The notes under the pieces were generated by a model. It was not told the DNA's origin. It ran no database searches and saw only the letters and a program-made list of their open reading frames with translations. 64,000 nt of DNA, taken from positions 84,543,918 through 84,607,917 of the forward strand of contig OZ038382.1 of assembly GCA_964036045.1 (NCBI GenBank), read 5' to 3'. The stretch is from Eutreptiella sp. 'Long Island Sound 2002'. Lineage: Eukaryota > Euglenozoa > Euglenophyceae > Eutreptiales > Eutreptiaceae. The number at the start of each line of letters is the position of its first letter. The first letter of the stretch is position 1. The position numbers and the translations under genes were made by a program. Shown piece after piece: positions 1-64,000 of the stretch.

Positions 1-2889
1 GACACGGGCAGCAGTGGGAGCGGCGGCACCACCGCCCGTCGACGGAGGAAGGGCAAGGGGAAGACCCCCGAGAGGCCGCGGAGGCCAGCGGGTGGGCACC
101 CCCACGACAGTGATCCCTTCTTCACCGCCAGTGACGGGGATGAACGACGCCGTCGACATCGCCAAGTGGTGGCTTGGACGGGCGGAGGCGACGGAGACGT
201 CCCCATGGAACCGGAAGGTGAGGATGAGGATCCCCCTCCTCCCTACCGGAGCTCGGAGTCCTCCGTGACCGAGACGCCCAGGTGGGGCGACATGGACGAG
301 GATGACGACATGGAGTTCGGCATCACGAGGAAGCGCCCATCCTCGGACCCACCGAGGCGACCCGGCGGAGACCCACCGGGACCCCCTGGCGGAGGACCAT
401 CAGGACCCCCTGGAGGACGCCCACCGAGTGGACCCCCTGGAGGCGGACCACCGGGCGGGGGAGGACCCCCTGGACCGGGCGGACCCGGCGGAGGCCCTCC
501 TGGAGGACCCCCTGGGGACCCCGACGACCCACCAGGGAACGGCGACCCGGATACCACCTGGCGGTGGATTGTCTACCTCCGCAGGAGGGTCTTTGCCCTC
601 GAGTGCGAGGTAGACACGGGCAAGGTCGAGATGGCTCGCATCTCCGGGGTCGCCGCGCGCGCGCAGAAGGACCTGGACATCGCCAGGGCCGAGACCAAGT
701 CGCTGACCAACGTCGTCAGCGGCCTGCAGGAGAGGCTGGATGCGCTGGAAGCCCGTGGGAGGGTCGGCAGCGACCACCCACCCCTGGAGTCTGGCTCGTC
801 GGACGACAGCTGGGGACCCGGACTGGGTCCAGGCAGACCCCACGCCCCCGGCGGAGCCCCCAGGAGTCGCCCCAGCGCCAGTGCCCCCTCTCTCACCGCC
901 CCCTCTCACCACAGCGCGGGCCGCCGCAACGAGCGCGTGCCGCCCGGCAGTGGCAGTGAGGAATGGCGCGATGAGTGGCTCAGCGCGGACTACCACAACC
1001 GCCGTGCCCCACCGCGGACGCCTGTACGCCCCCGACGCCCGGCACCAGCCCCGGCGCCAATCCCCAGGGCTGGAGGACGTTATGGTGGACTCAGGGATGA
1101 GGTCCCCAGAGGAGACGTGGAGTGGGATGTCGGCGAAGGTGAGGACCTGGACCTGGACCTGGACCTGGAGGAGTTCGACATCAGCCCGCCGCGTGGTGTA
1201 CGACGGGAGGCCGCTGAACGCAGCCGCCGGCGCCGTGATGAGGATGCGTACATGGATGCAGTACGGCGTGAACATTTTGGTTCAGCGTACGTGGAGGAAC
1301 CGCGGTGTAGCCACAGGGACTCCATGGAGGAGATGGACGTGGCGGCCGTGGGAGTCCGTGGGCGAGGCCGATGGGAACCTCGGTCGACCTCGCGGCCGGC
1401 GTTCATGGTCTCTAAGGCCGCGGACGCCGCCGTGTGGGAAGACTTGAAGGACATCAAGCCACCCATGTACGATGGCAACCCCCTCAACCTCGACCGCTTC
1501 TTGGAGAAGCTGGACGATTGGGGGCTGACCGTCACTGAAGACCTACCTCCCGCGGATGCGGAGAGATATGTCTTCAAACGGTTCAGGTACCGCCTGCCGG
1601 AAGTGCTCGGCGAGCTATACTTCGTGGCGACCAAGGAGGGGAAAATCAAGACCCTCAAGGACGCCAAGAAGTGGCTCAACGAGCAGGAGCGGGTGGACGC
1701 TCCGCAGGTGGCTGCCAAGCGCTGGAAGTCCATCAAGCTTGAGCATGATGGACGGGAGATCCGCCTACGGGACTGGCGTGACTTCCGAGGGAAATACACC
1801 CTCTTCCGCCGCAATGTGGAGGATTGAAACGAGGGTGACGAGCAGGCTCGCCTGCTCTCCATGCTGCCGGAAGCATGGATCAAGAGGGTCACCAAGGACG
1901 AATCCAAGAGGGCCAAGTCCAACCACACGGTCAAGATGATGCTCCCCAAGGAGTATCATACGAACGTGGTGTCTTGGGCGAAGAAGAACGTGGCCCGGGA
2001 TGTCAAACGGCACTCCCTGCGGAACGCTCTTCTCATCACCGTCTCGGGCGATCGCGAGAAAACCGCGATGTGGCGCCTTGACGACTGTGAGTTGAGCGAC
2101 CAGACCATCCGTCTGCAGCCCATCCCGGCGCGGATGAGCTGCGACGAGATCCTGGAGTGGGTTGGCGAGGAGGTACTCAAGGAGTACCGAAACCTCCACC
2201 ACACCCGCGGGTTGAGGCCCGGCGACCGCGACGTCAACTACGTTGGCGAGGGACCTGGCGGGGAAGACGCCATGGACCCAGCGGGAGCCGGCGGCGATGA
2301 GACTCTCGTCGACGATGACGACGACGATGAGCCCGCCGAGGTGGCCGTCTGTGCCTTTGTGGCCAGGAACCTGAGCGCGGGGAGCAAGCCGGGAAACTGG
2401 AAGCCCCTGCAGCAGGGTTGGAGGAAGCAGGAGAAGAGGGACCCTCGCCGCATTGGCGACCCTCCCCTGTCCTTTGGGGAGTTCATACGAGCTCACCCGC
2501 AGGGCTGTTTCGTGTGTTATGGGAGGAAGAAAGGCTTCAACCATGACCACCGAACATGCCCCGTCCACAAGGCCGACACGGAGGCTTACAAGAAGGCGCA
2601 CGGGTCGAAGAAGCGTGCGCCCGCGGGCATCCGGGAAGCCAAGATGGAGGTGGACAAGGACGAGCTGGCCAAGCTGATGTCGTCGGTGGGAACCGAGTTG
2701 GCCAAGGAGATCCAGGAGATCAAGCGGAACTGGGTCCCCAGGTCGGATAACAAGAACAAGGAGAACAACCAGAATGACCAGAACAAGGACAAGGACAAGA
2801 ACAAGGGTAAGAAAGGGGGAAGGAAGAAGGGCATCAACGACGTTGAGGCCGAGGAGAACACCCCCTCTTCCACAACCGACGCCCCCTAG
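1..2889 (+). pseudogene. gag: gag polyprotein of element A (5'-partial, one internal stop)
   Basis: The reading frame is open from base 1, so the true start is upstream. In order it encodes a basic stretch, an acidic stretch ending in a PPPPY motif (about 220-245), a Pro/Gly-rich low-complexity region (350-540), a coiled-coil-like helix (about 590-760), an Arg/Ser/Pro-rich linker, and a capsid-like retrotransposon gag domain (about 1440-1830). A TGA at 1825-1827 interrupts it, and the same frame then continues to a TAG at 2887-2889. Near 2506-2570 is a zinc-knuckle-like CX2CX8HX4C, a wider spacing than the usual CX2CX4HX4C. The C-terminus is Lys/Asn/Asp-rich. Expected role: coat protein of the retrotransposon particle. 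The gag identity is inferred from position and domain style. Confidence 0.82.
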
Positions 2890-2988
2890 CGGAGCCCCTG
2901 CAGCCAAGGGCCCCAGCTAGGGCGGTCGCAGGATGGTGACGTGGGAAGCGCCGGTCCATCCCAGTCGGGAGCCGATAAGCACAAGGGG

Positions 2989-3021
2989 ACTGCCGCGGGC
3001 GGAAGGCCCGGTCTGGCGCCC
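2989..3021 (+). repeat. GC-rich hairpin, copy 1 of a motif repeated in pol
   Basis: This segment closely matches 6266-6299. Both contain CGGGC, a five-base loop and GCCCG, flanked by a second complementary pair. Here the loop is GGAAG; in copy 2 it is TGAAG and contains the stop. The first lies about 100 bp after the gag TAG, the second between RNase H and integrase. Confidence 0.5.
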
Positions 3022-6000
3022 AGTCGCGGAGGCGGGGTGAGGGCAAGTGAAGGCACGAACCCTTGCACCCGTCCGTCCTTCGCGACCAAGAACGTGTTTG
3101 ATGTACTACAGGATCTATCCGAGAGTATCGGAGGATCACCCGGACCGCAGCTGGATGCTGCAGATGGGCAGCCTGAGCCCATTGTCCACGACCTGCACCA
3201 GTCGCTTGTTGAGCTTCTGGAACGGCCGGAGATCCTGAGTTTGTACGCCGTGCGCCGTGTCGGCCGCGAGCGGCAGTTGCATCTTAAGGTCCGTGCCTTA
3301 TGCGGGGAAGTGGAAAAGGTTTTCGACGTGTTGGTCGACACGGGAGCTCAGGTCAGCTTGGTCAAGGCTGGCCTACTTCCACCAGAGTGTCTGACCGACA
3401 GTCGGAAACCTGTCAGGCTGAAGGTGGCGAACGGCCAGTACATGGTGGGAGGCACGAAGGGAGCGGCCATTGGGCTGCAGTTCGTGAACCATCGTGAGCT
3501 GAGCCGCCCAGACCTCGGCAAGGAAATCCTCCTGCACGGTAGCTTCTACGAGGCCGAGATGGACTGGGACATGATCGTCGGGTACGACTTCATGATGGAG
3601 ACGGACTCCGGCGTTCTCCCGGCCCAGGCCTCTATGACCCTGTACCAGGACGACCAACTCTCGTGGCTTTCGTCACCTGAGCACCATGTGGAATGCCAAT
3701 GGATCCACCCCGAACGCAATCAGCTCGAAGTGGCCGCGCTGGACACTGAGCCAACTGGTCCTGCAAACCAGGAGTACGGCGTAAGGCCGGAAGTGGCAAG
3801 CCGGGTTGTCGCGGACTTGGGAGCGTTGGATCTGGCCCTGGATGCGTTCTCTTCAGGAACCTCCGCCCATCTGCGGGTGTGTGAGAAGTACTGGAGCGCA
3901 CAGGACTCCGCGTGGAAGAAGCACTGGGATCCATTGCCCCCGTTGGGACATTCCAAGAGCGATAGCGAAGATTCGCAAGGACCGCTCCAAGGCAGTGCTG
4001 GTTGTTCCTATGGGATGCACCGAGGAGGAGAGTACCCGACATCGGGTAGCCTCATTGACCAACATGACCTTAAACAAGGTCGTCCTACCGGCTGGAGAGA
4101 GTGTCTATCAGGACGCTAAGGGACAGCCCATGCCACCCCAGAGATGGCCAACGGAATTCCACTATGTGGATGGGGGCCTTGATCAGGCCGACACCACGGA
4201 CTTCGTGTGTGTCAACCGCATCATAGCGGAGCCTTGGAGGCAATGCTTTGCGGTTCCCCCTGTTGACATCGAAGAATCGGATTCGGAAGAACCCCTCACT
4301 GAAGAGGAGTGGGATCTGGTTCAGGGGTATATGGATCAGCCCTTTCACGACTGGGGAAACCAGCGTGAGGGCAAGGGCCAGGACAAAGCCTGGTGGGAAG
4401 TGGACTCGATCGTCTCTGGTTCCTATGATGGAGATACCTTCGTAAGGAGGGTACTGGACCACCTGTCCAGCCAGGACGAGCCAGTCGGGGGTAACCCACC
4501 CACCTACGGCGATCTATTCCGAGGCAAGACCAGAGATGGCCCTTTGGGCCACCTGGGAAGACCACCTGAGCCGAAAGCGAGCGGGGTCGCTACCCCTCAA
4601 GTAAGCTCTGTGGTTCAAGTGCCCGGAAAAGCCAAGGCAGAGTCCGATGACTGCCCCAAGATCCAGGCGTTGAGGGCCAGGCTGAAGCAGAAGTATGGCG
4701 AGACCTTCTTCAGCGGCAAACCTGTGTTCCCCCCACCGGTGCGTGGACCGTATGGCGAGGCCAAGATACGACTGAAGCAGGACCCCCGTGTGTATCGACA
4801 CCGGGAGTTTGCCCTGAGGGGCGAGAGGAAAGAGGCCATGGAGAAGATCCTCCGTGACTTCATCCAGAGAGGCTGGCTTGAGCCGTGCCACTCCGAGTGG
4901 GCCTCTCCCTGCTTCGTCGTCCCAAAGAGGGTTGCCGGTGAGTGGCGGCTCGTGGTCGACTACCGCGGCCTGAACGCCCAAACGCAGCACGACAGCTATA
5001 CGCTGCCCCTCATTGAGGATATGCTGCAAAAACAACACCGGCGGAGGATCTTCACGGTGATTGACCTGAAACATGGTTATCATCAGATGCCTCTCGCCGA
5101 GGAGTCCCGTGCCTGCACAGCCATGAGCACCCCACTTGGACCTCTCCAGTGGAAGGTGATGCCTATGGGCGTTACCAACGGCAATGCGGCTTTTCAGCGG
5201 ATGCTGGAGAACCTGCTTGAGCCGGTGCGCGACTGTGCGGACCCCTTCGTGGACGACGTGGTCATCGCGTCCGGGGACCCCAGCATGAGCTACGAGGAGC
5301 TCCTGGAGGCGCACGAGAGGGACGTCACTCGAGTGCTGGACCTTCTGGTTCGGCACAAGCTCACGGGCAGCAGTGACAAGGCCACCATTGCGGTAAGCGA
5401 GGTGGTCTTCGCTGGCCACGTAGTTGGGAACGGGCAGCGAAAGCCCATACCTGGCAAGGTGGCTGCGATTGAGCACTGGGAAAAGCCCAAGACGGTCTCT
5501 GAGCTACGGGCGTATCTGGGGTTCTGCAACTACTACTCGGGGTATATCAAGATGTATGCCGAGTATGCAGCCCCCATGACGACCATGGGGCCGGCTCTGG
5601 TCTGGACTGAAGAGTCCGACCGTGCCTTTGAGGGGATGAAGCAGGCGCTGCTATCCGCAGTGGGTCTGCACCTCGTGGATCCCGACCGAGGGTTCGTCCT
5701 GCGCACCGACGCTTCCGACTACGCCATTGGCGCCGTGTTGGAGCAAGTGCTTGACGACGGGAGGCACGTGCCCGTGGCCTTCTGGAGCCGAGTCCTGGCA
5801 GAAGGCCAGAGACGGACGTGGACGCCCCGTGAAAAGGAGGCGTATGCCATCGTCATGGCTCTCAGGAAATGGGCTGGGTACATAGCCCTCCATCCCGTCA
5901 CCGTCTGCACCGACCATCAGAGTCTGCAGTCGTGGCACAAGGAGCACGTGGACACCCCCTCAGGTCCCGCCTCCCGACGGGCAAGATGGCACGAGACCTT

Positions 6001-6265
6001 GGCCAAGTTCGACCTTACGGTTGTTTACATTCCTGGAAAGGATAACACCGTGGCGGACTGTCTCAGCAGGTGGGCCTATCCCGCCAGCAAGGGCATGCAG
6101 GATATCTCTGCCCATGGCGATGAGGCTGAGACCGCTGAAGCCAAGAAGATCATTGAAATGGAGCGCCTGATGGAGGAGGAGGATGTTAAATGCTTCGTCG
6201 TCATGGCTGCCGATGCCCCCCTCGCTTCGAGGGTGAGCAGAACGGTCAGTGTGCTCGCCCCTGTG

Positions 6266-6299
6266 GGTGCCGCGGGCTGAAGGCCCGGTCCGGCACCCC
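6266..6299 (+). repeat. GC-rich hairpin, copy 2, with an in-frame TGA in the loop
   Basis: The outer arms GTGCCG and CGGCAC and inner arms CGGGC and GCCCG pair around the loop TGAAG, with GTC as a bulge. The TGA at 6278-6280 is the stop that splits pol between RNase H and integrase. Copy 1 has GGA at the equivalent place, so an ancestral CGA is the simplest explanation of this stop. Confidence 0.5.
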
Positions 6300-7849
6300 C
6301 TGTGGGAACTGAGTCCGACAAGCACCTCTTCCCGGAGTCTTGCCTCCAGGACGACTGGACCGACGATTACGCCAAGTCTGAGGCCTTTGCGGCCGAGTAT
6401 AGGGCTGTGACCGACCCTGACGACGGGCAGAAGTGGCCAAAGGGGCTGACCGAGGAAGATGGCAAGCTCTACCGGAATGGTAAGCTGCTAGTCCCGGAGT
6501 CCCGGGTGCTCGAGCTGTGTGAGGCTTGGCACCACCACATGCTGCACCCAGGGGTCAAGAAGCAAGCTCTTGACATGCAGCGTCGGTTCGAGATCGACCA
6601 TATCGTTCTCTACACCGCCATCAAGAAGGTCAGGAAGGGTTGCTCGGTCTGTCAGGCCTGCAATCCCGACAACCGGAACGTCAAGGGGGAACCCCAATGG
6701 ACCCCGGTTCCTGACCAGCCCATGGAAAGCGTGGCCATGGACGTCTTCTCCATGCCCGAGGTGCACATTGGCAAAGAGACCTTTGACTGTGTGGTTCTCT
6801 GTGTGGACCGCAACAGCGGCTACGTTGTAGCCGTTCCGGCACGCAAAAAGGGGTTGCTTGCCAAGCAAGTGGCAGTCATGATTCGTCATTGGCTGACCGT
6901 CTTTGACATCCCCCGCACCATTTGCAGTGACCGAGGGCCCCAGTTTACTGGTGGCTGGTTCAAGGCCATGTGTTCCCTGATGGGAATACGACACGCCAAG
7001 AGCGTCGCCTATCTCAGCCGGTCTAACGGCCGTGCTGAAGTGGCTGGACGGCAGCTGTTCGAGAAGCTGCGCAAGATCCACATCACCAATCCACGGCGGA
7101 ACTGGTTCGAGGAGATGTGGCCTGCTCTGAAGGCCCATCATGACACCCCCACTCCGGGCGGTTTGTCCCCTCACCAGATTCTGTTTGGCAGGGACCCCCT
7201 GGGTAGGGGACTTCCCTTGTCTGGTGATGGCATGGCTATGGATGCCAAGGAGTTCTTCGCGCGGCAAGAGCAAACGGCGCGGGACATCCGCCAGCAGCTT
7301 GAGAAGGAGCATGCTGAGCGTCAGAAGTCCGCCCCGAGCTCGACAGCGCAGAAGTTCAGGGTGGGAGACCCGGTGTGGGTGATCAGACCCCGCCCTATGG
7401 GCACCCACCGCACCAAGACCTGGTTCACACCCGGCGAGGTCGTCCGCAGGATTGGTGAGGACACCTACCGCATCAAGGTGGGTCACGGACAGTTCCGGGA
7501 GCGCCACGAGAGTCAACTCCGTGTGCGGGAACCCGACCTCCGTGGCCGACATGTGTCCCTGGACTACGCCAAACATGAGGCCGATTCGGACGACGACTAT
7601 GCTGAGCAGGACGACTATACTGTCGAGAAGATCCTGGCTCAGCGTCCGAAGGCCTCGGCACCCGGAGGTCTGGAGTTCAAGGTTCGTTGGCGAGGCTATG
7701 GGCCGTCCCACGACACCTGGGAACCCGTCTCCTCATTCGTGCCGCGGGTCAATACTCCCTTCATGGAGTACATCCGCAAACACAAGACCAAGATCCACGT
7801 TTCGGACTTGGCAGCACTCACCCGGGCGATTGCAGCCAGGGGTGCCTGA

Positions 7850-9238
7850 TCAGCGCCCTGAGCTCTCCCCTGATGTGTTATGAGCGCTTGTGAGGCCGAC
7901 GAATCGTCCCTTACTTGCTTGCTCTCTTCCATCTTTCGGTGACAGAGTGGCCATATACCCCCCCCTGCTGAATCCAGAAGAGGATGGCCCCTCTCTTCTT
8001 CTACTCGTCACTCCCCCCCCTGTTGAATCCTTGGGAAACCAGGTAGGGCGACTGACCTTCATAATTCTGAGCTCTTGGGGCCTTGAAGCCCATACGACGT
8101 TGCGCAACGGATGCCGCTGTCATCGGCATTGCGATTTTTGAGTGTGTGGTCTGGTTCCATGGCATTTGCGGAATCCAGACCAGTCGACGTGTGTCTCGAG
8201 ACTATATATGCCTGAACTCAGGCGTTATCCTGTCCCCCCTCCTGCATTTGCCTTATCCTGACCGTGGCGTGGTTTGGCACTCTGTTCGGAGTGTGTTTAC
8301 ACGCCTATTTACCCGGGTTCTTGCTTGTTTTTCTGCCCTCCAGGATATGTGCATCTGTATGTTAAGTGTCATCAGCCCATCGCTGAGGAATGGACTGTTT
8401 TTCACCACGAATCGGGATACAGAGGCGCCTTGAGTCGCCGTGTACATATCCTTACAGCCTGGTCCAGCCTGGACCAGTACTTGATTACAGATTCTACTGT
8501 TTGAGTGCCCGTGATACCGTGTTGCCCTATTCGCTGTGATGTGTGGAGATCCTGATGGCGCCAGGCGGGAAGCCCAGCCTGACTACACTCCCAGCGGTCC
8601 GCCACTGTCAGTCCCAGTGTGAGCCTACCGATTTGCAGACGCACTTGCATTCGGATGGCGGCCTCCGGTGCTCCTGACCTCGGTCAGTCTGCCTGGGAAA
8701 CTGGTGGTTTGAGGAGTCGACGCCTCCGCCCACACTGCATGAGGACTCCCTCATGTATGGCCTTCGTGGCAGTAGGGCGAGGGAAAAGACGGCCTTGATG
8801 CCCGATCCCTTCAGGAGGAGTTCCCTTACGATTTGGGGTTCGTAAGGAGTTCGACTATGGCACTCTGGACTCGCGTCGTATGGATATGGACATGGTGCGC
8901 CCGAGGAAGGACCCGTGGGGACTCTCCCCAGTCGGCGGGCCTTGGGAAGCTTGGGGTAGCTTGATGGATCTTTGTGGTCGCTCTCGACTTGTGGGGCCAC
9001 CTCGGCCGTCGTGTGACGCCTATGTTGGCCGTGTATGCCACTGCCACTGTGGTGGTGACCGTAGCAGCCGGCACCCGGTGCGCCTGGTATGGGTTAACGG
9101 GTCCCTTGGATGCCGAACAATCGCCGCCAGGACCCGGGACTTGATACTTGATACTATACATGTGCTACGAGCTGTTACAGCAGCATACCTATCCCACTAT
9201 GGGATACCTATCTTACTGTGACTTACTGAAGTGAGGAT
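7850..9238 (+). other. 3' untranslated region of element A
   Basis: About 1.4 kb follows the chromodomain stop with no convincing reading frame. It holds several C-runs (near 7960-7970 and 8010-8020). It is probably the 3' untranslated part of element A, but no polypurine tract is unambiguous. Confidence 0.45.
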
Positions 9239-12200
9239 GTGACACCCCCCCCCCCTTTCAGGGAGTGGTCCTGGGTACCCGCTGCCATGCGTGGGTGTTA
9301 TCGAGCCCCCCCAGGGTTTGCTCTAAGGAGGGGGGGGAAGCGGTACCCAGAACCCCATGGCCAGGTTACGGCATACAACCGGTCTCCGGTCCACTAACCC
9401 CATGCACGGCGTGTTCCGTGCCGTGAAGCCCCGCCTCGGCGACCGATGCACCGCCAGCGGAGATTTGTGTATCAGAATATCAGGAATCAACAGGGTTTTA
9501 TTTTCATATTGTTTCCGTCAATTTTTACGCTTCCGTTCCGATACTCACTGTTTTGACTGCTGGCGGTTGGTTCGCGACTTTACCGTAACCGCCAGTTTAA
9601 CTGTTTATAATGGAAATTTTAACGCTATCCGTCACGAAGGCTCCAAAGTCGCCAGAAACTGCATGGGTGCTTCCGCAATTTTCATAATTAATACGCGCAA
9701 CCTTAATCCGAACTTTTCAGGATGTCGAAATCGGATTTTCGACTTCGACATCCCCGCACTTGATTTGACCTCTTTCGAGTGGACCTACGTGCTTCCGTAT
9801 GCACGAATCAACTTCCCTTTTATCCTGCCCTCCATTTGTCTTAAAGATATGGGCAAAACAAAGTTGATTCGTGAGGCCACTTGTGAAGGTCATATCTCGT
9901 GTTGCTTGCGAGGAATTACGATAAGGAAACGTGGGATGTATTCACAATACTCCCGACGTAATTTAGGAAGCATTATATGCCTTGCGTCTCCACACGTGCG
10001 CGCTAGTGTAATGGATCATGGTCAAGAGGGTAGAATTTGCGTTGTAACTCTATGGCCATGACATTGCGTGCGTTAGGATAACTTTCGAGTGTAGCGCGCA
10101 AGTGTTGGTGTTGCATAGGAACTCTCCTTGAGTTCCTATGAGCAATTGACACAAAGTTATGCCCTTGGAGGGGCATGACATATCGTGGTGGGAGCTACCT
10201 TTTTGGGCAATATGTGGTATGTGCCATGTGTTGTGTTGCGTGCCCATTTGGCGGGTCCATTACTCCAAGCCAAGCCCGCCAATGGACCTCATATTGTGCA
10301 AGCCCCTTTTCCATACTCCCTACGATCAATTGCAAGCCTAACCTCCGTGAAGGGAAGCTTGTGTGGTGAACCCGAAGCGATGCGTTGGGAGCAAAGTGTG
10401 TGTTTTGCAATTTTCCATATTTTCGTGTGCCCACTTGGGAAGTAGCGCTCGTAACCTTTCAAGGCGCCCCAAGTGGAGCACATATGTGGGATCGAAGGTC
10501 ATTGGTGTCAAGTCATTGTGTGTAGAAGGATTAAGTGATTGCACGAACCAAGCCGAAGATATTATAATATAATTATGCACCTTTCAAGGCACTTTTGTGT
10601 GTGCTTGTGCCAATTTTGCCATTTTTGGCTCGTCATGATGTCAAGTGGCGACCGTGTATCTCAACGTTGCGCTTACCTGACATCATGACCTAAGTATGTT
10701 ATGAGGGTACATACTTCGGTAGCCAACATATCTTGGACCCGGCGAATAACTCCTCTTAGGCTTGGCATACCGTGGCCGCCATGTTGGCGATTTGGGACTA
10801 TCCCAAATCATGGGCTCACTTGGCGACCCTGCCATTCCCAATACCGGAGGAGTTGGGCGACGCCCAAATGATATGTGGGACCAACATGACTTGATACCAA
10901 TCCTATGGCACACTCCGGTCCGAGTCGGGCATGTGCCGCATTTGCCCCAACCATGAGTGTGCGCATTTTTGGCCATTTTGAGCAATTTTCCACTTTTGCT
11001 GCCCGCCGTGCACTATGTTCTAACCCTCGTGCACGCCGGACGCATGGACCAATGGACCATATATGACATGGGTGTTATGGGTAATGGTCCCCATGGTCCA
11101 CACACCACGTGGGCGAAGCGGAGCCACCTTCGTTAAGGCGCTAGGCCAAATTGAGTATGGGCAATTTTGCCATTTTTGCATTTGTGGACCCAATTGGGAT
11201 CGTCACCACGCCGAGCAGCATGGAGATTTTTGAGAGCCAAGTGCATGGGAGTCTTTGTTAGACTCCCAGTGGATCGCGTATGGAATGGCGGATCCGATCT
11301 CCAAGCCGGCGTGGAGATATACTATTGGGAGCACACCGGATTTTGGCTCATTTCAAGCAGCCAAAATGACCCAATTTTGGGACCCCAATTTCCCCCTTCC
11401 GTGTGGTCAATTGGCGGCCCCATTCCTCCAAGCCCATAGGGAGCCTGGACCTAAAACCAAGTTGTACACTCAGATATAAGTCCTAGGTCCTGCCTCCTAC
11501 CCCGTGACCCATTGGCCTTACCTTGGCCGGGCGAGCCACGCGTGGGAATGAAGCCAATTTTGGTGATTTTGGCATCATGACCCCACATGACTCATCCGTG
11601 TTGACCTGATGCCGGGACCTCAGAGGGAACCAGGTTGGGTGAGGGCTCCAGGGGGTTCGTACTCGAAGGGCATTGGGTCAGTTGCCTCGTCCCTACCTCT
11701 GGCGGGTCCGGACGAAGGGTCAATTTTGGGGATTTTTGAGTCAATTTCAGTTTGGGCTGAAACAGCCCATTTTCAGCTACCAACTCCTGGGTGAAAATGG
11801 CGGGGCCATATCTCTGGCTCAGAGTGGAGTTGGGACCTGCCATTACGGGAGCATAGGGAGCTACTGTCAGTTGGCCTTGGAGCACCTTCGTTCCCAGAAA
11901 CTCGCCTGTTGCTGGGCGGGACACCCCCCCTATTGGCAGGGTTTCAGGGTCCGGACTGAGCAGGGCATGGGTTGTGTTTGAGCCCCCGCCCCCATCAGCC
12001 ACTGAGAGGGTCGGACCTGGGATTGGGATATGAGTTGGGACTGAGTGTCTATGGTCCTGTGATGCCCTTACCCCAGTCCAGTCTTAACCCCATGTGTACA
12101 TATCCTGATGTGTTGCTGTACATACTTTCGTTCCCTCTTTGCAGAGTGGCAAGGATTCTGAAACGCTTTGTCACATGACACGAGCGTATTGATGCCCTTG

Positions 12201-12285
12201 TGAGCGTAGTGCCTTGCCTGCCTGCTCACCTGTGCGTGTCACCGCAGCGTCCCGTGGCCGGCCCCCCACGGGAACGCGTCAATTC
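9239..12285 (+). other. Possible long 3' LTR or flank of element A; no gene
   Basis: TGTGACAC followed by a C-run at 9239 looks like the start of many plant chromovirus LTRs, and a purine-rich stretch (GAAGTGAGGA) precedes it. The right end could be the hairpin CCCGTGG/CCACGGG near 12253-12275. Other structure: arms CTGGGTACC near 9268 and GGTACCCAG near 9345; a 13-bp inverted repeat near 9803/9861; and several recurrences of a GCAATTTTGCCATTTTTG-like motif at 10.6, 10.97 and 11.16 kb. A 234-codon frame at 9357-10061 has no recognisable domain. Without the 5' LTR the boundaries cannot be confirmed. Confidence 0.3.
10114..10140. repeat. Perfect hairpin, 11-bp stem and 5-nt loop
   Basis: CATAGGAACTC and GAGTTCCTATG are exact reverse complements around the loop TCCTT. 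It sits in the non-coding stretch after element A. Function unknown. Confidence 0.7.
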
Positions 12286-12394
12286 AAACCAAAAAATTGG
12301 GTCTTGATAGCCGGAAGTTAGCTGAAATTTGTTTGGAGAGAGTTGTGCTTTCTACGAGTTTACGGAAGGAAGTGTATTCTGACAATGAGAAAGT

Positions 12395-13175
12395 TTTATA
12401 GTGTTCTCAGCACTGTGTTTTTGATGCACCTCTCCTACTGTTTGCTGCTCGTGTGGGGCTCCTGCTGCTTGTTTTTGACGAGCAAAATGTTTTATTGTCC
12501 AAATACAACCAGTCCAGGATAATCCAAGCCAGAGATAAGCAAGTGGAAGATAAACAGGATCAAAGCATGAAGAAAGGCACTCACAAAGAGTTAGATAACG
12601 ACAACTATCAACAATAGACCACAGCAATTTACATTCAAAGCAACTCAGGATGAAATATTTTTCATGTTTGAGAAGGACTGATTGAGAAACTGCCCCAAGG
12701 GCTCACACTCTTCCATAGTGCCCTCCTGAGATGTGCACTCTTTTTTTCTGGGTCCCGTGGGTGCTGAGGTGGCATGGCTTGTGGCGCTGAGGTCACTGCC
12801 ATGTCAAATGGGAGATTGCTACTTAGCTGGGCTGACTGGGTATTGAACCCAAGACCTCTCAAAAAGAGACGGCCCAGCCCCCTAGGGTGCATACCACTAG
12901 GATAGCTAAGAATTCATGACAAAACATACATAAATTCATAGCCTCTGCTTTCAGTATATCAGTGCCTCAGTCACCCAGGAAAAGATGTTTTAGTGCATAT
13001 AGCTTGGACATTAAGGGGTCCACACAACATCCTGATTTAGTGTTTGGTTCTATAGGTCAAAATGTGTTATCCCCCATTTAGGTTAGGCAAACACTAAGAT
13101 CAAAATGCAAGAGTGCTTAGGGCATCTCTAATATAACTAATGTATACCCTAAAGCATTTGAAAAGCACTTTCTCT
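12395..13175 (-). repeat. Dispersed repeat R, longest copy, containing a tRNA-like block
   Basis: The segment from about 12710 to 13175 matches 49470-49935 in the same orientation, and 12395-12830 matches 45425-45872 in inverted orientation. Both the 12.4-kb and 49.5-kb copies end just after AAAGCACTTT, so that is a real right boundary. The tRNA-like block at 12834-12912 reads on the minus strand. No protein is encoded. It may be a tRNA-derived SINE inside a longer non-autonomous element; class uncertain. Confidence 0.6.
12834..12912 (-). repeat. tRNA-like (SINE-type) block, copy 1
   Basis: On the minus strand an A-box-like TAGCTATCCTAGTGG is followed by a B-box-like GGTTCAATACC. I see no complete cloverleaf, so a tRNA-derived SINE head is more likely than a working tRNA gene. 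Matching blocks lie at 46899-46985 and 49588-49674, where the T-arm CTGGGTTCAATACCCAG is perfect. Confidence 0.55.
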
Positions 13176-13179
13176 TACT

Positions 13180-13832
13180 CCCTCCCTGTGCTGTGGTGGC
13201 CACCACTGTCGTATTCTCAGGAAAAAGGGATTTTTTCTTTGCCTTTCCTTGGTTTCCACACCTACTTTAAAATATCCATAGCTTCCCTTACACTGGAAAA
13301 GAGCGCTTTACCGTGGCCAGCGACTCTTGCTGCATTGTTCATGACAACTTCTAACAGAAAGCTGAGCGCTCTTGGCGCTGCAGGGGTTCCTGTGGCTTGG
13401 TGGGGTTAGAATAGGGCATGCAAAGAACATATGGATATGCATCTCTTCCTCCAAGCTGCAGGGTAACACAACCCAATGCCAGACTCCCGTAGGATGCTCG
13501 ACTTAGGTCTCATGGAACCTGATGCAGAGACCTCACCTATGATTTTACGGGGAGTAGTCCGGCCATAACTGAAACACCGCACAATTGGTCGCCAGATTGT
13601 CGATCGACGAAATGGTCGCACCAAATCAACAGGACATTTGAATTTGCAGCCGCAATGTCAACACCTGTGCCCGAAACGTTCCACTCCGCCTGGATTAACA
13701 TTCAATTTGATAATCCTGGTTCGTTGTAACGTTACAGTTGTTCTGTCAGAAAAACCAATCAAATGTCGCACCAATTGGTCTGTTGATTGATTTGCGCCTG
13801 TTGCTGCTTTTTTTGCTTAGCTGTGCCTAAGG
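13180..13832. other. Unassigned spacer
   Basis: No gene is apparent. It contains ATTGGTCG/CGACGAAATGGT-like pieces near 13580-13625 and CACCAATTGGT near 13770, related to the palindromic motif found downstream at 14350, 14905 and 15098. Confidence 0.35.
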
Positions 13833-14717
13833 ATGTTCTCTGACGACAGTACAGACGACAGTACATCCTCTTCTTCGTCATCATCAGAAAAGGTCAAGGT
13901 GGACGTTCGAGCTGAGCAAGAATCAGAGCTTGAAGACGCCAATGAAGAAGCTGCAGATGAAGAGCAGGAAGAGGAGGAACAGGACGAAGAAGACGAGGAA
14001 GACGAGGACCCCAACCTTTCGCCTACACAAGTGACCGTGGACAGCAGTGAAATCTTCAACACCTTTGCAAGTGTGTTACATCGTCAGCCGATGTTCAAAT
14101 GGGCAGATGTCTCAGGTGCAGTGTCAGAGCTCTCCTGCATCCCACAGACCTTGACTGATGCAATAGCAAACTTGCTGGGGAACATCCGGTGAGGTCCAAG
14201 AGCAAGTGCACTGGTTTGCGAGTCGGTCCAGGCACCACCGAGGAGACGTTTGAAGTGGTGATTGACGACGTGGTGCTGGAGTATACCACCGTGGTTGTAG
14301 TTGGTTCGTGCAAGATGCTGGAAGTATGTCCCAAAAGGTGTGTTGAATCGTCAAGACGTTTGGTTCGACGATTGGTTGCACAATCGTTGAGCCAGTGGCT
14401 TCAACGTTTTGCTGCTGTATCCTTCAGTGTCTTCGGCGACGCGAACAGTGCTGCACACGCACGAAGCATGGCACCTCGCAACGACAATGGTATTCAAGGT
14501 CCGGCCGCACCGCAAGCAGCGTCTGTATCTGATTTTGATTCATCCACCCGGTTGTGTGAAAGTTGAGACAGAGAATGATGAGAAGGGGAAGGAGAAGGAG
14601 AATGGTGAACTGTCTGCTCGGTTGGACGCACTCGGAGCACGTGTGCGCTGTCTTGAGGACAATTTGGCTGCAATGTTCCCACCGGCAAAGAGGAAGAAGA
14701 GCAGTGCTTCAGACTAA
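13833..14717 (+). pseudogene. Small spliced gene, acidic N-terminus and coiled-coil C-terminus, function unknown
   Basis: Exon 1 begins at an ATG at 13833 and encodes a Ser/Asp/Glu-rich acidic stretch and a short folded segment (to about 14190). A slightly offset frame continues with GLRVGPGTTEETFEV and LEYTTVVVVG to about 14338. A plausible intron follows: donor AAAG/GTGTGTTG at about 14338 and acceptor TATCCTTCAG at about 14428. It holds an imperfect palindrome around CGACGATTGGTT. The last exon (to 14717) encodes HEAWHLATTMVFKVRP, an EK-rich coiled coil and a basic tail PPAKRKK that could be a nuclear signal. The frame break near 14190 suggests a second intron or decay. I do not recognise the family; it may belong to an unrecognised DNA transposon. 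Confidence 0.45.
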
Positions 14718-14888
14718 GAGGAAGGTTAAGAATGGTGCCTCTGTTCGATTTCAGTTTCAGATTTTGTTGCACATCCCAAATTCTCTGCAAATTGTTATGT
14801 GAACAACCAATGGCTGCCTTGTGTGTCTGTGCCACATGTATGAGAGATGTGTGAGGTATGTGTAACACAGTCTTACAATCTGAACGAA

Positions 14889-15320
14889 AGGAACCAGAAA
14901 CTAGACATCGAACCAATCGTCGCGCCGATTGGTGCTACGTTTGATTCGACGATTGGTTCCACATTTTTTCACTCTGCAAACGGGCTCCAAGCATGCAGAA
15001 AATAAAGTTCTATCATTCCTTGGAAGAAAGGTCTGAGACACAGAGTGGATGTTGTAGACAGTCCAAAAAAAAGAACAAAAGCAACCAGAAACTAAACGTC
15101 GAACCAATCGTCGCGCCAACTGGAGCGAGGTTTGGTTCAACGATCCCTGGCATATTTTTTCACTGTGAAAACTGCCTGGAAGCATGCAGAAACACACTAT
15201 CTAGTATTGTTTGGCAGAAACATCTGAGACGCACAGTGGATGTCGGAAAGATGATTCAAATATGCACAAAAGCAACCGGAAAGGTTGAACCAACCGTTGC
15301 ACATTCCAAAGGTATCACAG
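14889..15320. repeat. 193-bp tandem repeat, about 2.2 copies, with imperfect palindromes
   Basis: Units start near 14891, 15084 and 15277. Each opens with an ACCAGAAACTA-like stretch and then GAACCAATCGTCGCGCC (GAACCAACCGTTGC in the third), and shares CAAGCATGCAGAAA or GGAAGCATGCAGAAA. In unit 1, GAACCAATCGTCG is answered by CGACGATTGGTTC about 30 bp on. The same inverted motif lies in the intron at 14338-14428. Confidence 0.6.
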
Positions 15321-15329
15321 CCTACTACC

Positions 15330-16516
15330 TACAATAACAGTGCAGGAGAGGAAGAAACACACAGAAAATTCGTACAGCTGACAAAGAGGTTGAGAAAACT
15401 CTAAGAGCTGAATCAATGGAACCTGTCGGCGGGACATTCATAGTTTTGGCCACTTTTTGCACGGTAAAATCAAAGGTATCCTGATACTGGGGCGAGGGCT
15501 CGACGATTCAATTAGAATTGCCCCTTGGAGGGGTCTTGGCTCCCGTTCAGTCTCCTGCTGCTTCTTTTTGGCCCGAACAGCGGCCTACTCAGCGACGCTT
15601 TGCGAGGATATCTGTACAATAGAGGAATGGAAGGATGAGTGACGAATCCACGCACACGCGAAACGACAACACCTAAATCCGTCAAATGACGGCCTACAGT
15701 TTTTCTGAATGCACATACCTGAACAGAATCTAATTATGCATCAGATGCACATTTTGATAAAATTAGTGGTCATCTCCTGATTTTTTAAATCAGGAAATTC
15801 CCACGTAGAAAACGACGGCGCGCGGTAGCGGGTCTTAGCGAAGAGCCGGAGAACAAATAATTAATAAGATTATAAACGTATGTTACGCATAATGACGAAA
15901 ATGACGAAACACACATAGATAAATAAACATAAAGATTCCACCCACACTGACACAAATAATTCAAGATTCGGGAATTGGGAAATCAACAGAAGGACTTCAA
16001 TGAATCAGGTATAAACCACAGATGTGCTCGTCTCGTATGCAGCATGCACATTGCTCGTCTCGTGTCTCCGTGAACGTGCCTTGTAGCAGAGCTAACAAAC
16101 GATAGAGGGATAGATTAGAAGATTGCAGATGATTGGAGGTAAGTTCGGTGTGATTAGAAATACACACATATGCATATCCTCGTCTTTTTGCTTTTTCCAT
16201 CACCTTGCCTCACTCTCCAGTGGTGAGTAAGGTAGGTAAGCCCAGGTGGGGCCACCCCCTGGTGGAGTTCGTGATTGTGGTTAAGATTGGTAGAAAAAAG
16301 AAAAAATGCACAGGGTTGTTACAGTACTCGTGCATGCTCATGCATTCACACACGCATTTAACGGTAGGCCACGCGTGGTGCGCTCGGTACAACCCTTGTT
16401 TAGGTTACCCAGGGGCTCCACCCCACGTTGTATAAGGAAACGGTTGGAGTTCCTTAAGCTTGCTTGCTTGTACTGGTGTTTGAGGACAGTGTATTATAGG
16501 TCTACCTGAGAAGCGT
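15330..16516. other. AT-richer spacer, no gene seen
   Basis: No reading frame above background and no recognised element. It ends at a GGTA-rich stretch and the AGGT tetranucleotide run taken as the LINE 3' tail. Confidence 0.4.
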
Positions 16517-16540
16517 AGAGGTAGGTAGGTAGGTCGCCTC

Positions 16541-19108
16541 CGGACTGCGGTTGCCCCGCAGGGGGGTCTTACCAAAGGGGCTTTTGCTCACCCACCCACA
16601 GCCCTACTGCACGTGCCCCCACAACGCGGCTCCCCCACATGGGGGAAGGGCGCGGTCGCCGCGAGCAGTACCCTACAGCGGGTTCTGCCCAGAGAGGTAA
16701 CCCATGTTCGACCAAAGTCTCACATTCCCCTCCTTCGGGCGGATGATACGCGGGGGAAGGGTCCCATTGCACATCCTCATCAACCTCCGGATTCTGGGGC
16801 CCAGGGGCCGCGAGCCAGGCCAAAGGCCCTGTCCTGCAGGCACCCCCACCTGGGTTGATTTTCAGTAGGCGTGAGGCGACTTGAAGAAGCACATGCTACG
16901 GGACTCGCATGCCGTGGCGCACACTCACGCCTCCTGACTCGGTCGAGTTTGCGCTCTCCCGGGGGGCCGGGGCTTCGAAGTAGGTCGTCGTGGCTGTTTG
17001 GTGGGTCGTTTGACGGTTCGGCATAGTTTGTTAATGTTGGTTGGTCAGTTGCGTGATGGTAGAGTCTCGATTTTGTTCGTGGGTATGGTCGTCGGCGGGC
17101 GTTGCGCACCACGGTGCCGCCATCCCGTTGGACGCCCTTCCCGTTTCGACCCGTGCACGCCTGGCTGGTTTGGTGTGGGCCGGGTTGCGTGTGGTCTGTT
17201 TACGGTCATGTGGCGGCCGCAGCTGCCCCGTGGTTGGTGCGCGGTTGTCTTGGCCGCCTCATGGTCGGCTAGGTTCGCGTGGGTTCCGTCGCCTGCTGCC
17301 GGTGGTCGTATTGCCAAATCCTGTCTATGTAGCTGGCACATCTGTGTCGGTGCTGGCTAGTTGCGTCTTGGTTTGTCCAAGTGTAGTGTAATGTAGTATG
17401 TTAACCTTGGTTGGTCGTGTTCGTGGTGGTAGAGTTACGGTGTTGTGTCGTGTTTGTGGTAATGGTAATCGGCTGGCGTGGCACACCACGGTGTCGCCAA
17501 CCTGTCAGACGCTGTTGCCGTATCCACCCATGCATGTCCGGCTAGTTTGGTGTTGGCCGGCTTGTGTGTGGTCTGTTTATGGTCACGTCGTGGCCGCTGC
17601 AGTGGTTCTGTTGGTGCGTGGTCGTGGTAGCCGCCACTTGGTTCGTTTGTTCGGCGTTGGTTCTTTGGCGCTGCAGCAGGCGCTTGCGCAGTCGGATCTT
17701 GTGCGCGTAGGTGCCTTGCTTGTTTCAGCGTTGGTTGGTGCCAGTTGCGTGGGGCGGGCATGGTTTGTTTTTACTGTGCGCCGTCCCCCCACCGTGGGGG
17801 AGAGAAGTAATGATAAGTGGTTTGACCGCTGCAAAAAGTTTTCAAATTCGGTGCGGCTTTCCCTGTCCCGCCCTGGCAGCGTTACATGCACAACCCATCA
17901 TCCGGTACTTCGCGGTGCCCTTTGGCCGTCCTTTCAGCTTCGTCTGTGCCATTCATATGCACACCCCCGTCGATGGCAAGGCCCCGTCAGTCCCCCTTGG
18001 TGCGTCCTCGTGCGCCTCATGGGAGCTCCAGGGTGCTGTTCCGGCTTGGTGGTGCGGTGCTATTGCTCGTGTCTGCCTGCCTGCCGTGCGTCGTATCGTG
18101 CCGTGTTTCGCGGGTTATGTGGCTGGTGTGTCTGTGTCGCAGTGCTGAGTTTGGCGGTTAGGATGGTTAGGGCGGCTCGGTTCGTGCCTTGGTGCCGGGA
18201 TGTTCCGTCCGGCGTGGCGGGCTGGGCTCAGCGTAACACATCCGTGCCTGCTGGCAGGGGTCGGCGTGGCCCCGTGTGGCGAGCCCGTGGTCCCTTGCGT
18301 GGCCCGGGTGGGGTTCCGGTGGAAAGGAATACTGGGCAGTGTTTCAGCCCCCCTCTCGCTTCTTGACGCTGTCCGCGTTCTGCGGGTACCATTCTCGCAG
18401 GCTAGTTGCATCGAATCCCCCCCAGTGTCCCAGGCGTTTCATTCTCTCAGAGGAGGTGCTCCCCGGTCCCCGCGGTGCACGTATCCCTTGATTCTTGCCT
18501 TGGAAGGTAACATTCTGGACGATTGTTCGATACCATTCCCGTGGTCATCAGCCCAGCCATGGTTCCAGCATGTTTGGCTGGCCACTTGGCCCGGCCCCTT
18601 GCGGGTCCGGTTCGAGGGAGAGGAGGGTCCGGTTGGAAGGACGGGTCCCAGTTTGGCGCCGCCCCTTTCTCTGTTGCAGGCGGGTTACGGGGGTCTTGGA
18701 AGCGTGGCCCCCGCCAGGGGGATGTGGGAGGAAGTCGTTGGGCTTTTGTTCGTGTTCGACACCATGAGCTGCTAAGGCTAGCCTCTACTCTTCGGGTGTC
18801 CGTTGCACGTGCCGGGCAGGTTGACTTCTTTCCTGCCGGTGTGTCCGACCGAACGGCATTGCTGGATCGTGTTGCGCGGCCGTTTTACGAGCGGGTCCTC
18901 TTGAGCAAGGTTGGCGTGTACCGAGTCCTCGCGGCTGACGGCTGACCCCGCAGCCGTTGGTATGACGTCCATCGTCGGGTCCTCTGGTGGGAGGAGGTGA
19001 TCCCGCGGACGCCGTGTCGTCTCCTCCCTCGCGTATGGCCCGTGCGGCACTCGCGTCGCGCGTGTGTGGCGGTGCGTCGTCGCTGCAGGTCCTGTGGCCG
19101 GCTGCGGC
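16541..19108 (-). other. LINE 3' region with a diverged ~370-bp tandem duplication
   Basis: No coding signal. Two diverged copies of about 370 bp begin near 17026 and 17395; both share TTGGTTGGTC, GGTGGTAGAGT, CACCACGGTG and GTGTGGTCTGTTTA blocks in the same order. The AGGT run at 16517-16540 lies just beyond and is read as the LINE tail. Confidence 0.45.
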
Positions 19109-20161
19109 TCAGGACCCTGGGGGGTTTCCCACGCGTTGCACAAGGGCGCTGCGGAGGGCACTGAAGATTTCGTGCACAAGGGTCGCGTGTGCCGCCTGGG
19201 CCTCCGTTTCAGTGCGAATGGTCGGCTGCAGTTGCTCGCCCAGCGCCAGGGCCCGGAACTGGTGAATCGCGAAGACAGGGCACAGGTTGGGCGCAGTGGG
19301 GGTCTCTTCTGTCCGTTCCAGGATGGCTTCCAACTGCTGCCGGCCGTCGAGGTAGAACCCCCATGTCGTTGACCATAACCTGGTCTGTGGCAAGCGGCGC
19401 CGCGCCCACCGCCAGAGGCAGTAGAGGGCATGGCCTGGGTGCCAGGTGCTGGCCGTCCCCGACAGGATGGCCGTCAGGGGGTCCGGGGGCTGGTCGCTGA
19501 GCAGGGCGCTGGGGCTGTCCGGCAGGGCCGTGGTCGCCGGGTGCATGGAGTCCACGGCCTCCAGGCTCCAATGGCTCTCCTGCGGGTGCAGGATGATCCG
19601 CACTTGGTAGTAGTGGCCATTCCCCAACACGATCATGGTGATGGTGCTGGGGTCACATTCGCGCGGTGGGGGCGCTGTGCGCGCCGTCCCCAGGTAACGC
19701 GCCTCCAGGCTCGTGAGGTTACGCCCCCCATCGCGGGTGGTCCCGCTTTCCCATGCCGCCAGGCCTTCTTGCGGTGGGATGCGGAGGGCTTCGGGCCTTG
19801 GCGGCGGAACGGCCCGTTCCCGGCCTTCGGTGCTGGGCGCGGCCCTGGGGTCCGTCGGTTGTGCTATGAGCATGTGTACCCAGCCCAGGTGTGGGACCCA
19901 CACGCCCCCCTGGGCTGGTTCGTGGGTGTTGGACCACCAGATCCACGCTTTAACAAGGTCGTCTGAGACCTGTGCCCCGGGGGTGACGAGCGCCTGGAGC
20001 TGCCGCACAAAGATTTCGGTTGTTGCGGTGTGTGGTAGGGGGACCACGGCGAAGAGCCTGTTCGGGTTGACGTCACGGAGGTGTTCCACCTGCTCGCTCG
20101 AGGTTGTGGAAGCGTGGATGCCGTAGAGTGCTGTCAGTTCCGCGTCTTCGAAGGGACCCAT
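19109..20161 (-). pseudogene. Ulp1-like (C48) cysteine peptidase domain of the LINE second ORF
   Basis: The 350-codon frame contains GHYYQVRIILHPQESHWSLEAVDSM, which I split as GHYYQVRII and SHWSLEAVD. The SHW and VD positions fit the His and Asp of SUMO-peptidase-type proteins. Downstream, LPQTRLWSTTWGFY aligns with the usual Q...xCGx block, but the nucleophile position reads TGG (Trp) instead of Cys. C48 peptidases cleave SUMO-like tags or polyproteins; this copy would be inactive if the alignment is right. The assignment rests on motif spacing only. Confidence 0.45.
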
Positions 20162-23100
20162 TCCCCTTTGCTGCGGTGGCCCTCGAAGTGGGGGGGGGCA
20201 TGGTCAGCCGGTCATGGTCCAGCGTGGCGCTAGTCGGGGAGGGGTGCCGTCAGGTGGTGCTAGGGTGTCCCCCAGGCACGTACTCCGTGGAGGGTTCCCG
20301 TTGCTGGGGCACCGAGCAGGTCGTGGCGGCGGGCAGTGGGTCAGCTGACTCCTGAGGGCTGGAGGTCTCTGTCATTTCTGTGTCCGCCCTTGGGCCGCTC
20401 GCGTCGTGCCCCTGTTTTTGGGACGTGCCTTCCGTGCCTTGGCGGTTTTGGGGCTGTGAAGGGGGGCTGTCCCCCCGTCCTCTGCGCAGGCCTTGGGTCG
20501 GCCGCAGGCTCCCTTCGCCGCGTTTTTCAATAGTTGTTCACTTTAAGCTCCAAACCGCTCCCTGGACCGCGTGTTCGTGGCGTGTGGTCCCCCCGACAGC
20601 AGGTCGGCCGCTGACCCTGGGAGGGAGGCGGCAGATGAGCTGGACGCTCCGTCTGCCGCCCGGCCGGGGCCCGCCTGAAGCGCTGCCTGTCACTCGCGCT
20701 CAACTGGCGTGAGAATGGTGGGGATGAGTGCCCGTTCGGTGCGTGGCCTCTTGGACTGGCGTCAGGGATCGGTGGTAGATGACGTCCGTTGGGCGTGGGG
20801 GTCGCAGGGGCCCCTGTGGTCCCTGTCCATACCCTCATGGAAGACGACTCGCCGTGCCGCGGGAGGCGGCATGCAGCTCCGGCGACGGGATCGGCCAGGG
20901 TTCCTCGTCTCCTGGCGTTGTCTCGGCGTGCCGCCTTGCATCCGTGAGGTGTGAGGACTGTCGAGGCCTCTTCGCGGGGCGAACGGTCGCAGGGCCTTCT
21001 GTATGCGCCAGAGGGAGAACCCATCCAGGGTGGTGGCCCCCGTGGGCGTTCGGGCAAGTTACGGCGCGCCGCCTGCCTGGGAGGCTCGGGGACGTGCTGG
21101 GGCCGCGGCCGCCAGTGGCGTGTCCTTGGTGGCCCGCTGACCCAGGGATGTCCCAGATGTTGTGCTCCTGCATGATCGCACGGATGCGCAGGGCGGCGCG
21201 CTGGTGCCACTGCCAATGGAGTCCATTCATTTCATCCGGGTTGTAGGCCCCCATATGCGCCATCAGCCGGATGGCCACATAGTGACATTGGCCGGGGTGG
21301 TGCATAGTGGCGGGGGGCCTGTGCCCCGTCCGATGGCCAAACGTGATGTCTGCCGTGGTGCGGGTTCCCTCCGCGAGGCGGCGGGACCGCGAAGTAAGCA
21401 GCCATCAGATGCTGACTGCCAGGGCGAGCTGCTCCCCTGCAGTAAGCCTGGGGATCCATAGGCCGAGGTCTCGGGCCGCCGCTTGTTCCGCTTTGTCGCT
21501 GGGGCGTATGGCGTCGCTCTCCAAGCGTGCGTAGTCCAGGTGTCCCCGCCCCCAGGGCGGGGGGGTCCCCAGCGGGGGGCCGGTAGGCTCGCTAGCAGTG
21601 TTGGTGGCCGCTTCCACGCGCGCGCCACCTCCTGGGGCGCCGCGCTCGTCCGTCGTCCGGTCCGCTGCTCCGCTCGCGGCCGCATGCCCTTCACCTGCAG
21701 CAGTAAGGCTGGAGGTGTGCTTGCGTGGTATTGTGAGGGGTGTGTCTTCCGCATGGTCGCGTCCTGGCTCCGGGTGGACGCGTGGCACCGCTGGTGTTGG
21801 GACTGTGTGCGGGTCACCCATGCAGGACTCTATGAAGTCATCGAAAGAGTCCTCGTCGCGGTTGTGTCCGCTGGGTGACGTTCGCATGCCGGCCGCGCGC
21901 TGGGACGTGTCAGGTGTGGCTCCCCTGGTCTCTGACGTCGGGCGGGTTATCTGGTGGGTCTCGCGGCGGCGCCTCTTCTGGCGTGTTTGCGTCGGCGTGC
22001 CGCGCTAGGTTAGCCAGGTGGGCGGCGCCCGCACGACCTGTGGCTGATGGTGGGTGGAGGCCGTCCTCACACTCGGTGTCCGGCATTGGTCCCTCAGTTT
22101 CCGTGTCAGGCTAGCCAGCGGTCAACGCCTCGCCGCTATCGTGTGCCACTATGTCCGGTGGGTTGGCATGCTGTATTGCCGGCCGGTCCGCTCCCCTGCC
22201 AGGTTCACCAATTGGTGTTGGCGTTGTGGGGGTCCCCGCATTTCCTCCGCGCCCACTGTGGGCTCCCCGCGTTGCAGCTGGGCTGGCAGTGCAGGCGGCT
22301 CTGCTTCATCGTTCGTCGGTTGCGCTGCCTCTCGGGCGTGGCCTTCCGACACGGGCGGCGGCTCGGGTCTGCGTCCTGGGCCCGGTTGCTGCAGGGCGCC
22401 AGCCGGGGGGGTGGTGCGTGCCGGGTCCGGGCCGGGGCCTGGGCCGGGGGCTGGGCGACCAGGAGATGACGGTTCTGTGGGCCTCGCCATCGGCCCGGTT
22501 GGTGGGGCGTGGTGTCGCTGGGGCGCCAGTCCGGTGTGTGTCGTGGCCGGTAGGTCCTCCGTACCGGACGTTGCCGGAGCCTGGGATCTAGGCCCTCGGT
22601 GGGGTCGTGGGTGTGGGGGCGCACGGTATCAGAGGGCCAGGCGGTGGTGGTGTCGGTCGGGGTAGCGGCGTGTGCCTGCGTGGGGGGGTCTTCGGGCAGC
22701 GTGTATGCTGGGCCCGCTGTCGGCCGGTCAGGTGTGCCATGGTGCGAGCGGGGCTCCGGCTCGGCCTGTGTGGCTGCCGCCTGGCTGGCTGCCGGCTGTT
22801 GACCGTGTGCGGACGCGCCGGGTGGTGTTTTAGGTTGTGGGCCTCCTGTGGGGCTCGGGGTCAGCTCCCTGTGCGGGTCTGCAGTGCCAAGGGGTTGTTC
22901 GGGACAGGTGCCGACCGCCCCCGTATTCGTGGGGCTGGGTACGGCTCCGCCTCCGGGAGGTGACGCCCGGTGTCCCTGGATCCCTGTGGCAATGTGGTAT
23001 TGCGGTAGTTGTCGTTGTGCTGCGCGTTTGGACCCACGCTCCTGTCGGGGGCTCCGTGGCGTGCCGGCCCTCGATGGTGCCGGACCCGTCTGTAGTCCGC

Positions 23101-23703
23101 GCGGCGTCGGCAGCGCGCTGTTGGTGTGGTGTGGCGACGGGTGTAGGGGGGGCGGAGGTGGATGGGCTAGAGGACGTGGAGGACGTTGCGGCCGGCGGTG
23201 CTCGGGCGCGTAAAATCGTGGCCCTAGTCGCTGTCGTGGCACGGGACCGGGCTGGGGGGGTGGTGATGGTCGCGGTTCTCCAGGAGGAGAAGAATGTGCT
23301 GTCGAGCCGGGTACCTCTGGCCATCATCCTGGCCACTGCCGCATTGCCGTACGTGCCCGGCTGCAGCGGCAGAACGTGCGGCCGCTGGGCACGCTGTGCC
23401 ATTCGCTGGAGGCTGCGTGGGGAGGGGACGCCCCTCCTCGTGAGGTAGGCCGGCATCAGCCTCTTGGTCGCCCCTGGGGTCATGGCCCCCCCGCTGTGGA
23501 AGAACTCCCCCCCCACGCCGCCATGGGCGCCGCGGGCGATGCCAATCGCCCATTCCGCGTCCCCCACCAGACAGCCGAAGGCGAACGGGAGGCAGGTCGT
23601 GAGGGTGACGACGATGGTGCGGTAGTTGTTGTGGTTCATGGGGGTGACGGGGCCCCAACTGTCTGGCAGATTGCCAATGGGGGGTAGACTGCCCCGTGGC
23701 GCG
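20162..23703 (-). pseudogene. Decayed middle part of the LINE second ORF
   Basis: Minus-strand frames here (20527-21216, 20835-21305, 21405-21887, 22205-23242, 22830-23870) overlap end to end and change phase, as expected for one frameshifted ORF. Pieces with ordinary protein composition are FGCLVGDAEWAIGIARGAHG (near 23520-23590) and AIRLMAHMGAYNPDEMNGL (near 21230-21280); the rest is Pro/Thr/Arg-rich. I recognise no domain. Confidence 0.4.
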
Positions 23704-24153
23704 TCATCGTAATGTTCGTAGTCGGGGACGTAAATCGTGGGGTCCGCCCCCGGGTCTGGCAGCGCCCAGGTTGGTGCGCGCCAACGGGGGCGGGGGGGGT
23801 GGTGACGCCGGGTCCTCGTTGGTAAGGACGTCCAACCACTCAACGTCGGGGCTGTCCTCCCTCCCGCCATCGTTCCGGACGATTTGCTGGATCAGAGTGC
23901 GCAGTGTGTGGAGTGTGAGGTCCTTGTCTTGCGTTTCGCGCGGCGGCGGAGCTGTGCAGAGGGGATACGGTCGCCGGCAAAGTGGGCACAACCAGAAATT
24001 CGCGATGCACAGGCTGCAGAACCAGTGCAGCTGCTTGGTGCCGCCGCAGCCGAGGCCATTGCCACGGAGCGGGTTGCCTTTTTTGTCGTTCATCTCCCAG
24101 CAGACTCCGCACGGGTTTCCCGGCCGCGGATGTGGAGCTTCATTTTCGGGCAT
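23704..24153 (-). pseudogene. RING-like zinc finger at the start of the LINE second ORF
   Basis: From an ATG at 24151-24153 the frame reads a Pro-rich start and then a Cys/His array: CGVC, a CGG turn, LHWFCSLCI and LCPLCRR (about 23958-24122). This spacing fits a RING or RING-like finger, which usually binds ubiquitin-conjugating enzymes. A RING plus an Ulp1-type domain in one retroelement ORF suggests handling of ubiquitin or SUMO-like tags. The start lies about 115 bp after the RT ORF stop. Confidence 0.6.
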
Positions 24154-24268
24154 CCTGAGGAGAGGTATGGTTTGTAGGACGATCGGGCCTCTATACGGGA
24201 GGGAGTGCACGCGCTCCGGGTGGCACAATGGCAGGTGCCTGGTGGTTGCCGCGTGCCCGTGCGTGTGG

Positions 24269-24709
24269 CTAGTCGCTGGTCTGTGCATGTTGGTAGTGGA
24301 CGAGGAGGTTATCATACGTACGGCGGTCGTGGGTTGTTTGTTGTGCTTCCTGTGCGTATACTTGGACGCGGTGCTGTAACTGTGCGCCTGCCCTCTTGTC
24401 GGCGGTGAGCTGCATCTGACGTACTGTGGCCCTAGGTTCCCGAACGTGGTCGGCAATGACCCTGTAGAGTTGGAGTGGCACCGCTCCCCTGAGTACTGCC
24501 TCCTTGATCTCCGGTTGCCGCATCAGGCGCCGAACCTCATTTGCTGCTGGCGTGGCCGGGCCCCATCCAGCGTGTTGTGCTATGCTGTTCTCCGGTGTCC
24601 ACCTGGCCAGGTCGTTTCCCCCTTGGGCTAATGGGCATTGTTTGAAGTGTTCCCACGTTTCTGGCTGTTGGTGATGGCAGGGGCATATGGTGTATTCTGG
24701 GGGTTTGTC
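24269..24709 (-). pseudogene. LINE RT ORF, 3' end (after the DNA transposon)
   Basis: Contains the Cys/His tail typical of plant-type LINE RT proteins: ICPCHHQQPETWEHFKQCPL (about 24640-24700). The frame then runs to a stop at 24269. It is continuous with the LINE part right of the transposon: deleting 24715-31108 plus one TATAC joins ARRG directly to IDKPPEYT. Confidence 0.8.
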
Positions 24710-24714
24710 TATAC
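24710..24714. repeat. Target-site duplication TATAC (left)
   Basis: TATAC directly left of the transposon, repeated at 31109-31113. One copy is needed to restore the LINE frame. Confidence 0.9.
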
Positions 24715-24743
24715 CTTAGGCTGCTCAAGTTGCATGGTCAAAA
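24715..24743 (+). repeat. Left terminal inverted repeat, 29 bp
   Basis: Reverse complement of 31080-31108 with one mismatch at position 8 (T here, G in the other arm). Confidence 0.92.
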
Positions 24744-25214
24744 TTCGCCCAAAGCTGCCTCTCCACGGCACTGCGAAAAAATAGTCGTTTTGGGGGGGAC
24801 CAAAAACACAAGAACCCAAAATCCTGTGATAAGCAATTAACTGGTCCATTTTCCCTTATTTTCAACAAACCCGACTGCCCGGGAAATTGATTTATTTCCA
24901 CACAAATGAAGTTCTTTTTTGGGAAAACCACGACTTTTTGTTTCCTATACCACTTATGCTTTGCAATAAAAACACCCATGAGCTTTCAATCTTTTGGAAA
25001 ACAAGTTTTCGAAAACCATGTTGCACGCTGCACAACAAGAAGCATTTTTTGGCACCCCTTCTTTGCGCGAGGCCTCGCTCAAACACCAACACAACAGCGC
25101 AAGAAAATGCATCACAGAGAAAAATGTGCTGCACAAGGTGACGGCATAAAGGTTGTCGAAGAGGAATGCATAGCGCGAGCCCTCGCGCATAATATATTAG
25201 AACAAGCGAAGAAA
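24744..25214. other. Transposon left subterminal region
   Basis: AT-rich, non-coding. Two palindrome copies lie here (25065-25080 and 25173-25188), downstream of the ParB-like gene stop. Confidence 0.6.
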
Positions 25215-26024
25215 TTACTTTTTCTTCGGAAGAGTTTGCATCTTAGAATCCAATGCCTTAGCAACGGACGTCTTACCCTTAGGCGGTGGCTTTGCGGGCT
25301 CGCTTCTTGGTTGGGACTGACGGGCTGGCTGCTTGAATGGAGCTCCGGCCCCGGTTTTCTCCGACCTCGGCTTCGCTGCCACTTTATTCGCTCCCTTGCC
25401 CTGGGAGACCTGCGCTTCCTCCTCCTCTTCTTCCTCGCTCTCCTCCTCTTTATCCCCATCGCTCTCGTCGGATTCTGCACCGGTAACGGACTTCGCTGCC
25501 TGAGGCTTGGAGGCAGTCTTCTTCCTCTTGGGGGCTGGTTCCCCACCAGTAAACTTCCGCTTTGCAGCCGCCAGTGCTTCTGCAGCTTGACCTTTCTCAA
25601 CAGTCTCTTCCTCCCTCAGCGACAACGCATCAGAGCCCACCTTGTCATCGCGAACTCAAAGGGGAATACCACGGTTTGACCAGTTGGCCCGCTGGTCCCA
25701 ATCACCAGACGCGTCCAGTTTTCACCCTTGTGTCAGGACGTGGTTCAACTGAGTCTGCACTCTGTTGACCCAATCGGAGAGATTGTCGGAGGTAACACCA
25801 AGAAGGTACATGCGAGAATCAGGCTCGATGGACGCGATCTTGAACACCAGATCCGGGTGATGATCAATGAACACAAACGCAGGCTTGAAGCTCTTATCCT
25901 GCTTCAGGTAAAAGGAATGAGTGTCGAAATACCACATAACCGTTGTTATCGGAAGGTGATCGCCAAATTCAACAGGATTCATCTCCTCTACTTGAGTAGG
26001 TCCAAACGTCAGATAATTCGGAAT

Positions 26025-26091
26025 CTGCAATGAGGGAGAAGTTATTGCGTGAGGCCTCGCGCAAAGAGCGGACGTAACGAGGGAATTATAC
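26025..26091 (-). other. Intron of the ParB-like gene, 67 nt, with palindrome
   Basis: Donor GTATAATT and acceptor CTCATTGCAG on the minus strand. The palindrome at 26047-26062 starts 22 nt from the 3' splice site. Confidence 0.7.
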
Positions 26092-26791
26092 CCTTCTCGA
26101 CCAGCTATCTGGTGACGAAATCAGCAACCAGCAAACGTCAATGGTTGTAGGATCCCCTGCAGGCTTCGGTTTGACTGGCCAACTGAAGATGGGAACACGC
26201 AACATGTTAGCCATGCGCGGCGCGATGAAATCATCGTTGGGACGCCTATCTGTTTCCGTGTCCAGCACGTTGAACATGTTGTCAACAACAGTTTGAGAGC
26301 CGCAGATAAGGGTATCGGCACGCGCCATCTCTTTATACAGCCAGGCTGGGCACATCATCTCAGGAGCAAGATGTTCAAATATTGTGCTGTTGATGACAAT
26401 CAGGTTTATGTCAATCTCAATAAACCGCCTCGGGGGATCGTGGGCCAACGCTGCAATTCGGGTCGCCTTAATTGTGATAGTTTGACTTGACAGTAATGGA
26501 TCCTGCTGTTCCACTGTCTTGAATTCACCAGTAACCCCAGCAGCTGGGGGGACCACACGGCTCTTGGTAGGCTCTTGACCCAGGAGTTTCTGGACGTTGA
26601 GGATTTTCAGGGAGGCGGGTTTGCCTTTCTCTGCCACCTGCCACAGTGGTGCGCGAATCATGGATTTCCATGTTGGCCATGGACCGCGACTTTTGCCTTC
26701 AGGTTCCCGCCAAAGCCCCATGTACCAAGAGTCACCTTCAGGGCAGGCCTTCCAAGTGCAGCAGCCTCTTTGCGGGTCTGCATGTCTTTGG

Positions 26792-26865
26792 CTAAAAAAC
26801 AGAAATGGAAAAAGTGCGGCGCACCAATGCAGCAACGGAACCCGTGTCTCGTCGATGGTACACAC
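26792..26865 (-). other. Intron of the ParB-like gene, 74 nt, without palindrome
   Basis: Donor AAAG/GTGTGTACC and acceptor TCTGTTTTTTAG. No GCGCGAGG palindrome is present, though it has a GGTGCGCCGCAC stretch. Confidence 0.5.
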
Positions 26866-27163
26866 CTTTCTCAGGTCGAACGTACTGGCCGTTGTGCGGG
26901 TGGTCCAGATGCATCGAGACCCACTGGTCAAGGATGATGTCATCAATCGAATTCAGCAAGGGTTTAAGGGTTGTTTTTGCTTCCTGCATCACTTCTGTCA
27001 CTTTCTTGTAGAACTCCGGCAACAGGATCTCGTCCAGTTTCTTCAGCGCGTTCTCCGTGACTTTCTCCCCTTTGTCGTGGAACTTCTGCAGGGCTTTCAC
27101 AGCTTCCGGACCAGCATAGTAGGCAAACGTCATAACATCTTTCCACAATTTATACGTTTTGTC

Positions 27164-27234
27164 CTGAAAGTGACAACGTTATGCGCGAGGCCTCGCGCAA
27201 CGAACAGTATCGAAACAACGATTAATGAACATAC
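27164..27234 (-). other. Intron of the ParB-like gene, 71 nt, with palindrome
   Basis: Donor TTC/GTATGTTC and acceptor GTCACTTTCAG. Contains an exact palindrome at 27183-27198, 19 nt from the 3' splice site. Confidence 0.75.
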
Positions 27235-27596
27235 GAATTGACCAGGCTGCTTCAGTTCGGCGGTTGGAACCAGAGCACTCATCTGCACAGCATCCACAAT
27301 GGTGATCTTGAGATTGCTGTACGTGTCAGCCAGGCCTCGCCGCCGCTGATCTTCAACACATCGAATGAGGTTATCTGCTGCCTCATACAGCGGTATTGGC
27401 TCAACGTTCTGTGCGCTTCCTTTTGCTTGTCCCGCCGGCTTTGCACGGAAGGCCCACGGTGTCGTAGGCTTCAGAACATCGGCGATGCATGTAGTATGCC
27501 ACTGCTGCAGATCCGGACACGCCGTGCGTCGCTTCTCTCGAATCTTTGCAATCGCTTCCCCGCTGTGCTGTCCAGATACACACCAGTAATCGCCAT

Positions 27597-27669
27597 CTGC
27601 AAATATGAGACACGTCTATGCGCGAGGGCTAGCGCAACAAGAAGAGCGAACAGTCGGTTGGCAACATAC
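27597..27669 (-). other. Intron of the ParB-like gene, 73 nt, with palindrome
   Basis: Donor GTATGTTGCC and acceptor CATATTTGCAG. A three-mismatch palindrome lies at 27620-27635, 23 nt from the 3' splice site. Splicing joins VVLWEDN to DYWCVSGQH within the ParB-like fold. Confidence 0.8.
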
Positions 27670-28036
27670 TATTATCTTCCCAGAGAACGACGTGTAATGG
27701 GCCTGTTGGCGGTGCTGCTTCGAGTGACTGAATACGCTTCTGCAGTAACTTCGTATCTTTCCGTCTAATCTGCCCCTTTGTCTTCTCCTGGTCTATTCTC
27801 ACGTTGTGCAGCTCAACCTCCACCTGCCTCCCATCCAGCTTCAGGGTGTCCTGGATGTCATTACCCAAGGTTCAGCCAGGATCTGGTGTTTCCTTCTTCT
27901 TACGCCCCTTCTTTGGTGTTCCAGCCTCGGATCCTGAGGTCCCAGGGTCATAGTCGGTATCTTCTCGTTCCTCGGCTGTTTTTTTGCGGGGCTTGCCATT
28001 CTGCGATAATGAGAAAGCCTGTATTGAAGGAAATAT

Positions 28037-28234
28037 AACATTGAAAAGGGTTAAAATCGTCGTCAATAATGCATATGTGAGGCGCTTTTAGCGAATACGA
28101 GTACAATATGGTTGAGAATGCAAAACTGAAGAGGCTCGGCACTGTTTTTGACTGTTAACCTTGCGCGACGCCTCGCGCAAGAGAGGGGGTGTACTAACCT
28201 GTTGTTTCATGCTGTTTGCGCGAGGCCTCGCGCA
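28037..28234 (-). other. Intergenic region of the transposon with two palindromes
   Basis: Lies between the transposase stop and the ParB-like coding start. The palindrome at 28218-28233 abuts the transposase TGA; the other is at 28163-28178. A short 5' exon of the ParB-like gene could lie here: ATGAAACAACAG/GTTAGT near 28190-28208, with acceptor TCAATACAG near 28025. This is not certain. Confidence 0.5.
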
Positions 28235-30223
28235 TCACTGCATGTTCTTCAATCTTCTTCGAACGTTTCGCAGCGTGTCGGCCTCTCTCTGTTCCTCCAA
28301 CACACTGCGTTGGGGGATCAGCTCCGACAGTTTTCGCTTAAAACCAGCCTTAAGCGGCCCCTGCTGCATTAGCACCAACAACACAGACACAAGGACTTGT
28401 TTGTAGTGGTTAGAACCCTTTTGAATTAGAAGAGACGGTGGAAAGTTAGGTACACCCCTGCGCGGCCAATGCGCCTGAATTGTACAAGTAGGCTCAGCAC
28501 ACCACCTAACCCAAGGAACATATACACGCTCTGCGTTCAAGTAAGCAGTTAACCGCTGACGCACAGAATTACCAAAGGAATTGGGGATTTTGCAGACGTT
28601 CACCCTGTGACCTTCTTTGCGGATGATGATAAGACGATACAGATCGTCAACATCTTCAATGGTTACTGCACCTCTGTTTTGGCCCTTCTTTGTCACAAGA
28701 CTGGAAAGCAGACTTTCACAAAACTGCTCGGCAAAAGACTGTCCAGGCATGGCTGTGTGCCATGCAGTGTGGCACAATAGCGCAGTTGCAACAGTGCGTT
28801 CCTATTTTAAAAGTGTGTCCCCCATGTTCAAACGGTCTAACAGACACATAACAATCTGCAATCCCTCAGAAGCAAAGACACCCGCGTTGGCAGTCTCCCC
28901 GGCCCAATTGCACTGTCTAACGAGGTGACCTACGTATAGTAACATAGGACAGTATTGTGTGAACAAAACCTGTATGGCCTTACACACAGCGTAACGGAGG
29001 CGTCCTCACCGATTTACAGGACGTGCCAGCCCAAGGGAATCACATTTTCTGTTAAGGCGCCGTATGTGGGGGCCCATACCCAACAGCAGTGCGCCAACAG
29101 TTATCTCCATTGTGATCAGCTTGGGAAGACAGGGGACTGTGTCACCGCCTCGCAACAAATCTTTACGGAAGAAAGTCATGATCGGCCAAAATGAGCGAAA
29201 TGTTTGTGTAGCGCAAAAATTGTACGCGTGCCAGAAACCATACAATATAGGGTGTGACCGTAAGAAAAGCCGGACATTCCAACCCGTTGTCTTTTCACCG
29301 TACATCATCTTACAAATGCGGTAATGGATGTTCTCATCACATACAACAGGCACGACTGGTCGAGTGTGCTGCGCCAAGTCCCTGTGAATTGCAATAGTTT
29401 AAGCAGCGAGACGTTGCCGCTCACCTCCTCTTGGGTTAGTCAAAGGGGTCGCCAATGTGGTCTCTTGGCAGGTACAGGGCGAATAATGTCAAGCGGCGCC
29501 CTAATGTCTCGAACAACAGGTCGCGTGCTTGCAAGTCCTAGATCACGCAGGATACGTGCAAATGTTCCCTCGGTGTTCCCCAGCATGCGTGCAACAACAG
29601 GAACACGCCGTTCAAGCTCTTCCAGGCTAGAATGACCATGCCAGTAGCGTGGTGCATCATTCAGTAGCAACACAGCCAACGCTGTTGCGTTCAAGCTTTT
29701 GTCCTTCTTGTCAGGATTTGTGGTAAGCTGTTTGTTGTACCAGTTGTCCATCCACAACACAACCCACTGTTGGTGTATTTTGTTCCATGTAGTCTGTAAC
29801 CTGACCGCGGCCTTCTCCTTTAGCGAAGGTGCGCTGTATCGCGCCAGACCTGACCTTGCTAAAATGCGACGCTGCGCCCTACTTCCCTCTACCGCAACAA
29901 CTGACTTTGGTGTTCCCTGGTATTGAACCGCGCGGTGGCGCATCAGCGAAAGAAGACGCCAGGCCTCCACTATCAAAACGCCAACCCATCCCTTGCCTTC
30001 TGTCGCAATTGCCTTTTGAACGCTGCAACGCGTCCGTTCATTTTTGCGCAGACGCAGAAAAAACACAAACAACAATCGCGCGCCCTCGTCCCCCTGTTTT
30101 ACCCTTTTCCACAGTTCTTCTGCCGTGACGTACGGCGGTTCCTCTGAGCAGACATCACGGAAAACTCCGGATGTGGCGGCCACTGTCTTCTCAAGGTCCA
30201 CCTCTTTTCGCAGGGGCATTGTT
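28235..30223 (-). pseudogene. Candidate DDE-type transposase
   Basis: An acceptor-like TTTTTCACAG precedes an ATG at 30217-30219, so upstream exons are likely. Features in order: HQQWVVLWMDNWYNKQL (about 29725-29780), VVPVVCDENIHYR (about 29325-29365), HPILYGFWHAYNFC and FWPIMTFFRKDLLR (about 29180-29270), then a helical C-terminus ending RRLKNMQ at 28235. Asp residues at the ends of two hydrophobic strands, followed by a Trp/Tyr-rich helix, suit an RNase H-fold transposase, but the family is not recognised. Stops at 29006-29008 (TGA) and 28802-28804 (TAG) and a frame break near 29430 mark decay. A 43-nt intron at 29382-29424 is possible but very short. The only other multi-exon gene in the element lies directly downstream. 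Confidence 0.55.
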
Positions 30224-31079
30224 GCTGTGAAAAATAATTGCGTACCTGTATCTATGTAAAGATCGCTGTTTGGAAAACTTTCTTGATTTCAAACATCAAG
30301 CTGTCACACAGTTTTCGCGCGACCAATTATTCTGTGATTCGCTTGTCGCATGCACCATTTTCGGGTAACTGTACCTGTCTGGTGATCCCACATTTGACTA
30401 GTTAATCCTGATTGCGGTAGCCAGTTGCGGCGCGCTACCATCGCTGTTGGGCAGTGAAGCCAGCAGTGACCACAGTATGAAAACTGGAGATGCTGGCGGG
30501 ACCTGTGTGGCCGCCCATGCAGCAGTGCCGCATGAAGGGAATGCACATGCTGTGTAGTTGGTGGATCTGTTCCATTTTCGTTTTCTATGAGCGCTTATGA
30601 GATCCATTGCGCGAGGTCTCGGACAAGAATCACATAAACTTTAATGTTCCTCATGCGACGTTCCATGCGCGAGGCCTCGCGCTTGAAACTGCAGTTTGTT
30701 CCCGAACATTTATACTTTTCAAGATTCTTGGGTACACAATTGTTGAAGTTTCTTCGTGAATAGATCCATCTCTATCACGCAATCCTGATAATGGTACTAA
30801 CTTACGCGTATAAATACGACAGGCTTCCATTTTTTGACAACCTGCCTAATGCGTCGTGCTGTAGTACATTAATCTGACACAAATGAACGTCTTTGCGCGA
30901 GGCCCCGCGCAAGGAATCGTCACCAAACAATACTTTTTCCTGTCTCGCCCATGGGACACGTCATTCTTAGGGAAATATTTATCCCGCCATACTTGTTTGC
31001 GACGGTTTTAAAATATCCATCAAAACAAATATTTTTCGATGCCTTTGGAAACCTGTCATTTTCCTACCTTTTCCTTCGT
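30224..31079 (-). other. Transposon 5' region, possible upstream exons
   Basis: Three palindrome copies (30609, 30667, 30895) lie here. The minus-strand frame 30304-30546 includes a Cys-rich FSYCGHCWLHC that could be an N-terminal zinc-binding piece of the transposase, but no splice path is certain. The rest is AT-rich. Confidence 0.4.
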
Positions 31080-31108
31080 TTTTGACCATGCAACTTGAGC
31101 CGCCTAAG
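31080..31108 (-). repeat. Right terminal inverted repeat, 29 bp
   Basis: Pairs with 24715-24743 (28 of 29). Confidence 0.92.
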
Positions 31109-31113
31109 TATAC
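31109..31113. repeat. Target-site duplication TATAC (right)
   Basis: Matches 24710-24714. Confidence 0.9.
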
Positions 31114-33678
31114 CTCGCCGGGCATACCAGCGTGCCACTCTGTCTAGGAGGGGCAGTTGTTCGGGCAAGAGTTGGGTACGTGGTGGTTGCGGGTGCATCG
31201 GTATTAGGGATGGGTCATGAGCCGAGAAGTATAATTTGGTGCGCATTTTATGTTGGAGATGGTTCAGAGGGCCGTCTTCGGCTTGGCTGCCTCGAATGTG
31301 CGCCATGGTGCGGATAGGTTGTGGGTAGTGGTATGCCCGCCCCGTGTCGTTATGGATTCGATCTTCCGGCACCCAGGCTGGTGGTTCCCTGGGGCGGGGG
31401 ACTGGCAGCAGGTGTTGGAGGTGCGTGTGCATGTGGTCTTGTAGCGGCGGGTCCTCGCCGTCCGGCACATGCTCGGCAAGCTGGTTGTGGGCGTGTAAGT
31501 CTATGTGTCCGTTGCCCAGGCTATACCGATGAGACTCTTGTTTGAGGAGATGTGAGACGAGCTGTTTGGGGAGGTGCCACAAGGCTGTCCAGAGGTGTAG
31601 GGCCTGGGTGCCCAGGCTAGAGTCCGTCGCCTTGGGCAGGGGCTGTCGTGCCAGTCTGCAGACGATTCGGAAGTCCATTGCTGCGTCTACCACCACCCAC
31701 ACATGGTGCGTGTGGTCACGCGGTTCCTGGTGGGTGTCATTGACGGCGTCCACGACGATCGGCAGTGTCTTCAGTTCCCCGTGAGAGGAGGCCCCGAGGA
31801 TTGTAGACCCTGTGAGGTGGTGTTGGTGCAGCCGGCCTGTCGTGTCCGCTTTCAACTCCACAGCTGCCCCCAAGGCCGCTGGGGTGAGGCTTGTAGTGCC
31901 GGAGGCATTCGCAAAAATGACGGTGTTGTGGTCGTTCGGGTGCGGCAGGCGGCACTGCGTCGTTGGTTGGTAAGCACGGATGTGTGCCCCCCGTTCTGTG
32001 GTGGCCCACGGCACGTTGGCGTCCGGTCGGAGTCTCCGGGTAGCATACATGCCCAACCCCTGGCGGATGATCTCGGTGGCCGCTGGGTTCATGCGGACAT
32101 AGTCGTCGCTCCCCTCGTGGCCCTGTGTCAGATAGCCGTACACATACTGGAGCAATTACGCTTTCTGCGGGTGGAATGTGGTCCAGTCCACCGTTTGCCA
32201 GTCCTGTACTTGGGAGCATCGGTGTTTAACCGGGTAGGCGGGGGCCTCCGGCGTGGCGCTGCGGTGTTTGGCCAGGACCGGGAAGGTGACGGCCGGGTGA
32301 TTGGTGTCCCACGTTCCCCGGTGGAATCTCCATTCCGCCTTGGCGGCGGGGCCCCACGCCACTGTGGCCGTGCCCCTCTCCGCGGCCTGTTCGAAGTGCG
32401 TGTGTAGCCACCGGTGTTGTTCCAGGGTAGCGTGGGCCGTTGGCATGGGGTGGTAGCGCGCCAGTAACAGGAGGAGGAGCCACGCAGTGGCCAGCGCTCG
32501 GGGCCCACATCTCCAGCAAGTGGTGGGGGTGCCCGTCAGCTTGTCTTGCGACAAGCTGAGGCGGAGAGAAGGGGCGCCCCGTGGGTGGCGGTAGCATCCA
32601 TAGGTTGCCCCGTGCTCTGCCCGGTCGCAATGTGGCTTTGAGCCCGTTGGGCACTAGGAGGAGTATTGCTGGCACCGTGGCACCGGGTACATACTCCACT
32701 TGCTCCGGCGGCCAGTGGTGGGCCTGGTTCCCTCGCGGTGGGCCTGGTGGCAGTGGCCGTTTGAGCTTGTTCCAAAACAGGTTGTACGCCTCACGTACTT
32801 CCCCATAGGTCGGTTGGAGGTGCCCGGTTTGGGTGGCCGCAATGCGCATGTGGCTGTCCAGGAATAATTTTTTTGGGCCACTCCGGGTGTTGTAGGAATG
32901 AGACGTGGTGTGTGCCCACCCGTTGAAGGGCTCCCATCTGGTTTGGGGTGACCCGTACGAGGTGGAGGATGGTGCCCACCAGGTCTAGAGTGGTGGTGCT
33001 TCCCGTTGGACCTTCCCCCACATCGGTGTGCAGGACCGCCAGAGGGCCGATTTCCCTGCACCAATGGTTCGTTTGGATGACCTGCTGGTGGTGGGGTAGC
33101 AGGAGTTGTAGGTGGTTCCATACGCGGGCCCCCACCTTGGTGGGGAGGCCCCGCTGGTGAAGTATGTACTGGGGGCGGGTGTTGCAATGGTATTTGGCGT
33201 TTGGCAGCGTCAGCGTGAAGACTTCTCGTACCTCCGGCTCATGATTGTGCAAGAGACGGTGCAGGTGGGCCGCAGTGTGAGCTGTGTAGGTGTTGTTGAC
33301 GAGGTGATCCGTGTTGTCTCCGTAGTACGGTGGCGACGCCTTGCGCACCGCTGCAGGTAGCGATCCGGGCCGGTGGCCGTGGATGGTCCACGCTCGTGGC
33401 ACTGTGGTAGCGGCCGCTTGCAGCATGTGTTGGGGATGCGTTAGGTGCAAGGCCTGAAATCCTACAGCGGCGTTGAGCACGGCTTGTAGGAAGTACGCCA
33501 GGGCCTGGGTGGAGAGTGCCGTGATGCGTGCTATAACCAGTGTCCGTGTCAGCTGCCGTATCATGTTTGTTGGTAGGGTGACCCCGCCTGCGATGGCCGC
33601 TTGTTGGACCCCCAGGTAGGTGGCAGTGTTTACTGGGTTCATAAGCGGGTCCCCGGGGCGGAGGGGCGGCGGCGTTGC
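31114..33678 (-). pseudogene. LINE RT ORF, thumb/linker and RNase H (between the two insertions)
   Basis: Minus-strand frames 32791-33642, 32226-32849 and 31114-32155 form one frameshifted coding region. The early part (TATYLGVQQAAI) is the region after the RT palm. Near 31890-31920 starts an RNase H-like domain: VIFANAS at the first Asp position (Asn here), HGELKTL, VWVVVDAA and GNGHIDLHAHNQLA. The RNase H would degrade the RNA strand after copying; the first Asp change suggests loss. Its right edge meets the LTR element and its left edge the DNA transposon. Confidence 0.7.
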
Positions 33679-33683
33679 ATTGT
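33679..33683. repeat. Target-site duplication ATTGT (left)
   Basis: Repeated at 36092-36096. Confidence 0.9.
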
Positions 33684-33998
33684 TGTAATAGGTTTGAGTG
33701 CCTGCAGCTCAGAGCACGCGCGCAGAAATCGCGCATAATGTTGACAGCTCAGAGCGCGCTCACACAGTGCAGAAAATCAGCTTTTATTTTCGAGATTCCG
33801 ATATGTGTGTAATGTAGTTAATCATAAAATTACATTATGCATTGTACTGCACAGGAACTACAGTTTTTAATTCATGCTATACCGAATTCACTGAGTTCCT
33901 GTGCTTTGCCGTTCTATGCTTCGTTGAAGGAGATTGGGTATAATAGCCGTGATCAAGATCAACATCAAAAGATAGACACAAGGTATAGTAGGATTACA
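33684..33998 (+). repeat. 5' LTR, 315 bp
   Basis: Same length as 35777-36091 with six substitutions. The sequence just inside (AAACTGAAGTTCC) does not start TGG, so no standard tRNA primer site is evident. Confidence 0.95.
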
Positions 33999-34083
33999 AA
34001 ACTGAAGTTCCGAAGTTGAGCATCATGGCTTAAGAACACCTCCGCCGTAAAGGACGCCTCGCCGGCAACAGTTGCCGGTGTGA

Positions 34084-34428
34084 ATGCCCTCTTCTGTCTA
34101 TGCTTCTAGCAGCTCCAGCTCGCGCAGAGTTCCGGCTGAAACCTTGCAGGAGCGCTGTGACAGGTACCGCAATGAAGGAGACGACGCTCTCTGTGACCTG
34201 GACGACCTTCGCCCCCAGTTGAAGGACGCCGACAGCACTGAGAATCGGCTGCGCAAGGAGCGTGATGAGTGCCGTGAAGAGTTAGCCACATTGCAGAAGA
34301 GAGTTCGTGAAGGGAAACCACCGAGACTGGGTCCTAGACGACCGACACATCGTGGAAGGAGACACTTCCGTCAACACGGCAGCCGTCGTGCGCAAAGCGC
34401 GCCAGCAAGTAAGTCAAACAAGACGTAG
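34084..34428 (+). CDS. Small coiled-coil protein inside the LTR element
   Basis: 114 codons from an ATG at 34084. A Ser-rich start is followed by a charged helical segment (about residues 18-75, rich in Glu, Arg, Asp and Leu) that looks coiled-coil, then an Arg/Pro/Ser-rich basic tail. It could be a reduced gag-like or captured host piece. No family recognised; chance is possible. Confidence 0.35.
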   Translation: MPSSVYASSSSSSRRVPAETLQERCDRYRNEGDDALCDLDDLRPQLKDADSTENRLRKERDECREELATLQKRVREGKPPRLGPRRPTHRGRRHFRQHGSRRAQSAPASKSNKT

Positions 34429-35776
34429 ATGAACGCCTTTTTGCCCGCCGCCCCTCCCTTCGTCCAGTGTAGAATCCGTTTCGCCGAGGCCTCGTGAGCG
34501 CGCTGCAGAATCGCCGGGAACAGTGCCCTCACCAAGATGCCATGCACGTTTGGACCGCCGCTGAATGACGAGAGAGCTGGCCTACAGCCCTGCTGTTGTG
34601 GCGAGCGCCGTGGACGCGTGGAGCGCGTACGCCGGCGTCTTTACGAGCGACGCCAAGCAGTATGATGAGCGTGGCACAAGCCCTGGTCGTTGTGGAGGCA
34701 GGACGGCGTGATGGAGAGCGCCCTGGAGGAAATCTGCCCTCAGAGCGACCAGTGACAGCCCAGGGCTTGTGCGCATGTTCGTGGCACGGTTAAGCCACAC
34801 CATGATGGAATGAAACACGCCAAGCTTTCTAACCCTGTTCATTTGTATCTTTTGTCTGTCTACGCGCTGACGAGCTTTTTTTTTCTCGCTCCTGTGTACA
34901 ATGTCGCTTTCCCAGTTTTGGTTTCCTTTGCGCTTCTGTGTGGCGCCAGCGCTTATATGAGTGAATCTCACTCTAAATGAGTTGCATGTCAAATTCACTA
35001 AGGCCCTCGGAGGCCCAAACGACGCCTGCACAGGTGCTGTTTGCACTGTATGTGCATGTGTATATATGGGCTTTGTTTCTTTTCGTGTAGTTTTACATCT
35101 ACGCGCACTTTTGGATTGCGGGCCTTTGCACAGGTTTTGGTGGCTGTGACCACTGTTGAGACAGTGCTGCTGTTGGCAGCCACTGCCTTTATGAGCAGTT
35201 TGTGCCCTTTTGTGGCAGCCCAGTGGACTTTGCACTTTCTTCAGGCTCAGTTTCATGTTTTCTTACTGCTAAGCTTGCCAGGGCCAGTGTTGAACTTTTC
35301 TGTTATTTTGGTGTTGAGCCAAAAACAGCAGGGAAAGTAAAACACCAACAGGTATGGCACATTTTTGGCAGTGTCAAACAGGTTTTTACATGCTTGTTTC
35401 GAGAAACTTGCAGGATTTTCCCCTCAGGTTGGGAAACTTTTGCAGGGTTTTTCAAACTTCTGGTTTGGTAGATAGGGGAAAGTTTCTAAAACTGCCTTGC
35501 AGTTTGGGATTGCCCCTAGGAGCAAGTCTGTGAGGGGAGTGTTCACCACACCCCCTGATATGGAATGGGGTTTTTATAGCCTAAAGCAGTTCAGGCTTTT
35601 CCCCAACCCTTCATTTTTCTCCACACTTTCTGAATGTCTATTTTTTTAGGCATATTCAGGTAAGGCTGTACAATAGTGCCTTTGGCACTCAACCTATCTA
35701 TTTTTTTTCTCAGCCCAAGCAAGGGTCTTGGCGCCTCTTGAGGCGCTGATACCCATGCTTGAGCTTGTGAGGGGAG
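34429..35776. other. Non-coding interior of the LTR element
   Basis: No convincing ORF. It ends with the polypurine tract GAGGGGAG at about 35769-35776, directly before the 3' LTR. Confidence 0.6.
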
Positions 35777-36091
35777 TGTAATAGGTTTGAGTGCCTGCAG
35801 CTCAGAGCACGCGCGCAGAAATCGCGCATAATGTTGACAGCTCAGAGCGCGCTTACACAGTGCAGAAAATCAGCTTTTTCTTTCGAGATTCCGATATGTG
35901 TGTAATGTAGTTAATTATAAAATTACATTATGCATTGTACTGCACACGAACTACAGTTTTTAATTCATGCTATACCGAATTCACTGAATTCCTGTGCTTT
36001 GCCGTTCTATGCTTCGTTGAAGGAGATTGGGTATAATAGCCGTGATCAAGATCAACATCAAAAGATAGACACAAGGTATAGTAGGATTACA
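35777..36091 (+). repeat. 3' LTR, 315 bp
   Basis: See the 5' LTR. Followed directly by the ATTGT duplication. Confidence 0.95.
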
Positions 36092-36096
36092 ATTGT
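36092..36096. repeat. Target-site duplication ATTGT (right)
   Basis: Matches 33679-33683. Collapsing the two joins LINE codons MVHN to ATPPPL in frame. Confidence 0.9.
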
Positions 36097-38139
36097 GCAC
36101 CATGGTGGCAGATTCGACTTTCCGTACCAGCAGCTCGTTGCCCTCCAGATAGGTGGTGACGGCGTGGAGTATTTTGGTGGCTCTGGTGGGGGCCCGGGTG
36201 GTCGACAGGGGTTGACGTGCGGTGGCAGTCACCACCGCCATGTCGTCCCCAAATGCCAGGAGCGTCGTCCGTAGGGCGTATGATGCCACGTGGGAATGTG
36301 TCCGTCGGATGTAAAGCGCAAGCAGGAGGATGACGAGTAGGAAGAGGAATGGGCCTTCCAGACCCCCTTGCGGGACCCCACTGGTGGGGTGGACCCATGG
36401 GATGTTGCCCACGTCTGTTTCTACTGCGTACATGCGGGTGGCGAGGTACGCGTGCAGGAAGCCCTGGAAGGGGAGTCCCATGTGCTCCTAGACAGCCCGT
36501 AGGAGGCAGTGCGGGGTGTTGCGGAAGGCTACTTTGACATCCAGCGACGTGATGATGAGGTTGATCGGGTCCATGTCCACCACAGTGTCCCGCATAAATA
36601 TGGCCTCCAATGGAAACCTACCCGGTATGGCTCCCACATTGTGGGCGGTATAGCCCGGTACACTGCCGGGGCCACTCCTTTGAGGATGAGCACCCATAGG
36701 AGTTTGGCTTCCGTGGTGGCGCATACGATGGGTCTCCAGTTGTCGGGGTTCGCCCAGTTGCGTTTCTTATACAGCGGGTGTACTAGATTTGCCCAGTCGG
36801 GTGGTACGTCCGTTTTCCCGATCGCGATATCCCACAGGCGGGCGGCCAAGTGTCTCTTCAGGTTCTGCGGGAGCCTGCTGTAGAGCTCCGCCGGGAGTCC
36901 GTCCACCCCCGGGGTTTTTCCTGGTTGTAGTTTGTAAAACACCTCATCGAGTTCCTGAATGGTGAACGGGGTTCGGTGCATGTCTCGTCGCTGTCTTCTG
37001 TTGTAGAGTTTCGGCAGGTGCGATATCAATTCCTCCGTGTACGCTGACAGCTCGCCATCATCAGTGTTGTGTTGGCGCAGGAAGCTGCTGAGGACTTCTT
37101 CCAGGACCACCTTGGGATCGTCCGTCACTCTGCTGTCCTGTAGGCGTACTGTCTTGATGGCTCGGTGGCCCGTCTTCCCCAGGACCTTGTCCACGTGTTT
37201 CAAGGATTTGTAGGGTTGGGGGTTTTGAAAGTAGCGTTGTTGTTCTTGTGCCAGTTCCTTTACCCCGCGGACGTGCCATTCCCTGAGTTGCCGGCGCGTG
37301 GTGTCCAGCCGTGCGGCGATTTCCTCTGCGTCATGTTGGGCCTGCAGGTCATGTGAGTGCACTGCCGTGTGCAGTGCTCGCTTGTCCTGCCATATGGCTG
37401 TAACCAGCGACCGTAGATCTTGATGCGGGCTGGCGACAACCTGTGTTCTGTGTTGTGCGTGGAGGCCGTATGCCGTGGCCGCTTGTCGCATGGTGAGGTT
37501 GAGGTCCGTCTCGTCTTGTTGGCCCAGGATGCGCTGTACCGTGCGGTAGGGCCTTATCCATTTGTGGGTGTCATGCTCTTCTGGCGGCCTGATGGGGGGT
37601 TGCTCTTCGTGGTCCATGCCATCCCTGGAGGCCGGGGGTACTTGAAGTGCCTTGATTTGTATCTCCAGGGGTCGATGTCTGGTGATCTTGGATGGTAGGT
37701 CGTGGTATTGCGTCCGTGCCACCTCGACGTGTGCCGAGTCCGCGTAGCAGAGGTGGATGCGGGAATCTGCCGAGCAAGGTTGCGGTGGCCTGTGCGAAGG
37801 CTGGCCTCGTAGAGAAGCTGTGAGGTCCTGCAGGCCCAGATTTTGCAAGGTGACTTGCACCGCTGCGTCCTCGGGCGTCTGTTGCCCTCCGCGATCGTCT
37901 GCTGACGGGGCTGCATTGAAGTCCCCTATGATGACAATTGGCCCCATCATGGCAGGTTGTGGGTAGGCCTCCATGAGGTGTTCGAGGAATGTCTCCGTGG
38001 CGTCTCCACAGGGGACGTGTACGTTGATGACATTCAGCTGCCACATTGGGCCTACCAGTTCGTACGCCGCTAGGCGGCCTTCTACTCCCAGGTGGTGGTG
38101 GACGTGCACTTGGACTTCACTTTTGTGGGATATGGGCAC
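36097..38139 (-). pseudogene. LINE RT ORF, endonuclease and RT palm
   Basis: From about 38139 on the minus strand: VINVHVPCGD, IVIIGDFNAAP and HRPLEIQ fit an apurinic-type endonuclease, which nicks the target. After a linker, TPGVDGLPAELY and NPDNWRPI open the RT; SLDVKVAFRN (motif A), SGVPQGGLEGP (motif B) and LAFGDDMAVV (motif C) complete the active site. A frame change near 36600-36720 and a stop at 36488 show decay. The interruption at 36097 is the LTR element. Confidence 0.85.
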
Positions 38140-39008
38140 TCCGTTGACCCTGAAAAGCGTATAATACGTGGAGGTAGTCTTGGTTCCTCAGCCGCGAACC
38201 CCAGTCATCTGCCTTTGCTCTACAGGTGGGAAGGTCAGTGTGTGGTGCAGCAGCGATTGATTTTTTTCATGCCCTGCTAAACAAGGGGGCTGATCATACA
38301 AACAAAAAACTCCGCCTCTGCCTGTGGCAGAGCAGGGAGTCCGACTCCATTGACATATGCGCTGTGCACGCCAAAAGAGCACTCCTTCCCTCCAAGCCCT
38401 AGCAGGGGAATGCGTCCCTGTTAGGCCACAGATGCTTAGTAGCTCTGTGTTCGCTTGCCATTTCACAGGTGAGCCATTAGGGCTCGTGACATCTTCTCCA
38501 ACACCACCCAGTAAAGCGTGTGTGTAGGAGTGGTAGTCCTGAGTGGGGGCTTGAGCCAGTTGAACCAGCGCTCGCCCACCAGCATGGTGCCACTGCAGAG
38601 TGTGTACGACCTGTAGTGCCTGTGTCACTGTCCCACCCGTTTCCTGCAGTTTTAGCGGGGTCGGTGGGCAGTGGCAGTGGTCAGGCTAGATTTTGGCCAT
38701 CGTAGCAAATAGGCATTTTCAAGCCTTCATAGTTTTCAGCCACCCCTCCCCTGTAGTAGGCAGGTAGGTAGGGAAAACAATACCTGGATTAGTATGCTGG
38801 GTATTCCCCCAAGGGTTTGCGCCAGCAAAAAAACTGGGCGCTTAGGGGAGGAGAGACCCGGGGCGTACCTCGTGGCACCGGTAAGACATCCTCGAGGTTT
38901 AGCAAGCGGGCAGACTTGAGTATAATTAGGACACCATTTCTGCGGCTCGCTCTCAGGACCTTAAGAATAGCACACTCACACATACGCTTAGGCAGGTAAG
39001 GGTAAGGT
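38140..39008. other. Spacer between the LINE and gypsy element B
   Basis: No gene. Contains an AGGT/AGGC run at 38757-38776 similar to the LINE tails at 16.5 and 47.0 kb, so a short LINE 3' remnant may lie here. The region next to 39008 may include the 3' LTR of element B, but I found no matching partner at the other end. Confidence 0.35.
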
Positions 39009-39935
39009 TCAGTCCGTAGCTTTAGTCTTGGAGGCAAGCATCTCAAGGAGCCTCAGCAACTCACCAAGGTTGTTTCGGGAAGCGTAGTCTACCAGAACTG
39101 AGTTTAGGCGTCCCTCAGGTAGAACAAACGCTGAGAGGGGCTCCCAGGTGGCCTCTCCAACTCCAAACCCTTCCCAGAGGGTGAAGAAGCGCCAACCCTG
39201 GCGATAGCGGTTGCGTAGGACAGACTTCACCAGGTAGAAGCCCTCCTTAGCCATCTCCTCACCGATCATGTCGGGGAGGTCCCCTTCCACTTCCATTGGG
39301 CTGGCAGGCCCCTGTAGGTCTAGGGCGACGATTTCCTCGTCGTTCAGCTCCCACTCCTCCCCACAGAGGTCTTCAGGATCATAGTAGCGCTTCAGGTGTT
39401 GAGCAGCGCACACCAGGGTCCCCCCTAAACGGGGAGAACACCGCACTGTTATACGGTTTTCATCCACAGATAGAATCTTGTAGGGCCCGAAGTAGGGGTC
39501 ATCGCTAGTAGAGCGTGGCCAGGCGTGTAGTCGGCTGTGGTGCACCAGCACCCAGTCCCCCTCTTGGTAGGTGGCAGGCACCCGGTGCTTGTTCTTTATG
39601 TTCCACTGACGCTCCCTCACTCTCTGGACCATAGCCTTGGCCTTGTCCACCTTCGCTTGTTGCTCCTGGACCCACTCACCCACAGAAGAATGGGTCTCCC
39701 CTGGATAGGGAGCATGTAGGAACCACGACGGGCGCCCTAGGAATAGTTCATGGGGTGAGTAGCCAGTCGCTGAACTCTCTTGGGAGTTCATCATCAAGGA
39801 TATGACGGGGAGTAGTCTCACCCAGTCTTTGCTGCGTTCAGCTTTGCACCATATCCTTACATTCTCCTGGAGGACATGAATCTGTCGCTCACATAGGGTG
39901 TTGCTCGTGTGAGAGGAGGGGATCCCTGTAGACAC
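39009..39935 (-). pseudogene. pol: Element B integrase C-terminal half and chromodomain
   Basis: SNTLCERQIHVLQENVR is the region of the catalytic Glu of integrase (CERQ). GYSPHELFLGRPSWF is the usual end of the core, followed by an SH3-like stretch (GDWVLVHHSRL). The end, FYLVKSVLRNRYRQGWRFF and ATWEPLSAFVLP, is chromodomain-like. Separated by a stop and a frame change from the preceding part. Confidence 0.8.
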
Positions 39936-39952
39936 CTAGACATTGAGGGATC

Positions 39953-41224
39953 TCAGAACCCTCTGAAACCAGCCGGTATCTGAGCGTACTCGTACGTCCT
40001 CATCGGGGTTGATCTCCTTGGGCGCCAAAACACACAAAACCACTCCTCCAGGAGTATCTTGATAGTCTTCTCCCCCGTAATTTGCTTGGTAAATGGGAAC
40101 ACCCTGGTAAACTTGGTCAGTTCACAGGTCACCACGAGGGCGAAGTTATAGCCCCAAAACTTCGCCATCTCCGTGTAGTCCACGTAGAGAACACTGTTAG
40201 CACAGTGAGGAATGGGCAGGGTCAAGTAGAGACCCCTGTCCCTGATGTCCCCAGGTTTGCAGGACCTACACGGGCACTTGTCCACGATAGGCTGGAGGGT
40301 CTTCCGCAGTTGGTCATCAGTCCACGTAGTGTGGAACCACTGCTTGAATAGCCTCAGGGTACGGTAAGACACCAGATGACCGCTGGACTCATGGCTCCAC
40401 TTCAGCAGCGCTGGGACTCTGTCACTGGGTACCACAATGCGGTCCTCGTGCCAGAGGTAGCTCTTGTCCCTCTTCCACTGTTCTTGGTTGACCAGGAGGG
40501 GTTCAAGGCGTTTCTCCAGGCTCTTGTAGATATCCCCAAACTCCTTCAGGTACCCCGCTTGTTGGAGTCCATCTAGGGGGCGTATCATAGTCATGTTGAG
40601 GTCCAAGTGTACATCCATACGGCTGAACGCCTCCTTAGCCAGCGCTTCGGACCGGGCAACAATCAGGGCGTCGAAGTTGTTGCAGCTGATGTAGTCTGCA
40701 TACTCGTTCTTCACTCCCTGGATATGGTGTACCGTCAGCTGTAGCTTGGCCTTCTCAGGTGGGGGACCCTTCTGGAAAGTGCGGACCGGCTCTTGGTTGC
40801 ACAGCCAGACCACAGGGTTACTCCCCAACAGTCGTGCCTGAGAGGATAGCACCAGCATACCCGCGAGCAATTCCTGCTCATAGGTGGGGTAGTTGCCCCT
40901 GGCCTGGTTCCATTTCCAGTTCCAGTGGGCGAGGGGTACTAGGACCCACTTGTCGTCAGGGTAGCTGTGCTTGAGAGTTCCATCTCGGTTGAGACCTCCA
41001 GTCCCCCTTTGAGAAATAGCCGAGTCGAACTCCTGCTTCTCTAGTGCTTGCCATTGGAACAACATTCCACCACCGCCCACATTGCTGGCGTCGGTCACCA
41101 GGAAAATCTCACCGTGTGCTCCAGGCACGTCCACGCACTTAGCGTTGGCCACCTTGTCTTTGAGCTCGTCAAACGCTTGTTGCTCTTGTGGGCCCCAGCG
41201 CCACGTAGTTCTTTTCTTGATCAA
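39953..41224 (-). pseudogene. pol: Element B RNase H and integrase N-terminal half
   Basis: QQAFDELKDKVANA and FLVTDASNVGGG mark the RNase H start; EQELLAGMLVLSSQ carries the Glu. HESSGHLVSYRTLRLF and CPCRSCKPG form the HHCC finger; SVLYVDYTEMAKF holds the first integrase Asp. The block with the second Asp lies beyond a frame break at about 39960. Confidence 0.85.
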
Positions 41225-41335
41225 GTCCGTAGGAATGGCGCTGGTGTGGGTGAAGTTCTTGATATGGCGGCTGTAGAAGTTGCACGCTGCAATGAAACTG
41301 CGTACATCATGGAGTCCTTTCTTGGGGTCTTCATG

Positions 41336-41974
41336 TCATACCTTAGCGTCCATCAGGGGTTTGGCCTTAGAGGCCGCTGGGGTCCACCAACCAGAGCCAA
41401 CGTCAAACCCCAGGTACTGCATGGTCTCCTGCATGAACTCACACTTCTCCAGCTTGAGTCTTCTGTGGTTCTCCTGGCAGACCGCAAAGAACTCAGGCAA
41501 GAAGATTGGGTGATCCTCCTGGGTATTGGTCCCGAGGCATACATCGTCAATGTGCGCCTCCATCTGGGCCCCACGGGATATGAGTTCTTGCACCTTGGGT
41601 CTTCTTCATAGAATGGACAACATCTTGTTCATCAGCTCTTGGAATAGAGCGGGTGCATTGGCCACGCCGAAGGGCATGACCTTGCACTTGAACACCCTCC
41701 CCTGGGGGGTGATGAAGGCTAGTAGCTCCTGAGCGTTGGGCGTCAGGTCCACCTGCCGGAATCCGCTCCTCTTGTCCATATTGGTCTTGTAGCGACAGGA
41801 GGCTATCTTCTGAAGGGTAGACTCCATATTAGGAATGGACCCTGAGTGGTTCAACGTTTTCTTGTACAGCTCTCCATAGTCCACTACCAGCCGTTTGGCT
41901 GTAGACCCAGGCTTAGCCACCAGGAAACAGGGGCTGCAGTGTTGGGGGTAGTCCCCGTCCTTGTACTCCAGCAC
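41336..41974 (-). pseudogene. pol: Element B reverse transcriptase
   Basis: Two minus-strand frames (41974-41606 and 41593-41336) form one RT palm: RLVVDYGELYKKT, NMDKRSGFRQVDL, CKVMPFGVANAPALFQ, then after a one-step frame change AHIDDVCLGT (YxDD region) and QYLGFDVG. The upstream N-terminal part (42000-42700) is broken by stops. Confidence 0.85.
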
Positions 41975-41999
41975 TAGGCCAGCGTTGCTACATTCTTGT

Positions 42000-42903
42000 A
42001 TCTGTCACTCAATCTCGTCGGCCTGCTCTTTAGGAGCCGGATAGGGTCTCATCTGGAACTTGTGACCCACGAACTAGGGTTTCAGCTTGAGGTCCATCTG
42101 TACCAGCTTGTCACATGAGGCTGGGTGTGGTAGTTCCCTGAACACCTCCAGATAGGTCCTTATAAGCTTCTGCACCCGCGGGTCCAATAGCTTGATCTTG
42201 TCCTCTATGTCCTCATCAGAGTGTAAGTTGCTTGCCCCCTGAGTAATAGACGTCGGGAGGTGATCCTCTACCCACTAATCGCCCTTGGTAGTATCCTTCA
42301 ACCCTTGGTAGGCATATAGTAGGTCTCGTTCAACCATCTCAGGTGGACGATGGCAACATAGGCACCCTCGAGGGGGTTCACATACACATTCCTCCACACG
42401 CTCTTCATGAGCTTAAGATCTACCTCCCTTTGCCAGGTGGTGATCTTCTGTTCGAGGTCCTCCTTCAATTGGGATGGATATCACATATGTCCTTGCTTCA
42501 GGCGCCATGAGCTGCGGGTAGGCTTAGCGTAGCAGAGCTTCTTCGCCACCATCCTGCTCTTGGAGTCCACGTACTCTCTTACCCTGGATCGGGGGTCCAG
42601 CTCCTCGTCCACGGGGTTTTCCACCCTCATGAAGAGTAGGGGTTTCAGTGGGGCGACGTACTCGGCATTCTCCACTTCCTCCACGCATGTCTGCACTAAG
42701 AAGGCGTCATGCTCAGTTTCGTCATCAGAGTGGATAGAGCTGTGGAGCTAAGATAGTCCACACTCAGAGACTCCATCAGGAACAGGTACATGGCAGGGAG
42801 AGTATGGGGCATTGGTGTTAGTCACGACGTTTTCATATCCCCCTGTTATAGTCTCAATACCATCTCCAGGTCGTAGTCGATCCTTCAAGTCACCCTGGGT
42901 GAG
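42000..42903 (-). pseudogene. Element B linker between MTase-like domain and RT
   Basis: Minus-strand pieces such as EYVAPLKPLLFMRVENP (near 42620-42665) are coding-like but interrupted by several stops. No domain recognised. Confidence 0.4.
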
Positions 42904-43839
42904 TCAATCGCTCTCTCGTTGTATAGCCTGGACCAGAGTTGAGTCCAGGTCCTCCCAGAGGATGGAGGTAAGACCCCCATCCACCACGCTGAGCATACTT
43001 CCCCATCCGGGTTTCCCGATGGGCGTCTTCCGCCCCAGAGGCACGTAGATGGCCTCATCAGGTAGCCGAACAGAGCTGATAGTCAGCCTGTCCAGGAGAT
43101 TTCGCCAGTACTCGTTGCCCCCATGGGCTCCCCAATAGGGGGAACACAGGACCATACTGGAACGTTCCAGGGCCACCTTGGTCAAGACCTTCACCGGTAC
43201 ACTGAACCTGGGGTTCCCGTAGGCCCTCCCGAAAGAGGGCCAGTCAAACTTGTAGCTGCAGTTTTTCCTCTTGCTGCAGTAAAGGTCCAAGACATGTTGC
43301 TTGTCGCTGGCGAACAGCTCCACGCTCAAGTCTTCTCTGGAGTAACCCAACACCTTCAGACCTTCGTCTAGGACTTCGCCCAATAGTTGATAGTCCTCAG
43401 TTTTGGAGGCCGCCATCATGTTCGAGGGCTCCTCCTTCGACACCCCCAGGCAGCTCGAGATATTCTGTGACTGCTCCAGTGGCAGGGACTCTCGGCCATT
43501 GCCGTGGTCCACGTAGAGGGGGTAGGGCACTTGTAGCGTCAGGGATTGTACCTCAGAGTGGTGCACGAAGAAGTCAGTCCCCAATACAAAATCGAAGGCC
43601 TCAGTGTCCATCACATAGAACCGATGGGCGATAGTTCGGGAGCCCATTGGTACCTCCACTCCACAGTCCCCGCAGCTGTGCACCACATGTCCATCCCCGA
43701 TTCGTATATCCGCGGTGGTCATGGTGTTCTTCAGGCTCCCACAAGGTAAAAATTGCTTGGCCACTATAGATATGGTGACTCCAGTATCCAGTACTCCCAG
43801 GTATTCACGTTTCCCTAGTCGGATACGCACCCAGAACAC
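42904..43839 (-). pseudogene. pol: Element B protease and methyltransferase-like domain
   Basis: LGVLDTGVTISIVAKQF is an aspartic protease active site, and DFVLGTDFFVHH is the second protease strand. Further on, SVELFASDKQHVLDLYC, SYKFDWPS, YGNPRFSVPVKVL and SSMVLCSPYWG match the layout of the adenine-methyltransferase-like domain also present in elements A and E. Here the NPPF-type motif reads NPRF. Confidence 0.7.
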
Positions 43840-43978
43840 CAGGTCCAGGGCCCCACCGGAGCCTCCCCATCAGAACTCCGCGAGACAAGTCACCTCGAAC
43901 AACCTGTTCCGCAATTTGAGGGCCATCCTCATGAAACGGCTTCTCTTCTTGGCGTTGCCATCATCACCACCTTCATGC

Positions 43979-45404
43979 TCACGCTTGGCCCCTTGCTCTC
44001 GCTGGGCCTGGGTCTGCGAGCGTGTGGTAGGACCAGACTGCCCTCCAGAGGGTTCGGAGTTCCCCCCAGGGATTAGGGTTCGGGTTGCCTTCTTTCTTGT
44101 CCGAGTTCTTGTGGTCCTTGTCTGGCTGGCAGTTAGCGCCTCCTCCTCGTCCACCTTGGCTCTTGTACTGTCCTTTTCCACGTCCTTTCGACTTGCCCTT
44201 GCCGGAGTCGTTGCCTTTGCTCTTGCCACCGCCCTTGGAAGAGCTTTTGCCAGGATCCTCGCCCTTCAGCTTCGCCGACAGGCGCTGCTTGTGGTAGCAC
44301 TCATCCTCGTAGTGCTTCCTCTTCCCACAGAAGGCACAGGTGATAGTACACCTGTAGTGATCCGGCATCTTAGGCTTGGCGCCAGTGTTGGTCTCCTGCT
44401 TCTTCCCTTGGACTACGAAGGAGTCTCGCTGCTCGCAGTCGGGGGCGTGCTGCAGGTGGCCATGCTCATCTCTGGCGTCGCACCAGAAGAGGCCCTTGAC
44501 ATTGTCCATGATACGGGCGTGCTTGGAGGTAGTCCCCTGTCCAGGTCTGGGTCCTTGGTACCCTTTGCCATGGCTTCCAGAGCCTTCTCCCCCAGGACGG
44601 TAGGCGTTCAGGTGCTGGTCGCTTTCTTTCTCCGGCGCCAGCTCCAGGAGTAGCACAGACAAATCCTCGTAGTTGAGGGCTCTAGCCTTGCGCTCTGCCG
44701 TTGACCGGCACTCGTCCCACAGCTCCCGGGGGAGCTTAGCCACCAACCAGAAAAGCAGGTCGTTGCTGCTGTAGGAACCGGGCGTCAGTCGTCCAGCCGA
44801 GTGATCCAGGCCAGCTAGTAGCTTGGAGACCCTGGAAGTTTTGGGGTTGTTGGGCAGCACGGCCAGGTTCTCGATCTCGGCCCTGACGGAGAGGTCAGTT
44901 TGGTAGGTAGGGTACTGCCTCTCCAAGGCAACCAACACGTCGGCAAAGGTGGAGGACTTAGTCACGATCTGCTTGACCTGCTTCTCCAGGTACTTGGTCT
45001 TGCAGGACTGCAGGAGCAGATCACACTTGCCTCGCCCACTAGCATGGGTTTGGCCGGTCATTCAGAGTAACCGGCGAAAATTCTCAGCGAACTCGCTGAG
45101 ATCCTTGCTCGTGAACTCAGGCAAGTTCGGCCACGATCGTTGAGGTGGCAATGCACTTAGCCTCCCGAGACCTGCGTCCCTCAGGGCGCCTGGTCTTCCT
45201 CTTCTTCTTCTTCTTCCGCCCACTGGGGTTCTCGGGGTCCTCAGGGTCGTCGTCCTCTGAGGGTAAAGCAGAAGTCATGGACGGCGGCTCATCAACAGAG
45301 GGGTCTCCGCCTAGGTCACTAGAGCCATGGGGCTCCTCGTCAACCATTGCCCTTAGGGCTGTCATCCCCCGCCGGTCCATCTCGGCTCTCCTGGAATTCC
45401 CCAC
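43979..45404 (-). pseudogene. gag: Element B gag
   Basis: An acidic/basic N-terminal piece (45404-45117) is followed, after a one-base frame change near 45120 and a TGA at 45062-45064, by the capsid-like part (45061 down). A canonical CX2CX4HX4C knuckle (CAFCGKRKHYEDEC) lies near 44300-44345, then a Lys/Gly/Ser-rich tail. Confidence 0.8.
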
Positions 45405-45424
45405 GTGGCTTTGGGGAGGCTGGG

Positions 45425-45872
45425 CCTAGCTAAGTAGGAATATTTCATGTGACATGGCACTGACCTCAGCGCCACAAGCCATGCCACCCCGGCACCTATG
45501 GGACCGGAAAGTAAAGACCGCACATCTCAAGATGGCACTATGGAATAGTGTGAGCCCTTAGGGCAGTTTCTCAATCAGTCCTTCTCAAACCTGTCAAATA
45601 TTTCATCCTGAGTTGCTTTGAATGCAAATTGCTGTGGTCTATTGTTGATAGTTGTCTTCATACAACTCTTCCTGACTGCAGCCCTTTATGCTTTGATCCT
45701 GTTTATCTTCTACTTGCTTATCTCTGGCTTGGGGTATCTCGGATTGGTTGTATTTCAACAATAAAGCATTTCCCTCATTAGAAACAAGCAGCAGGAACCC
45801 TACACCAGCAGCGAGGAGCAGGACAGGCACATCAAAAACACAGTGCTGAAAACACTATAAACCGTTCTGGTA
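45425..45872 (+). repeat. Dispersed repeat R, inverted partial copy
   Basis: Reverse complement of about 12395-12830. Lacks the tRNA-like block. Confidence 0.7.
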
Positions 45873-45961
45873 GCAAGAGGGAGACAGTCTCTGCGTACCG
45901 GCAGCATCCCCGTGCCGTACATCCAGTGCGCCGAGTATTGTCCTGAGCAAGAAGGGCAAAT

Positions 45962-46675
45962 ATGGACACAAAGAAAGAGGACACCGACGCGAAGACGGCG
46001 CCTGAGGCACCAGCAATGCCAGCGCCTGATGGACCTGGACCTGGACCTAGCGCTGTACCTTCTGTGCCCTTACATGGGCCAGTGGATCTGGCTGATGACT
46101 CACTGGAGGTACTTCAGTCAGCTTTCAGGGCCCTCTCAGTGGAGGAAGTGGACACCAAACCGGTGAAGAGGAAGAGGGAGAGAGAGAAGGATGCTAGAGA
46201 AACCATGGCAGACGGAGGAGTAGACCATGGGCACGACCCGATGAGTGAGTCAACCTTCGAGGCCGCACCAAGCGCGTCTGGCCTCGGCGCATCACCCTCT
46301 CCTACAACCACCACACTCCCAACTGCAGACCGAGCCGCTGCAACATCCACGCCCATAACCACCCCGTCTATCGCTGAGGGCACAGGCTTTACTGGTACAC
46401 CTACCTACCCTGCCTATGGTGTAGACCGATCTACCACTGCATTTCCAGAGGCAACTACTGCCAGTGAGCCAGTGGCCTCCGGTTCTGCGCTGCGCTGGTA
46501 TGCGGCAGACTATCACCACCCTCTACCTGCTACGGGAGCCTATGTGGATGTTCCTGGGTATGCAACCCTGAGTGGGCTGAGGAGAGGTCCTGAGTCCTGC
46601 GGGAGCAGGAGTAGAGGATCAGCAAGATGCTCCAACAAGTCTCTGACGCGGTCAGAGATAAACGAGGCACTCTGA
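45962..46675 (+). CDS. Gag-like Pro/Thr/Ser-rich protein fragment
   Basis: 237 codons from an ATG at 45962. The N-terminus is Lys/Asp then Pro-rich; a short helix (VDLADDSLEVLQSAFRAL) is followed by a basic KRKRERE stretch and a long Thr/Pro/Ala-rich linker. Continuation in another frame (ILAKLEPLIPPQASP, 46700-46750) suggests a frameshifted N-terminal gag of a retroelement. No diagnostic domain. Confidence 0.4.
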   Translation: MDTKKEDTDAKTAPEAPAMPAPDGPGPGPSAVPSVPLHGPVDLADDSLEVLQSAFRALSVEEVDTKPVKRKREREKDARETMADGGVDHGHDPMSESTFEAAPSASGLGASPSPTTTTLPTADRAAATSTPITTPSIAEGTGFTGTPTYPAYGVDRSTTAFPEATTASEPVASGSALRWYAADYHHPLPATGAYVDVPGYATLSGLRRGPESCGSRSRGSARCSNKSLTRSEINEAL

Positions 46676-46898
46676 GGAGTCACCTCTAAAATGTTGGTGA
46701 TCTCACTCGAGAGATTCTGGCTAAACTGGAGCCCCTGATTCCACCCCAAGCGTCACCTACCATCATGGAAGTTTCACCCCACGGAGTACAGGCCAATCAC
46801 CTCGTGGCAGGGTTGACAAACACCCTGGGGAGCCTGAGTAGCCGATCGATACAGACCCCTGCTGTGATACCGAGAAGCCCTTTCATACCAAGAACGGC

Positions 46899-46985
46899 TG
46901 ACTGGGTATTGAACCCAGGACCTCCCAAAAAGAGGTGCCCCAGCCCCCTAGGGTGCATACCACTAGGATAGCTAAGAATTCATGA
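46899..46985 (-). repeat. tRNA-like (SINE-type) block, copy 2
   Basis: Same A-box-like and B-box-like pattern as at 12834; followed by A-rich sequence and an AGGT run. Confidence 0.55.
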
Positions 46986-46994
46986 GAAAAAATA

Positions 46995-47570
46995 GATAAG
47001 GTAGGTAGGTAGGTATCTTCGAGAGCTCGAGATGCCTCCTTTGACGATGCAGGAGGAAGGGCTTACCAAGGGGACGTCCTGTTCCTCCCACTGCCCTATG
47101 TCAGGTGCCTCTTGAGCCGCTCCCGCAGTGCTTGGGAAGGCATTTTCGCGGCCACCCGGTCCATGTGTCCCAGGTGGGAGGGTGTCCCCACATGTGTCCA
47201 TGGGTAGGGCCACATGCCCCCTCCTTTAGGCGGCAGCTCTGGGGGCTGCCCAGCCGTGTGGAGTATCTCTCACCACAATGGGGTATTGCTCCCGCTAGTC
47301 TACGGTACGACCGCCTCACCCTTGTGGCTTGAGTTGCGGGGCCACTCTGCTTGGCAGGCGACCCCCTCCTGGACTGTGTACCGGCTCGCCTGTCACCGGT
47401 TGCTTCCATGGCTCCGGGTGACGTTTGCCATGGTCCCCGATGCAGCCTGGTCGGGCTCGGACCAGTGGCCTTGGAGTACCGCTCCTGCCACTGGCCCGGT
47501 GGGTCGGCTGGGTCGCCCCAGTGTGTCCGACCCATGGGGTGTTGGTTCTTTCCTGCCCCTCGGTCGCCCT
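46995..47570 (-). repeat. LINE-like 3' remnant with (ACCT)n tail
   Basis: The AGGT run at about 46999-47014 followed by GC-rich sequence resembles the LINE 3' end at 16.5 kb (GTCTTACC there, GCTTACC here, next to similar C/G-rich blocks). Likely a truncated LINE copy on the minus strand. Confidence 0.35.
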
Positions 47571-49452
47571 ATGTGTGTGCAGTGTCCTGGGCCACTTGGC
47601 TCCCGTTCACCGGTGCGCCCGCTGGGTGGGTGGTGTTGCGTGTGCGGTGTCCTTGGCCACTTGGCTCCTGTTCACCAGTGCGCCCGCTCGGTGTGTTGCT
47701 TTGCGTGTGCGGTGTCCTGGGCCTCTTGGCTCCTTTTCACCGGTGTGCTCGCTCGGTGTGTTGTGTTGAGTGTGCGGTGTCCTGGGCCATTTAGCTCCTG
47801 TTCACCGGTGTGCCTGCTCGGTGTGTTGTGTTGCATGTGTGGTGTCCTGGGCCACTTCGCTCCTGTTCACCGGTGCGCCCGTTGGGTGTGTTGTGTTGTG
47901 AGGGCGGTGTCCTGGGCCTCGTGGCTCCTGTTCACCCGTGTGCCCGCTCGGTGTGTTGTGTTGCGTGTGCGGTGTCCTGGGCCACTTGGCTCCTGTTCAC
48001 CGGTGCGCCTGCTCGGTGTGTTGTGTTGTGTGTGCGGTGTCCTGGGCCACTTGGCTCCTGTTCACCGGTGCGCCCGCTGGGTGTGTTGTGTTGCGTGGGC
48101 GGTGTCCTGGGCCTCCTGGCTCTTGTTCACCGGTGTGCCCGCTCGGTGTGTTGTGTTGCGTGTGCGGTGTCCTGGGCCACTTGGCTCCTTTTCACCGGTG
48201 CGCCCGCTGGGTGTGTTGTGTTGCGTGTGCGGTGTCCTGGGCCACTTGGCTCCTGTTCACCGGTGCGCCCGCTGGGTGTGTTGTGTTGCGTGGGCGGTGT
48301 CCTGGGCCACGTGGCTCCTGTTCACCGGTGTGCTCGCTCGGTGTGTTGTGTTGCGTGTGCGGTGTCCTGGGCCACTTGGCTCCTGTTCACCGTTGCGCCC
48401 GCTGGGTGTGTTCTGTTGCGTGTGCTGTGTCCTGGCCCACTTGGCTCCTGTTCACCGGTGCGCCCGCGCGGTGTGTTGCTTTGCTTCTGCGGTGTCCTGG
48501 GCCTCTCGCCTCCTGTTCACCGGTGTGCTCCCTCGGTGTGTTGTGTTGCGTGTGCGGTGTCCTGGGCCGGCTGGCTCCTGTTCACCGGTGTGCTCGCTCG
48601 GTGTGTTGTGTTGCGTGTGCGGTGTCCTGGGCCACTTGGCTCCTGTTCAACGGTGCGCCTGCTGGGTGTGTTGTGTTGCGTGGGCGGTGTCCTGGGCCAC
48701 TTGGCTCCTGTTCAGCGGTGTGCTCGCTCGGTGTGTTGTGTTGCGTGTGCGGTGTCCTGGGCCACTTGGCTCCTGTTCACCGGTGCGCCCGCTGGGTACG
48801 TTGTGTTGCGTGTACTGTGTCCTGGGCCACTTGGCTCCTGTTCAGCCGGTGCGCCTGCTGGGTGTGTTGCTTTGCGTCTGCGGTGTCCTGGGCCTCTTGC
48901 CTCCTGTTCACCAGTGTGCTCGCTCGGTGTGTTGTGTTGCGTGTGCGGTGTCCTGGGCCACTTGGCTCCTGTGCACCGGTGCGCCTGCCCGGTGTGTTGT
49001 GTTGTGTTTGCGGTGTCCTGGGCCACTTGGCTCCTGCTCACCGGTGCGCCCGCTCGGTGTGTTGTGTTGCGTGTGCGGTGTCCTGGGCCACTTGCTTCCT
49101 GTTCACCGGTGTGCTCGCTCGGTGTGTTGTGTTGCGTGTGCGGTGTCCTGGGCCACTTCGCTCCTGTTCACCAGTGCGCCCGCTCAGTGTGTTGCTTTGC
49201 GTGTGCGGTGTCCTGGGCCACTTGGCTCCTGTTCACCGGTGCGCCCGCTCGGTGTGTTGCTTTGCGTGTGCGGTGTCCTGGGCCACTTGGCTCCTGTTCA
49301 CCGGTGTGCTCGCTCGGTGTGTTGTGTTGCGTGTGCGGTGTCCTGGGCCACTTGGCTCCTGTTCACCGGTGCGCCTGCTCGTTGTGTTGTGTTGCGTGTG
49401 CGGTGTCCTGGGCCACTTGGCTCCTGTTCACCGGTGCGCCCGCTGGGTGTGT
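47571..49452 (+). repeat. 65-bp minisatellite, about 29 copies
   Basis: Unit starts can be read at 47951, 48016, 48081 and 48146, exactly 65 bp apart. Units contain GTGTCCTGGGCCACTTGG and CTCCTGTTCACCGGTG. A is rare on this strand, so no stop occurs and all three + frames stay open through most of the array. The resulting 500-790-codon frames are artefacts of the repeat. Confidence 0.95.
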
Positions 49453-49469
49453 CTGGCTTGCTCTTCCAT

Positions 49470-49935
49470 AGTGCCATCTTGAGATGTGCCTTCTTTGATT
49501 TCCGGTCCCATAGGTGCTGGGGTGGCATGGCTTGCGGCGCTGAGGTCAGTGCAATGTCACATGGGATATTCCTACTTAGCTAGACTGACTGGGTATTGAA
49601 CCCAGGACCTCCCAAAAAGAGGTGCCCCAGCCCCCTAGGGTGCATACCACTAGGATAGCTAAGAATTCATGAGAAAAAAAAGATAAATTCACAGGCTCTG
49701 CCTTCAGTATATCAGTGCCTCAGTCGACCAGGAAAAGATGCTTCAGTGCATATAGCTTGGGGATTAAGGGGGCCACACAAGATCCTGATTTAGTGTTCGG
49801 TTCTATGGGTCAAAATGTGTTGTCCCCCATTTTGGTTAGGCAAATACTACGATAAAAATGCAAGAGTGCTTACAGCATCTGTAATACAAATAACGTATAC
49901 CCTAAAGCATTGGAAAAGCACTTTTTCTTACTCAA
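49470..49935 (-). repeat. Dispersed repeat R, second copy, with tRNA-like block
   Basis: Matches 12710-13175. The tRNA-like block is at 49588-49674 with a perfect T-arm. The right end coincides with the start of integrase sequence of element C. Confidence 0.7.
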
Positions 49936-50815
49936 TGCTTCGGTTCTGAGCAGCCAGTTTCTGGACACAGTGTTTTCCCTGAGCGGTATTGAACAACACA
50001 GTAGCGTCCCCTATAAACCAGCCACAAACGGCAGGGCGGAAATGGCGGTCAAGAGTGTGGTCATGTCGCTTAAATATTTCCTAACTCAGCGACCGCGCTC
50101 TTGGTATCATGCCCTCCCCCTAGCCCTCAGGGGGTTGAATGACCTGCCGGGTTTGGTTGCCCCCTACTCCCCCCACAGGCTATTTTTTGGGAGGGAGCCC
50201 GTAGGGTTTGGAGAGGTACTTCCCACAGTGCCGGGAGATGGGGCGGAGGATGCGCAGCAATTTCTTTCGTCACTTGTGACTGAGCGTCAACAGGTCAAAA
50301 CTGCTTTGAAGCGCTTGCCGGACAAGGAGTCGGGCGCATTGCGCAAAAGGTTTAAGGTGCAACATTTCCGAGGGGGTGGTCGTGTGTGGTTGGGAGATTG
50401 CCCGAAGTGGGATCCGCCCCACTGCAACAGGTTGAAGCGAATATGGCAGGGCCTCTATGAGGTAATACGGTGGGAGGGGGGGGATCGCTATGTGATTCAG
50501 GTAGGAGAAGCCCAGAGAGTAGTTGCCTCAGATCGTCTGAAATTTTACAGATCCATGTTGGAAAAGGTGACAGCCCATTTTTCGTATTACAGTGACAGGT
50601 AGGTGCCGCCCAACGATGACACGCATATGGTCGAGGATGTCTTGGACCATGCGGTCAAGAGGCCCCGAGGTGCCTCGCCTTACCTCCAGTTGTATGTGGC
50701 TTGGAAGGATCATGAGGACAAAAAGTGGGACGACGCTCGAAAGTTCATTGGGAGGGGAAATGATAGGCTTGAACGTTATTTCACGCGCCATGGTCTGAAG
50801 AAATGGTTGAACTAG
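49936..50815 (+). pseudogene. pol: Ty3/gypsy element C, integrase C-terminal part and chromodomain-like end
   Basis: SSVPYKPATNGRAEMAVKS carries the catalytic Glu region of integrase. YSPHRLFFGREPVGF ends the core, and GRVWLGDCPKWDPP with QGLYEVIRWEGG is the SH3-like part. After a TAG at about 50600, VEDVLDHAVKRPRG and LQLYVAWKDHEDKKW resemble a chromodomain. The 5' part is cut off by repeat R. Confidence 0.8.
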
Positions 50816-51805
50816 ACATGGTGATGTTTAGCATTCCATCTACCTCCCAATGCCTGTTTTCTCTTTCCACTGTGCATTCATTCTCTGTCCCAGAGGTCAG
50901 CCACTCAGCGGTTGTGTCCCGATTGAGTCCTTTACCAATAAAAGCGTGGTCAGCGTTGTAGGACGACCATTTTTTCATTGCAACGTGCCCGCGAAGGGAC
51001 TGCTGGGTCCCCAGAGGACACAGCCTTTTTTTGCTGTACTTCTGCATGTTTGTGACTGCTTTGTTTTTTTGTTGTTGTTTCTCTGTACTTGCAGGTTCGT
51101 GTTGAGTCCCAGAGTCCAGATCAGAGCCACCAGATCGTCCGGACCATGCCGCGGAGATGGTCAGCTATAAGGGTGGGTGTCTGTAACTGGGCTTGCTCAT
51201 CAGTATTTATTTTTCGGTCAGCGTTGTGTGACCCTGTTGGATGATTGGGCCTGTGAGGCCGCTGTCTGAATTTTTTTTATCACTTCTGCTGCTTGGTGAG
51301 CTACAGGGAGGGTGTCACTGCCAGGGCCCAGCTACATGTGTTGATTGTTGCTGCTTCTTCTTCGTCCCGCCCAACTGCCACTGTAGTTTTGGACTTTCGG
51401 GGTCAGACAGCACACGAGCGTGTGCTGTCTTGGAAGGGGGATGTAAGTGGCAGTGATTCACGGCCGCCCAGCTTGGCTGCAGGCAGTTCGAATCGGCTGT
51501 GCTGATTAGGATTCGCAGCAACGCTCACGCCTCAGATCATCGCGTGCACATTTCTGTGTCATAAATAGACGACGCTTGAATTCGGTACGCTTTGTTGATC
51601 AACGATTGTAGCAATCAGATTGTATAATTATTTCATCATGATCAGTATTGAAGGTCGGTTCACTGTCACATTTTGGGGTCCTGTTTCACGATGGAACAAT
51701 GAGAATGAATGGATATTTGTTGCTTGATGTTGTGATCCTGCTTTGGACATCATTGAGTTCTGTGATTTTGGAGTTGGCATAAGTCCGGTGTGAAAACAAG
51801 GTTCC
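50816..51805. other. 3' region, possible LTR, of element C
   Basis: No gene. A purine-rich ATAAGGGTGGGTG near 51168-51180 followed by TCTGTAACTGGG could mark a polypurine tract and LTR start near 51183. No partner LTR is visible. Confidence 0.3.
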
Positions 51806-52690
51806 TCATTTCAAGGAGTGAAAGTACAAGTGGGTTTTGCACGATAGGATCGACAAAAAATCCATGGCTTCACAAATGTCTAGCACTTTGCCAACCTTGA
51901 GTAACTCTGTCAAGGGACCAGAGTACTTGGCGTGGAGGGGCAGGAACAAGTGATAATAATTGCAGCAGCCTAGAAAGGCACAAAGCTGCGTGATGCTTTC
52001 AGGCCTTTCCCAGAGCTGCAGGGCACCCATCGTGCCTAGGCCAGGTCTTCTTGTCCGATCTTCCAAGATGGAGCACAGAATTCCACACTGGGTCCACACA
52101 CAAGCTTCTCTTGTCGGAGAAGTTTGAGGACTTTGCGAACGTGTTGTTCGTGCTTCTTCAGGCACTCATCAAAGTTTTCTCCCGACGGCGTGGCAATCTG
52201 AAGGTTGTCGATGTAGATGCTGCAGAATTCTTGTAAAGCCAGAGACTCGTGCTTCTGAAACAACACGTTCTCCATCATCTTCTGGACCATCGACGGCGCA
52301 TTCTTGAGACCCATCACCGTCCACTGGACCGTCAAATGCCTGTCCTCCTTTCGCAGTGGCATTTGATGAAAGCCATGGCGCAGATCCAGCACCGTGAAGA
52401 GCTTGCCTTTTGCCCTTTCGGCGATCTCCTCCTCGATTAAGGGAAGAGGATGCGCGTCAAGAACTGCTGCGGCATTCAAGGCTCTATAATTCACCACTAC
52501 ACGTCAAGCATCTATGTTGGATTAGTCAGCAGGTGGGGGTTTTGCACTGTAAATGGTGCTGAACACCACTCACAACTCATGCAGCCCTCCAACCAACCAA
52601 ACTCATGGAGATTGCGCTTAATAATCTTTCGCAGAGCATCTGCTTTGGTGCCGTGGAGATAGAGGATTGAGGTTTGGGGTTTTATTTTGT
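51806..52690 (-). pseudogene. pol: Ty3/gypsy element D, reverse transcriptase fragment
   Basis: Minus strand: ALRKIIKRNLHEFGWLE (RT start), VVNYRALNAAAVLDAHPLPL, KLFTVLDLRHGFHQMPL, MGLKNAPSMVQKMMENV, and IYIDNLQIATPSG, where the usual second Asp of YxDD is Asn. FLGCCNYYHLFLP is the connection region. Interrupted by stops near 52500 and a frame change near 52040-52160. Confidence 0.85.
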
Positions 52691-53524
52691 GGGTACTAGA
52701 CAACTTTCGGCGCCGGGGGGCCACCTGGTCGGGCCAGGTGATATCCTCCCCACCGGGTCCTAGTGGGGGGCACTCCAAGACGCACACCCTGCCTGGTGGC
52801 GGAGTCCCCCGGGTTCACAGGGCACGGAGCCCCGTCTCTCCCCGGCTTCCCCGTTTCGCCACTCGCCGGTCAGTGCATCAATTTGCAGCCGTGGCTGCGG
52901 GCGCTGACCCACCGCGTCGCCCCCCTAATGCGTGGTCGCCCGGGGCGCCGGCGCCGTCAGGCCCGTGCTACAGGCTTGTCGCCAGTGGGACCCCCTTGGG
53001 CTGGCGCGGAGGCTGCGTAGCCTAGGGGTTGGGGCGTGGCGCAGTGCGCCACTACTGCCTTGGCGGGTGCAGTGCCCCGTGGGTGTATGCGCGGCACTCG
53101 CGGCCGGTTCGGAGGGCTCGAGCCGGTACCCCGTGTTGTGTCTCTCCCGTTTCCCCCATCCCAGCCCGCGTGTCCTGGGCTGCGTGTGGCGGGCCGTCCC
53201 GTCCGGGTGTTCCTTACCCTCGCTCGCTGGTACGCCATTCCACGCGGTCTGTGCGTTCCGCGAGCTCGGTCCGGTTGCCCTTCTGGTATTCCCCGCGTGC
53301 CCTTTGCGTGTGTGTGCGCTCAAGCTCCCGCGGCGTCCGCCCCACCCCCCTGGGTGGTGTGGCGTGCGCACCTCGCGCGGTCCCGGCACTGGGCGCTGGT
53401 AGGGCCACTCCACGTGGTCCGTGCCCCTCCGCGTGTCCTGCCCCGGTCCCTTGCTCCGTCTGGCGTGCTTGGGGGGGGGCGGTCCGGTCCTGGTTCCCCC
53501 CTACCTGGCTTGGGGCTGTTGTTG
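52691..53524. other. GC-rich unassigned region before the satellite
   Basis: Open frames in several phases reflect high GC. No recognised protein; a transition into the satellite. Confidence 0.35.
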
Positions 53525-56500
53525 CGAGGGACGGCTGAGGTCAGGCGCTCCCCCTCCCCCTACTGCCCGCCCACTGGGAGGGGTGTTGGGGTCCGCTACC
53601 CACGTGCTGTGGGCGCGGGTGTGTGGGTGTGGGGGCCCATGACTGTCCCCTTCGCCTGCATGCCCTGTGGGGGCTGCGTGCCGCGGGGGTGGTGTGGTGG
53701 GGGGCCGTCCCCGGGGGGGGGATGGCCTGCCACCGTTGTGAGGGGCGTCTGGTGTCAGGCGCTGTCCCTCCCCCGACCGCGCTTCCTCTGGAGCGGGCAG
53801 CCGGGGTTCCGTGACCCGTGTCCCGGGTGCGGTCGGTGCGGGCGTGGGGACCCAGCACCGGCCCCACAGCGTGCGCCCTTGCGGGCCGGCGTTGCTCGCT
53901 GTGGGGGTGGCGGAACGGCGTCCCCGGGGGGGGTGCCTTCCACCGTTGTGAGGGGCGTCTGAGGTCAGGCGCTCTCCCTCCCCCAACTGCCCGCCCACTG
54001 GGCGGGCCGTTGGGGTCCGCCACCCACGTGCTGTGGGCGCGGGTGTGTGGGTGTGGGGGCCCAACACTGTCCCCCTGGCCTGCATGCCCTGTGGGGGCTG
54101 CGTGCCGTGCGGGTGGTGGGGGGCCGTCCCCGGGAGGGGTGGCCTGCCACCATTGTGAGGGGCGTCTGGTGTCAGGCGCTGTCCCTCCCCTGGCCGCCCG
54201 TCCTCTGGGGCGGGCAGCCGGGGTTCCGCGACCCGCGTGTCCCGGATGCGGTCGGTGCGGGTGTGGGGACCCAGCACCGGCCCGAGGGCGCGCGCCCTTG
54301 CGGGCCGGCGTTGCGCGCCGTGGGGGTGGCGGAAGGGCGTCCCCGGGAGGGTGCCGTCCGCTGTTGTGAGGGGCGTCTGGGGTCAGGCGCTCCCCCTCCC
54401 CCTGCTGCCCGCCCTCTGGGCGGGCTGCCGGGGCCCACTACCCACTGGCTGTGGGTGCGGGGGGGTGCGGGCATGGGGACCCGTCACCAACCCCACAGCG
54501 TGCGCTCTTGCGAGCTGGGTTTGCGCGCTGTGGGGGCGGCACGAGGGCGCCCCGCGGGGGCGCCTCCTGCCTGGGTGTGGAGCCTCCGGGGTCGGTCGCT
54601 CTCCCACCCCCGACTGTCCGCCCTCTGGGCGGGCTGCCGGGGCCCACTACCCACTGGCTGTGGGTGCGGGGGGGTGCGGGCGTGGGGAGCAGTCACCAAC
54701 CCCACAGCGCGCGCTCTTGCGTGCTGTGGGGACGGCATGAGGGTGCCCGGGGGGGGCGCCTCTTGCCTGGGTGTGGGGCGTCCGGGGTGGGGCGCTCTCC
54801 CACCCCCGACTGCCCGCCCTCTGGGCGGGCTGCCGGGGCCCACTACCCACTGGCTGTGGGTGCGGGGGGATGCGGGAGTGGGTACCCGTCACCAACCCCA
54901 CAGCGCGCGCTCTTGCGAGCTGGCTTTGCACGCTGTGGGGGCGGCACGAGGGCGCCCGGGGGGGGGCCCTCCTGTGGCGCGTCCGGGGTCGGGCTCTCTC
55001 CCGACCCCGACTGCCCGCCCTCTGGGCGGGCTGCCGGGGCCCACTACCCACTGGCTGTGGCTGCGGGGGGATGCCGCCTTGGGGACCGGTCACCAACCCC
55101 ACAGCGGGCGCTCTTGCGTGCTGTGGGGGCGGCATGAGGGTGCCTGGGGGGGGCGCCTCTTGCCTGGGTGTGGGGCGTCCGGGGTCGGGCGCTGTCCCAC
55201 CCCCGACTGCCCACCCTCTGGGCGGGCTGCCGGGGCCCATTACCCACTGGCTGTGGTTGCGGGGGGTGCGGGCGTGGGGACCCGTCACCAACCCCACAGC
55301 GCGCGCTCTTGCGTGCTGTGGGGGCGGCATGAGGGTGCCCGGGGGGGGCGCCTCTTGCCTGGGCGTGGGGCGTCCGGGGTCGGGCGCTCTCCCACCCCCG
55401 ACTGCCCGCCCTCTGGGCGGGCTGCCGGGGCCCACCACCCACTGGCTGTGGGTGCGGGGGGGTGCGGGCGTGGGGACCCGTCACCAACCCCACAGCGCGC
55501 GCTCTTGCGTGCTGTGGGGGCGGCATGAGGGTGCCCGCGGGGGGCGCCTCTTGCCTGGGTGTGGGGCGTCCGGGGTCGGGCGCTCTCCCACCCCCGACTG
55601 CCCGCCCTCTGGGCGAGCTGCCGGGGCCCACTACCCACTGGCTGTGGGTGCGGGGGGGTGCGGGCGTGGGGACCCGTCACCAACCCCACAGCGCGCGCTC
55701 TTGCGAGCTGGCTTTGCGCGCTGTGGGGGCGGCATGAGGGTGCCCGGGGGGGGGCGCTTCTTGCCAGGGTGTGGGGCGTTCGGGGTCGGGCGCTCTCCCA
55801 ACCCCAACTGCCCGCCCTCTGGGCGGGCTGCCGGGGCCCACTACCCACTGGCTGTGGTTGCGGGGGGGTGCGGGCGTGGGGACCCGTCACCAAACCCACA
55901 GCGCGCGCCCTTGCGAGCTTGCTTTGCGTGCTGTGGGGGCGGCACGAGGGCGCCCAGGGGGGGGCGCCTCCTGCCTGGGTGTGGGGCGTCCGGGGTCGGG
56001 CGCTCTCCCAGCCCCGACTGCCCGCCCTCTGGGCGGGCTGCCGGGGCCCACTACCCACTGGCTGTGGGTGCTGGGGGGTGGGGGCGTGGGGACCCGTCAC
56101 CAACCCCACAGCGGGCGCTTCTGCGTGCTGTGGGGGCGGCATGAGGGTGCCCGGGGGGGGCGCCTCTTGCCTGGGTGTGGGGCGTCCGGGGTCGGGCGCT
56201 CTCCCACCCCCGACTGCCCGCCCTCTCGGCGGGCTGCCGTGGCCCACTACCCACTGGCTGTGGGTGCGGGGGGGTGCAGGCGTGGGGACCCGTCACCAAC
56301 CCCACAGCGCGCGCTCTTGCGGGCTGGCTTTGCGGGCCGTGGGGGCGGCATGAGGGTGCCCGGGGGAGGCGCCTGTTGCCTGGGTCTGGGGCGTCCGGAG
56401 TCGGGCGCTCTCCCCCCATGACTGCCCGCCCTCTGGGAGGGCTGCTGGGCCCCACTACCGACTGGCTGTGGGTGCGGGGGGGTGCGGGCGTGGGGACCCG

Positions 56501-59330
56501 TCACCAACCCCACAGCGCGCGCTCTTGCGTGCTGTGGGGACGGCATGAGGGTGCCCGGGGAAGGCGCCTCTTGCCTGGGTGTGGGGCGTCCGGGGTCGGG
56601 CGCTCTCCCACCCCCGACTGCCCGCCCTCTGGGCGGGCTGCCGAGGCCCACTACCCACTGGCTGTGGATGCGGGGGGGTGCGGGAGTGGGGACCCGTCAC
56701 CAACCCCATAGCGCGCGCTCTTGCGAGCTGGCTTTGCGCGCTGTGGGGGCGGCACGAGGGCGCCCGGGGGGGGGGGCTTCCTGTGGCGCGTCCGGGGTCG
56801 GGCTCTCTCCCGGCCCCGACTGCCCGCCCTCTGGGCGGGCTGCCGGGGCCCACTACCCACCGGCTGTGGGTGCGGGGGGGTGCGGGCCTGGGGACCCGTG
56901 ACCAAACCCACAGCGTGTGCTCTTGCGAGCTGGCTTTGCGCGCTGTGGGGGCGGCACGAGAGCGCCCAGGGGGGGCGCCCCTTCCCTGGGTGTGGGGCGT
57001 TCAGGGTCGGGCGCTCCCCCACCCCCGACTGCCCGCCCTCTGGGCAGGGTGCCGGGGCCACTACCCACTGGCTCTGGGTGCGGGCGGGTGCGGGCGTGGG
57101 GACCGGTCACCAGCCCCACAGGGCGCGCTCTTGCGAGCTGGCTTTGCGCGCTGTGGGGGCGGCATGAGGGTCCCCGGGGGGGGCGCGTCTTGCCTGAGTG
57201 TGGGGCGTCCGGGGTCGGGCGCTCTCCCAACCCCGACTGCCCGCCCTCTGGGCGGGCTGCCGGGGCCCACTACCCACTGGCTGTGGTTGCGGGGGGGTGC
57301 GGGCGTGGGGACCCGTGACCAAACCCACAGCGCGCGCCCTTGCGAGCTTGCTTTGCGTGCTGTGGAGGCGACACGAGGGCGCCCGGGGGGGGCGCCTCCT
57401 GCCTGGGTGTGGGGCGTCCGGGGTCGGGCGCTCTCCCAGCCCCGACTGCCCGCCCTCTGGGCGGGCTGCCGGGGCCCACTACCCACTGGCTGTGGGTGCT
57501 GGGGGGTGGGGGCGTGGGGACCCGTCACCAACCCCACAGCGCGCGCTCTTGCGTGCTGTGGGGGCGGCATGAGGGTGCCCAGGGGGGGCGCTTCTTGCCT
57601 GGGTGTGGGGCGTCCGGGGTCGGGCGCTCTCCCACCCCCGACTGCCCGCCCACTGGGCGGGCTGCCGTGGCCCACTACCCACTGGCTGTGGGTGCGGGGG
57701 GGTGCAGGCGTGGGGACCCGTCACCAACCCCACAGCGCGCGCTCTTGCGACCTGGCTTTGCGGGCCATGGGGGCGGCATGAGGGTGCCCGGAGGGGGCGC
57801 CTCTTGCCTGGGTGTGGGGCTTCTGGAGTCGGGCGCTCTCCCATCCCCGACTGCCCGCCCTCTGGGCGGGCTGCCGGGGCCCATTACCCACTGGATGTGG
57901 GTGCGGGGGGGTGCAGGCGTGGGGACCCGTCACCAACCCCACAGCGCGCGCTCTTGCGAGCTGGCTTTGCGCGCTGTGGGGGCGGCACGAAGACGCCCGG
58001 GGGGGGCGCCTCCTACCTGGGTCTGGGGCGTCCAGGGTCAGGCGCTCTCCCACCCCCGACTGCCCGCCCTCTGGGAGGGCTGCTGGGCCCCACTACCGAC
58101 TGGCTGTGGGTGCGGGGGGGTGCGGGCGTGGGGACCCGTCACCAACCCCACAGCGCACGCTCTTGCTTGCTGCGGGGGCGGCATCAGGGTGCCCGGGGGG
58201 GGCGCCTCTCGCCTGGGTGTGGGGCGTCCGGGGTCGGGCGCTCTCCCACCCCCGACTGCCCGCCCTCTGGGCGGGCTGCCGGGGCCCACTACCCACTAGC
58301 TGTGGGTGCGCGGGGGTACGGTCGTGGGGACCCGTCACCAACCCCATAGCGTGCGCTCTTGCGAGCTGGCTTTGCGCGCTGTGGGGGCGGCACGAAGGCG
58401 CCCGGGGAGGGGGGCTCCTGCCTGGGTGTGGGGCATCCGGGGTCGGGCGCTCTCCCACCCCCGACTGCCTGCCCTCTGGGCGGGCTGCTGGGGCCCATTA
58501 CCCACTGGCTGTGGGTGCGGGGGGGTGCGGGCGTGGCGACCCGTCACCAACCCCAGAGCGCGCGCTCTTGCGTGCTGTGGGGCGGCATGAGGGTGCCCGG
58601 GGGGGGCCCCTCCTGCCTGGGTGTGGGGTGTCCGGGGTCGGGCACTCTCCCAACCCCGACTGCCCGCCCTCTTGGCGGGCTGCCGGGGCCCACTACCCAC
58701 TGGCTGTGGGTGGGGGGGTGCGGGCGTGGAGACCCGTCACCCACCCCACTGCGCGCGCTCCTTCGAGCTGGCTCCGCGCGCTGGGGGGGCGGCTCGAGGG
58801 CGCCCGGAGGGGGCACCTCCTGCCTGGGTGTGGGGCATCCGGGGTCGGGCGCTCTCCCACCCCCGACTGCCCGCCCTCTGGGCGGGCTGCTGGGGCCCAT
58901 TACCCACTGGCTGTGGGTGCGGGGGCAGCGGGCGTGGGGACCCGTCACCAACCCCACAGCGCGCGCTCTTGCATGCTGTGGGGGCGGCATGAGGGTGCCC
59001 GGGGGGGGCGCCTCCTGCCTGGGTGTGGGGCGTCCGGGGTCGGGCACTCTCCCACTCCCAACTGCCCGCCCTCTGGGCGGGCTGCCGGGGCCCACTACCC
59101 ACTGGCTGTGGGTGGGGGGGCCGCGGGCGTGGGGACCCGTCACCCATCCCACAGCGCGCGCTCCTTCGAGCTGGCTCCGCGCGCTGGGGGGGCGGGTCGA
59201 GGGCGCCCAAAGGGGGCACCTCCTGCCTGGGTCCGGGGCGTCCAGGGGTCGGGCGCTCTCCCACCCCTGACCAACCGTCCTTTCGGGCGTGCAGCCGGGG
59301 CCCGCTTCCCATTGGCCGTTGGTGCGGTGT
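53525..59330 (+). repeat. Satellite of about 195-215 bp units, roughly 28 copies
   Basis: Units carry CCCACTACCCACTGGCTG, ACCCGTCACCAACCCCAC, GGGGCGTCCGGGGTCGGG and GACTGCCCGCCCTCTGGG. Two main lengths differ by about 15 bp, a GAGCTGGCTTTGC stretch present or absent. The first part (53525-54370) is more diverged and alternates two unit types, with the pair repeating about every 430 bp, a short higher-order repeat. Long open frames on both strands come from composition. Confidence 0.93.
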
Positions 59331-60000
59331 GCGGGCGTGGGGGCCCGGCGGTCCTTGGCACCTTGTCCCTTGCCGCGGTTCGTGGTGTGTTGTGCGCAGC
59401 ACCTGGTGGCCGTTGTGGCTTGGCACCTGTCCTCGTGCCGTGGTTGTGGCCGGCGGCGTGCCTCTCTGGCGTGCCTCGTGGCCTCGCGTTTGTGCGCCGC
59501 TCCTCGTCCAGTCCGGTCGCTCTCGGTGCTCCGGTCGCCTTTTCGGTCGCCGTGGTGATTTCCCCCACCCCGGGGGCTGTCGCCCCCGGCTTTACTGGGT
59601 GGCTGCGCGGGGCACGTGGAGGCCGGCCGAGAACCGGGCTCATTGTGCCTGCCGCTGGCCCCTGCCGAGGCAAGGGCGCTGGGCGCGCTCCGCGTCGTAC
59701 CCGTTGCGGGCCCCGCGATGGGGTTGTCCCTGGCGGGTTCCTCCGGCTTCGGTCTTGGGCTGCGTGCGCTGCGGTGGTTTGGCGTGTGTGGACCTGGTCA
59801 GTGATGCGTCCCGTTTCCCGTACCGTCTGTCTTGCGACGGGGGACTCGGCTGGAGCACCGGGGCCGTTTCGTGTGGACGCCGACACCGCCCCACTCGGGT
59901 CGGAGGACGCCACGCCAGGGTCCCGCGCGTGTGTGCGTGTGCGTGCCCTGCTTGGCCCGTTCGGGCGGGCCGGCCTCTCGGGCGCGTTTTGGTGCGCCTC
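59331..60000. other. GC-rich transition after the satellite
   Basis: No satellite units are recognisable. The sequence becomes progressively poorer in A on the + strand. No gene supported. Confidence 0.4.
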
Positions 60001-61380
60001 ACCTTTCCTTTGGCCGTTCTTGGTTCGCTCTTTGCTTGCTCGGCCCCCTCCGGCCTGGGGCTGCCCCGTTTGTGGTTGTTGTTGGGTTTTTTTTTTGTTT
60101 TTTTTCCCCTTCTCCCCCTCGTTGCGCCCCCGTTGTGTCCTGCCTTGCGTGTTTTCCGGCCCCGGATGCCTTGGGCCTTGGCGGCTTGTCCCCCCCCCCC
60201 TTTGTTTTTCCTCCCCCCCGCCTCCTTGTTGTCGCTGGCGTTTCCTGCTTTCCGGTTGGCTTGGGCCTCTGCGCCCCCCCTTCCCCCTTTTTTTCCTTTT
60301 TTTTCCTTGGTTTCTTGTTCTTTCTTTTTCCATTTTTTTTTTTTTTGGGTTGTGTTCTGGGGTGTCGTGCTGTGTGTTCCCTGTCCTGCCCGTTCGTTGT
60401 GCTGTTCGCTTCTTCTGTGCTGTTTCTGGTGGCTGGTGTTGTTGGTTCCTGGTGTCGCTGCCTTTTGTTGGGGGTCTGCTGGTGGCTCTGGTTGCCCGGC
60501 GTTGTCGTTTGGTGGTTTGTGTCGCCTCTGGTGCCCGTGTCTGGTCTGGCTGTCGCTGGGCGTCTTCCCTGTGGTGTCCAGTTCCACTGTGCTGTGTCCT
60601 GTGGCGCTGTGCTGCCGTGTGGGGCTGTGCTGTGGTGCCCTGTCTTCTTTTTTTGTTTTTCTCCCTGTTGGTGGCGCTGGTTTCCTGTTGTTCCCTGTGG
60701 GGTCTGGGCTCCGGGCCGGTTCCGGGTCGTTTCTGTTTCTGTGCTCTGCCTGTGCGGTGCTGTGCTGGTGTGCCTGCGTCGTTGCTCTCTGTTCGGTGCT
60801 CTCTTGCCCTCGCGGGGCTGGCTGGTGTTTTGTGTTGTTGCCTGTTGTGTTTGTGTGTTTGCTGTTGGGCCTGGCTGTTCTCTGTTGTCTCCTGGTGGGT
60901 CCTGGTGGCTCCTGGTGTCGTGTCTCGGTGGCATGCTGTGGCGTGTCCCTGGGTGCTGTGCTGCGCCGTGTTGCTGCGCGTTGCGCCGCCTGGCGTTGCG
61001 TTGTTGTGCGCTGTGTTGTTTCGTTTTGCTCCGTTTGGTGCTGCCGCGCGCTGTGTTGTGTCTCGGGGCGCTGTCCGTCGTCTTGGGGTCCTGTGCCTTC
61101 TGGCGCCGTTTTTTGTCTTGTCCCCCCGCGCTGTGTGTGTTTTGCTGTGGTGTGTCGCCGCTTGGTGTTGCTCGCCGTTGTGTTTTGTGCCGTGTTCCCC
61201 CTAGGGGTGTTGTGTTGTGTGTTTCCTGTCGTCTCCGCCCTGTGCGGTGTTGCTGTGTGGCCCGCTCTCCCTCGGTGCCCTGCTCCCCTGTGCTGTGCCC
61301 CGTGGTGCTGTGCTGCCGCGTGGTGCCGTGGTGTCATGTCCTGCCGCCTTGTTGGGTTTGTTTCTTGCGTGGGTGTGGTT
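60001..61380 (+). other. Adenine-depleted tract (8 A in 1,380 bp)
   Basis: Counting by eye gives only eight A on the + strand. The longest A-free runs are 60587-60932, 60934-61202 and 60333-60579. Long T and C runs and G/T/C mixtures make it up. As every stop codon needs A, all three + frames are open, so the 500-1,100-codon frames here are not evidence of genes. Confidence 0.9.
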
Positions 61381-61994
61381 GTACCTACTTGAAAAGCGGC
61401 CGCAAAATTTCGTAAAATATTTCTTTCCTCTTTTTTTGGCTTTTGAAAATAAAATAAAATATATACACGACCCAACACACTCGCGTGCAGCAAGACCATG
61501 TACGCTGCAGTGCCTTACGTGCTACCCGTCGTTCTTGATGTTCTTGGCCTTGTACTTGTGCGTGGCGTCGTGGAGCGTGTTGGTGTCCATTGCTAAGGGT
61601 CGACCGCGTTCCCCCAGGGCCGCCGCCTGAGCTGCAGGGCAAGGGGAGTGATGGGCACGAGGGTAGGGGAGGGAGGTGCATGGAGAAGAAAAAGAAAAAG
61701 GCGGCAGGGCACGACGTGAGGGGTTGTGGCGAGTTATGAAAAATTTTCGAGTTTTATGCGCTGCTCGCGACGCGTTTTTCTTTGCGCCCATAACGAGTTT
61801 GACGACAGCAGGGACGGCGTTGGGGTCCTACGAGCGCTACAGTGCTTACGGCGTTGACTATTCACCTATTTCACGTGAGAAACATTTTCGTCGCGTTTTT
61901 AGGCGTTTTGCAGCGCGCTCTTTGGCCCAAGCGTTTTTTATGCTAATTAGCTTTATTTTCAGCTATTCTGAACATTTTTTCGTCGTGTTTTACC
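61381..61994. other. AT-richer spacer, no gene seen
   Basis: Composition changes sharply at about 61385. No ORF with a recognisable domain and no known repeat. Confidence 0.4.
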
Positions 61995-63672
61995 TATTTT
62001 TTTCTCCGTAGAGATAGAATGGTTCTTGCTTGTGCACCTTTCAGCCCCCCAACCTTGGGTCCCCCATGTTCACCCCAAACTGGGGAGTCTTTCGACAACT
62101 TCCCACCCAGCGCGTCATCTTCATAATCTTCGAACACTGCGTCCTTTCCTGCAAATATCTTGTCTCCGTCGACCTGATTCCCACATTTAATCACCGACAG
62201 TATGTCCACCCATTTGCGAATTGTTGGTTGTGCTCTCATAATCTTGGCCGCTTCATTCCAAGTTTTCTCGTCGCATTGTTGCCCGATGAAGCTCACCTGA
62301 GCCCGCTCCTCCGTGTGGTCCCACCAATGAAGGGGGTCCACAAATGTCTTGAAGGCATGGTAGGACAAATTCAGCTGCATTCCTGTCAATTCAGGCGAGA
62401 TTCTTGGAGATTTGTCATCATTCGTGCTGAAAGATTGGCATTTTTGACTGGATTCTTGTCTGATGAGGTCGAATTCGAATGGATTGAGGCGTTCTCTTGA
62501 GAGACGCCGGTAGTCCTTCCCTCCTTCCGCTACGATGTGTCAGGATACCGGTCTCGATCATCTCAATCCACCTCAATTTTGTCAATTCTTGAGGAATTTG
62601 AAATGACCTCTTCTGTTCCCATCTCACTTGCATCTTGCCAGTAATCTCCAAGATTCTCGTCATCCAAGCACACCAACGTGCTCCGAGAACGCTGTGGCAA
62701 AGGTTTGCCATTGTCTTCGCAATACAGCTTCTCTCCTTTGTGATGTAACTCGACAATGTCGATCAAAATGTCCATAATGTCCTTGAACGAATTTTGTTTT
62801 GGCCAATTGGGGACAATTAAGATCGCCTTTGCGCCGGATTACTTCAGCATCCGTACCACACGAGAAAGAACGTGGAAGGGCGGATTGATCCAGAGAGGTT
62901 CAGACCAGTTCTCACTCCAAGCATCGTCGTAGAACTTTGGAAATCTTTTATTCTTCTTGTTTGCAAAAGCATCAACTTGAGGACGAAAAGTGTGCTTCTT
63001 TTCGAAATAACCCCCGAGAATGTCCCGCCATTTGTGGAAACCGCAATAGCAAACTGACTTCCACTTGTTGCAGTTTAATCATTACACCTTTCCTTCGTCA
63101 AATTGCCCTTGATTCCTTGTCCCCTCCTGCCCTTCTTCTTGAATTTGAAGCTTGTTTCGCTCTTTGAAGTGTTGAACACTCTGGCCGAATGGGTGCAGAT
63201 AATACAGCTCAGATGGGTCGCTGGCTGACAGATCTTGGAGGAAGCAGGTCCTATGTCCCATGCGCGACACACGATGAGCGTGAAGCCAAGGTAGACCCGA
63301 GAACAGATCGTCATTCATGGTGGCCTCATAGAACTTTCCAGAGAACTACTCCTCCTTCACCTTCTCCGTACTTCAAACCGACTGTTTCACCAATCTGACT
63401 GCCAAATCTGCTTCTCTCTCACCACCTCCAAGGCGATATCCACTCACTCCTTCCAGCTGGACACGCGTCGAGGAAATCTTCGCTTCATCCTCCTGCAGAA
63501 AGCCTTTCCTCACCAGATTGACTTCTGACCAATTGTCAATCAGACATTCACCAAGTTTAACCTTGCCATCCGCTGTCTTGACCTGGATCCAGCAGACAAA
63601 TTGTCGCTGCTTGCCTCGACGGACAGCACTCAGGACCCAGGCAGGATAGAGGAGGCCGGAGGAACGCACCAG
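61995..63672 (-). pseudogene. pol: Ty3/gypsy element E fragment: protease, methyltransferase-like domain, linker
   Basis: Minus strand. GECLIDNWSEVNLVRKG (about 63500-63545) is a protease active site with DTG changed to DNW, and FSGLPWLHAH (about 63285-63310) the second protease strand. After frame breaks, VDAFANKKNKRFPKFY, ENWSEPLWINPPFHVL (NPPF near 62873-62887) and AKAILIVPNWP form a clear methyltransferase-like domain with the NPPF motif kept. A stop (MLK then TAA) splits it near 62840. The part down to 61995 (ADP-like linker with WWDHTEERAQVSF) is unrecognised and stops before RT. The right edge breaks off into satellite at 63673. Confidence 0.75.
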
Positions 63673-64000
63673 AGGGCGGGCTGCCGGGGCCCACTACCCG
63701 ATGGCTGTGGGTGCGGGGGGGTGCAGGCGTGGGGACCAGTCACCAACCCCACAGCGCGCGCTCTTGCGTGCTGTGGGGGCGGCATGAGGGTGCCTGGGGG
63801 GGGCGTCCCTTGCCTTGGCGTGGGGCGTCCGGGGTCGGGCGCTCTCCCACCCCCAACTGCCCGCCCTATGGGCAGGCTGCCGGGGCTCACTACCCACTGG
63901 CTGTGGGTGCGGGGGGGTGCGGGCGTGGGGACCCGTCACCAAACCCACAGCGCGCGCCTTGCGAGCTTGCTTTGCGTGCTGTTCGGGCGGCACGAGGGCG
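63673..64000 (+). repeat. Satellite units, second block, runs off the window
   Basis: About 1.6 units of the same satellite as 53525-59330, starting abruptly after element E. Confidence 0.9.

Follow-up and report, generated by a model that had tools for sequence, protein, structure and literature searches.

The locus investigated here raises two questions, namely, which kind of transposon interrupts a LINE of Eutreptiella sp. 'Long Island Sound 2002', and why the same 18-bp palindrome recurs along its whole length. The window, i.e. the entire stretch of 64,000 nt that was analysed, comprises positions 84,543,918-84,607,917 of the forward strand of OZ038382.1 (GCA_964036045.1).

Ends, target site and genomic copies

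The DNA transposon (family 1) extends from position 24715 to 31108 of the window, and its features are compiled in Table 1. The inverted 29-bp ends are identical at 28 of 29 positions, and the TATAC duplication is present on both flanks. In-silico deletion of the element and one TATAC restores the LINE frame, which then remains open over 200 aa and reads ARRGIDKPPEYT. These three observations of the preliminary description are confirmed. Its designation of the transposon as complete, with two minus-strand genes, applies to the ends and to the presence of both genes; the window copy is not intact because gene A and gene B are both broken, the latter by a stop and several frameshifts.

The end pattern occurs twice within the 64-kb window and no more, and a search of the 2.28-Gb host assembly retrieved 1952 forward and 1902 reverse matches, compared with none on either strand for the reversed pattern that served as a control. 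The duplication length was determined from 14 end pairs, i.e. the window element and L010-L022, which represent 13 of the 14 pairs spaced by less than 10 kb among the first 100 matches listed (the pair near C1:13351667 was omitted). The 5-bp duplication is exact in ten of the 14 pairs and matches at four of five positions in three; the remaining one, L022, was rejected as a true end pair, its flanks being inverted copies of each other, and stays in the count of 14. Exact matches of 4 bp and 6 bp were found in one and none of the 14 pairs, respectively, and mismatched end pairings used as a control gave a 5-bp match in 0 of 182 cases. The 29-bp ends are accordingly present in many further copies with the same duplication length, and the assignment of the window element to a multi-copy DNA transposon family with a true 5-bp duplication is supported.

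A second family with intact gene A and gene B (family 2) shows 5-bp duplications in all nine measurable copies. Its gene A is 46-48% identical to that of family 1 and its gene B, an open frame of 881 aa, 32% (880 columns, E 1.7e-140). The ends of both families begin with CTTAG, beyond which the terminal repeats have diverged. Five family-2 copies differ from each other at 3-11 of 6860 positions, thus indicating that this family moved recently.

Table 1. Coordinates of the transposon and its host LINE in the window
Feature	Position	Strand	Basis
Left target site duplication, TATAC	24710..24714	.	5-bp length upheld by other copies
Right target site duplication, TATAC	31109..31113	.	5-bp length upheld by other copies
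Left terminal inverted repeat, CTTAGGC...	24715..24743	+	end comparison, genome-wide pattern search
Right terminal inverted repeat, 28/29 to left	31080..31108	-	end comparison, genome-wide pattern search
Host LINE open frame, part before insertion (ORF 31064-32155)	31114..32155	-	ORFs, excision in silico
Host LINE open frame, part after insertion (ORF 24269-24715)	24269..24709	-	ORFs, excision in silico
Gene A, presumed transposase; 661 aa on read-through, interrupted by one frameshift and three in-frame stops	28235..30219	-	ORFs, homologue
Gene B (disrupted copy), ~830 aa in five exons, N-terminal box ParB-like	25215..27999	-	spliced reading, eight copies
Gene B intron 1 (predicted), palindrome inside	27597..27669	-	frame, GT-AG
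Gene B intron 2 (predicted), palindrome inside	27164..27234	-	frame, GT-AG
Gene B intron 3 (predicted), without palindrome; holds TGCGCCGCA, possibly a remnant	26792..26865	-	frame, GT-AG
Gene B intron 4 (predicted), palindrome inside	26025..26091	-	frame, GT-AG
Palindrome, 1 mismatch, downstream of gene B	25064..25081	.	
Palindrome, 2 mismatches, downstream of gene B	25172..25189	.	
Palindrome, 1 mismatch, gene B intron	26046..26063	.	
Palindrome, perfect, gene B intron	27182..27199	.	
Palindrome, 2 mismatches, gene B intron	27619..27636	.	
Palindrome, 1 mismatch, between genes A and B	28162..28179	.	
Palindrome, perfect, adjoins gene A stop codon	28217..28234	.	
Palindrome, 3 mismatches, upstream of gene A	30608..30625	.	
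Palindrome, 1 mismatch, upstream of gene A	30666..30683	.	
Palindrome, 1 mismatch, 197 bp from gene A-side end	30894..30911	.	

Distribution and conservation of the palindromes

The 18-bp palindrome TGCGCGAGGCCTCGCGCA is present in ten copies in each family, none of which overlaps an exon; the preliminary description does not mention it. All ten palindromes of the window are located inside the element, compared with 0.05 expected, and the other 57.6 kb harbor none. The layout is the same in both families, with three palindromes upstream, two between the genes, three in introns and two downstream, and the outermost copies lie 197 and 349 bp from the ends in family 1 and 198 and 345 bp in family 2. 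The occupied introns (1, 2 and 4 in family 1; 2, 3 and 4 in family 2) are indicative of turnover. Read-through peptides (CARPRA, ARGLA) initially suggested that other copies contain palindromes as well, an indication now superseded by the DNA. The string GCGCGAGGCCTCGCGC was not found in the literature searched, a body outside subscription journals and Repbase.

Genome-wide, the exact palindrome has 10,135 sites and its reversed control 0. All seven loci sampled (L047-L050, L057-L059) are situated within elements of either family or within elements that bear their ends; because L047-L049 are one element, they represent five distinct elements. A host-wide repeat was not seen in this sample. That two families with very different proteins share an identical 18-bp sequence would be explained by a host DNA-binding factor (a transcription factor, insulator or chromatin protein) that acts as the unchanging partner and is exploited by the elements. 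However, the sampled sites, 7 of 10,135 in five elements, are all in elements, and the remainder of the window lacks the palindromes; a host factor would be expected to have sites in host DNA as well. We regard a host reader as quite improbable.

The noncoding parts outside the palindromes provide no usable alignment between the families (47-53% identity), and every BLASTN match between the noncoding sequences at E <=0.003 contains palindromes. Among 13 family-1 copies, departures from the majority letter amount to 2.0% in the palindromes, compared with 4.6% in other noncoding DNA, 4.1% in the 20-bp flanks and 3.5% in coding DNA, and CpG loss to 3.3% versus 11.1% in other noncoding DNA; the shared ancestry of these copies makes P values of the comparison too small. 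L050 is a non-autonomous element of 1709 bp with family-1 ends, an exact TCAAA duplication, four palindromes and no ORF >122 aa. Once its ends and palindromes are masked, its similarity to either family is limited to short, scattered matches (best 20 bp, E 0.005). The conservation between families and within family 1, the composition of L050 and the sampled loci suggest that the palindromes are most likely cis-acting sites under selection. That they stayed unchanged while the surrounding DNA was altered past recognition points to a self-recognition system.

Self-complementarity and the fact that several palindromes fall within predicted introns or in regions presumed to be untranslated would also suit RNA hairpins for splicing, stability or small-RNA control, instead of protein sites on DNA. 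This reading appears highly improbable, given the palindromes located within 200-350 bp of both ends, which are probably outside the transcripts, and the one of four gene B introns that lacks a palindrome in each family.

The two genes and the placement of the transposon

Gene A is presumed to be the transposase on account of its position, conservation and copy number. Its open 661-aa homologue P0001 is 89% identical and stands for 146 member sequences. Two aspartates are invariant in seven sequences from three lineages, and the chemistry is presumably of the DDE type. The structure predicted from 31 sequences has a mean pLDDT of 35.0 and that from 86 sequences of three lineages, which is all-helical, one of 57.7; the core of a putative RNase H fold was resolved in neither, and in a Foldseek search the latter model obtained 22 matches up to E 10, of which none reached E 0.001. 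No plausible match was obtained with the Pfam, NCBIfam and PHROGs models, and two chance-level matches (E 0.96 and 1.8) and nothing better with the PDB sequences; by these sequence methods, neither a hAT model of Pfam nor a hAT protein among the PDB sequences was matched. The scans of viral and prokaryote collections found no relative at their sensitivity. The earlier statement that the 5-bp duplication and CTTAGGC ends do not lead to a nameable superfamily thus remains valid for the collections searched.

Gene A might still be an extreme member of a described superfamily, i.e. a relative of 5-bp hAT, Transib/CMCT or KDZ elements, so that no new superfamily would be involved. This interpretation, which is compatible with the other readings, is a serious possibility with somewhat less than even chances. 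Transib elements also generate 5-bp duplications and have CAC-type ends, hAT ends are unlike CTTAG, and Sola elements generate 4-bp duplications. The CTTAG ends fit neither hAT nor CAC-type ends, sequence similarity of the element to hAT5 or Transib/CMCT was not detected, and the 4-bp duplication of Sola contrasts with exact matches of 4 bp in 1/14 and of 5 bp in 10/14 end pairs. Excerpts of PMC12730594 describe 5-bp duplications for hAT5, as found here, and 7-8 bp duplications for KDZ, which differ from the 5 bp of the element. The same excerpts attribute to the CMCT group an H(3-4)H motif that precedes the final catalytic residue (PMC12730594); by eye, P0001 has a comparable HxxxH (CHTAWH) ahead of the presumed, uncertain catalytic E, and no CxxC was seen in it.

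Gene B starts with the ATG at 27999; an early model, which began with MKQQ and had an additional first intron, was discarded since the frame is not kept there in other copies. The pairing of gene A and gene B recurs in family 2 and in the fused open frames P0048 and P0107. It is not an accident of the window copy, and gene B as a chance neighbour of gene A was rejected.

With regard to the ParB-like fold proposed for gene B in the preliminary description, the gene B profile aligns the diagnostic box in register with phage ParB proteins at P 0.003-0.0044, but with an HHalign probability of only 8-10%. None of 150 column-shuffled profiles was as good, and the reversed profile reached 19.8 versus 25.0. 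Pfam listed no ParB model at a nominal E of 10, where HMMER filters drop most matches above ~0.1, and the PDB sequences gave no match that places gene B and no significance for ParB homology. A tblastn search with the ParB-like region produced chance-level matches in 18 phage records (E 3 for the matches listed) and in three plasmid records (E 8-10), two of them annotated as ParB N-terminal domain proteins. A ParB-like nature of gene B is thus weakly supported. The canonical CTP-binding box of ParB is GERR; this position reads SGQHS in family 1 and NGQHG in family 2, and nucleotide-dependent sliding should therefore not be taken for granted. Other family matches, all far under the curated cut-offs where one exists, were set aside as weak and implausible, namely, bone sialoprotein (Pfam, 0.045), clostripain (NCBIfam, 0.011), ribosomal protein L35 (PDB sequences, 0.02), and prothymosin (0.0099) and DDHD (0.014; both Pfam), the last two in the low-complexity tail of P0079.

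Proposed role of the palindromes and closest known systems

An array of about ten 18-bp sites in the noncoding parts would be needed by or profitable to the element in addition to its ends, and its reader would most likely be an element-encoded protein. Gene B, which combines a weakly supported ParB-like box with an acidic and basic tail, appears to be the best candidate, with a probability just short of even. The identical palindrome alone does not indicate gene B, because between the families the divergence of gene B exceeds that of gene A (32% vs 46-48% identity). The better conservation of gene A, the near-fixed spacing of the outermost palindromes (197/349 and 198/345 bp) and their retention alongside the ends in L050 would also agree with extra transposase sites, i.e. 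internal or subterminal enhancers that help to assemble the two ends. However, the palindromes extend over the whole element including introns, without clustering at the ends, and the terminal repeats diverged beyond CTTAG between the families whereas the palindromes did not, so that gene A would have to retain one binding specificity while altering the other. We consider this role of gene A unlikely.

Binding of the element's own protein at many sites across its whole length would mark the element as self. Such marking might protect the element from silencing by the host, in the manner of VANC proteins and VANDAL elements, or it might serve to load or organise the element prior to excision, in the manner of ParB and its parS sites. 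The best explanation as a whole, which is more probable than not, is that the element in the window is the decayed member of a multi-copy DNA transposon family of the cut-and-paste type, with two genes, 5-bp duplications, ends beginning with CTTAG and a selected palindrome array read by its own protein. A partition-like transposon superfamily, in which a ParB-fold protein on about ten parS-like palindromes marks the element as self for anti-silencing or assembly and non-autonomous relatives persist via ends and palindromes alone, is a more speculative proposal and rather unlikely in its entirety.

Family 2 represents a recently active transposon whose two genes are intact, whose ends are short and defined and which has one invariant recognition sequence. 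Together with a host genome that contains thousands of end matches, it would provide a clean test of whole-length self-recognition by a eukaryotic element. The same system bears on the recruitment of ParB-type proteins for self-recognition, and gene A would add a transposase lineage that is not recognised by the family models searched.

The ParB-parS system resembles the element in its palindromic site of similar length and in the weakly supported N-terminal box of gene B, which aligns in register. It differs in that gene B has no significant family match and has not kept the GERR box, and in the distribution of ten sites over a nuclear transposon. A pairing with a ParB-like gene, for which the preliminary description knew no precedent, has already been reported for Sola1-1_Ec32 of Ectocarpus, a 21.5-kb element whose ParB-like accessory gene is fused to a DNA methyltransferase and located on the opposite strand; in the parts of the paper covered here, its authors suggest that the ParB-like protein binds and modifies its own element (PMC12477816). 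The common trait is a eukaryotic DNA transposon with a ParB-like accessory protein, weakly supported in our case; same-strand genes, the 5-bp duplication and the lack of a DNA methyltransferase model match distinguish the present element. The word stem palindrom- is absent from the main text of that paper (PMC12477816), which was the only relevant one on ParB in eukaryotic transposons among the matches listed from literature outside subscription journals and Repbase.

VANDAL21 of Arabidopsis and its VANC protein offer a second parallel, described in excerpts of PMC5735166: a short motif recurs in introns, between genes and in the terminal noncoding DNA of the element to which it belongs, where it is enriched, and is not so dense elsewhere. 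The combination of an element-encoded second protein with a repeated noncoding motif is common to both systems, and the motif is element-specific here as well (window and five elements sampled). According to the same excerpts (PMC5735166), the VANC21 motifs (YAGTATTAY) are short, occur in one orientation and often form tandem repeats, which differ from one related element to another, whereas the site described here is a perfect palindrome of 18 bp, mostly single, spaced and unchanged between the two families.

Ends, insertion and gene content of the element

The element interrupts the frame of a host LINE and is flanked on both sides by TATAC; its in-silico removal together with one TATAC regains an open LINE frame of 200 aa. 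These observations confirm the 29-bp inverted ends, the target duplication and the frame repair claimed in the preliminary description, and its two minus-strand genes were likewise recovered: gene A for the presumed transposase and gene B for a second protein.

Coordinates of the element, its genes and other features of the window
Feature	Position	Strand or orientation	Remarks
Terminal inverted repeats	24715-24743 and 31080-31108	inverted	28/29 identical
Gene A	30219 to 28235	minus	661 aa when one frameshift and three stops are passed
Gene B	start ATG 27999	minus	four predicted introns
Sole family-1 gene B intron without palindrome	26792-26865		contains TGCGCCGCA
RING-like, Cys-rich open frame (by eye)	23704-24522	minus	just past the LINE frame split by the element
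Two Ty3/gypsy-like retrotransposons (by eye)	1828-7849 and 39009-45061	opposite strands	both with reverse transcriptase and integrase-like open frames (by eye)
Minisatellite	47575-49452		65-bp unit, ~29 copies; all three forward frames open >500 codons
Tandem array	53738-59347		unit 196-209 bp, ~25-28 copies; 73-77% G+C, higher than the remaining window

When up to three mismatches are allowed, the end pattern has 1952 forward and 1902 reverse matches in the assembly containing the window (2,280,300,865 bases, 2205 contigs), and its reversed control has none. The duplication was compared in 14 end pairs, namely that of the window and 13 of the 14 pairs less than 10 kb apart among the first 100 listed places. 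It is exact over 5 bp in ten of them and agrees in four of five letters in three; exact matches were found in one of the 14 pairs at length 4, in none at length 6, and in 0 of 182 mismatched end pairs. The family-1 duplication is therefore 5 bp long, so that further copies share both the ends and the duplication length of the window element, which is a transposon inserting with 5-bp duplications. The remaining place, L022, has no true pair: its two family-1 ends lie in flanks that are inverted copies of one another, and it thus represents an inverted duplication and no insertion.

Of 7992 candidates scored in a protein search with gene A, 75 passed E 0.01; the top match, P0001 (661 aa, 89% identical), represents 146 member sequences. 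Gene B was compared in eight copies of 5.7-6.4 kb, that of the window among them, and in all of them splicing of the predicted introns extends the longest open frame. In L010, for instance, it grows from 301 to 773 aa and in L018 from 260 to 698 aa; the smallest gains are those of the window (288 to 335 aa) and L014 (289 to 337 aa). Each of these eight copies has at least one gene B defect (frames read by eye).

A second family and the pairing of the two genes

A second family was reached by a search with P0074, which is about 46% identical to P0001, and then by a genome search with P0081. From 8579 candidates the latter gave 69 scored places; of these, 59 are stop-free and 36 have the identical score of 1298.6 (counted by eye). 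Both ends were located in nine of 12 fetched places, always with an exact 5-bp duplication. Elements of this family usually measure 6860 bp; five copies have precisely this length and differ pairwise at 3 to 11 positions, and both genes are open in all five (gene B 881 aa after splicing). Family 2 has moved very recently.

The ends of family 2, CTTAGCCCACGCAAACTGCACC, have their first five letters, CTTAG, in common with family 1. Between the families, identity is 46-48% for gene A and 32% for gene B, the latter in an alignment of 880 columns (E 1.7e-140). A third lineage, P0179, stems from another source, a 1935-base contig, and is 43-44% identical to family 2. Independent evidence that genes A and B belong together is provided by two fused open frames: in P0048 gene A continues into the C-terminal portion of gene B, and in P0107 a fragment of gene B is joined to gene A of family 2.

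A palindrome confined to noncoding parts

The palindrome TGCGCGAGGCCTCGCGCA is present in ten copies in the window (0 to 3 mismatches, two perfect) vs 0.05 expected, all within the element; its conserved stretch comprises 18 bp plus one A/T on each side and no more. The whole assembly contains 10,135 exact sites and none of the reversed control, and among the 2.9 million contigs of a viral collection there is a single palindrome, whose contig is not related to the elements. All ten sites of each family lie outside the exons, which occupy 70% and 68% of the element, and the layout is the same: three upstream of gene A, two between the genes, three in gene B introns and two downstream of gene B. 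The palindrome-bearing introns (predicted) are 1, 2 and 4 in family 1 and 2, 3 and 4 in family 2. The distances between the ends and the outermost palindromes are 197 and 349 bp in family 1 and 198 and 345 bp in family 2.

The sequence TGCGCCGCA may derive from a palindrome that lost its centre; the matching family-2 intron carries a palindrome. One family-2 element (L036) has an exact 5-bp duplication, a length of 8272 bp, exactly 1412 bp over the usual, and 12 palindromes, two of them repeated 1412 bp apart; its extra length is an internal tandem duplication extending into gene B.

The palindromes are kept and probably functional. The noncoding alignment between the families gives 47%, 53% and 48% in its three parts; all noncoding BLASTN matches between families at E 0.003 or better contain palindromes, some extending slightly into their flanks, in particular one of 77 columns between the genes. 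Among 13 family-1 copies, off-majority letters amount to 41/2033 (2.0%) in palindromes, 172/4166 (4.1%) in immediate flanks, 929/20113 (4.6%) in other noncoding parts and 1589/45435 (3.5%) in coding parts, and CpG to TpG/CpA changes to 15/452, 106/953 (other noncoding) and 176/2566 (coding); P values within the family are only indicative, because the copies share ancestry.

Seven of the 10,135 palindrome places were sampled (L047-L050, L057-L059); because L047-L049 belong to a single element, the sample represents five distinct elements, all of which are family members or bear family ends. L050 is a non-autonomous element of 1709 bp that has ends of family 1, an exact duplication (TCAAA) and four palindromes but lacks any open frame above 122 aa. 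Its outermost palindromes are 206 and 376 bp from the ends, and once ends and palindromes are masked, the strongest similarity left to either family spans 20 bp (E 0.005). L003 is a further copy of it, with 94% identity over 1531 columns. In L057, a 1400-base stretch with three palindromes, the outermost one lies 200 bp from the only end seen, which is of family 2, and neither a second end nor a duplication was observed; further family-2 matches occur only around palindromes.

Identity of the proteins and known analogues

Profile searches for a described superfamily returned nothing plausible for either protein in Pfam, NCBIfam and PHROGs, nor did PDB sequences. Two aspartates of gene A, in LWxDNWY and xDENIHYR, are invariant across seven sequences from three lineages and would suit a DDE enzyme; neither of two structure models was usable. 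For gene B, the preliminary description had proposed a ParB-like fold; HHalign places the stretch GPLxxxxWEDxxGxxxxxxGQH against the ParB box in the correct register, with P values of 0.003 and 0.0044 and probabilities of 10.5 and 7.8%. None of 150 column-shuffled ParB profiles matched its score (best 21.5 vs 25.0) and the reversed profile reached 19.8, which lends weak support to a ParB-like assignment. The elements likely constitute a new superfamily; this is not established, because the introns are predicted, the palindrome places sampled are seven of 10,135 (five elements) and the comparison was made outside Repbase and subscription journals.

The gene A protein would cut and join at the element ends, and the gene B protein may read the palindromes. 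ParB on parS offers the closest structural analogue. The palindrome string did not occur in the literature searched, subscription journals aside. That no such gene pairing is known, as initially claimed, does not hold for ParB-like accessory proteins: they have a precedent in the Ectocarpus Sola1 element, which bears a ParB-like methyltransferase suggested by its authors to bind and modify its own element, in a paper whose main text does not mention palindromes (PMC12477816). The closest working analogue is VANC of VANDAL21, which strips methylation from its own element and whose motif sits in introns and in intergenic and terminal noncoding parts (PMC5735166).
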